From Desulfotomaculum sp. (GTDB lineage: Bacteria; Bacillota; Desulfotomaculia; Desulfotomaculales; Desulfallaceae), in NCBI GenBank assembly GCA_016841675.1, contig JAENYQ010000037.1:1-32812 (forward strand): 32,812 bases of DNA, written 5' to 3'. Of this stretch, positions 1 through 32,812 are shown in pieces. The notes beneath the pieces were generated by a model, which saw nothing but the letters and a program-made list of their open reading frames with translations, ran no database searches and was not told the DNA's origin. How positions within the stretch are numbered: the first letter of the stretch is position 1; every line of letters begins with the position of its first letter. A program made the position numbers and the translations under genes.

Positions 1-687
1 ATCGGCCAGGTGCAGGCCAATGTGGCACCCGTGGTTAATCAATTAAGCTGTGGGGAACTAATTGAATTGACCAGCCAATCGGCGGTTTACTGCCCGGACC
101 ACACCGCCTCGGAAGCAATGCAAGCGGAAATAGACCGGGCCCGTCAAGAGGGTGATTCGCTGGGCGGGGTGTTTGAAATAGTTGCTTTCGGTCTGCCCCC
201 TGGTTTGGGCAGTTATGCCCAGCGGGACCGCACCCTGGACGGCCGTCTGGCCGGCGCGTTAATGAGCATCCAGGCCATCAAGGGTGTGGAGGTGGGCGTT
301 GGGTTTGCCGCGGCCTCCACCCGGGGTTCGGCACTGCACGATGAAATATTTTACTCCCCTCAGCGGGGCTTTTATAGGCAGTCCAACAGCGCCGGCGGCA
401 TCGAAGGCGGCATGTCCAATGGGGAACCGCTGCTGCTGCGGGCAGCCATGAAGCCTATCCCCACCCTTTACAAACCACTGCGCAGCGTTGACCTGGTCAG
501 CAAAAAGCCTTTCGAAGCATCGGTGGAGCGCTCCGATGTTTGCGCAGTACCCGCCGCCAGTGTGGTGGGTGAATCCGTAACAGCCTGGGTGCTGGCAGAA
601 ACGCTGCTGGAGAAACTGGGCGGCGATAATATGGCAGAAATCTGCAGCCGGCTTGCGCAATACCGCGAGTCTCTGAAAGGGTTCTAA
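1..687 (+). CDS. aroC: Chorismate synthase, C-terminal part (5' end outside window)
   Basis: The reading frame is open from base 1 (Ile-Gly-Gln before the first possible start), so this is the last 228 codons of a protein normally about 360-390 residues long. The enzyme makes chorismate from 5-enolpyruvylshikimate-3-phosphate using reduced FMN, the last step of the shikimate pathway in the cytoplasm. Family signatures seen are [20 protein letters not shown], the [14 protein letters not shown] loop and the basic [15 protein letters not shown] stretch. The stop codon overlaps the aroK start (TAATG), so the two are translationally coupled. The identification is secure; only the N-terminus is missing. 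Confidence 0.96.
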
Positions 688-1202
688 TGAAAACGAACGT
701 TGTACTGGTTGGTTTCATGGGCACGGGCAAGTCATCGCTGGGCCGCACCCTGGCCCGGCGGCTGGGCTACCGGTTTATTGACACCGACCTGGCTATAGAA
801 AAAATAACCGGGCTGACAGTGGAAATGATTTTCCGCCGCCACGGGGTAATTAGGTTCCGGTCTGAGGAAACTCTACTGGCCAAAAGGCTGCTGGGTAAAA
901 CAGGGTTGGTCATCTCCACCGGGGGCGGGATGCTGCTGAACAAGGAGAACGTTGAACTGCTGCGCCAAAACGGCGTGCTTATAGGGCTGCGTGCTGATCC
1001 CGAAATTATTATTAACCGGGTAAAGAATAAAAAGCACCGACCGCTGTTGAAAAAGACTAATATAAGGGAAACTGTATATAGACTGCTGCGGGAGCGTGAA
1101 GGTGTTTACGACGCAGCCGAATTTACCGTGGATACCGGCCAACTACCCTTTGAAGCATCACTTAACGAGATTATCAAATACTTAAAGGACCGACCATCAT
1201 AA
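687..1202 (+). CDS. aroK: Shikimate kinase
   Basis: This 171-residue protein has the usual length for the family. It phosphorylates shikimate with ATP in the cytoplasm. The P-loop GFMGTGKSS lies at residues 9-17, the FIDTD shikimate-binding motif at about 30-34, the FRSEE segment at about 57-61 and the substrate-binding STGGGML at about 77-83; a lid-type arginine segment (KKHRPLL) follows. The start ATG overlaps the aroC stop by one base. It belongs to an aro cluster aroC-aroK-(repeat)-aroB. Confidence 0.96.
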   Translation: MKTNVVLVGFMGTGKSSLGRTLARRLGYRFIDTDLAIEKITGLTVEMIFRRHGVIRFRSEETLLAKRLLGKTGLVISTGGGMLLNKENVELLRQNGVLIGLRADPEIIINRVKNKKHRPLLKKTNIRETVYRLLREREGVYDAAEFTVDTGQLPFEASLNEIIKYLKDRPS

Positions 1203-1205
1203 AGC

Positions 1206-1314
1206 CTGTCATTGCTATGAATACACCAAAATGAGAGCCTGTCATTAAGCCTGTCATTCTGAGCGCAGCGAAGAATCTTAAAGCTCCCTTCGCTAACGCT
1301 CAAAATAACAATTT
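1206..1314. repeat. Intergenic REP-like inverted repeat between aroK and aroB
   Basis: The gap carries GTCATTCTGAGCGCAGCGAA (from 1253) and, about 30 bases on, the inverted arm TTCGCTAACGCTC, which would form a hairpin. The same family recurs at 5697-5889. Bases 1207-1226 (TGTCATTGCTATGAATACAC) are the reverse complement of a tandem-repeat unit near 5894-5913. This looks like a dispersed, non-coding repeat rather than a gene. Confidence 0.75.
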
Positions 1315-1365
1315 CCCAACCCCAGTTAATGAAATGCCCCAAATTAATGAAAAAGGACGTCTGTG

Positions 1366-2451
1366 ATGAGAGAAGTAATTATAAACCTGGGCCGGCGCAC
1401 TTACCGTATCGCCATCGGCAGCGGTATACTGGACCAGGCCGGCGCATTGCTGGCCCGGTTGCCGGTGGGCAAAAAGGTGCTGCTGGTGACCAACCCCACG
1501 GTGGCCGAACTATACGCCGCCAGGGTGGAAAACAGCCTGGCACAGGCCGGGTTTAGCCCATTCAGAGCCGAAATACCCGACGGCGAACAATACAAAACAC
1601 TGCAGAGCGCCGAACTGCTCTACAACCAGGCCTACGACGCCGGGCTGGACCGTAGCTGTCCCGTAGTGGCGCTGGGCGGCGGTGTGGTGGGTGACCTGGC
1701 CGGCTTTGTGGCCGCCACCTACATGCGCGGCGTGCCCTTCGTGCAAATCCCCACCACTTTGCTGGCGCAGGTAGACAGCAGCGTAGGGGGCAAGGTGGCG
1801 GTCAACCACCCCCGGGGCAAGAACATCATCGGCGCTTTTTACCAGCCCGTGCTGGTGCTTACAGATACCGACACCTTGGCCACCTTAAACGGGCGGGAAG
1901 TCCGTTCCGGCCTGGCTGAGGTAATCAAGTATGGGGTCATCCGGGACAGCGCCTTCTTTACCTGGTTGGAGCAAAACATTAATAGAGTGCTAGCCCTGAA
2001 CCCCGAAGCGTTGGCCCACGTGGTGGAAGTATCCTGCCGCGTTAAAGCCGCCGTGGTGGAAGAGGACGAAACCGAACAGGGCGCCCGGGCCATCCTGAAC
2101 TTCGGGCACACGGTGGGCCACGCCGTGGAATCGCTAACCAATTATACCGGTTTCAACCACGGCGAAGCGGTGGCCATCGGTATGGCAGCGGCATCCCGCC
2201 TGGCGGTGAACCTTGGGCTGCTCAAAGAAAACGCCGCAAAAAGCATTGACCTGCTGCTGCACAGCGCCGGGCTCCCGCTGCGCATCCCGAAACACCTGAA
2301 CGAACAGGAAATGGTTGAAGCCATGACCAGAGACAAAAAGTCATACGGCGGGGAAATAACCTTTGTCCTACCCCAAGACATCGGCGAAGTGGTAATTATG
2401 AAAAATACGCCCGAAACGGAAATAAAAAAAGCAATTAAAGAAAACCAATGA
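1366..2451 (+). CDS. aroB: 3-dehydroquinate synthase
   Basis: The protein is 361 residues from ATG 1366. A GTG lies one codon upstream, but AAGGA at 1353-1357 is better spaced for the ATG. It converts DAHP to 3-dehydroquinate with NAD and a divalent metal, the second step of the shikimate pathway. Motifs include PDGEQYKTL, the NAD-binding GGGVVGDLAGFVAATYMRG, IPTTLLAQVDSSVGGK, and the metal-binding GLAEVIKYG plus NFGHTVGHAVE and FNHGEAVAIGM histidine/glutamate motifs. It is near full family length and looks intact. It is the last gene before the pilus region. Confidence 0.97.
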   Translation: MREVIINLGRRTYRIAIGSGILDQAGALLARLPVGKKVLLVTNPTVAELYAARVENSLAQAGFSPFRAEIPDGEQYKTLQSAELLYNQAYDAGLDRSCPVVALGGGVVGDLAGFVAATYMRGVPFVQIPTTLLAQVDSSVGGKVAVNHPRGKNIIGAFYQPVLVLTDTDTLATLNGREVRSGLAEVIKYGVIRDSAFFTWLEQNINRVLALNPEALAHVVEVSCRVKAAVVEEDETEQGARAILNFGHTVGHAVESLTNYTGFNHGEAVAIGMAAASRLAVNLGLLKENAAKSIDLLLHSAGLPLRIPKHLNEQEMVEAMTRDKKSYGGEITFVLPQDIGEVVIMKNTPETEIKKAIKENQ

Positions 2452-2457
2452 TTCAAA

Positions 2458-2486
2458 AACATGATTATTCCCTTTACTCAGTAATC
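2458..2486. repeat. 29-bp direct repeat, left copy
   Basis: The bases starting AACATGATTATTCCCTTTAC are identical over 29 nt to 32761-32789, and similarity continues for about 12 further bases. Both copies lie within 10 bases after the stop codon of the last gene of a transcription unit (aroB here). See the findings for the flanking relationship. Confidence 0.85.
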
Positions 2487-2502
2487 TCCGTTAATGAAAA
2501 AG

Positions 2503-2599
2503 CATTTTTCATCAAAAATTGTGTACCACGGGGATGTTTATCCGATGCGCTTTGAGCTTGGACGCAGACATTTTTCATCAACAATTGTGCACCACGGGG
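2503..2599. repeat. Two 31-bp near-identical direct repeats, 66 bp apart
   Basis: CATTTTTCATCAAAAATTGT at 2503 is followed by GTACCACGGGG. The unit recurs at 2569-2599 with two base differences. The spacing is 66 bp. The units lie between aroB and the pilB promoter and contain no usable reading frame. Confidence 0.8.
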
Positions 2600-2631
2600 G
2601 GAGCTGTCTAAGAAATATTTTTACATTTTGT

Positions 2632-2660
2632 TTGACAAAAATGCTTCTATTTGCTATTTT
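2632..2660 (+). promoter_or_regulatory. Probable sigma-A promoter of the pilB operon
   Basis: A perfect -35 TTGACA (2632-2637), a 17-bp spacer and a TATTTT -10 (2655-2660, 4 of 6 consensus) place the start of transcription near 2667, ahead of the riboswitch. AT-rich alternatives such as TATAAT-like sequence near 2673 could serve as a second -10. Confidence 0.6.
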
Positions 2661-2704
2661 CTTCATATAAATATATAATGTTTATAATTATTCAATTAAG
2701 CAAT

Positions 2705-2795
2705 TACCTGAAAGGGCAAACGTTTCCAAAGAAACGAACGCAAAGTTACGGGCCTAAAACTACTAGCTATGGTCCACACAACCTGGTGCGGTTAT
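2705..2795 (+). promoter_or_regulatory. c-di-GMP-I (GEMM-I) riboswitch upstream of pilB
   Basis: The conserved core is present in order: GAAAGGGCAAACG, a GTTTCC/GAAAC-type hairpin, AACGCAAAGTTACGGGCCTAA, then ATGG and CAACCTGGTGC. This is the GEMM-I layout (GGCAAAC, P2 hairpin, ACGCAAAG, CGGGCCTAA, receptor side). By alignment to the Vc2 aptamer as remembered, the base equivalent to G20 is a G, which favours c-di-GMP over cGAMP. A terminator overlaps its 3' edge, so it probably controls read-through into pilB-pilT. The first half matches better than the 3' half. Confidence 0.85.
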
Positions 2796-2812
2796 CATAT
2801 ACCGCACTTTTT
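2786..2812 (+). terminator. Riboswitch expression platform, intrinsic terminator
   Basis: GTGCGGT (2786-2792) pairs with ACCGCAC (2801-2807), followed by TTTTT. The 5' arm overlaps the 3' edge of the aptamer, so aptamer folding and terminator folding look mutually exclusive. That arrangement predicts an ON switch with ligand; this is inference. Confidence 0.75.
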
Positions 2813-2908
2813 GTCACTTACAACCGCATCGCCTGTTCATAATCGACAAATTAGCTACCAGTTTTTATATTTCCAACTTAATCATCATGCAACGAGGTAG
2901 AAAACAGT

Positions 2909-4591
2909 ATGAAGTATGGCCTGCAAGACTTTTTAGGGACCTGGTTGGTTAAGGAAGGCGTTATCACCGCGGAACAGTTGGAACAAGTGCTAAGCAAACA
3001 AGTAGGCAAAGAATCCAAAGGCTTCCTGGGCAAAACCCTGGTTAAAGACGGTTATTGCACCGAAGATGAAATTGCCAAAGTGATGGCCAAACGGGCCGGG
3101 GTGCCTTTTGTTTCACTGGAAAACTACCAGATCGACATCAACGCCGTAGCCACCCTGTCGGTGGAAGCACTTAAGCGATACCGGGTGTTGCCCATCGGTT
3201 TCAAAGATGGCAAGCTGGTAGTCGCCATGAAACACCCCAACGACATTATCGCCATAGACGATCTGCGCATTTTAACCAATTTTGATATCCAGCCGGTGGT
3301 GGCGCCCGACAGCGAACTGGAAGCGGCCATGGAAAAGTTCAGCCGGGCCAACATGGACTTTGAACAAGATGAAGATGAAGAGGCCCCAGCTGAAGCCCTG
3401 ACCGCCGAAACCGAAGAGGCGGCTATGCGCCCGGCGGTACAGCTGGCCAACATGATTATTACCCAGGCTGTCAACGCCAAGGCCAGCGACATACATATCG
3501 AACCTTACGAAAAATATTTGCGCATCCGTTTCCGTATCGACGGTGTGCTGCACGATATCATGCAGCAGTCCAGACGCCTGCACGCCTCACTGGTTTCACG
3601 AATTAAGGTTATGGCCAACATGAACATCGCCGAAAGGCGGGTGCCCCAGGACGGCCGGGTGTCCATGAAAATAGAAGGCAATAGCATCGATATCCGCGTG
3701 GCCACCTTGCCGGCCGCTTTTGGTGAACGGATCACTATGCGCCTGCTAGACCGTTCCTCGCGGGTCATTACCCTTGAAGAACTGGGTGTCGCCTCGCACA
3801 TGCTTAATAAATATAAGCAAATTATCACTATCCCATACGGCTTTATCCTGGTTACCGGTCCGACCGGCAGCGGTAAAAGTACCACGCTCTATGCCAGCCT
3901 GGACGCCGTAGACCGGGTTGAAAAAAATGTAATTACCGTAGAAGATCCTGTAGAATACCGTATGGACGGGATGAACCAAATCCAAATCAACCCCAAGGCC
4001 GGGCTTACCTTTGCCTCGGGGTTGCGTTCCATACTACGCAGCGACCCGGATATCATCATGGTGGGTGAAATAAGAGACCATGAAACCGCGCGCATCGCCG
4101 TAGAGTCGGCTTTAACCGGCCACCTGGTATTTTCCACACTGCACACCAACGATGCCGCCGGGGCCATCAGCCGTCTGGCGGAGATGGGCATTGAGCCGTT
4201 CTTAACGGCGTCATCGCTGGCCTGCGTGCTGGCCCAGCGTCTGACCCGGGTTCTGTGCCCCAACTGTAAAAAGCAACACGAGCTAACCAGGGACGAAGTG
4301 CTCAAAATAGCGCCCGACTTCCCCCTTGATGAAAACGAAGATCGGGTAACATTATATCGCCCCGGAGGCTGCATGCGCTGTAACAATACCGGTTACCGCG
4401 GCCGCATCGGCATGTACGAGATGCTGTTTATGACCGAGCAAATACAAAAAATGACCCTGGAACGCAGGTCGTCCAGGGAGATAAAGGAAGTCGCTCTGTC
4501 CGAAGGCATGGTGGCTCTGCGCCAGGACGGGCTGGACAAGGTTAAACAGGGCAAAACATCACTGGAAGAGATAATGAGGGTGGTTGTATGA
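2909..4591 (+). CDS. pilB: Type IV pilus extension ATPase PilB
   Basis: This 560-residue GspE/PilB-family hexameric ATPase powers pilin polymerisation at the cytoplasmic face of the membrane. An N-terminal MshEN/GspE-N region (about 1-150) is followed by an acidic linker (EQDEDEEAP), then SDIHIEPYE. Walker A GPTGSGKSTT is at about 318, the Asp box VEDPVEYRM follows, and Walker B with catalytic Glu (IIMVGEIRD) is at about 382. The His box STLHTNDA and the zinc cysteines LCPNCKK (about 449) and CMRCNNTGYRGR (about 488) are present. All catalytic motifs are intact. GAGGTAG precedes the ATG. The gene lies behind the c-di-GMP riboswitch and overlaps pilT by 4 bases. Confidence 0.97.
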   Translation: MKYGLQDFLGTWLVKEGVITAEQLEQVLSKQVGKESKGFLGKTLVKDGYCTEDEIAKVMAKRAGVPFVSLENYQIDINAVATLSVEALKRYRVLPIGFKDGKLVVAMKHPNDIIAIDDLRILTNFDIQPVVAPDSELEAAMEKFSRANMDFEQDEDEEAPAEALTAETEEAAMRPAVQLANMIITQAVNAKASDIHIEPYEKYLRIRFRIDGVLHDIMQQSRRLHASLVSRIKVMANMNIAERRVPQDGRVSMKIEGNSIDIRVATLPAAFGERITMRLLDRSSRVITLEELGVASHMLNKYKQIITIPYGFILVTGPTGSGKSTTLYASLDAVDRVEKNVITVEDPVEYRMDGMNQIQINPKAGLTFASGLRSILRSDPDIIMVGEIRDHETARIAVESALTGHLVFSTLHTNDAAGAISRLAEMGIEPFLTASSLACVLAQRLTRVLCPNCKKQHELTRDEVLKIAPDFPLDENEDRVTLYRPGGCMRCNNTGYRGRIGMYEMLFMTEQIQKMTLERRSSREIKEVALSEGMVALRQDGLDKVKQGKTSLEEIMRVVV

Positions 4592-5670
4592 GCAAATTTT
4601 TTACCATTGATGAAATTTTAAAAAAAGGCGTGGAAATGAAAGGATCGGACATCCACTTGGCCGCTATGGCCACACCAAAGATACGTGTTTACGGTGGATT
4701 AATTCCGGTGGAAGGGTACCCGGTGCTGATGCCTCGGGACCTTGAAGATATTGTTTACCCCATATTGAGCGCCGAACAGCGCGAAAAACTGGAAAAAGAA
4801 CTGGAACTGGACTTTTCCTACTCCATTCCCGACGTTAGTCGCTTTCGTGGCAACATTATGTGGCAGCGGGGTTCTTTGGGTGTTAACTTTCGGGTGGTAG
4901 AGGTGAATATCCCCCACATCGATTCTTTAGGCCTGCCGCCCGTGGTAAGAGAATTGTCCCGTTTGCCCCGCGGCCTGGTCCTGGTTACCGGCCCCACCGG
5001 CAGCGGCAAATCAACCACCCTGGCTTCAATTATTCAACTAATTAATGAAGAACGGGCGCTCAACATCGTTACTGTGGAGCACCCTATTGAGTACCTGTAT
5101 GAACACAAAAAATCAATTATTAAACAGCGCGAAGTCGGCAGTGATACCCACTCCTTCGCCAATGCCTTAAAACACGTACTGCGTCACGACCCCGATGTGA
5201 TTCTAGTCGGCGAAATGCGGGACCTGGAAAGTATCAGTATCGCGGTAACCGCCGCCGAAACAGGCCACCTGGTGTTTTCTACGCTGCACACGCAAACTGC
5301 CTCGCTGGCAGTGCGTCGTATCGTCGACGTATTCCCGGACCACCAGCGCAGCCAGGTACGCCAGCAGCTGGCCGACTCGCTGCAGGGCGTTATTGCCCAG
5401 CAACTATTGCCCAAGGCCGACGGCACCGGACGCGTGGCCGCTATTGAAGTACTGCTGAGCACACCGGCAGTAAAAAACATCATCCGGGAAGGCAAAGAGC
5501 CCCAGCTGTACACCGCCATCCAGACCGGTCGAAATATAGGCATGCAAACCATGGACCAGGCCCTTTCGGAATTGTGCCAGAGCGGACTAATCACACATGA
5601 TGCGGCCCTTGAACGCTGCGTAGACAGGGTGGAACTTGAACGCACCCTGCGCAGGACGCCAAACTACTAA
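4588..5670 (+). CDS. pilT: Type IV pilus retraction ATPase PilT
   Basis: This 360-residue protein has the usual PilT length. It drives pilus depolymerisation and retraction. It shows GSDIHLAA, FRGNIMWQRGS, Walker A GPTGSGKSTT at about 135, Asp box VEHPIEYLY, Walker B with Glu VILVGEMRD at about 208, His box STLHTQTA at about 234 and the C-terminal AIEVLLSTPAVKNIIREGK helix typical of PilT. The start ATGA overlaps the pilB stop, giving translational coupling. It is a useful catalytically intact reference for the degenerate paralog at 16647. Confidence 0.96.
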   Translation: MSKFFTIDEILKKGVEMKGSDIHLAAMATPKIRVYGGLIPVEGYPVLMPRDLEDIVYPILSAEQREKLEKELELDFSYSIPDVSRFRGNIMWQRGSLGVNFRVVEVNIPHIDSLGLPPVVRELSRLPRGLVLVTGPTGSGKSTTLASIIQLINEERALNIVTVEHPIEYLYEHKKSIIKQREVGSDTHSFANALKHVLRHDPDVILVGEMRDLESISIAVTAAETGHLVFSTLHTQTASLAVRRIVDVFPDHQRSQVRQQLADSLQGVIAQQLLPKADGTGRVAAIEVLLSTPAVKNIIREGKEPQLYTAIQTGRNIGMQTMDQALSELCQSGLITHDAALERCVDRVELERTLRRTPNY

Positions 5671-5696
5671 AGCCATACTACCAAGAAGATACTTTC

Positions 5697-5889
5697 TGTC
5701 ATCTAAGAGCGTAGCGAAGGATCTGATCTTTAAGATTCTTCGCTACGCTCAGAATTACCATGCGTGCCCGCACCACGACAAATTAATATAACTTACCGTG
5801 CTGTATTCATGGTAATAGTTAAGTATGTCATCCTGAGCGTAGCGAAGGATCTGATCTTTAGATTCTTCACTGCGTTCAGAATGACAGGA
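5697..5889. repeat. Two REP-like inverted repeats between pilT and pilC
   Basis: GAGCGTAGCGAAG at 5707-5719 pairs with CTTCGCTACGCTC at 5738-5750. A second copy at about 5827-5889 reads GTCATCCTGAGCGTAGCGAA and ends TTCAGAATGACAGG. They are the same family as the aroK-aroB copy. They interrupt the otherwise tight pilus operon. No terminator T-tract follows, so read-through is possible. Confidence 0.8.
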
Positions 5890-5965
5890 TTCGTGTATTC
5901 ATAGCAATGACAGATTCGTTGTTTTCATAGCAATGACAGGATCCGTGATATCCATAGCAATGACA
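5881..5965. repeat. 26-27 bp tandem repeat, three units plus a partial one
   Basis: Units start at 5881, 5907 and 5933 and read ATGACAG(G)AT-CGT-TTCATAGCA with a few changes; a partial fourth unit starts at 5960. Units abut directly with no spacers. A reverse-complement copy of one unit lies near 1207. Confidence 0.75.
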
Positions 5966-5999
5966 AAGAGCAATAGCCTTCCAGCAAGGAGGTTTATGG

Positions 6000-7208
6000 A
6001 TGCCCACATACGCCTACGAGGTAATCGACAAGACAGGCTCACCCATGTCCGGCAAAGTGGAAGCCGAGCACGAAATCTCGGCGACCGGCCAGTTGCGCAA
6101 AATGGGATACACCGTACTTGAACTCAGTGAAATCAAAGCGAACCCCTTTAAAAACATTTTTACTGCCAAGCGCAAGGTCAAAACGGCAGACTTAAGCGTC
6201 TTTAGCCGGCAGCTGGCTGCCATGCTTACTGCGGGTATACCCCTAATCCGCTGCCTGGATACCCTGAGCAAGCAGTCCACAAACCCCACCCTGGCCGACA
6301 TACTAGCAGCAGTGGCCAGAAACATAGAAGGCGGCACGAGTTTTTCAGAATCCCTTAAAGACTACCAAGGTGTTTTCAATTCCATGTACGTGGATATGGT
6401 CAAAGCCGGCGAGCTGAGTGGCAACATGGAGGAAATGTTAACCCGGCTTTCCGAACAGCTGGAACGGGAAAAAGCTCTGCGGGACAACATTCGCTCAGCC
6501 ACTATGTACCCCCTGGCGGTGCTTATATTTGCCGTGCTGGTGGTACTGGCCATGATGTTTTTTATCGTACCTATATTCATCACGTTCTTTCCCGAAGGCC
6601 AGGCGTTGCCTCTACCCACCAGAATTGTCATGGGCATCAGTAATTCCCTGCGCAACTTCTGGTATGTACACTTGATCGTAATAATAGCTGCATTTGTCGG
6701 TATTAAGGCTTATATGGCCACTGAAAGCGGGCAGCGGGCCTTGGACAGGGCCAAGTTCCGCCTGCCTGTATTCGGTGACCTAATCAGAAAATCCGTGGTG
6801 GCCCGGTTCTGCCGCACGTTGTCCACCCTGATGAACGGTGGTATACCTGTACTGCAGGCATTAGACGCCGCCGGACCGGCCTCGGGCAGTTTGCAGGTGG
6901 CCGAAGCTGTAAAAGTGGCAGGCGTCAGGATTCAGCAGGGCCAGAGCATTAGTGTGCCCATTGAAGAAAGCGGGTTTTTCCCGCCCATGGTGACCAACAT
7001 GATGGCCGTGGGTGAGGAAACAGGTGGACTTTCTGAACTATTGGGCCGTGTGGCCGGTTTTTATGAAGAAGAAGTGGAGTCTACCACCAAAGCACTGACC
7101 TCACTGATTGAACCGTTAATGATTATTGTCATTGGTTTGATTATCGGCGTGATCTTAATTTCGGTCTACCTGCCCATATTCTCGGTGGTCACATCCATGG
7201 GAAATTAA
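6000..7208 (+). CDS. pilC: Type IV pilus inner-membrane platform protein PilC
   Basis: This 402-residue PilC/GspF protein sits at the membrane core and couples the ATPases to pilin insertion. Two T2SSF domains are visible: the first at about 65-190 (FSRQLAAMLTAGIPL, VKAGELSGNMEEML) and the second at about 265-395 (FCRTLSTLMNGGIPV, VGEETGGLSELL). Hydrophobic spans occur at about 170-200, 220-240 and 370-395. AAGGAGG is 5 bases before the ATG. It follows the pilT-pilC repeat gap rather than being coupled to pilT. Confidence 0.97.
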   Translation: MPTYAYEVIDKTGSPMSGKVEAEHEISATGQLRKMGYTVLELSEIKANPFKNIFTAKRKVKTADLSVFSRQLAAMLTAGIPLIRCLDTLSKQSTNPTLADILAAVARNIEGGTSFSESLKDYQGVFNSMYVDMVKAGELSGNMEEMLTRLSEQLEREKALRDNIRSATMYPLAVLIFAVLVVLAMMFFIVPIFITFFPEGQALPLPTRIVMGISNSLRNFWYVHLIVIIAAFVGIKAYMATESGQRALDRAKFRLPVFGDLIRKSVVARFCRTLSTLMNGGIPVLQALDAAGPASGSLQVAEAVKVAGVRIQQGQSISVPIEESGFFPPMVTNMMAVGEETGGLSELLGRVAGFYEEEVESTTKALTSLIEPLMIIVIGLIIGVILISVYLPIFSVVTSMGN

Positions 7209-7262
7209 CTATGCATCAATCTGTCGCCGGTCATTACAGCACGGGCGCATAGGGAGGAGTTG

Positions 7263-8315
7263 ATGACTAAGATGGGACTTTTCAGCCCTTCCAAAGCGGT
7301 GGGCTTGGAAATGGACACGGGGGTCTTGCGGGTTGTGGAAATGAAGGGCACGGCCCGCACAGCCAGCATTTCCGCTGCGGCTCAGATTGAAATCCCCGCG
7401 CATGCCGTTGTGGAAGGGGTGGTAGTCGACGTAGACGCCGTGGCCGACGCGCTAGGTCAACTATGGTCCCGGGCTAGGATTAAAAACCGCAACGTGGTGC
7501 TGGGTATCTCCAACCAAGGCGTGCTGATGCGGTTAGCTAACTTACCCCGGGTGCCGACGAAAAAACTATCTCAGGTACTAGCCTTCCAGGCAGGAGAATA
7601 TTTCCCCATCCCCCTGGACCAGCTGGTATTTGATTATCAAGTGGTGGGCGAAACCGAAGGGGAAAACGGCCCGGCACTGGAGTTACTGCTGGTGGCGGTG
7701 CGTCGGGACATGCTGGATAAAAGCCTGGCTGTTCTGGCAGCAGCCTCTTTGAAACCAAAAATAGTGGACGATTCACCACTGGCTCTGCTGCGCACCTTTA
7801 CCGCAGACAGCCTGGCGGGCACAATCGTGCTGGCCGATATTTCCAACGGCCTAACCACATTGTTATTGGCAGCCAACGGCATTCCCCGGTTCGCCCGGGT
7901 CATACCCCATTCACTGCAGTACATATCGCAAGAATTACATGTTGAGCTGCCCCAGGTGCTGGAGGCCATGCAACAGGCATCTTCCGCCATGGAACCGGGG
8001 GGCGATGCCGGCTTCGGGAACAGCATGCCCGTTGAATGGGGCGTTACGCTGGCCAGGGAGATTCGGTCTTCCATCGGTTATTACCTGGCCCAAAACACCG
8101 ACAGCGTGGTTGATAGAGTGGTGCTCAGCGGCCGCGGGGCGCGGGTCAATGACCTGCCGGAAATACTACAGGATGAACTGGGCGTAGCGGTGGAAATTAT
8201 AAACCCCCTGGCCAAGGTTAAAGTCACCGCTAAATTACCGAGTGTCAACCTGGAACAAGAAGGCCCGGACTTTGCGGTCTGCATCGGCTTGGCCCTGCGC
8301 GGATTGGAGGCCTGA
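7263..8315 (+). CDS. pilM: Pilus assembly protein PilM (actin-like)
   Basis: This protein of 350 residues has the FtsA/actin-like fold of PilM, a cytoplasmic ring that binds the PilN N-terminus. Seen are AVGLEMDTGVLRVVEM at the N-terminus, a second nucleotide-site segment (IVLADISNGLTTLLLA) and the C-terminal DRVVLSGRGARVNDLPE. ATG 7263 is chosen because GGAGG ends 5 bases upstream; a TTG lies one codon earlier. It is followed 4 bases later by pilN, the classical pilMNO order. Confidence 0.93.
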   Translation: MTKMGLFSPSKAVGLEMDTGVLRVVEMKGTARTASISAAAQIEIPAHAVVEGVVVDVDAVADALGQLWSRARIKNRNVVLGISNQGVLMRLANLPRVPTKKLSQVLAFQAGEYFPIPLDQLVFDYQVVGETEGENGPALELLLVAVRRDMLDKSLAVLAAASLKPKIVDDSPLALLRTFTADSLAGTIVLADISNGLTTLLLAANGIPRFARVIPHSLQYISQELHVELPQVLEAMQQASSAMEPGGDAGFGNSMPVEWGVTLAREIRSSIGYYLAQNTDSVVDRVVLSGRGARVNDLPEILQDELGVAVEIINPLAKVKVTAKLPSVNLEQEGPDFAVCIGLALRGLEA

Positions 8316-8319
8316 TGTT

Positions 8320-8997
8320 ATGGATATCAGTATTAACCTACTGCCCAAGGAAATTAACGCCCACCTGGTACAGAAAGGGAAACAGCGCTTGCAGTTGGCT
8401 GTGGGCGGTGTAATAGTGGTGGCCCTGGCCGGCGCTTACATCTTCCTGTCTTTTAACACCCTGCAGACCCAGGGCGAGGTTGCCCAAATGCAAAAGGAAC
8501 ACCTGGCCCTGGAAAACCAGGTTAAGGACTACGAGCCATACGTGAAGCTGCAAACCCGGGTAGCAAGTGCCGAAAAAGTAGTGCGCAGCGCAATGGGCAC
8601 GCCACCAGACTTGCAGCAGGTATTGGCCGGCATCGGTCTATACATCCCGCCGAATGTATGGCTGACCGACTTTTCCACCGCCCTGACCAAGGGTAGTAAA
8701 GCCGCTAGCGTGCCAACCGCGGCACAGGGTGACACGGAATCAGACGCCAAGCGGAAAAACGAACCCACCCCGCCCACCCCGGTGGGGGAAGTAGTGCTGC
8801 GGGGTTGGACATTCGACCACCTCTCAGTGGCCGGTTGGCTGGAAGAAATTCGTCAGGTGCCCGGGCTTACCGACATCCGTTGCCAGTATTCTACCGAAGA
8901 GGAACTGGAGGGGCAGGCGATGGTCAGGTTTGAAATCAAGGCTTCCATATTGCCCGGGGCAGATTACCAGCCGCCTAAAGGAAAGGCGGGTACATAA
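8320..8997 (+). CDS. pilN: Pilus assembly protein PilN
   Basis: The protein begins MDISINLLPKEIN, where the conserved INLLP motif is the PilM-binding peptide of PilN. One transmembrane helix (about 25-45: VGGVIVVALAGAYIFLSF) is followed by an exported coiled-coil and ferredoxin-like domain, with a charged proline-rich linker (about 128-150). The start is at ATG 8320 because GGATTGGAGG lies just upstream and INLLP should be N-terminal; the longer open frame from 8242 overlaps pilM. It forms an alignment complex with PilO. Confidence 0.92.
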   Translation: MDISINLLPKEINAHLVQKGKQRLQLAVGGVIVVALAGAYIFLSFNTLQTQGEVAQMQKEHLALENQVKDYEPYVKLQTRVASAEKVVRSAMGTPPDLQQVLAGIGLYIPPNVWLTDFSTALTKGSKAASVPTAAQGDTESDAKRKNEPTPPTPVGEVVLRGWTFDHLSVAGWLEEIRQVPGLTDIRCQYSTEEELEGQAMVRFEIKASILPGADYQPPKGKAGT

Positions 8998-8998
8998 C

Positions 8999-9535
8999 AT
9001 GGCCAAAAAGAAAAAAACCATTCCCAGCGGTCTTTTAATGGCCTTACTTTTAGCGGTCGCCGTTATCCTGGGGTCATTCCTGGTGTATGACCAGTTCAAT
9101 AAATTAAATGCGGTCAAAGATATTGCCGCTACTGAAAAAGTGGAAATGCAAAATGCCCGAGCCGAGCTCGAACGGTTAAAGGAACTACAGGAACCCCAAA
9201 TGCGAGAACAGTTAGCCCTACTGGAACGTCTGATGCCTGTTCAACCAGATGAAAACATCCTCATTGCAGACATTAACGCTGTATCCATGGACTCTGATAC
9301 ACACTTGATGCAAATACGTTTTGAACAGCGGGGGGCCAAGCAAAACTATACGGAAATGCCCTTTAAGATTGTTTTTGAAGGGCAGTACCACGGCCTGCTG
9401 GAACTACTGGGTAGCTTGCAAACCGGTGAACGCGCCGTGCGGATTAATGAAGTTAAGGTTGGCAAGGGCAAGGAAGAGCTGCCCCAAATAAAGGCGGAAA
9501 TTGCGGCCAGCGCATTCTTTACGGGACAGGAGTGA
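8999..9535 (+). CDS. pilO: Pilus assembly protein PilO
   Basis: This 178-residue protein has a short basic cytoplasmic tail (MAKKKKTIPS), one membrane helix (about 11-33), a coiled coil rich in Glu/Leu (about 40-75) and a C-terminal alpha/beta domain (MPFKIVFEGQYHGLLELLGS is typical of PilO). It pairs with PilN outside the membrane. The ATG is one base after the pilN stop, and AAAGGAAAGGCGGG supplies the ribosome site. Upstream in-frame Met codons lie inside pilN and are unlikely starts. Confidence 0.9.
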   Translation: MAKKKKTIPSGLLMALLLAVAVILGSFLVYDQFNKLNAVKDIAATEKVEMQNARAELERLKELQEPQMREQLALLERLMPVQPDENILIADINAVSMDSDTHLMQIRFEQRGAKQNYTEMPFKIVFEGQYHGLLELLGSLQTGERAVRINEVKVGKGKEELPQIKAEIAASAFFTGQE

Positions 9536-9542
9536 GATACCT

Positions 9543-10235
9543 ATGATCCATGGAGTTCGCCGCAGGCGGGCAGTTAGACGCCAGCAACGGCAGCGGGAAA
9601 CAATCATTAGGATATTGGCTATTGGTGTGTTCTGCGCTGTGCCTGTTTTAGCCGTAATAAACAGCAGTGGGGCTAATTTGCTGCAAGCGCCTCTGGCCGC
9701 CCTGGCCAGCACCCGGGCGGTCGGTGAAAGCACGGCTCAAAATGAGGCAGTGGACCAGGCGAGCGGCAGTATAGATATTGAAACACCTAAAAACAACCCC
9801 TTTAACCCTCTGTTGCAGTCTGTAGCGTCGGCTTTTGCCGGCGGCGGTTCAATGAACAGTGCCGCCCCATATGTTGGGACCGCAACTTCTGACAGGCTGG
9901 CAGGTAAACCGGAGCGAGATCCTTTTAAACCTTTGGTCGTGGCTTATGTACCTGTACCGGGCACGCCAAGTGGCGGGACAACAACGCCGATACCGGGTAA
10001 CAGTTATATATCGCCATCGCCACCTGTGCAGGGCGTTATGGAAGTGGTCACCACTTTTATTGCCAACAACCAGGCCCGGGCCTATTTTTATTACAATGGC
10101 AGTTTCTATGACGTTACCGCAGGGGACACAGTCAATGGTTACGTGGTTACCGACATTGACCATAAGAACGGTCAACTGACCATGGAAAAGGATGGCGAAA
10201 CATATATATTGGCGGCAGGGGGTTCAATTAAGTAA
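9543..10235 (+). CDS. PilP-like pilus assembly protein
   Basis: This 230-residue protein has a very basic start (VRRRRAVRRQQRQR), one membrane helix (about 22-40), a low-complexity exported linker and a small C-terminal domain. ERDPFKPL resembles the RDPF motif of PilP, and the final 70 residues (VQGVMEV, then NGYVVTDIDHKNG) match the PilP/GspC-HR pattern. It lacks the lipoprotein signal of Gram-negative PilP, as expected where there is no outer membrane or secretin. It starts 7 bases after pilO and ends the machine operon. The family assignment is by pattern and position. Confidence 0.65.
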   Translation: MIHGVRRRRAVRRQQRQRETIIRILAIGVFCAVPVLAVINSSGANLLQAPLAALASTRAVGESTAQNEAVDQASGSIDIETPKNNPFNPLLQSVASAFAGGGSMNSAAPYVGTATSDRLAGKPERDPFKPLVVAYVPVPGTPSGGTTTPIPGNSYISPSPPVQGVMEVVTTFIANNQARAYFYYNGSFYDVTAGDTVNGYVVTDIDHKNGQLTMEKDGETYILAAGGSIK

Positions 10236-10270
10236 TACGGTTAAAATTTAACAAAAAATAATAAAGAATG

Positions 10271-10299
10271 TGTCAAAATGCATAATTTGATGGTATAAT
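10271..10299 (+). promoter_or_regulatory. Promoter of the major pilin gene
   Basis: A perfect TATAAT (10294-10299) is preceded by an extended -10 TGG and a 17-bp spacer from TGTCAA (10271-10276). It gives the pilin its own strong promoter, separate from the assembly operon, with an untranslated leader of about 55 bases. Confidence 0.65.
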
Positions 10300-10361
10300 C
10301 ATCTTCAGGATGAAAATCTTACCGATTTTTATTATATTTTAAGGTAAAGGAGGTGAAAAAT

Positions 10362-10721
10362 ATGTTCTATAAAATTAGCCGGGCTTTGAAAAAGAATAAC
10401 AAAGGCTTCACACTGGTAGAATTGATGGTGGTTGTAGTTATTATTGGTGTTTTGGTGGCGATTGCAATTCCGATTTACAACAATGTTACAGACACCGCTA
10501 GAGACAAAGCTGACGAGGCTAATGTGAGAACTATTAAGGGTGCTGTACAAATGTACGCATCTACCCAGGGAGGCCAACTTCCCAGTGTTACTAATCAAGT
10601 AGTTAATGAATCTAGTATATTAAAAAATTATTTGGACTTACCTTTGTATTATCCAGGAACTACAAACTATTATAAATTTAGTGTGACTGATGGAGTAATT
10701 ACTGCGTCACAGAATAATTAA
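10362..10721 (+). CDS. pilA: Major type IV prepilin PilA
   Basis: This 119-residue class-III-signal protein has a basic leader (about 15 residues, ending NNKG), then the cleavage and polymerisation helix FTLVELMVVVVIIGVLVAIA with Glu at mature +5. The mature protein is about 105 residues and ends in a small beta-rich domain (YYPGTTNYYKFSVTDGVITA). ATG 10362 follows AAAGGAGGTG at a 6-base distance; the in-frame GTG at 10353 is part of that ribosome site. The combination of own promoter, strong ribosome site and short length suggests the main pilus subunit. No cysteines are seen in the globular part. Confidence 0.93.
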   Translation: MFYKISRALKKNNKGFTLVELMVVVVIIGVLVAIAIPIYNNVTDTARDKADEANVRTIKGAVQMYASTQGGQLPSVTNQVVNESSILKNYLDLPLYYPGTTNYYKFSVTDGVITASQNN

Positions 10722-11020
10722 AGGCACCTGCTCGTGCTCGAGGAAATTTCAAAAAGCTTAATCGGCTTTCCGAAATTTCCCAAAAGGGGCCAGTCCGAAA
10801 GCGCCGGGATAAACCGGCATAGAGTAGGGGATGAAAGAGCCCCACGTGAAAGGAATAGCTGCACCATCACGACCCCGAGTCATGCGCGGGTAGCCGCGAG
10901 GCCGCACGTGAAGCGTTCGACAGGGGAAAACGCATGCCCGGAGAATCTAGAAGACCTGACGGTCTTACAGATTCTCCTAGATGGGGCCAGTCCCTCGCTA
11001 AGATAATAGGTTAACGTGCT
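10722..11020 (+). ncRNA. HEARO / omega-RNA-like structured RNA, without iscB
   Basis: The region starts right after the pilA stop. It has a hairpin GGAAATTTC (10742-10750)/GAAATTTCC (10772-10780) with an inner AAAGC/GCTTT stem. The core then reads GGGGCCAGTCCGAAAGCGC, ACCGGCATAGAGTA, GATGAAAGAGCCCC, AAGGAATAGCTGCACCATCA, GCGCGGGTAGCCGCGAGGCC and GTGAAGCG, followed by a second long hairpin GGAGAATCT (10940-10948)/AGATTCTCC (10969-10977). The order and wording of these segments match the omega RNA of IscB (HEARO RNA) as I remember it. GGGGCCAGTCC occurs again near 10984. No IscB/IsrB reading frame is adjacent. Ends are approximate. Confidence 0.72.
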
Positions 11021-11108
11021 AAAGAGAAAAGAGAAGGTTTCAATCACCAAAATTTTTAACTGAATCTTAATCTATTAACCCATTTAATTGTCTTGTTATT
11101 AATTAATT

Positions 11109-11145
11109 CGCACCTCCTGCAGAAATTAGGGGGGTGCGTTTTTTA
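11109..11145 (+). terminator. Intrinsic terminator after the pilA / RNA unit
   Basis: CGCACC (11109-11114), extended by TCC, pairs with GG-GGTGCG (to 11138), followed by TTTTTT. It probably ends the pilA transcript including the structured RNA. Confidence 0.8.
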
Positions 11146-11191
11146 TTTTATAAAATATTTGTGCCATGTGCCACGGATGCTCACAATGTTT

Positions 11192-11220
11192 AGCCCTGGT
11201 CGCACTGACAGGGCTTTTTT
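11192..11220 (+). terminator. Second intrinsic terminator
   Basis: AGCCCTG (11192-11198) pairs with CAGGGCT (11209-11215), followed by TTTTTT. It lies about 70 bases after the first terminator, with no gene between them. Confidence 0.8.
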
Positions 11221-11356
11221 CATGTCCAGACATTGTATGACAAAAATAGTCATGTACAGCTCCACCGCCCAAGAACAAAAAATTAGTAGACGAAACGTTT
11301 CGGAAATGTATCCTGCTACGTATCACCTACAAAAATTTAAGAAAGGGGAATCGGCC

Positions 11357-11587
11357 ATGAAAATACTGGTCGTATCTAACCGCAAGGGCGGTGTGGGCAA
11401 GACAACCGCCTCAAACCTAGCCAACGAGCTAAGACTCTTACACGTAACCGTAATGGTGGACATGGACGACCAGCATGACCTACCCAAAATCTATTAGACA
11501 ATAGCCAATGGCCAATCCACAATTGTAGATGTCTTACAGAAAAAATGTACCGTAGATGCTGCTTGTGTGGAAGTAAGGCAGTGCTAA
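11357..11587 (+). pseudogene. ParA/MinD-type ATPase remnant
   Basis: The translation opens MKILVVSNRKGGVGKTTAS, a textbook deviant Walker A of ParA/Soj proteins, with AAGAAAGGGGA as ribosome site. It then reads VMVDMDDQHDLPKIY and hits TAG at 11495. The same frame continues with recognisable ParA-like sequence (TIANGQSTIVDVLQKK, VDAACVEVR) to a TAA at 11585-11587. Family members are about 250 residues, so this is both interrupted and 3'-truncated. A short 46-residue product could be made but would lack the rest of the fold. Confidence 0.8.
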
Positions 11588-11694
11588 GGATTACAAGTAA
11601 AAGAGGAAAAACTAAGCATTTGTCGTAATTGTATGTAATATGTTATTTGCAATATTAGTGTTGTTGAAAAAGATAATTACGTAGGAGGCGTTTA

Positions 11695-13587
11695 ATGCTT
11701 GAGCAATCCGACTCAAATAATAAAATTACCGTTGCAGCCTTTGGTTTATTAATCGCTTTGGTTACATTACCCATGATTGAAGGCGGTTTCGATCATAATG
11801 TAATTTATTGGGTACTGTTTTTCTTGTTAGGTATTACAGCCCTGTCGGTTGCCATGAGTAAAGAACCGTTGTATATAAACTTCAAACACCCACTTGCATG
11901 GTATGCCTTATTTGTCATTTGGGGTGGAATAAGCATTCTGTGGTCGTTAAATCCCCACCGCACCGTGGTTGAGTTTTTGCAGCTTGTCAGTTATGGTTTG
12001 GTTTTTTTTCTAGCTACTCAACTTAATAAAGATAATCGCTACCGGGTTGGCCGCATGGTTTTAATAACCGGTGTTGGTATATGTATCCTTGGTTTGAGTG
12101 TTTATCTTTTCGTTGGGCCGTCCAGAATCCAGGCTACATTTACCAATTCCAATCCCTTTGGCATCTACCTGGTTATGCTTTTCTGTTACGTCTGGGGGTA
12201 TTACCTGAGGCAACCCGGCAAATGGGCAGCGGGCGCGGCATTAATTTTGCTGGCTACCCTAGTCTTATCCGGTTCCCGGGGTTCGATGATTGCTCTTCTC
12301 ATTGCCCTGCCGCTAACGTTAATCAGTTTTCGCGGCCAGGCGTTATTACGTAATATCGGCAAAACAGTTTTATGTATATTCTTGGCACTATTAATATCCA
12401 AAGGGGTAATCATGACCGCCCCCTATACGCAAGGGAATGTAGCCGCAGAGCGGTTATTGACTCAGCTTGTAACTCGTGCCGACTCTTTCCCCAATTCGGT
12501 GGAAGGACGATGGGTTTTTTGGGAAGTCGGGGGAAGGCTGGTGCTTGCTGAGCCGGTTCATGGTTATGGACTTGGCACTCAGTATTTAGCCTATTACCTG
12601 GAGTACGGGGGGGACCGTTGGTACTCAAGGTTTACTCATAACCACTATATTCAAACTGCAGTAGAGCTTGGGTTAATTGGTTTGGGCCTGCTGGCCGGCT
12701 TTATTATTACGTGTGGTTTAGTAATCCGGCGACAATTTAAGCGTCAAAAGTATCCAAATTATCTACCAGGTGTATTGGCCGGAATGGTAGCATTCCTTTT
12801 ACATATTGGCATTGATTTTAGCTGGAACTTTCCCGGTACCGCCGTTATATTCTTTGCCCTGGCCGGTGTTGCTGTGGGAAATAAAACATCTACACATAAC
12901 AAAGAGTTTTTTAAACTGCATTATAAAATAGGCATTGGTGTTCTTGTCTTATTGTTCTTATTAACTTCCTGGCATTACACTGCGGGAGCTATGTATCGGC
13001 ATGGAGTTACTTTGGCTATGCAGGATGATATTCCAGGGTCAACCGCTTTTTATGACCGAGCCAACTCATTTTATCCCATTAATCCTATGGGCTTCTTATT
13101 TGCCAGTCAGAACTATTTATTGATGGCCCGGGAAAAAGAAGACGATAAGTTGTTGGAGCAGTCCCTGGCTTTAGCCAGGCGGGCGGTGGAATTAAGCCCT
13201 GTAGACGGTATATTACAGAATAGGCTGGGTCAGCTCTACTGGGAGATGGGTTCTACAGATGAAGCCGAACAACACCTAATTGGGGGCGTAAAATATGCAG
13301 CCTATCGCTTGGGCATGTTTTTGGATTTAGGCCGGTTTTACATGCATCAGCAAAGGTTGGAGGATGCGGAAAGCATTTTCATCCAGGGCCTGGAACTAAA
13401 AGATGCCGCCCTTGGAAGTGCCCTGGATAAGGAAATGGTTAAAGCTCAGTTGGTTGATTTACATCTTTTCCTGGCTAATATTTATCACAGCCAGGGAAAA
13501 AACGATTTGGTACAGTACCACTTTGTTGAAGCCAGAGAATTAAATAAGGATCACTCCGTTGTTAAGCAGTATTTTAAGGAAAACTGA
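11695..13587 (+). CDS. O-antigen ligase-like membrane protein with C-terminal TPRs
   Basis: This 630-residue protein has about 11-12 hydrophobic spans (roughly 10-425). It carries the Wzy_C/O-antigen ligase segment: a periplasmic-type loop with VEGRWVFWEVGGRL, the HGYGLGTQY motif and THNHYIQTAVELGLIG (His-rich loop before a helix). The last 200 residues are TPR-like helices (ALARRAVELSPVDG, RLGQLYWEMGSTDEAEQHL). Such proteins move lipid-linked glycans onto acceptors, including pilins (PglL/PilO/TfpO class). The site between pilA and minor prepilins suggests pilin glycosylation; this role is inference. TAGGAGG precedes the ATG. Confidence 0.78.
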   Translation: MLEQSDSNNKITVAAFGLLIALVTLPMIEGGFDHNVIYWVLFFLLGITALSVAMSKEPLYINFKHPLAWYALFVIWGGISILWSLNPHRTVVEFLQLVSYGLVFFLATQLNKDNRYRVGRMVLITGVGICILGLSVYLFVGPSRIQATFTNSNPFGIYLVMLFCYVWGYYLRQPGKWAAGAALILLATLVLSGSRGSMIALLIALPLTLISFRGQALLRNIGKTVLCIFLALLISKGVIMTAPYTQGNVAAERLLTQLVTRADSFPNSVEGRWVFWEVGGRLVLAEPVHGYGLGTQYLAYYLEYGGDRWYSRFTHNHYIQTAVELGLIGLGLLAGFIITCGLVIRRQFKRQKYPNYLPGVLAGMVAFLLHIGIDFSWNFPGTAVIFFALAGVAVGNKTSTHNKEFFKLHYKIGIGVLVLLFLLTSWHYTAGAMYRHGVTLAMQDDIPGSTAFYDRANSFYPINPMGFLFASQNYLLMAREKEDDKLLEQSLALARRAVELSPVDGILQNRLGQLYWEMGSTDEAEQHLIGGVKYAAYRLGMFLDLGRFYMHQQRLEDAESIFIQGLELKDAALGSALDKEMVKAQLVDLHLFLANIYHSQGKNDLVQYHFVEARELNKDHSVVKQYFKEN

Positions 13588-13687
13588 AGGCTGTCAGACA
13601 CCATACTTGTTAATTGTAATATAAAAAATATTTTCATATAATACCATTAATAGACAAGTTCGTTCGCTTATGTATTGGAGGTTTATT

Positions 13688-14770
13688 ATGGGAAATGTGA
13701 TAAAAGAGCAAAAAGGCATGGCCATACCTATGGTTTTAGTGTTTATGGCTGTTTTAATGATGTTGGGTACGGCATTAATGCAATTCAGTACTGCAGAAGC
13801 TATTCAAGTTGCCAGGGGAAAGGACAAAAAACAGGCCTATTACGTTGCCAGAACGGGGGCCGACGCTACTGCAGCGTGGATAATCGGTAATTATAATGAC
13901 GTAAGCGAATTAAATGCAGCCAGTTATTTACCATTTAACGGCACGGGATATTTGGATTATGGTAATTTCAAGGTCAATGTGGAAGAGCTTGATAACGGCA
14001 AGTTAAGAATCAACAGCCGGGGTTTTGCTGGAAATACAAGTGATATAGTAAACTTAACCGTGGTACCACAGGACCTGTTTGACAATGCCATGTTTGGCAC
14101 GGCTTTTATTAATTTAAAAGGCAGCGTGATAATAAACGGCAACCTGGAGTGCAACGGAACTATAACTTTCGACGGTACTGCCTATACGATGAGTGATGAG
14201 TATGAGTGTATTGAAAACTCGGAACGCATTTACCCGGAAGTAGACCCTTTTCCCGAAAATAATTCAACAGAAATAATTGACGTATCTAATGGTATTACAC
14301 ATCCTATTACATCAGAATCAAGTTATGACAAAATTAACGTAAAAAACGGCGGTACCCTGTCGTTTAATGTCTCCACGGACACTGTTGTTATTGTAAACGA
14401 CCTGGATGTTAAAGGAAGTCTTAAAGTGGAAGGTACAGGTACACTGTATTTATACGTAAGAAACTTTGTAGTTGGCGGCAACGGCAAGGTAGTTAATAAT
14501 GCCGACTCTACATCACTTATTGTATTATTACCGCCTAACGGGTTAATAAATTTTGGTGGGTCACCTGAATTTAGGGGAATCATATATGGCCCAAATGCAA
14601 CGGCAACCTTCAGTGGTGATACAGAATTCACCGGGTCATTAATTGCGGGGGAGGTTGTAAATAACGGTAATCCTACTGTTAACTACGATCCCGCTGTTGC
14701 CGATCTTTCTCCGGATGATATTCCGGTTGACAACCTTTTTACAGGTCTTGAGAGGGGAGTATGGTCTTAA
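13688..14770 (+). CDS. PilX-like minor prepilin with beta-helical exported domain
   Basis: This protein of 360 residues starts at ATG 13688, preceded by TTGGAGG; the upstream ATG at 13670 lies before that site. The leader ends EQKG, followed by MAIPMVLVFMAVLMMLGTAL, a prepilin-like helix without Glu at +5, as in PilX-N family proteins. The downstream KQAYYVARTGADATAAW matches the conserved A-x2-A-E/D-A-G region. The C-terminal 230 residues are Gly/Asn/Val-rich and repetitive (NGNLECNGTITF, VKGSLKVEGTGTLYLYV), suggesting a right-handed beta-helix as in bactofilin or DUF7305 proteins. It is likely exposed at the pilus tip or on the cell surface. Confidence 0.72.
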   Translation: MGNVIKEQKGMAIPMVLVFMAVLMMLGTALMQFSTAEAIQVARGKDKKQAYYVARTGADATAAWIIGNYNDVSELNAASYLPFNGTGYLDYGNFKVNVEELDNGKLRINSRGFAGNTSDIVNLTVVPQDLFDNAMFGTAFINLKGSVIINGNLECNGTITFDGTAYTMSDEYECIENSERIYPEVDPFPENNSTEIIDVSNGITHPITSESSYDKINVKNGGTLSFNVSTDTVVIVNDLDVKGSLKVEGTGTLYLYVRNFVVGGNGKVVNNADSTSLIVLLPPNGLINFGGSPEFRGIIYGPNATATFSGDTEFTGSLIAGEVVNNGNPTVNYDPAVADLSPDDIPVDNLFTGLERGVWS

Positions 14771-14794
14771 AACAATAAGTTGGAGGAAGAAAAC

Positions 14795-15172
14795 ATGATC
14801 ATTAATCAAATCAATAACTACTTTAAAAATAATGGTTTTTCCTTAATAGAAAATATGATTGCTATACTAATTATGCTCATAATTAGTATAGCTTATACAG
14901 CATTATTTACAAACGCATTTACAGGTGTCTATTCCGCCGGATACAAAAGTGAAGCCTTATTAACAGCTCAGGATGACCTGGAAAATGCAATTGCTGATTC
15001 TAATTTTATAGGAAATGACATAGGGAAAAAGTCTTTTACTGTCACAATTACCCGAGGTGATACCGGAATTAACGACCCAATTAATGTAACGGGTACAGAG
15101 ATTCAGGTTACCAAAAACTATGATGATGACAGTAAAAACGTTGTTTTAAAAACTTTTGTTCCGGATGAATAA
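14795..15172 (+). CDS. PilV-like minor prepilin
   Basis: This 125-residue protein begins at ATG 14795 with GGAGG 8 bases upstream. A 14-residue leader ends KNNG, then FSLIENMIAILIMLIISIAY with Glu at mature +5. The remaining 90 residues form a small beta-rich domain. Its stop overlaps the next gene. It forms a minor-pilin set with its two neighbours, probably a priming complex for pilus assembly. Confidence 0.82.
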   Translation: MIINQINNYFKNNGFSLIENMIAILIMLIISIAYTALFTNAFTGVYSAGYKSEALLTAQDDLENAIADSNFIGNDIGKKSFTVTITRGDTGINDPINVTGTEIQVTKNYDDDSKNVVLKTFVPDE

Positions 15173-16322
15173 AAATATGGTTAGTTTTAAAAAGGGGATT
15201 ATTAATATTTACATTTATAATAAGCACGGACTAACGATTGTTGAGCTGTTGGTAACCCTATTTCTCTTAATCCTTGTGCTTACCATGTCGTTATCTTTTT
15301 ACTTGTTTTCCACCAACTCATTTACCAAAGGTACAAGCCGGGCCGATGTTCAACAAAATGTTCGATTGGCATCAGAACTTATAACCAGAGAAATACGCTA
15401 CGCAAATAGTCTTGAAATAATTGACAATTCATCTTTTACACCCGATATTGGATATAATTATCTATATACGAACGATGGAAACTTAATACATATTAATGCT
15501 GAAGGAGTGGTAACTAAACTATTTGGCGAAATATCAAGCATGGTATATTTTACCTTAAAACTTGAACGTAGTACTAACGGCAATCATATATTAAACTTTA
15601 ATATTGAAGGAAAAGATAATGAAAATATATTTGATATAGGCTCCGAGGTTTTAATGTTAAATTTAAAGGAAATAGAGGACCATAGTACGGGTTACGGAAC
15701 TGCTATTAAATATAGTAAAATTGCGTCTGCAAAAATTATTGTACTTAACCCTGAATATCACGTTACCGGATCAGGACAAAGTATTGAAGTTATAGTAGAA
15801 ACAAGTAATATCCCTGACGGTGCTAGTGTTATCGCTGAATTCTGTGAAGTTGACAAAACTTCCTTTGGTCCGCAAATCCTTGATAATGATACAGTTATAA
15901 ATAATAGGGCTATTTTAGAACTAAATGTTGATAGTTTAAATAGTGAAGCTGGTTACTATAAAGTTAAAGTTACTGTTAGTGGAATTCCGGAACCGGTTTA
16001 TAAGTCCTATGTAATAGGGAAACCAATAATTGATTTAGTTAAAATTGAGCCATCATCTCATTTAGCCGGTAATGAGCAACAAATTACCGTAAATATTGTT
16101 ACCAGGTATGTCACAGAAGGTACTCCTTGTGAAGTTAGTTTCATTCAAATAGATGGTACTGGTGAGGATGATATTAGTAATAATGGTATCATCAATGATA
16201 ATTCGGCAGAGCTTTTTTTAAATATTAACGATAATAAACCAATTGGGAATTACGAAGTAAAAGTTACCGCTCAAAACATCGAACCATATATTATAAACTA
16301 CGAAATAAAAAATCCTTCTTGA
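15165..16322 (+). CDS. PilW-like minor prepilin with two Ig-like domains
   Basis: This 385-residue protein has a prepilin helix after KHG (LTIVELLVTLFLLILVLTMS, Glu +5). A PilW/PilJ-type domain follows (DVQQNVRLASELITREIRYA). From about residue 190 there are two tandem stretches of about 95 residues with the same opening, VLNPEYHVTGSGQSIEVIV and VKIEPSSHLAGNEQQITVNI, and the same ending, YYKVKVTV / NYEVKVTA, which look like Ig-like/bacterial beta-sandwich repeats. ATG 15165 overlaps the previous stop (ATGAATAA). It is markedly AT-rich compared with pilB-pilO. An adhesive tip role is inference. Confidence 0.75.
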   Translation: MNKNMVSFKKGIINIYIYNKHGLTIVELLVTLFLLILVLTMSLSFYLFSTNSFTKGTSRADVQQNVRLASELITREIRYANSLEIIDNSSFTPDIGYNYLYTNDGNLIHINAEGVVTKLFGEISSMVYFTLKLERSTNGNHILNFNIEGKDNENIFDIGSEVLMLNLKEIEDHSTGYGTAIKYSKIASAKIIVLNPEYHVTGSGQSIEVIVETSNIPDGASVIAEFCEVDKTSFGPQILDNDTVINNRAILELNVDSLNSEAGYYKVKVTVSGIPEPVYKSYVIGKPIIDLVKIEPSSHLAGNEQQITVNIVTRYVTEGTPCEVSFIQIDGTGEDDISNNGIINDNSAELFLNINDNKPIGNYEVKVTAQNIEPYIINYEIKNPS

Positions 16323-16431
16323 AGCGGGTAAACCTTTCTCACTCCAGCATACATTTTTATATTCTCCGGCAGAATAATGCTGGGCGAAATAGCTTAGGAA
16401 GTGCACGCCATTATGTTTTAATAACTATATA

Positions 16432-16460
16432 TATACAATTACTATGTTTTGTTATATAAT
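16432..16460 (+). promoter_or_regulatory. Promoter of the pseudo-PilT / SipW operon
   Basis: TATACA (16432-16437, 4 of 6) and a perfect TATAAT (16455-16460) are separated by 17 bp. The riboswitch begins about 20 bases after the -10. The rest of the 16323-16431 gap holds only a weak CCAGCAT/ATGCTGG hairpin (16344-16383) without a T-tract. Confidence 0.65.
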
Positions 16461-16479
16461 CATACATATTATATTAATA

Positions 16480-16566
16480 AAAGGCAAACTTTCCCGAAAG
16501 GGAGGGGCGCAAAGCTACGGGCCTTGGGCTACCCACGCGGTGGCTACGGCAGCCGGGTTGCCTTGG
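16480..16566 (+). promoter_or_regulatory. c-di-GMP-I (GEMM-I) riboswitch, second copy
   Basis: This is a near-ideal GEMM-I aptamer: AAAAGGCAAACT, hairpin TTCCCGAAAGGGA (GAAA tetraloop), GGGCGCAAAGCTACGGGCCT, a variable P3 stem, then GGCTACGGCAGCCGGGTTGCC. The AGGCAAAC segment puts a G at the Vc2 G20 position, favouring c-di-GMP. It sits in the 5' leader of the pseudo-PilT gene and is followed by a terminator. Confidence 0.93.
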
Positions 16567-16575
16567 GTTAACAGG

Positions 16576-16617
16576 ATCCAAACCTAAGTAAAACTAGCGT
16601 TTGGATTTTATTTTTTC
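16576..16617 (+). terminator. Riboswitch expression platform, intrinsic terminator
   Basis: ATCCAAAC (16576-16583) pairs with GTTTGGAT (16599-16606), with inner CTA/TAG pairs, followed by TTTTATTTTTT. It ends 30 bases before the start codon of the next gene, so it would switch the whole downstream operon. The direction of control is not obvious because the hairpin starts about 10 bases after the aptamer. Confidence 0.82.
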
Positions 16618-16646
16618 CAGCATTCAGCTTTATAGTAGGAGGAAAT

Positions 16647-17690
16647 ATGCATAATCAGGATAATTTGATGAAAATATTGGCCTACGCAAAGGATAGCAAT
16701 GCCACGGACCTGCATATTGCAGCGGGAGCCGTTCCGGCGGTGCGGGTGGAAGGAAAGTTAAGGTATACACCTTTTGAGAGCATTTTGCCAAAGGATACGG
16801 AGAATATTGTATTGGGTCTTCTTAATGAAGAACATAAAAATATGCTTAAAACCAATCACTATCTTAGCTTACCGGTAGCGTTCCAGAATATCGGCAGGCT
16901 TAGAGCTAATATTTTCATGCAAAGAGGTTCTTTTTCCATCAATTTCAAGCTTTTGGATAGACTCCTAAAAACACCGGAAGAACTGCACATTCCTCAAGTG
17001 GTCATGGAACTTTATAAACAAAAGAGCGGACTTATTTTGATTTGCGGTAAAAGAAAAAGTATATCAGCAACCAGGGCAGCTATTGTCAAGAAAATAAGTG
17101 AAACTAGAGCATGCCACATTATCACCATTGAAGACCCTATTGAATACTTATTTAAGCACGATAAAGCCATTGTAAACCAAAAAGAAATAGGCATTGACGC
17201 CAATAGTTACCATGAAGGGATTTATTCTGCTATAACCCAGGACCCTGATGTAATTATGATCAGCTTTGCCGGGGACCCCGATACTTTTTCTGCTGCTCTT
17301 ACTGCGGCAGAAAACGGCCATTTGGTCATTACTTCTCTTAACACCATTGGTTCTGTTAAAACCATCCGGTATATAATCGAGATGTTCACTGCAGAAAAAA
17401 GAAATCACATCATAATGCAGTTACACAATGTCCTCAAGGCCATCGTTTCACAACAGCTTATTCCATCCAAGGACGAAACGTTTAGTATACCTGCGATGGA
17501 AATAATGCTGGCGACTAGTGCCACGAATAATCTGATTACTGAAAATAAAATTCATCAGCTTCCAGATGTAATCAAGGCGAGCAAAACCCTAGGTATGATA
17601 ACTATGGATGATTCTATTAATGCCCTCCACGCCCGGGGGCTAATCTCACAAGAAAACGCTTTGAACTATTTATTGCAGTATAAAGGGTAA
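16647..17690 (+). CDS. PilT-family pseudo-ATPase
   Basis: This 347-residue protein aligns end to end with PilT at 4588 (ATDLHIAAGAVPAVRVEGKL, RANIFMQRGSFSINFKLLD, ITIEDPIEYLF, AMEIMLATSATNNLI). However, the Walker A position reads GKRKSISATR (134-143) instead of GPTGSGKSTT, losing the catalytic Lys and Ser/Thr. The Walker B Glu is gone (ISFAGD at about 205-210 versus VGEMRD), and the His box is TSLNT instead of STLHT. The frame is intact and well conserved, so it is a maintained pseudoenzyme rather than decay. TAGGAGG precedes the ATG. It leads the riboswitch-controlled operon and may regulate or cap PilB/PilT hexamers; that role is inference. Confidence 0.88.
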   Translation: MHNQDNLMKILAYAKDSNATDLHIAAGAVPAVRVEGKLRYTPFESILPKDTENIVLGLLNEEHKNMLKTNHYLSLPVAFQNIGRLRANIFMQRGSFSINFKLLDRLLKTPEELHIPQVVMELYKQKSGLILICGKRKSISATRAAIVKKISETRACHIITIEDPIEYLFKHDKAIVNQKEIGIDANSYHEGIYSAITQDPDVIMISFAGDPDTFSAALTAAENGHLVITSLNTIGSVKTIRYIIEMFTAEKRNHIIMQLHNVLKAIVSQQLIPSKDETFSIPAMEIMLATSATNNLITENKIHQLPDVIKASKTLGMITMDDSINALHARGLISQENALNYLLQYKG

Positions 17691-17717
17691 ATCACTTGTT
17701 TCAAGGGGAATGCTATT

Positions 17718-19400
17718 TTGCTGAAGTTGAATTCTTATAGCAATATCATCAGCCTGATTGAATCATATCGGATTATATCAATATTTTTAACTTTATCCAT
17801 TTATATAATTAATGGAATATTTGCCCGGTATTCTATTTCGGCCATGCTATTACTGGCCTGCTGCATAGTTTCTTCCGCTTTTCTTTTAATGTATCTCTAT
17901 CGTATCAGTATAGAAATGAGATGGAGACTTAACTTTTTGCTCATTGTAGAAATTATCGGCATAGCGGTGCTAATGGTATTAACGGGTGGATTGAACAGCC
18001 CGTTTATCTGGTATTTTTTAAACCCATTACTAATTATTTCCTGCTATATGCAACCCAAAGAAAAAGTTTTTTACCTAATTGCAAATTTTATACTCTTATC
18101 GGCTACGGGATATTACCAGGAGCAAACTCTGGAATTAAAAGATTATCTCTTATCGTACCTAAATATCATTTTAAGTTATGTTTTAATTCTGATTCTGGTA
18201 AACATCCTTTTTAATTATTACAACCTGATTAGCAAAAAGAGAGCAGAATTGCGAGAGACTAATGAAAAGCTGGCCAGCTCCAACGCGAAAATCAAGGGCC
18301 TGATTGAGGATATCCTGTTTATGTATGAAGCAGTGCAGGCAATTTCCAATCAGAGAGACAGACGTGAGATTTTACATATTCTTTTGGATTTCGTGGGAAG
18401 GATTTCTCCCGAGTCACAGACGTTTTTTTTATTTAATGACTGGAATAAGACGGACAGTTTGGTATCATTAAAAACCATCGGAGAAGATTTAAAGCATGGC
18501 CTAATTAAAACGGTAAAAGATAATTATTCACAGATCCTCAAAGACAATGCTTCACTGTACACACTGGAAACCGGCGACAGGGCAGTTTTAATCAAAGTCT
18601 CCAATTTAAGTGATTACGGCGTTATTGGACTAATCATCCCGGAAAGGGAATCTCATTTAGAAAAGGAGGAGTATACTTTAAGCCTTCTTTTCTTTTCCCG
18701 ACTGGGGGCCATGCTGCTAGAAAAAATTGAGGTGGAAGCAGTTAACTATGAACTGGTTATTGCAGATGAGCAGAACCGCATTGCGGATGATATTCACGAC
18801 AGTGTTGTGCAGCGGCTTTTTGCCATGTCTTGCATGACTTACGACACCCTAAAGAAATGGGACCGGATGAGCGACCCGGAAAAAAGGGAGCAAATGGCGC
18901 TGGCCAAGGAGACTATTCAAAGTTCATTAAAAGACCTGCGTTCCACCATCTATAATTTGAGCCATAAAAAGCAGCAGATTGACCTTTTTCAAGAGAGCGT
19001 CAATTTATATCTGCGGGACTTGGAAAGGCTCAGCGGTATTAAAATAAATATTAATATCGACGACGGGGATGACAATCTTTCCACAGGAGCCAAGAAAGCG
19101 TTGTACCGAATCATTATTGAGAGTACCGGAAATGCCATTAGGCATGGAAAATGTCAAAACATCTGGGTCAAGCTAAGTATCGGTGATTTAAAAACCTGTT
19201 TGACTATCAAAGATGATGGTAGCGGTTTTGACCTGGCTCAAACGGAACTGGAGCAGCATGGTCTGGGATTGTATAATATTAAAAGCCTAATTAGAATTTT
19301 TAATGGCAACATTAATATTATTACAGACAAGGGCTCCGACACCATTGTGAAAATCATGTTTTCCAATATGGATATTATGAAAAAGCTGGCAGAAGATTAA
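17718..19400 (+). CDS. Membrane histidine kinase, NarX/DesK (HisKA_3) type
   Basis: This 560-residue protein starts at TTG 17718 with AAGGGGA 8 bases upstream. Five or six membrane spans lie at about 20-170, a short coiled coil follows (about 172-200), then a GAF-like region (about 210-345). The HisKA_3 H-box EQNRIADDIHDSVVQRLF carries the phospho-His at residue 360. HATPase motifs follow: NAIRHG (about 472), DDGSGF (D499) and HGLGLYNIKSL. It senses through the membrane or GAF part and phosphorylates a NarL-type regulator; the one at 24525 (minus strand) is the obvious partner. The gap after the pseudo-PilT stop is 27 bases, so the genes are probably co-transcribed. Confidence 0.9.
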   Translation: MLKLNSYSNIISLIESYRIISIFLTLSIYIINGIFARYSISAMLLLACCIVSSAFLLMYLYRISIEMRWRLNFLLIVEIIGIAVLMVLTGGLNSPFIWYFLNPLLIISCYMQPKEKVFYLIANFILLSATGYYQEQTLELKDYLLSYLNIILSYVLILILVNILFNYYNLISKKRAELRETNEKLASSNAKIKGLIEDILFMYEAVQAISNQRDRREILHILLDFVGRISPESQTFFLFNDWNKTDSLVSLKTIGEDLKHGLIKTVKDNYSQILKDNASLYTLETGDRAVLIKVSNLSDYGVIGLIIPERESHLEKEEYTLSLLFFSRLGAMLLEKIEVEAVNYELVIADEQNRIADDIHDSVVQRLFAMSCMTYDTLKKWDRMSDPEKREQMALAKETIQSSLKDLRSTIYNLSHKKQQIDLFQESVNLYLRDLERLSGIKININIDDGDDNLSTGAKKALYRIIIESTGNAIRHGKCQNIWVKLSIGDLKTCLTIKDDGSGFDLAQTELEQHGLGLYNIKSLIRIFNGNINIITDKGSDTIVKIMFSNMDIMKKLAED

Positions 19401-19415
19401 TTAGAGGATTAAAAG

Positions 19416-20585
19416 ATGGGCAAAAGAGAATACGAAGCGTTAGGAATAATTTTAATAATTGTGCTTTCCATGGTTTTAGGGTATCAAGTCTTGCCGTTAT
19501 TGATAGGATCTACCGGTTACTTATTTGTTTTTAAACCCCTGTTTTGGTTCGGGCTGTCCCTTTATATCTGGAAAAAACCCAGGTGTAAATTCAAAGGAAA
19601 ACTTAAACTATATAATTTTATCCTAATGTGGAGCACCATCTGCGCCATCTTTTACATCTTTGTCTTTTTTTCGGGGGGGTTTTTGGATGGTATTGGCGCC
19701 AGTCCTTACGCTAAAAACATCCAGGGAATAATAATTAACGTATTTTCTTTCGGTAGTGTCATCGTAATGATGGAATGGGTAAGAAACTATCTCATTAACC
19801 GGGTCAAGAAAGAATATCTGATAACCTTTTGTTTACTCACGGTAGTTGTCTTTTCCCTGTACCGGCTGAACTTGAGGGTCATCACCGGTCTTGATACCTG
19901 GACGCAGTTTATCCAATACGCGGGAGAATATGCTCTTCCGGAAATCATGGTTAACATCCTGCTCACATATATGGTTTATCTGGGAGGAGCATATCCGGCC
20001 ATGATTTTCAGCACCCTGACATCCCTACCGATGTGGGTGTTCCCCGTGTTGCCCAACCTGGCGTGGATTACCAAGGCCTTTATCGGAATCATGATGCCGG
20101 TAGTGTTTATCCTGGTGATTAGACAAGTTTACCAAAAACAGGCGCGGGAAATAAAACTCAAGGAACAAAAAAAGGAAAATGCCGGTTCATGGATTGCTGT
20201 AAGTGTCATCTCCATCGTCTTGATCTGGTTTGCCGTAGGAGTCTTTAAAGTATTCCCTACGGTGATATTAACGGGAAGCATGGAACCTGTTTTGTACCCG
20301 GGAGATGTAGCGTTGATAAAAAAGTGCGACAGCAAGGAAGTACAGGTGGGAGATGTGATTCACTATTGGAAGGAACAAATATTCATAGTTCATAGGGTAA
20401 TTGAAATAGACGAAGTTAAAGAGGAATTGCGCACCAAAGGGGATAATAACAGTGCCCCCGACTCAAAGCCGGTGACACCCGGACAAATTAGGGGAAAAAT
20501 GATCGGGAAAATTCCTAAACTGGGATGGCTAAATCTTTTTTTAAAGAGTGATTCCAGGGTTCCAAATGAAGATGTCGTATTCTAA
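19416..20585 (+). CDS. SipW/ER-type signal peptidase I with multi-span N-terminal extension
   Basis: This protein has 389 residues, against about 170-190 for a standard SipW. The N-terminal 270 residues hold roughly seven or eight hydrophobic spans. The peptidase domain follows: TGSMEPVLYPGD with Ser288, FIVHRVIEI with His326, and GDNNSAPD (D343, D349). A His in place of the usual bacterial Lys marks the archaeal/ER (S26B) Ser-His type used by SipW. It should cleave TasA/camelysin-like precursors, and such precursors follow in the same operon. TAGAGG precedes the ATG; the gap after the kinase is 15 bases. Confidence 0.88.
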   Translation: MGKREYEALGIILIIVLSMVLGYQVLPLLIGSTGYLFVFKPLFWFGLSLYIWKKPRCKFKGKLKLYNFILMWSTICAIFYIFVFFSGGFLDGIGASPYAKNIQGIIINVFSFGSVIVMMEWVRNYLINRVKKEYLITFCLLTVVVFSLYRLNLRVITGLDTWTQFIQYAGEYALPEIMVNILLTYMVYLGGAYPAMIFSTLTSLPMWVFPVLPNLAWITKAFIGIMMPVVFILVIRQVYQKQAREIKLKEQKKENAGSWIAVSVISIVLIWFAVGVFKVFPTVILTGSMEPVLYPGDVALIKKCDSKEVQVGDVIHYWKEQIFIVHRVIEIDEVKEELRTKGDNNSAPDSKPVTPGQIRGKMIGKIPKLGWLNLFLKSDSRVPNEDVVF

Positions 20586-20605
20586 CCATTTTTAGAGGTG
20601 AGACA

Positions 20606-21703
20606 ATGAAGCTCAGTAAACAAATGAAAAAGTTTGTAATCATACTGAGCATCATTTTGTTACTTATTTTCTCCGTTTGTGCCCTTTTTGAATTAAAGAC
20701 AACCAAATATGAGGAAAAGCAGGAAGTTTATTATGCTTATCAAAGCAAAGGCAGTGTTGATTACACGGTTTTTTTCAGGACTAACGTCATGTATGACCAA
20801 TCATATATGGAAAAAGACAGGTACTATGTTTTCAAGTATATTGATCATGTGGAGCTCAAGTTTAAGTACCAGTTTAAAGGCAGCGACCCGGCCCAGCTAA
20901 AAACAAATTATCTGGTTAAAGCATATCTGCAAGGCCTGCACGGCAAAGAAAACGAAGTGCTGTGGAGCAAGGAGTATGTTTTGGTTCCCCAGCAGGTGGA
21001 ACAGGAAGAGAATACGGACAGGGTGATTGAAATCACTGTGCCGGTAACTCTGGACAGTTATTGGGCGTTAAAGGAAACAATTTTTAATGATTCGGAGGTT
21101 AACAGCCCGGTGGTGCTTAATGTATTCTTCGATGTCCGGACCCTGGCATCCACCCCAAAGGGTACTCTGGAAGATAAAATGAGCCCTAATATTATAATTC
21201 CCATCGGTGAAAATGTATTTAAAATAGAAGCTGCCCCTGAGATTAGCGGGGAAAATTCCATCGCTGAAACGATCAAAGTCCAGATGCCTGTTGATATGAG
21301 GAAAATATCCATTTACTTTGCCATTTCCTTTATTTTCCTCATAATGGCGGTTTTATTGGCGTTATTCATCAAAGTAGCCGTTCCTCCCGATACTTTTGAC
21401 AGGACCATGGCTCGTATTTTTAAAGAGTATGGAGAAAGGCTGGCCGGGATGGAACAAGCTATATCATACCAGCTTGCCAATATCGTCAGTGTCACTTCTA
21501 TTGAGGATATGGTAAAAATTGCCGACGAAGTGGGCCAACCGGTTTTCTATTACAAAGTAAACAGTCCGCTGGAAAGAAAGATTGAGTTTTACGTTTTTGA
21601 CAGCGGCAGGGTTTACTATATGGTAATGTTCGGTGAAATCAAGCCGGCAGCGGAAAGCCCGATTCAGGTTGAGAGTGGAAAGGACACCCGGATAAGCATG
21701 TGA
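20606..21703 (+). CDS. DUF5305-like membrane protein
   Basis: This 365-residue protein has one N-terminal helix (about 9-30), an exported beta-rich domain of about 200 residues (VDYTVFFRTNVMYDQ, VELKFKYQFKG, DRVIEITVPVTLDSYW), a second helix (about 232-252) and a cytoplasmic tail of about 110 residues. The layout and opening match DUF5305 proteins, which are often found next to S26B signal peptidases in archaea and Firmicutes; this is from memory. GAGGTGAGACAATG marks the start. It is a likely accessory factor for fibre secretion or assembly; its function is unknown. Confidence 0.65.
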   Translation: MKLSKQMKKFVIILSIILLLIFSVCALFELKTTKYEEKQEVYYAYQSKGSVDYTVFFRTNVMYDQSYMEKDRYYVFKYIDHVELKFKYQFKGSDPAQLKTNYLVKAYLQGLHGKENEVLWSKEYVLVPQQVEQEENTDRVIEITVPVTLDSYWALKETIFNDSEVNSPVVLNVFFDVRTLASTPKGTLEDKMSPNIIIPIGENVFKIEAAPEISGENSIAETIKVQMPVDMRKISIYFAISFIFLIMAVLLALFIKVAVPPDTFDRTMARIFKEYGERLAGMEQAISYQLANIVSVTSIEDMVKIADEVGQPVFYYKVNSPLERKIEFYVFDSGRVYYMVMFGEIKPAAESPIQVESGKDTRISM

Positions 21704-21707
21704 TGCT

Positions 21708-21740
21708 ACTTTAGTACTATACTATAAACTTTAGTGCTAT
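21708..21740. promoter_or_regulatory. Two 13-bp direct repeats 20 bp apart, possible regulator site
   Basis: ACTTTAGTACTAT (21708-21720) and ACTTTAGTGCTAT (21728-21740) differ at one base, and their starts are exactly 20 bp (about two helical turns) apart. They lie in the 164-base gap before the first TasA-like gene. No clear -35/-10 pair could be assigned nearby. A binding site for the NarL-type regulator is possible but unproven. Confidence 0.4.
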
Positions 21741-21867
21741 GCAGAATAAACTATTTAAGCACCGAGAATGGTAAGCCAGGGTAATGCGCAGTGCAAAATC
21801 AAGATGTAAAATGATATCGTAGTAAAAGAATTACATAATAAAATAATTGAATAAGGAGATGTTAGGC

Positions 21868-22560
21868 ATGAAGAGAACAAAATTTGTTCTGCTGGCTCTT
21901 GTAGCTGCGATGATATTAATGGGTGCCGGGTATGCCGCCTGGAGCCAAACCTTTACCATCAACAGCACAGTTTCCACCGGTGAGTTGTTTGTAATGATTA
22001 GCGATGAAGGGATAACCAGTGTAATTGTTGATAAAGATGGTGATGGCGATTATGTTGTTGGAGCGGGAGAGACAGATGAAAATGTCACGCCAGCGACTGC
22101 TGACGCAAATTATCTAGTGTACCCCACAGTCGCAACCACTGCTGGTGATACGTCCGGAGCTAACACCACCCTTGCAAAAATAGAATATACTATTGATTTA
22201 TATCCGGGTACTCAGGTTACCAGTGAAATTAATTTTGAAAACCTAGGGACAATAAAAACTAAGCAACCGGTAGTTTCCGCTACAAGTGGGACCATAATCG
22301 GTGACGACCTGTGGGATGATCTGGTTATAACAGTTAACGGTGGTGCGGCAATAGACGGCGCAGGTCAGGATAAGCTAAATAACCTTGCTGATGCTATCGC
22401 TGCTGCAGTGGGAGCTCTTGAGCCTAATGGTGATGGAGAAGCAACCGTTACGATAGTCCAGGAACTGCCTATAACCAGTGGAAATGAAACTGAGAATAAA
22501 GAGTCGTTAGATTGGGAAGTCGAGCTCACCTTTGAACAATACAATGACCTAACAGAATAA
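21868..22560 (+). CDS. TasA/camelysin-like exported protein with SipW-type signal peptide
   Basis: This 230-residue protein starts at ATG 21868, 9 bases after AAGGAG. The signal region is MKRTKFVLLALVAAMILMGA then GYAAWSQTFTINSTVSTGEL, the classic SipW-cognate signature (G-Y-A-x-W followed by a strand and STG-L). The mature part is Thr/Ala/Asp-rich and beta-like, with an acidic DKDGDGDY loop resembling a calcium site, and it ends in VELTFEQYNDLTE. It is the first substrate gene after the signal peptidase and has the largest upstream gap, so it may be the main fibre subunit. Assignment to the superfamily is good; detailed function is inference. Confidence 0.8.
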   Translation: MKRTKFVLLALVAAMILMGAGYAAWSQTFTINSTVSTGELFVMISDEGITSVIVDKDGDGDYVVGAGETDENVTPATADANYLVYPTVATTAGDTSGANTTLAKIEYTIDLYPGTQVTSEINFENLGTIKTKQPVVSATSGTIIGDDLWDDLVITVNGGAAIDGAGQDKLNNLADAIAAAVGALEPNGDGEATVTIVQELPITSGNETENKESLDWEVELTFEQYNDLTE

Positions 22561-22598
22561 TAACCTCCAGTAACAGATAAAAAACGGTCAAATTATTC

Positions 22599-22651
22599 GG
22601 GGACATACCCTCAAATCAAGAGTCCAAAACTCCTGTGCGAGGAGTGTCCCC
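22599..22651 (+). other. Stem-loop between the first two exported-protein genes
   Basis: GGGGAC (22599-22604) pairs with GTCCCC (22646-22651) and encloses ACTCCT/AGGAGT with a GTGCG loop. Only a weak T-run follows (TTTGATTT). It could be an attenuator or an RNA-stability element separating levels of the first gene from the rest. Confidence 0.4.
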
Positions 22652-22679
22652 TTTGATTTAAAAAGGGGTTTGCATCCGC

Positions 22680-23342
22680 ATGAGGTTCAAAATTGGCAAG
22701 TATAAAAGCCTTTTGGTGTTTGCAGTGGTATCATTAATCATTATGGGACTTAGTTACAACATGGCCGGCGCCCAGGACTTTAGAAATTCCGCTCTGGCGT
22801 ACAATCTGATGGTGCTGGTGCCCGAGGAGTGCGAAGTGCTGGATACCAGCCCGGGTGTGTTGGCCGATGTCGAATTCCAGCGTGACAAGTTTGGCAATAT
22901 TAGTGACAAGACTAATATCAATCTCATGGCGACAAATGTTTATGCCGGGGCTCATGCGGAATTTCGAATTACGGCTCAAAACGTCAGTGACATCACTCTT
23001 TCAGTTGATGAGTACAAATTGGAGTTTGAACAGAGTGAGGATTCTTTAGCCGACTTAATCTATTTTTCCGGTATCGTAAAAATAATCAGGTACGGGGAAC
23101 AATATTACGATGAGCTGGGTTCTTTTGAAAATGTCAGTCTCACCGAGCTTGACGATAACTTGACAGCAATTTTAAAATACAGGAAAATAGATCTAAAGGA
23201 AAAGATAGTGCTGGAATTAAACCAGCAGTTTGATAATGATCAAGCCAAATTTGCAGGCCGGACGAATTTGTCCTATAGACTGTTTCCGGTATTCGTCCAA
23301 TACTTTCCCCAGAACGACAAAACTACACCGGAAAGTGAATAA
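22680..23342 (+). CDS. Exported protein, probable TasA-like accessory
   Basis: This 220-residue protein has a basic start, a hydrophobic stretch (LLVFAVVSLIIMGLSY) and a likely cleavage near MAGAQ. The mature domain begins DFRNSALAYNLMVLVPEEC and has alternating beta-type sequence (AHAEFRITAQNVSDITLSV). It lacks the W-x2-F-x-I signature of its neighbours but sits between two genes that have it. The ribosome site is weak (AAAAAGGGG, about 11 bases upstream). The stop is 2 bases from the next start. No family was recognised with certainty. Confidence 0.65.
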   Translation: MRFKIGKYKSLLVFAVVSLIIMGLSYNMAGAQDFRNSALAYNLMVLVPEECEVLDTSPGVLADVEFQRDKFGNISDKTNINLMATNVYAGAHAEFRITAQNVSDITLSVDEYKLEFEQSEDSLADLIYFSGIVKIIRYGEQYYDELGSFENVSLTELDDNLTAILKYRKIDLKEKIVLELNQQFDNDQAKFAGRTNLSYRLFPVFVQYFPQNDKTTPESE

Positions 23343-23344
23343 TT

Positions 23345-23875
23345 ATGGCAGCTTTATTTAAAAGATATAAAACCAAAAGAAAAAATCAATCAGGAAAACT
23401 GTTGTACATAAGGACAATATTTATTGTCCTTATTGTTGCATTGGGGCTCTTTGGGGCAAGTTATGCTTCCTGGACCCAGCAATTTAATATTTTAAGCGCC
23501 ATATCTACGGGCAGTCTTAATGTGGATATAGTAGATGCCGTGCTGGAAAGTTCCGATAGCCATAAATCGATTTCATTTTCAGCCCATAAAGAAGGTAACG
23601 TGGTTGATGAGGTGGACATGAATGTGGTGACTGCCTCCAATCCTTTTAGCGCGGTGATGGTTTTTGCCGTAGAAAATAACGGGACCATACCAGTGATTTG
23701 TGTCGGCATTGACCAAAGTGTCCCCGACAATTTAGAAGTGGAAATCCTGGAATCCCCTCCCCTCATTGATGTGGGAGAAACAGAATCCGTCAAGGTAAGG
23801 ATTACCAAAGGATACTGCGATGATTTTGAATTTAGTGCCTTTCTTGAATTTGAGCAGTATAACGCAGTAAATTAG
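23345..23875 (+). CDS. TasA/camelysin-like exported protein (short)
   Basis: This 176-residue protein has a long basic N-region (KRYKTKRKNQ), a hydrophobic core and the signature GASYASWTQQFNILSAISTG followed by SLNVDIVDAV, the same pattern as the gene at 21868. It ends SAFLEFEQYNAVN, echoing the FEQYN end of that protein. It has a two-base gap from the previous stop and a weak ribosome site, so it is probably translated by coupling. It is likely a minor fibre or anchoring subunit, by analogy with TasA/TapA pairs; this is inference. Confidence 0.76.
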   Translation: MAALFKRYKTKRKNQSGKLLYIRTIFIVLIVALGLFGASYASWTQQFNILSAISTGSLNVDIVDAVLESSDSHKSISFSAHKEGNVVDEVDMNVVTASNPFSAVMVFAVENNGTIPVICVGIDQSVPDNLEVEILESPPLIDVGETESVKVRITKGYCDDFEFSAFLEFEQYNAVN

Positions 23876-23903
23876 GATAGACAAGGTACTTGGAGTGATT
23901 GAT

Positions 23904-24485
23904 GTGAAAAAGCCGGCAGTAATCATTTTTCTCATTCTGTTGATGTCTATTTTTCTGGTAAGTGCCAGCTTTGCCTTTTGGAAACATGATGCCGAAGTTA
24001 AATTTACCCTGAACATCGCCCAGCCCGATGATGGGGAATTCAGTTGCGGCGATTATACGACAATTCAAGAAGGCATTGATCTCCTTGCAGATATTAAATA
24101 TTTCTATATTTACGACCTAATGATTGAGTTTGAAAATGAATTGGATGCACGGGTGATTGAACTGAACAACCTCCCCTTCGGAGGCATTACCCTTAATGAA
24201 CTTCGGGAAGAATGCAATTACTATCGTAATGTTGATATTTCAAGATTCGGTGATATAATCGATCAATACGGAAATTGCATACGCAAATTGGCTGACTTTT
24301 ACAGAAATTCTTCCCAGGAAGAGAAGGACCAGGTCCCTGATTTTTGGGATCAGCATACCATGTTATGGGGTTTGCACACTCAACTTTGGAACCAACGTCA
24401 GGACCTCTATGATGTGGTTGAAGAGGTGTGGGAAGCCGGTGAAGAGAAGATTGACTATAATCATGGCGGTAAAAAGGATAAATAA
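23904..24485 (+). CDS. Exported protein with SipW-type signal and helical mature domain
   Basis: The start is placed at GTG 23904, 8 bases after GGAG; a GTG at 23895 is inside that site. The signal is VKKPAVIIFLILLMSIFLVS then ASFAFWKHDAEVKFTLNI, SipW-like. The mature part differs from its neighbours: it is charged and helical (LMIEFENELDARVIELNNL, EEKDQVPDFWDQHTMLWGLH) with an aromatic-rich heptad-like end and a basic tail (HGGKKDK). It contains three Cys residues (one in FSCGDY). It is the last gene of the operon. Function is unknown; a stalk or wall-linked partner is one possibility. Confidence 0.7.
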   Translation: MKKPAVIIFLILLMSIFLVSASFAFWKHDAEVKFTLNIAQPDDGEFSCGDYTTIQEGIDLLADIKYFYIYDLMIEFENELDARVIELNNLPFGGITLNELREECNYYRNVDISRFGDIIDQYGNCIRKLADFYRNSSQEEKDQVPDFWDQHTMLWGLHTQLWNQRQDLYDVVEEVWEAGEEKIDYNHGGKKDK

Positions 24486-24524
24486 ATCCATTAGGTAGGG
24501 AAATATGGAAGAATGGACGAATGG

Positions 24525-25160
24525 CTAATTGTTGTTTTTACTTTTTAGTTGACTGGCATATAAAGCGGCCTGGGTACGATCATTAAAGTTCAATTTTGCC
24601 AGTACTTGACTTACATGTTTTTTAACAGTGTTTTCGCTGATAAAAAGTTTATCAGCGATTTTTTTATTTGAGAGTCCTTGGCCCAGGCAGGTCAAAACTT
24701 CTATTTCCCTGGGGGAAAGTATTTCATCAAGGTTCTCCAATTCCCCACCGTGACCGGGGTCATTTTTCTTTTCCATGAAAACAGGGTCAAAATATTTCCT
24801 TCCCTTGATTACGGTTCTAATGGCGTAGAGAATATCTTCGGGAAAGGCGTCCTTTAGAATATACCCGTCAACTCCCGCATTGATGGCTTTTGCACAATCC
24901 TCAGCCAGTGAAGAAGATGATAGAACGACAAATTTGCATCCCGGGTAAATACTTTTTGCCCGCTCAATAAAATCAATGCCGTTTTCATTTTTTAATCTCA
25001 TGTCCACCAGCACCAAGTTAAAATTATGTGCGGACATTAAATCCATGGCGGTTTTGATGTCATTAGCCTGCATCACATTTTCAATTTCCTGTTCGCCAAT
25101 GAGAATGGTTCTAATTCCATTGCAAACAAGGGGATGATCATCAACAATCAGCACATGCAT
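24525..25160 (-). CDS. NarL/LuxR-family response regulator
   Basis: This 211-residue protein runs from ATG 25160 (minus strand), MHVLIVDDHPLV, behind AAGGATGGGGG; the longer frame to 25238 adds 26 unlikely residues. The receiver domain has the acidic pair VDD, phospho-Asp in LVLVDMRL and Lys in YILKDAF. The C-terminal LuxR helix-turn-helix reads LSPREIEVLTCLGQGLSNKK then IADKLFISENTVKKHVS. It faces the exported-protein operon tail to tail, 39 bases apart. The matching HisKA_3 kinase is at 17718. Likely targets are the fibre genes; this is inference. Confidence 0.93.
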   Translation of the reverse strand: MHVLIVDDHPLVCNGIRTILIGEQEIENVMQANDIKTAMDLMSAHNFNLVLVDMRLKNENGIDFIERAKSIYPGCKFVVLSSSSLAEDCAKAINAGVDGYILKDAFPEDILYAIRTVIKGRKYFDPVFMEKKNDPGHGGELENLDEILSPREIEVLTCLGQGLSNKKIADKLFISENTVKKHVSQVLAKLNFNDRTQAALYASQLKSKNNN

Positions 25161-25834
25161 CCCGATACCCCCATCCTTATCCTGGTTAGACTTATCACAG
25201 GATGTCCAAACAAAACGAGCAGAGCTTTTCTTCCACAAAATACATTATATCAAAGAAGGAATGAATTTTACAATGTAGTATGTCACGGTGGTTACTGCTT
25301 TCTAAAGTCTCAAAAGTTTTTTTCTTGGCGCGATAGAGAACAGGTACTGACTCGCAAAACAAGGCGGCGCCTGTCCTTATTTGTAAGTCATTGCCCTGGC
25401 ATAAATAACTACAACTGTTTGGCTTCGGGATACCTCTTTTAGAGAAGGGTTGCCATTGGTAACCCTTGGTTTTATATTGTCTTTTCATGGGGTTTGCTTA
25501 GTTTCTTTCATTTTTAAAGATAACTGGATTTAAGAGCCTAATGAAATAAGCGCATCCTCTCGAGAGCGCCCTTTTTTGTTTGGAGGTTTCTACGCAGTTG
25601 AAAACGATGTTCCATGAATTCTTTTAGCTAACAATTCGGTACTTAAGCTATGATATGGGAGTAACGCACGCGGTGTTCAACATGGGCGGGCGATAGACAC
25701 ATGTCGTCATTTAGTATCTCAAAAATTAGTGTTGATCGTTGTATGTTCCTGTAGTAATATTATTTCGAAAAATTTGTGCAATTTAAAAAAAACCTGTTTG
25801 TTGTTTTAAAAATATTTTAACGAGAGGTGTTATT
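25161..25834. other. 674-base intergenic stretch, no convincing gene
   Basis: It separates the divergently read response regulator and DnaD-like gene. Two structures stand out. A hairpin AAGGGTT/AACCCTT lies at 25445-25467. A terminator-like GCGC-CTCTCGAGAG-GCGC stem with CTTTTTTG lies at 25550-25578, facing right with no gene before it. Short open frames here lack ribosome sites and recognisable sequence. The last 100 bases are AT-rich and may hold the promoter for the next gene. Confidence 0.5.
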
Positions 25835-26728
25835 ATGAATTACGTGCGCGAAATTAATGCCTTCACAGACTGGTTGGAAACAAACCCGCTTGAGTCCACT
25901 ACAATAGCCTTATGGTTTATCCTGATGGGCATAAACAACAAGTGCGGCTGGCGGGAATGGTTTACAGTGGCCAATCTGACACTACAGGCCAAAATTAGGG
26001 TTAGTAAAAACACGGTCATAAAGCACCGCAGCATTTTAGTGGAAAAAGGCCTCATCCAGTACGAAAACCAGGGCCGGGAGGTGGGCAAGTATCGGATGGT
26101 TTCCCTGATCAATAATCGAGGTGTGCATAATACACCGCAATATGAACCGACCTTTGAACCGACATATGAACCGGAAGGTAAACCGGAATGTGACCCCATA
26201 AAAAGTATTAGTGGAAATAATTCACCGATACGTACACCGAAACAGGAACCAATGGATAGCAGCGCTGGGAATTTGCCCCCGTATCTTGAACCGATCCCTG
26301 AACCGAACCCTGCGCCATTAATTAAACTAAACAAAACTAAACAAAATATAAAAGATATATATAAAGATATATATACCATTTTTCATCATTGGAACCATCA
26401 AAAAATTATAACCCACCGCAATTTAAATGAGGTAACCAAAGAACATATCAGGGCCACGTTAGCCGGCGGCTACACTGTGGAAGAAATTACGTCGGCCATT
26501 GACAACTATGCTGAAGTGCTTAACGGTCAGCAATACTACTGGACCTATCGTTGGGGACTGGACGAGTTTCTGCTACGCGGGGTGGATAAATTTAAAACCG
26601 CCAGCAACCCCAGAACCAACTTCTTGAAAGACAAATCCAAAGTGCCGGATAAGGCGCAAGTGAGTACGAATAAATATGACAAGTATGCCGAGTATACCAA
26701 CCGCGTCGTTGCCTACGATGACCTTTAG
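25835..26728 (+). CDS. DnaD / phage replication-initiation-like protein
   Basis: This 297-residue protein has an N-terminal winged-helix-like region (about 1-95: MNYVREINAFTDWLETN, SKNTVIKHRSILVEKGLIQY). A Pro/Glu-rich linker follows (YEPTFEPTYEPEGKPE and later PEPNPAP), then a C-terminal helical domain (VTKEHIRATLAGGYTVEEI, YYWTYRWGLDEFLLRG) like the conserved C-terminal domain of phage replication proteins. GAGAGGTG precedes the ATG. It stands alone with no phage or plasmid genes nearby, so it may be a relic of a mobile element or a domesticated replication gene. Confidence 0.65.
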   Translation: MNYVREINAFTDWLETNPLESTTIALWFILMGINNKCGWREWFTVANLTLQAKIRVSKNTVIKHRSILVEKGLIQYENQGREVGKYRMVSLINNRGVHNTPQYEPTFEPTYEPEGKPECDPIKSISGNNSPIRTPKQEPMDSSAGNLPPYLEPIPEPNPAPLIKLNKTKQNIKDIYKDIYTIFHHWNHQKIITHRNLNEVTKEHIRATLAGGYTVEEITSAIDNYAEVLNGQQYYWTYRWGLDEFLLRGVDKFKTASNPRTNFLKDKSKVPDKAQVSTNKYDKYAEYTNRVVAYDDL

Positions 26729-26881
26729 CAAGCTGCAGATGCATGGCGGCAGCAACCAGGGAGGTTAGGGTGTTCACCCTCGCTGCGTTATTAATTAAGG
26801 CGCAATCCCTAAAAGGAAATTAACACCGGTTTGTCGAAATGGGTATTTAACATATGTTCAATACTAAAGGAGTGATTGATT

Positions 26882-27286
26882 ATGCCAAAGCTTAACGGCG
26901 CAGTGAAAGATGTGTTTGTAAAAACAGCTATTTACCCGGTAGCTACAGCATCCAAAGATGGTATACCCAACGTTGTGCCCATTCATTTTGTAAAAATTTA
27001 CGATGAGGACACCATACTGCTGGTTGACAATTTCATGGCTAAAAGCCTGAAGAATTTACAGGAGAACCCTCAATTATCTATTAGCGTTTGGGATATGGAC
27101 AAAAAACAAGCCTACCAGATAAAAGGACAAGCTACCATTGTCACATCTGGGAAGCCATTTGATGAAGCGGTGGCTTGGGTAAAAAAAGGAAAGCCAAATT
27201 TAAACCCCAACTCGGCTATTCTTATGAAAGTAACCAATATATATAATTGCCAGCCCGGCCCTGATTTAGGCAAAGAATTAGAATAA
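26882..27286 (+). CDS. Pyridoxamine 5'-phosphate oxidase-fold (FMN-binding) protein
   Basis: This 134-residue protein starts at ATG 26882, 8 bases after AAAGGAGTG. The split-barrel FMN-binding pattern is seen: VATASKDGIPNVVPIHFVKI, ILLVDNFMAKSLKNLQENPQ, LSISVWDMDKKQAYQIKGQA. Small single-domain members bind FMN or related flavins and are mostly uncharacterised. It is intact and close to typical length. The truncated IclR reading frame begins directly after its stop. Confidence 0.8.
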   Translation: MPKLNGAVKDVFVKTAIYPVATASKDGIPNVVPIHFVKIYDEDTILLVDNFMAKSLKNLQENPQLSISVWDMDKKQAYQIKGQATIVTSGKPFDEAVAWVKKGKPNLNPNSAILMKVTNIYNCQPGPDLGKELE

Positions 27287-27291
27287 AATAA

Positions 27292-27861
27292 TGCAGCGCC
27301 ATTGATAATTTAAATATCCGGGATTATGCACTGCCGGTAATGGGTGCAATAGCCAGACAAACTAATGAAACAGTTAATTTATACATTCCATATGAAGGTG
27401 AATTGTTGCTCATTGAAAAGATTGATTCCACTCATGCGTTAAAAATATATACCAGGATAGGTGACCGCTTGCCGATTTATTGTACCTCCGTGGGTAAAGC
27501 GCTGCTGGCATGGATGGATGAAAATGAAAGAAAGGATCTTTTGTTAAGAACGATATTAAAACCTTTTACCCCCAAAACAATTTACCACCCGGATGAACTG
27601 GAAAAAGAAGTTTTAACTATTAGGGATAAAGGTTATGCCCTGTCCAACGAAGAGCTTAATATGGGAGTTTTATCTGTTGGTGCGCCAATATTCGGGCCGG
27701 AAGGGATGGCTATTGCCGGTATTAGCATTGCCTTGCCAGTAACCAGGGAAACCTTTACAGTGGATGAATTGGGCGAAATCGTAAAGAAGGGCACCACACA
27801 AATAAGCTTGGCTTGCGGGGGTGTCAGCACTAAACTTGCCGTATATTTTAATGTAAACTGA
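27292..27861 (+). pseudogene. IclR-family regulator lacking its DNA-binding domain
   Basis: The effector domain is recognisable: ALPVMGAIARQTNETVNLYI, IEKIDSTHALKIYTRIGDRL, PIYCTSVGKALLAWM, LEKEVLTIRDKGYALSNEEL, GVLSVGAPIFGPEGMAIAGI. IclR-like sequence extends upstream of the first Met (27340) back to a TAA at 27289-27291, with no winged-helix and no good start. About 80 N-terminal residues are missing. It may express a fragment from ATG 27340 but cannot bind DNA as an IclR repressor. Confidence 0.85.
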
Positions 27862-27880
27862 TTGTGGCTGGTTAAAAGTT

Positions 27881-27926
27881 AAAAGGGCAGGCACTGATTT
27901 AAAGATAAATCGGTGCCTGCCCTTTT
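27881..27926. terminator. Long bidirectional terminator hairpin
   Basis: The arm from AAAAGGGCAGGCACTG (27881) pairs over 21 bp (one G-T) with the arm ending TGCCTGCCCTTTT (27926), around an AAGA loop. A- and T-runs on both sides allow function in both directions. It closely resembles the hairpin at 30169-30210 after citrate synthase. Confidence 0.85.
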
Positions 27927-27944
27927 GGGGGCCGGCGTTTTTAA

Positions 27945-28001
27945 TTAACGTATGCTCATCGGGGTATATTTGCGCCGTTCCGCCACACACTTGTAAGCCG
28001 G
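27945..28001 (-). pseudogene. Citrate synthase 3' end remnant
   Basis: Read on the minus strand this gives PAYKCVAERRKYTPMSIR and a stop, against PAYKCVAERRSYTPMGKR at the end of the intact citrate synthase (30234-31589). Similarity stops abruptly upstream at the Pro codon. Only about 18 codons survive, together with a copy of the terminator. Confidence 0.85.
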
Positions 28002-28108
28002 TTGTGGATTGGGTTCAAATATGTATTCTAAAACCTTGAGCATTAATAGCAATAACTGGTATAATAACTTAATTCAATCCATTGTTATGGGGAATGAGGT
28101 TAACCGCA

Positions 28109-28573
28109 TTGACAATAAATAATCTATTTTTAAACTACGAACTAATTGCCGATAAGATAACTGATATAGAAAAATCGGTTTCTTTATTAAACACCATTGC
28201 ACAAGTTGACCCGCAAGAATTTTACAAGGATGAGATACTTGTTTCCGGTGCCAAGTATCAACTAATACTGGGTATCGAAGCAGCCCAAAACATCTGTAAT
28301 CACATGGCCGCCAGGGTAGCCAAAGAAGTCCCCCGGAGTTATGCGGACTGTTTTCGTATTTTGGGCGATAGCGGTATATTATCTAGAGAATTGGTCCAGA
28401 AACTTGTTTCCATGGCCAAGTTCAGAAATTTATTGGTACACCAATACGGTAAGGTAGATGATTCTGTTGTGTTTAATATACTAAAACATAACACTGTAGA
28501 TTTAACCAGGTATGCAGGAGAAATAAAACTATTTCTAAAATCAAGTCTTGAGGAACTAAATAATGAGAAATAA
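28109..28573 (+). CDS. hepT: HepT-like HEPN toxin
   Basis: TTG 28109 is proposed as start because GGGGAATGAGG (28089-28099) is correctly spaced; TTG 28082 and ATG 28094 are alternatives within or before that site. The protein is about 154 residues and all-helical, and contains RNLLVHQY, the R-x4-H-x-Y motif of the HEPN RNase/HepT family (DUF86). It overlaps the nucleotidyltransferase gene by 11 bases, the usual toxin-first order of HepT-MntA modules. MntA neutralises HepT by AMPylating the Tyr of this motif in studied systems. Confidence 0.88.
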   Translation: MTINNLFLNYELIADKITDIEKSVSLLNTIAQVDPQEFYKDEILVSGAKYQLILGIEAAQNICNHMAARVAKEVPRSYADCFRILGDSGILSRELVQKLVSMAKFRNLLVHQYGKVDDSVVFNILKHNTVDLTRYAGEIKLFLKSSLEELNNEK

Positions 28574-28988
28574 CAAATACATGCTCACCGATATAGACAA
28601 AGAGTCTATAGAAAACCTGTTCAAAAGCAAATTGTCTCACCGCCCGGAGATTTTATTTGCCTACCTGCACGGCTCTTTTTTACTGCCAACATCCTGTGGC
28701 GATGTTGATCTTGCGGTATACCTGGATGAAAAGGTTTTGCCATATAAACATTGGGAATATGAAGCCGAACTGTCTATGTGCCTGGATCAACAGGTAGGTA
28801 TGCCGGTAGACATAATGATTTTGAATTATGCCCCTGTTACCCTGCGTTATCATGTCAGTAGAGGCAAAATGCTGTTTAGCGTGGATGAAAAAGCCAGGTT
28901 TGATTTTCTGGAACAAACCTGGCGTGAATACTTTGATTATCAGCCAATTTTTCAGGCCTTCTTAAAAGATTTGTTAACCAACCGGTAG
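28563..28988 (+). CDS. mntA: MntA-like minimal nucleotidyltransferase antitoxin
   Basis: This 141-residue protein has HGSFLLPTSCGDVDLAVYLD, the G-S-x(9-10)-D-x-D nucleotidyltransferase motif of MNT proteins. A third acidic residue is likely in PVDIMIL. ATG 28563 lies inside the end of hepT. Together they form a complete type VII toxin-antitoxin pair. The surrounding DNA is full of gene remnants, consistent with an inserted accessory module. Confidence 0.9.
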   Translation: MRNNKYMLTDIDKESIENLFKSKLSHRPEILFAYLHGSFLLPTSCGDVDLAVYLDEKVLPYKHWEYEAELSMCLDQQVGMPVDIMILNYAPVTLRYHVSRGKMLFSVDEKARFDFLEQTWREYFDYQPIFQAFLKDLLTNR

Positions 28989-29047
28989 GATGCCAGGCAC
29001 CAAATTTATTAACTTATTGTTGATGATTTCAAACTAAGGTGATTAAA

Positions 29048-29173
29048 TTGCCACACACCGAAGAGCAACAGGAGATCTGTGAATTTTGGACAGCAGATGA
29101 ACGATTGGTTAATTCTTTAAGAGGTAAAAAAATTATGTTAATTTACTTAAAGAATTATAATCACCACTCTTAA
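29048..29173 (+). CDS. Small hypothetical protein (41 residues)
   Basis: A TTG start at 29048 follows CTAAGGTGATTAAA, with AAGGTG as a reasonable ribosome site. The product begins PHTEEQQEICEFWTADERLV and ends NHHS; it is charged with no membrane segment. The stop is 11 bases before the next start, where the stop region itself provides AAGGAG. It is not recognised; coupling with the next gene is the main support. Confidence 0.4.
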   Translation: MPHTEEQQEICEFWTADERLVNSLRGKKIMLIYLKNYNHHS

Positions 29174-29184
29174 GGAGTGATTCT

Positions 29185-29970
29185 ATGCTGGGCAATAAAC
29201 AACCCCACCGTAATAAAATTAATAGAGCTGATATTATTAATGATATTAAGCTGTTGGAGAAGATTAAACAGCATTTTAGGGGCGTTCAGCAACAAAAAAC
29301 GGCTTTTTATAAAATTGTCGATGACCTAAGAAGAGCTTACAGGTTTAAGCCACAATTATTTAGTAAACTAGATATTAAAATGATAAAGCATTTAATTGAT
29401 TATGTAAAAAATTATCAAGATGTTTTAGATTTTAATACACAAATAGAATTACACAAAATATGTTTAAATGAATTACCGAAAGGGACAGTTGTTTTACACA
29501 AGATGGATTACTATGTTGGAGTTGTAGTTGATTCAAAGTGTAAAACAGAGAGTAAAACGTATAAAAATCCCAGTACGGAAAGAGAGTATAGAATATTTAT
29601 ATCCGCGCAAGAAGTAAGGCATGCTTCTTCTTTTGACCTGAATGTCATCGGTTCATCTACGATAAGTCAATGTTTCAAGTGCAACGGTCTTATAAGCATT
29701 TTTTCGCAGAAATGCGTTAAATGCCGCTGGCGGATTTGTTCGCACTGTAATTCTTGTAACTGTAATAATAATCCGCACTTTAGAACTAAAGCGAAACCAT
29801 TGGGTGGGAGGATTACTAAGCTTACCCTCGGTCAGCAAACAATGTCACAATGCGTCAATTGTCTGAAATTTGATACGGAGTTATGCCCCGGTCCCAGTGA
29901 GACTATGGGCTCTTATAGTAGAATGGTAACCTTCTGTTCTGCTTATAGTCCACGAAGTAAGAACTATTAA
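29185..29970 (+). CDS. Hypothetical Cys-rich (zinc-ribbon-like) protein
   Basis: This 261-residue protein has a strong AAGGAG before its ATG. The first 110 residues are Lys-rich and helical (KIKQHFRGVQQQKTAFYKIV). A beta-type segment follows (GTVVLHKMDYYVGVVVDSKC). Then comes a Cys cluster: CFKCNG (163-168), CVKC (about 178-181) and CSHCNSCNC (about 187-195), and later CVNC (223-226), suggesting two or more zinc sites. No known family was recognised. The zinc-ribbon pattern suggests binding of nucleic acid or protein; this is inference. Confidence 0.65.
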   Translation: MLGNKQPHRNKINRADIINDIKLLEKIKQHFRGVQQQKTAFYKIVDDLRRAYRFKPQLFSKLDIKMIKHLIDYVKNYQDVLDFNTQIELHKICLNELPKGTVVLHKMDYYVGVVVDSKCKTESKTYKNPSTEREYRIFISAQEVRHASSFDLNVIGSSTISQCFKCNGLISIFSQKCVKCRWRICSHCNSCNCNNNPHFRTKAKPLGGRITKLTLGQQTMSQCVNCLKFDTELCPGPSETMGSYSRMVTFCSAYSPRSKNY

Positions 29971-30050
29971 CCCAACGATAGTGCGATTTAGCAGTTACTA
30001 ACATGTAATACAAGTTAGTAACTGCTTTCGCCAAACTAAAAGGGGATTAA

Positions 30051-30167
30051 GAACTGTTTTTTACTGCCATTGCCAGTACTATTTTGGGGATGGGCATTCC
30101 GGTTACAGCAACGTATATTTTCCTTTCGGTGCTGGCTGCTCCCGCTATGGTTGGCTTTAGAAAGTAA
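30051..30167 (+). pseudogene. TRAP transporter fused permease, C-terminal remnant
   Basis: The frame reads FFTAIASTILGMGIPVTATY then IFLSVLAAPAMVGFRK and TAA. LGMGIPVTATYIFLSVLAAP is very close to the conserved helix of 4TM/12TM fused TRAP permeases. An in-frame TAA lies at 30048-30050 and there is no start. It ends 2 bases before the citrate synthase terminator. Confidence 0.7.
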
Positions 30168-30168
30168 C

Positions 30169-30210
30169 AGGACAGGCATTGATTCAAAAAACGAATCGGT
30201 GCCTGTCCTT
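30169..30210. terminator. Terminator of citrate synthase (and of the TRAP remnant)
   Basis: AGGACAGGCATTGATTC (30169-30185) pairs with GAATCGGTGCCTGTCCT (30193-30209) with G-T pairs, followed by TCTTT on the plus strand; on the minus strand no strong T-run follows. It is the sister of the hairpin at 27881. Confidence 0.75.
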
Positions 30211-30233
30211 CTTTGGAGGTTGGCGTTTTTAAC

Positions 30234-31589
30234 CTAACGCTTGCCCATCGGGGTATAACTGCGCCTTTCCGCCACGCACTTGTAAGCCGGTCTAATAATT
30301 TTACCTGCGTTAACAATCTCCTCAATCCGGTGGGCACTCCAGCCGGAAATTCTGGAGATGGCAAAGAGAGGAGTATACAATTCAGGTGGAATGTCCAGCA
30401 TGCGATAAACAAAACCGGAATAAAAATCGATATTGGCGCTGACACCTCTTTGTAGTCGGTGGCCTTGGGTTACAACTTTAGGGGCAATTTCTTCAACCTT
30501 GGCATAAAGGTTATATTCATCCTGCATACCCTTTTCCCGGGCCAGCTGGGCGACATGGTCCTTGAATATTACGGCCCTTGGATCGGATACCGAGTAAACA
30601 GCATGTCCAATACCGTAAATTAGGCCTGTATTGTCAAAGGCTTGCTTGTTAACTATTTTGAGCAGGTGGTTTTCTATTTCTTCATCGTCCTGCCAATCCC
30701 TTAATTTTTGTTTCATATCATCAAACATGTTAATAACTTTAAGGTTAGCACCGCCATGCCTTGGTCCCTTAAGGGAGCCAAGCGAAGCGGCAGTGGAAGC
30801 ATACGTATCTGTACCTGACGAAGTTACCACATGGGTTACGAAAGAGGAGTTGTTACCGCCGCCGTGTTCTGCGTGAAGGATTAGGGCCAGGTCTAAGAGC
30901 CTAGCTTCGAGTTTGGTGTATTGACTATCGTGTCTGAGCATGTGCAAAATGTTTTCGGCAGTGCTGAGACCAATTTGCGGGCTGTGAATATATAAGCTTT
31001 GGTTGGCATAGTAACGGGCAAAAGCCTGGTAACCATAAACCGCCATGGTGGGAAAACAGGCGATTAGTTTGATACATTGCTGTAATACATTGTTGATGGA
31101 AGTGTCATCGGCCCGGTCATCAAAACTGTATAAAGCTAAAACGCTTCTGGCCATTTGATTCATAATATCGTTACTGGGTGAAGTTAGGATCATGTCCCGG
31201 ACAAAATGCTCGGGCAGGTCCCGATAGGAACCAAGGATTTGTTCAAAGTCACTTAGTTCATTTTTACTGGGCAGTCCACCAAAAAGCAGCAGGTAACAAG
31301 TTTCTTCAAAACCAAAACGGTCATCATTAAGACAGCCGTCGATTAAGTCTTTTACATCATAGCCTCTATACATTAGCCGACCGGGAACGGGAATGATATC
31401 GTTTTCATCAACGATGTAAGCATGTACCTCGCCAATCTCGGTCAAGCCAACCAAAACACCCCTGCCGTCACTATCACGAAGCCCCCGTTTAACTTGGTAT
31501 TTATCAAACAATGAGGCATCGAGCACGTTACGTTTTTCGGCCAGGCTGGCTAATTTGTCTAATACTCTGTATTCGTAATCTTTTAGCAT
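30234..31589 (-). CDS. Citrate synthase
   Basis: This 451-residue Si-type citrate synthase-fold enzyme condenses acetyl-CoA with oxaloacetate. Catalytic residues are visible in HAEHGGGNNSSF (first His), YGIGHAVYSVSDPRA (second His) and SANIDFYSGFVY (Asp). LKGPRHGGAN and the C-terminal PAYKCVAERRSYTPMGKR are also typical. The length is near that of the long Clostridia members. AAGAGGTG precedes the ATG on the minus strand. A 2-methylcitrate or broader specificity cannot be excluded. It is a single-gene unit ending at the hairpin 30169-30210. Confidence 0.93.
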   Translation of the reverse strand: MLKDYEYRVLDKLASLAEKRNVLDASLFDKYQVKRGLRDSDGRGVLVGLTEIGEVHAYIVDENDIIPVPGRLMYRGYDVKDLIDGCLNDDRFGFEETCYLLLFGGLPSKNELSDFEQILGSYRDLPEHFVRDMILTSPSNDIMNQMARSVLALYSFDDRADDTSINNVLQQCIKLIACFPTMAVYGYQAFARYYANQSLYIHSPQIGLSTAENILHMLRHDSQYTKLEARLLDLALILHAEHGGGNNSSFVTHVVTSSGTDTYASTAASLGSLKGPRHGGANLKVINMFDDMKQKLRDWQDDEEIENHLLKIVNKQAFDNTGLIYGIGHAVYSVSDPRAVIFKDHVAQLAREKGMQDEYNLYAKVEEIAPKVVTQGHRLQRGVSANIDFYSGFVYRMLDIPPELYTPLFAISRISGWSAHRIEEIVNAGKIIRPAYKCVAERRSYTPMGKR

Positions 31590-31857
31590 TTTTTATTTTC
31601 ACCTCTTTACATGTTCTGTTCTGTTCTGTGCTACTAAATACTACATTACTTGTTCATAATCCTGCTGAAGATACCTATAATACTGTATTACGAACGAAAT
31701 TGATGTGAACAAAAGCGGTGTCGGCACCAAACTTGTTTATCTAAATTTGTGAACTAATCGAAAAAACTAATAGTTTTGACAACTAATTAAATTTTTGCTA
31801 AAAGTGAAAAATTATATACGATTTAGCAGGAAATGACTCTAATTTGTTGAATTAAGA
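31590..31857. promoter_or_regulatory. Divergent intergenic region between citrate synthase and a prepilin gene
   Basis: On the right, TTGACA (31776-31781) with a 17-bp spacer and a poor TAAAAG -10 (31799-31804) may serve the prepilin gene; AT-rich sequence continues to its start. On the left a triple TTCTG repeat (from 31615) and the short palindromic ATACTGTAT (31679-31687) lie in the citrate synthase leader. No clear -10 for citrate synthase was found. Confidence 0.4.
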
Positions 31858-32364
31858 ATGCAAAAAAATTTTTACCTCTGGTTGTACGATATGGTGTCAA
31901 TTAACCGCACTGGTTTCTCTCTTATTGAACTATTAATAGTAATTGCTTTGTTAGCCATTGTTTTAGCTATTGCCGTGCCGGCAATGGGCCATTACTTGGC
32001 TGACTGTCAGCTTGAGTCGGCCTGTCTGCAGCTGCAGCAGGACATCCGTTCTACCGGGCAGGACGCACTGGTAAACGAGTCGGTCAATTATCGCATCAAA
32101 TTAAACCGCAACTCTGAAAAATACCGGGTTATTGACCTCTTAAGTCCGTCAGAATACCGCGAAGTAGCCTTGCCCAGCGGTGTGGATATGGTGCTGAGTA
32201 ATTTTCCAAACGACATCATCAGGTTTTCCGCCCGGGGAGCGCCTACCGCAGGCGGACATATCTGTTTGAACAGCCTGCAAACCGGTAAATTTATGTATGT
32301 TATAGTCGCACCGGTAACCGGGCGCATCAGGGTTAGTGATGAGCCGCCTGCCGGGCGAGATTAA
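31858..32364 (+). CDS. GspH/FimT-type minor prepilin
   Basis: The prepilin segment reads NRTG then FSLIELLIVIALLAIVLAIA with Glu +5. A GspH/FimT-like domain follows (LESACLQLQQDIRSTGQDAL, ARGAPTAGGHICLNS). ATG 31858 gives 168 residues with an 18-residue leader; ATG 31891 would give an 8-residue leader (MVSINRTG) of more usual length. Neither has a clear ribosome site, so the start is open. It lies 15.5 kb from the other minor prepilins, next to another prepilin-like gene. Confidence 0.82.
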   Translation: MQKNFYLWLYDMVSINRTGFSLIELLIVIALLAIVLAIAVPAMGHYLADCQLESACLQLQQDIRSTGQDALVNESVNYRIKLNRNSEKYRVIDLLSPSEYREVALPSGVDMVLSNFPNDIIRFSARGAPTAGGHICLNSLQTGKFMYVIVAPVTGRIRVSDEPPAGRD

Positions 32365-32381
32365 TTTATTTGGTGATGTAT

Positions 32382-32756
32382 ATGGTTGATAATCGGGGTT
32401 ATATCCTGATTGGAGTCTTGTTGTCGTTTGCGTTGTTAAGCATCATTGTGGCTCCGCTAAGTTTGTCACTAACCTTTTCAGCGCAGCAATCGGCCAGCGC
32501 GGCAAATAGGCTTACCGCGCTGGAGCTGGCCCAGGGCAAACTGGAAGAGATGACATCATATAGATACGAGGACATCGGGCCGATGAACAGGGAAAGTTTT
32601 CCCTCACCATTCGGCTTTTTTGATTTTGCCGTACAGGTTGTTGTAGATTGTCCAATTAACGGTTTAAAAAAAATCTCTGTCACGGTATATTACCCGGACT
32701 CCGGCCAAGCTGGCGAAAAAAACGTTTCGGTCACCGGGGCCCGGGCTAGGAGATAA
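32382..32756 (+). CDS. PilV/GspI-like prepilin lacking Glu5
   Basis: ATG 32382 follows GGTGA at 5 bases and gives a 6-residue leader MVDNRG, then YILIGVLLSFALLSIIVAPL. The usual Glu at mature +5 is Gly. The downstream NRLTALELAQGKLEEMTSY matches PilV/GspI proteins. The mature protein is about 118 residues and ends in a small beta domain. An in-frame ATG at 32376 is an alternative. The gene ends the window and is followed by the right copy of the 29-bp repeat. Confidence 0.75.
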   Translation: MVDNRGYILIGVLLSFALLSIIVAPLSLSLTFSAQQSASAANRLTALELAQGKLEEMTSYRYEDIGPMNRESFPSPFGFFDFAVQVVVDCPINGLKKISVTVYYPDSGQAGEKNVSVTGARARR

Positions 32757-32760
32757 CATT

Positions 32761-32789
32761 AACATGATTATTCCCTTTACTCAGTAATC
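32761..32789. repeat. 29-bp direct repeat, right copy
   Basis: It is identical to 2458-2486 and again lies just after a gene stop codon. Related sequence continues to about 32801. The window ends 23 bases later, so what follows cannot be seen. Confidence 0.85.
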
Positions 32790-32812
32790 CCCATTGATGA
32801 GATAAACATTTT

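Follow-up and report, generated by a model that had tools for sequence, protein, structure and literature searches.

Organisation of the locus

The window analysed here, a stretch of 32,812 nucleotides from Desulfotomaculum sp. (contig JAENYQ010000037.1), contains eight same-strand genes behind a c-di-GMP-I riboswitch and terminator (16473-16616, +). In order, these encode a degenerate PilT (pseudo-PilT), a HisKA_3 kinase, an ER-type SipW peptidase, a DUF5305 protein, TasA1, ORF6, TasA2 and ORF8, and a convergent gene for a NarL-type response regulator closes the unit behind the eight-gene run (Table 1). The riboswitch, the terminator and the eight genes, including the putatively dead PilT, the kinase and the SipW-type peptidase, had been described in the original prediction and were confirmed. 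Since the convergent response regulator is part of it, the unit is now taken to end at approximately 25160 and not, as placed there, at 24485.

A gap of 164 nt lies upstream of TasA1, the first fibre gene. In L094, a metagenome-assembled genome (MAG) that carries the same unit, the element repeated behind the DUF5305 gene, ACTTTAGTRCTAT, has one copy at the corresponding position. The hairpin between TasA1 and ORF6 is kept there in position and stem sequence, with z-scores of -2.6 here and -4.3 in L094. Given the gap and the hairpin on either side of TasA1, the eight genes may form one transcript or more than one.

Table 1. Features of the locus (positions in the window)
Feature	Position	Strand	Details
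Sigma-70-like promoter candidate, TATACA-17-TATAAT	16432..16460	+	10/12 consensus match
c-di-GMP-I (GEMM-I) aptamer, RF01051	16473..16565	+	66.8 bits, gathering score 35; E 3.5e-11
Expression platform	16563..16616	+	Antiterminator, terminator and U-tract predicted
Pseudo-PilT	16647..17690	+	T2SSE 69.5 bits; TIGR01420 312.6 bits, cut-off 319.1
Membrane sensor histidine kinase	17718..19400	+	HisKA_3 and HATPase_c; orthologues 54-55% identical
ER/archaeal-type signal peptidase I (SipW-like)	19416..20585	+	TIGR02228 85.5 bits, cut-off 51.85
DUF5305 protein	20606..21703	+	91.8 bits, cut-off 29
Two copies of ACTTTAGTRCTAT	21708..21740	+	Directly 3' of DUF5305 stop; candidate operator/promoter element for fibre genes
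TasA1, TasA/BsaA-like exported protein	21868..22560	+	SipW-type signal YA/AW; 56% identity to L094
GGGGACA...TGTCCCC hairpin	22599..22651	+	Between TasA1 and ORF6; candidate partial terminator or processing site
ORF6, exported protein	22680..23342	+	No aromatic P2'; 47% identity to L094; no family match
TasA2, second TasA/BsaA-like protein	23345..23875	+	SipW-type signal YA/SW
ORF8	23895..24485	+	SipW-type signal FA/FW, then predicted helical bundle
NarL-type response regulator	24525..25160	-	Convergent; same place in L094, 66% identity

The riboswitch leader

The promoter that had been proposed for the operon is present as a site, although it is weak evidence taken alone, since the region holds 39 promoter-like sites compared with 25 in shuffled sequence. 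The aptamer behind it carries G and C at its ligand-contact positions (Vc2 numbering), from which we presume that c-di-GMP, and not cGAMP, is the ligand. A predicted antiterminator (16563-16569/16575-16581) overlaps the 3' strand of P1 (16561-16571) and is mutually exclusive with the terminator stem (16576-16583/16599-16606), whose U-tract reaches 16616. The leader is predicted to act as an OFF switch, in which binding of c-di-GMP would end transcription, because ligand-stabilised P1 would compete with the antiterminator that overlaps its 3' strand.

The genome contains three c-di-GMP-I aptamers. Two are within the window, before pilB and before pseudo-PilT, and the third precedes an HD-GYP-like gene that is followed by a CBS-GGDEF-like gene. 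The aptamer of the pilB leader (2705-2815) is divergent, and folding showed no clear antiterminator. Riboswitches of this class were found in 54 of 60 genomes of the order, with up to 16 per genome, and comparison of aptamer and PilT coordinates places them in the pilus clusters of relatives as well (e.g., G022, G037 and G055). No riboswitch was found at the second-PilT loci of relatives, and c-di-GMP-I riboswitches are absent upstream of both orthologous operons (L094 and L095); a further, weak check of the region before the L094 operon likewise revealed none.

The PilT-derived protein

Besides an active PilT, this genome encodes pseudo-PilT as a further PilT-like protein. Its homology to PilT covers the full length (TIGR01420 E 3.4e-93, with a score slightly below the cut-off), solved PilT structures are matched, and identity to PilT1 is 36% over the full length. 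The Walker A motif GPTGSGKS is replaced by GKRKS-IS here and by GSRYSGIS in both orthologues, so that none retains the pattern GxxxxGK[ST], and the Walker B motif VGEMRD by ISFAGD here and by ISNAGE and ISNTGE in the orthologues. All three proteins have lost the Lys of Walker A as well as Gly, Glu and Arg in Walker B (GEMRD), and 40 of 68 near-invariant PilT columns are retained by all three. Judged by these residues, pseudo-PilT appears to be catalytically dead. Furthermore, R300, the Arg in AIRNLIRE, is lost along with further conserved PilT residues, because of which docking surfaces may have changed, and the C-terminal motif is altered.

The pseudo-PilTs of the three genomes are monophyletic with a support of 100, and the stem that leads to them is long, at 1.8 changes per site. 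The tree sets them apart from the PilT1 clade, and a recent duplication of PilT1 was rejected; an origin within the PilT2 clade was not rejected (p-AU 0.137), with the branch being long. No orthologue was found in the 100 nearest genomes, where those matches that were inspected at single-residue level keep their Walker motifs intact. The dN/dS ratio is about 0.08 (0.063/0.80, L094 versus L095), below the values for the kinase and SipW, and pseudo-PilT is under purifying selection and not a decaying pseudogene.

Two-component system, signal peptidase and exported proteins

The kinase (HisKA_3 and HATPase domains) and the regulator (receiver and GerE domains) have the composition of a NarL-type two-component system, and their pairing is backed by the conserved neighbourhood. 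Homologues of one or both lie beside SipW/DUF5305 without PilT on another contig of the same genome (C94) and in G010, G016, G513, G455 and G390. Because they recur in this setting, the two-component system belongs to the fibre module, with PilT as the addition.

The SipW-like peptidase has a long N-terminal extension and is 61% identical to its L094 counterpart. Its translation contains a Ser (GSMEP) and a His (VHRV), in agreement with the Ser-His dyad rule for ER-type signal peptidases (PMC10269814). The equivalog model of Bacillus SipW, NF046067, gave 62.5 bits where 190 are needed, and the peptidase is SipW-like rather than the Bacillus orthologue. DUF5305 proteins accompany SipW in many Bacillota; a search for orthologues of this one in 398 genomes of the phylum gave none above 32%.

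Three of the four exported proteins, namely TasA1 (AW), TasA2 (SW) and ORF8 (FW), carry at their predicted P2' the aromatic residue typical of SipW substrates (PMC10269814), with ORF6 lacking it, which agrees with the SipW-type signals that had been read in three of them. Singly, TasA1 and TasA2 reach no curated cut-off (TasA1 matches PF12389 only at E 0.023), and a structure model of TasA1 from two sequences, made to look for a jelly-roll fold, had a pLDDT of only 35.7. A profile of their aligned kin matched AbpX (1.9e-15) and TasA (2.9e-5), and TIGR04090 (BsaA) and TIGR04088 were matched by 8/21 and 10/21 of these kin, respectively (E<=0.1). TasA1 and TasA2 are best placed in the TasA/BsaA family, at the level of the aligned kin. 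ORF8 was found in this operon alone; its model (pLDDT 81.5) matched no known fold at E<=0.001.

Conservation and pilus context

All nine genes recur in L094, a Bacillota MAG, in the same order and orientation and with 46-67% identity, and a second Bacillota MAG, L095, has the first three in order up to its contig end. The unit is therefore real, and the conservation of gene order in relatives that the original prediction had set as a check was borne out. The degenerate PilT is a constant member, present in 3/3 SipW/TasA-type loci found.

Type IV pilus genes occur in all three genomes with the module. L094 and L095 each have a pilus cluster, and their operons stand outside it. Pseudo-PilT is the sole full-length PilT found in these two genomes, the other long match being PilB, and no active PilT was found in either of them (both are MAGs and possibly incomplete). 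Here, the pilus cluster is interrupted by a block of 15.5 kb that contains the unit, and PilB carries an MshEN domain; the congener G001 has an active second pilT at the corresponding place. The neighbourhood of a pilus cluster is specific to this lineage. Among 40 DUF5305-bearing genomes, the SipW/DUF5305 module adjoins a pilus cluster in three, two of which (G159 and G165) share one order, and this adjacency is no more than suggestive of a link.

Proposed function

That a dead motor is conserved suggests that it ties fibres to pili through a role in signalling or docking. The best explanation, with a probability of roughly 0.4, is that the nine genes form a module for a SipW-processed TasA/BsaA fibre, with a two-component system and a PilT-derived pseudo-ATPase as docking or sensor subunit. 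This rare conserved module would make an extracellular fibre of the predicted TasA/BsaA type. Pseudo-PilT would still assemble in a PilT-like manner and dock, without use of ATP, on motor hexamers or the pilus machinery of the inner membrane, and once docked it could report the state of the pilus to the adjacent kinase. Kinase and convergent regulator would then set the expression of the SipW, DUF5305 and fibre genes, comparable to PilA2-BsaRS acting on sipW-bsaA. In this lineage the module is located inside the pilus cluster and has come under the c-di-GMP-I riboswitch, with predicted shut-off at high c-di-GMP. The specific role of pseudo-PilT as a recruited pilus-state sensor for the kinase, coupling pili and fibres even where there are pili but no active PilT, is proposed tentatively.

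The sensor role is supported by the pilus clusters of the L094 and L095 genomes and the Clostridium perfringens precedent (PMC7395162), and by the fact that a catalytically dead PilT can remain a working partner, as with PilU (PMC6762196). The nine-gene order, the shared losses of ATPase residues, the clade support and the low dN/dS also count for it, as do the recurrence of kinase and regulator beside SipW/DUF5305 without PilT and the TasA/AbpX/BsaA profile matches. Counting against it are the position of the module away from pilus genes in L094 and L095, the few genomes with adjacency (3/40) and the loss of R300 and other conserved PilT residues.

Alternatively, pseudo-PilT may be part of the pilus motor itself, as a subunit without catalysis or as a brake, within a mixed PilT1 hexamer or as a block on PilC. 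It would then merely be expressed together with the fibre, and pili would stop retracting during matrix production. Its full-length identity to PilT1, the retained near-invariant columns, its place in the pilus cluster where G001 has a second active PilT, and the PilT/PilU coupling, which shows that a single PilT-type protein does not suffice for some motors (PMC6762196), would fit such a role. However, since no active PilT to mix with was found in the possibly incomplete L094 and L095, braking would not be the shared function unless exerted on PilB or PilC alone, and it is considered unlikely. It is slightly less likely that pseudo-PilT has left the pilus altogether and serves SipW/DUF5305 fibre export, perhaps as a scaffold in the cytoplasm or a signalling ring near the kinase. 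It has no constant neighbours other than the kinase, SipW and DUF5305, the L094 and L095 operons lie outside pilus clusters, and the long stem and altered C-terminal motif point the same way, whereas the type IV pilus genes in all three genomes and pilus state as a known input to the C. perfringens SipW operon (PMC7395162) do not.

The original prediction was a c-di-GMP-driven change from pili to the fibre, exerted by this riboswitch, with both sides linked by pseudo-PilT. The aptamers before pilB and pseudo-PilT, the third before the HD-GYP-like and CBS-GGDEF-like genes, and the MshEN domain in PilB are consistent with it, but neither orthologous operon has a riboswitch, the class is abundant in the order, and the predicted OFF leader would lower and not raise operon expression at high c-di-GMP. 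The c-di-GMP-switched change is considered highly improbable; what stands of that idea is pseudo-PilT as a constant operon member under purifying selection that may join pili and SipW fibres. The loss of catalytic residues could also mean that the gene is functionless and either decaying or hitchhiking, a reading largely refuted by selection and conservation (intact frame in three genomes, shared losses, low dN/dS and constant first position in the operon) and almost certainly wrong. Recruitment as a pilus-state sensor remains the preferred reading.

Comparison with known systems

The SipW-DUF5305-HisKA_3/NarL modules found without PilT on C94 and in the other genomes have the same kinase and/or regulator families, but lack pseudo-PilT and have another gene order; in the literature searched, neither a description of such modules nor a mention of DUF5305 was found. 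The pilus-cluster riboswitches of relatives share aptamer class and cluster position with the one here, whereas the gene controlled here is a putatively dead PilT heading a fibre operon. In Vibrio cholerae, PilU still requires PilT where the latter has been inactivated (PMC6762196). PilU needs the Lys of its Walker A motif and the Glu of its Walker B motif, both of which pseudo-PilT has lost, and the pseudo-PilT gene is linked to fibre export and not to pilT. The tapA-sipW-tasA operon of Bacillus subtilis (PMC9674648) similarly combines a SipW-type peptidase with cognate exported fibre proteins, and the profile of TasA1/TasA2 kin matches the TasA structures 5of1 and 8aur. However, that operon comprises three genes, without kinase, DUF5305 or PilT, and no TapA was recognised in the operon here.

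The sipW-bsaABCRSD operon of C. perfringens (PMC7395162) likewise combines SipW with a BsaA/TasA-type fibre protein, further exported proteins of accessory role and a dedicated two-component system, and its read-through terminator behind the main fibre gene is comparable to the candidate terminator hairpin after TasA1. It is reported to be tied to the type IV pilin PilA2 through its kinase, and deletion of pilA2 turns sipW-bsaA ON via BsaRS (PMC7395162). Unlike the unit here, it holds both kinase and regulator genes, and neither a pilT-like gene nor a riboswitch has been reported there. A link between pili and SipW fibres was thus already known, as were SipW/TasA modules with their own two-component system, and the new element is the conserved, putatively dead PilT. 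How pili and matrix fibres are coordinated has been outlined for few Gram-positives, with PilA2-BsaRS as an example. Located at the head of a SipW/TasA operon and beside its kinase, pseudo-PilT is a concrete candidate for the carrier of the signal and, if so, would be unusual as a secretion-type ATPase that is conserved although catalytically dead and that has a regulon of its own.

Pilus cluster and the block that splits it

The window carries a type IV pilus cluster on contig C84, one of 162 contigs in the genome. In G004, a genome of the same family, pilX, pilV, pilW, gspH and pilV2 are contiguous, and the congener G001 has only an active second pilT between pilW and gspH. Thus, the window's pilus cluster is interrupted by a 15.5-kb block (16323-31857) holding the riboswitch, the fibre module and unrelated genes, which separates pilW from gspH where G001 has its second pilT. 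Pseudo-PilT may descend from this second PilT, an origin that tree topology comparison did not reject (p-AU 0.137). No c-di-GMP-I riboswitch was found at the second-PilT loci on which cmscan was run.

Features of the pilus cluster and fibre module, and loci of pseudo-PilT orthologues
Feature	Position or accession	Strand or score
c-di-GMP-I riboswitch before pilB	2705-2786	40.3 bits
pilB, pilT1, pilC, pilM, pilN, pilO, pilin, Wzy-type ligase, three minor pilin-like genes	2909-16322	
End of pilW	16322	
Second, stronger c-di-GMP-I riboswitch	16473-16565	66.8 bits
P1 of second leader	16474-16484 with 16561-16571	
Antiterminator of second leader	16563-16569/16575-16581	
Eight same-strand genes behind second riboswitch	to 24485	+
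NarL-type response regulator	24525-25160	opposite to the eight genes
gspH orthologue resumes	31858	
pilV2 orthologue resumes	32370	
L094, pseudo-PilT orthologue locus	JAAZIQ010000085.1	
L095, pseudo-PilT orthologue locus	JAAZJT010000069.1	

Within the pilus cluster, a group II intron fragment without most of the model's middle (10834-11497; RF02005, 66 bits) adjoins a truncated ParA-like start, and together they read as mobile-element debris. Further downstream, a pair of HepT/MNT-type genes plus an orphan ORF (27901-30291) are flanked by two copies (85%) of one stretch matching the citrate synthase gene at 30234 in its 3' end, an arrangement that suggests insertion with duplication. An IclR-type regulator at 27340-27861 is reduced to its C-terminal domain.

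Conservation of pseudo-PilT and loss of its catalytic motifs

Pseudo-PilT is a PilT across its whole length (36% identity to PilT1 of the same cluster; E 3.4e-93 to TIGR01420). Its Walker A motif reads GKRKS-IS instead of GPTGSGKS and its Walker B ISFAGD instead of VGEMRD, and the Asp-box EDPIE is retained. Full-length PilT matches in the 100 nearest genomes are about 32-42% identical to it, and the motifs are intact in those inspected at residue level. Among about 85,000 species genomes scanned, two orthologues (67% identical) were found, both in Bacillota MAGs. L094 has all nine module genes in unchanged order and orientation (46-67% identity), including the convergent response regulator, and L095 has the first three before the contig ends. 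A lack of conserved gene order, which would have counted against the original prediction, was thus not observed.

Both operons are preceded by a glmM-glmS-ribozyme-nagB-like region and a transglycosylase-like gene rather than pili. Pilus genes lie at other sites in these genomes (pilC, pilM, pilN-like, pilO, pilB, a prepilin-peptidase-like gene and minor pilins). The PilT-family search returned only pseudo-PilT and PilB as long matches in these MAGs, which may be incomplete, and their pili therefore seem to have no retraction motor.

Measured against 68 near-invariant columns in 111 active PilTs, the three pseudo-PilTs all retain 40 and have all lost 21, including K141, G208, E209, R211 and R300 of AIRNLIRE. 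Between L094 and L095, dN is 0.063 and dS 0.80, a ratio below those of the kinase and SipW. The three pseudo-PilTs form a single, fully supported clade with a stem length of 1.8 changes per site, which is most simply explained by one old loss of catalysis with constraint afterwards.

Other irregular PilT genes were observed. One near TadB/TadC-like genes (G190:C5:219-1316, L183) has Walker B IGGMLD, with the Glu lost, and an intact Walker A; it is possibly half-dead. Another (G039:C1:3439734-3440722) is broken, with two overlapping fragments and an internal stop, and adjoins an intact PilT.

Predicted fibre proteins and their control

TasA1 and TasA2 fall singly below curated family cut-offs. 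A profile of both aligned with SipW-linked kin of other genomes (21 members) matched archaeal AbpX (1.9e-15) and Bacillus subtilis TasA (3e-5) in the PDB; at E<=0.1, 8 of the 21 matched the BsaA family and 10 the SipW-cognate signal model. Furthermore, TasA1, TasA2 and ORF8 have an aromatic residue at the predicted P2', as seen when SipW processes TasA (PMC10269814). ORF8 comprises a signal and a confidently predicted helical bundle (mean pLDDT 81.5), whose predicted structure matched no known fold. Donor-strand exchange joins TasA into fibres (PMC9674648), and by analogy the window's TasA-like proteins may assemble likewise.

Homologues of the kinase and/or regulator recur beside SipW/DUF5305 without PilT, in other genomes and on contig C94 of the same genome. 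On this distribution, the two-component system is part of the fibre module, with pseudo-PilT as the added component. At the C94 locus (12000-30000, L146), homologues of the kinase and regulator are accompanied by TasA-like signal proteins and by a 628-aa protein whose repeats read like S-layer homology domains.

The ACTTTAGTRCYAT element lies 3' of the DUF5305 stop (two copies in the window, one in L094), and both loci have a GGGGACA hairpin behind TasA1. These elements point to a possible separate start for the fibre genes and to production of TasA1 in excess. A read-through terminator after bsaA has a like effect in Clostridium perfringens (PMC7395162).

Riboswitches and the possible role of pseudo-PilT

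Folding of the second leader indicated that P1 and the terminator are compatible, whereas the antiterminator can form with neither of them, being the best fold only as long as the terminator 3' arm is absent. Ligand-stabilised P1 should therefore favour termination, a predicted OFF switch. The pilB-side aptamer is divergent, and region 2705-2815 has a terminator-like hairpin (TGCGG...CCGCA and a T-run). The third c-di-GMP-I riboswitch of the genome (C61:36000-44513, L147) precedes an HD-GYP-like gene and then a CBS-GGDEF-like gene, with domains assigned by eye. Given three aptamers, these two genes and the MshEN domain of PilB, c-di-GMP signalling in this genome is well supported. Such riboswitches are present in 54 of 60 relatives, so one at this operon is unremarkable.

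The original prediction was a c-di-GMP switch from motile pili to a SipW/TasA fibre, linked by pseudo-PilT. As a conserved function this is very improbable, as no c-di-GMP riboswitch was found upstream of the L094 and L095 operons. The favoured reading, at a probability of roughly 0.4, is a pseudo-ATPase that would dock on or sense pili without catalysis and hand pilus state to the kinase. A non-catalytic role is credible because inactivated PilT of Vibrio cholerae still supports PilU-driven retraction (PMC6762196). A brake on the pilus motor is less probable than this reading, and a role confined to fibre export slightly less probable still.

Comparison with known systems

The C. perfringens sipW-bsaABCRSD operon depends on BsaRS, and when the pilin gene pilA2 is deleted it is switched ON in every cell, but only if bsaS is present (PMC7395162). 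In G159 and G165, of one order with G150, a SipW-DUF5305-TasA-like module directly adjoins the pilus cluster (L244, L245), and the PilT search gave only a PilB-type match; one neighbour gene there has an LPxTG-like tail. In G186 (C10, L182), the genes behind a Tad-type cluster code in turn for a DUF192-like protein, an active PilT, a kinase and a regulator whose families match those of the window's pair, and a large exported protein. With these cases, and module-pilus adjacency in only 3 of 40 DUF5305 genomes, the tie between pilus motors and this HisKA_3/NarL family is recurrent, not general. Taken singly, SipW/TasA operons, their two-component systems, a link to pili and c-di-GMP-I riboswitches tied to pili are known or ordinary. 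To our knowledge, and in the literature searched, a pseudo-PilT that is conserved, under selection and first in a SipW/TasA operon has not been described.
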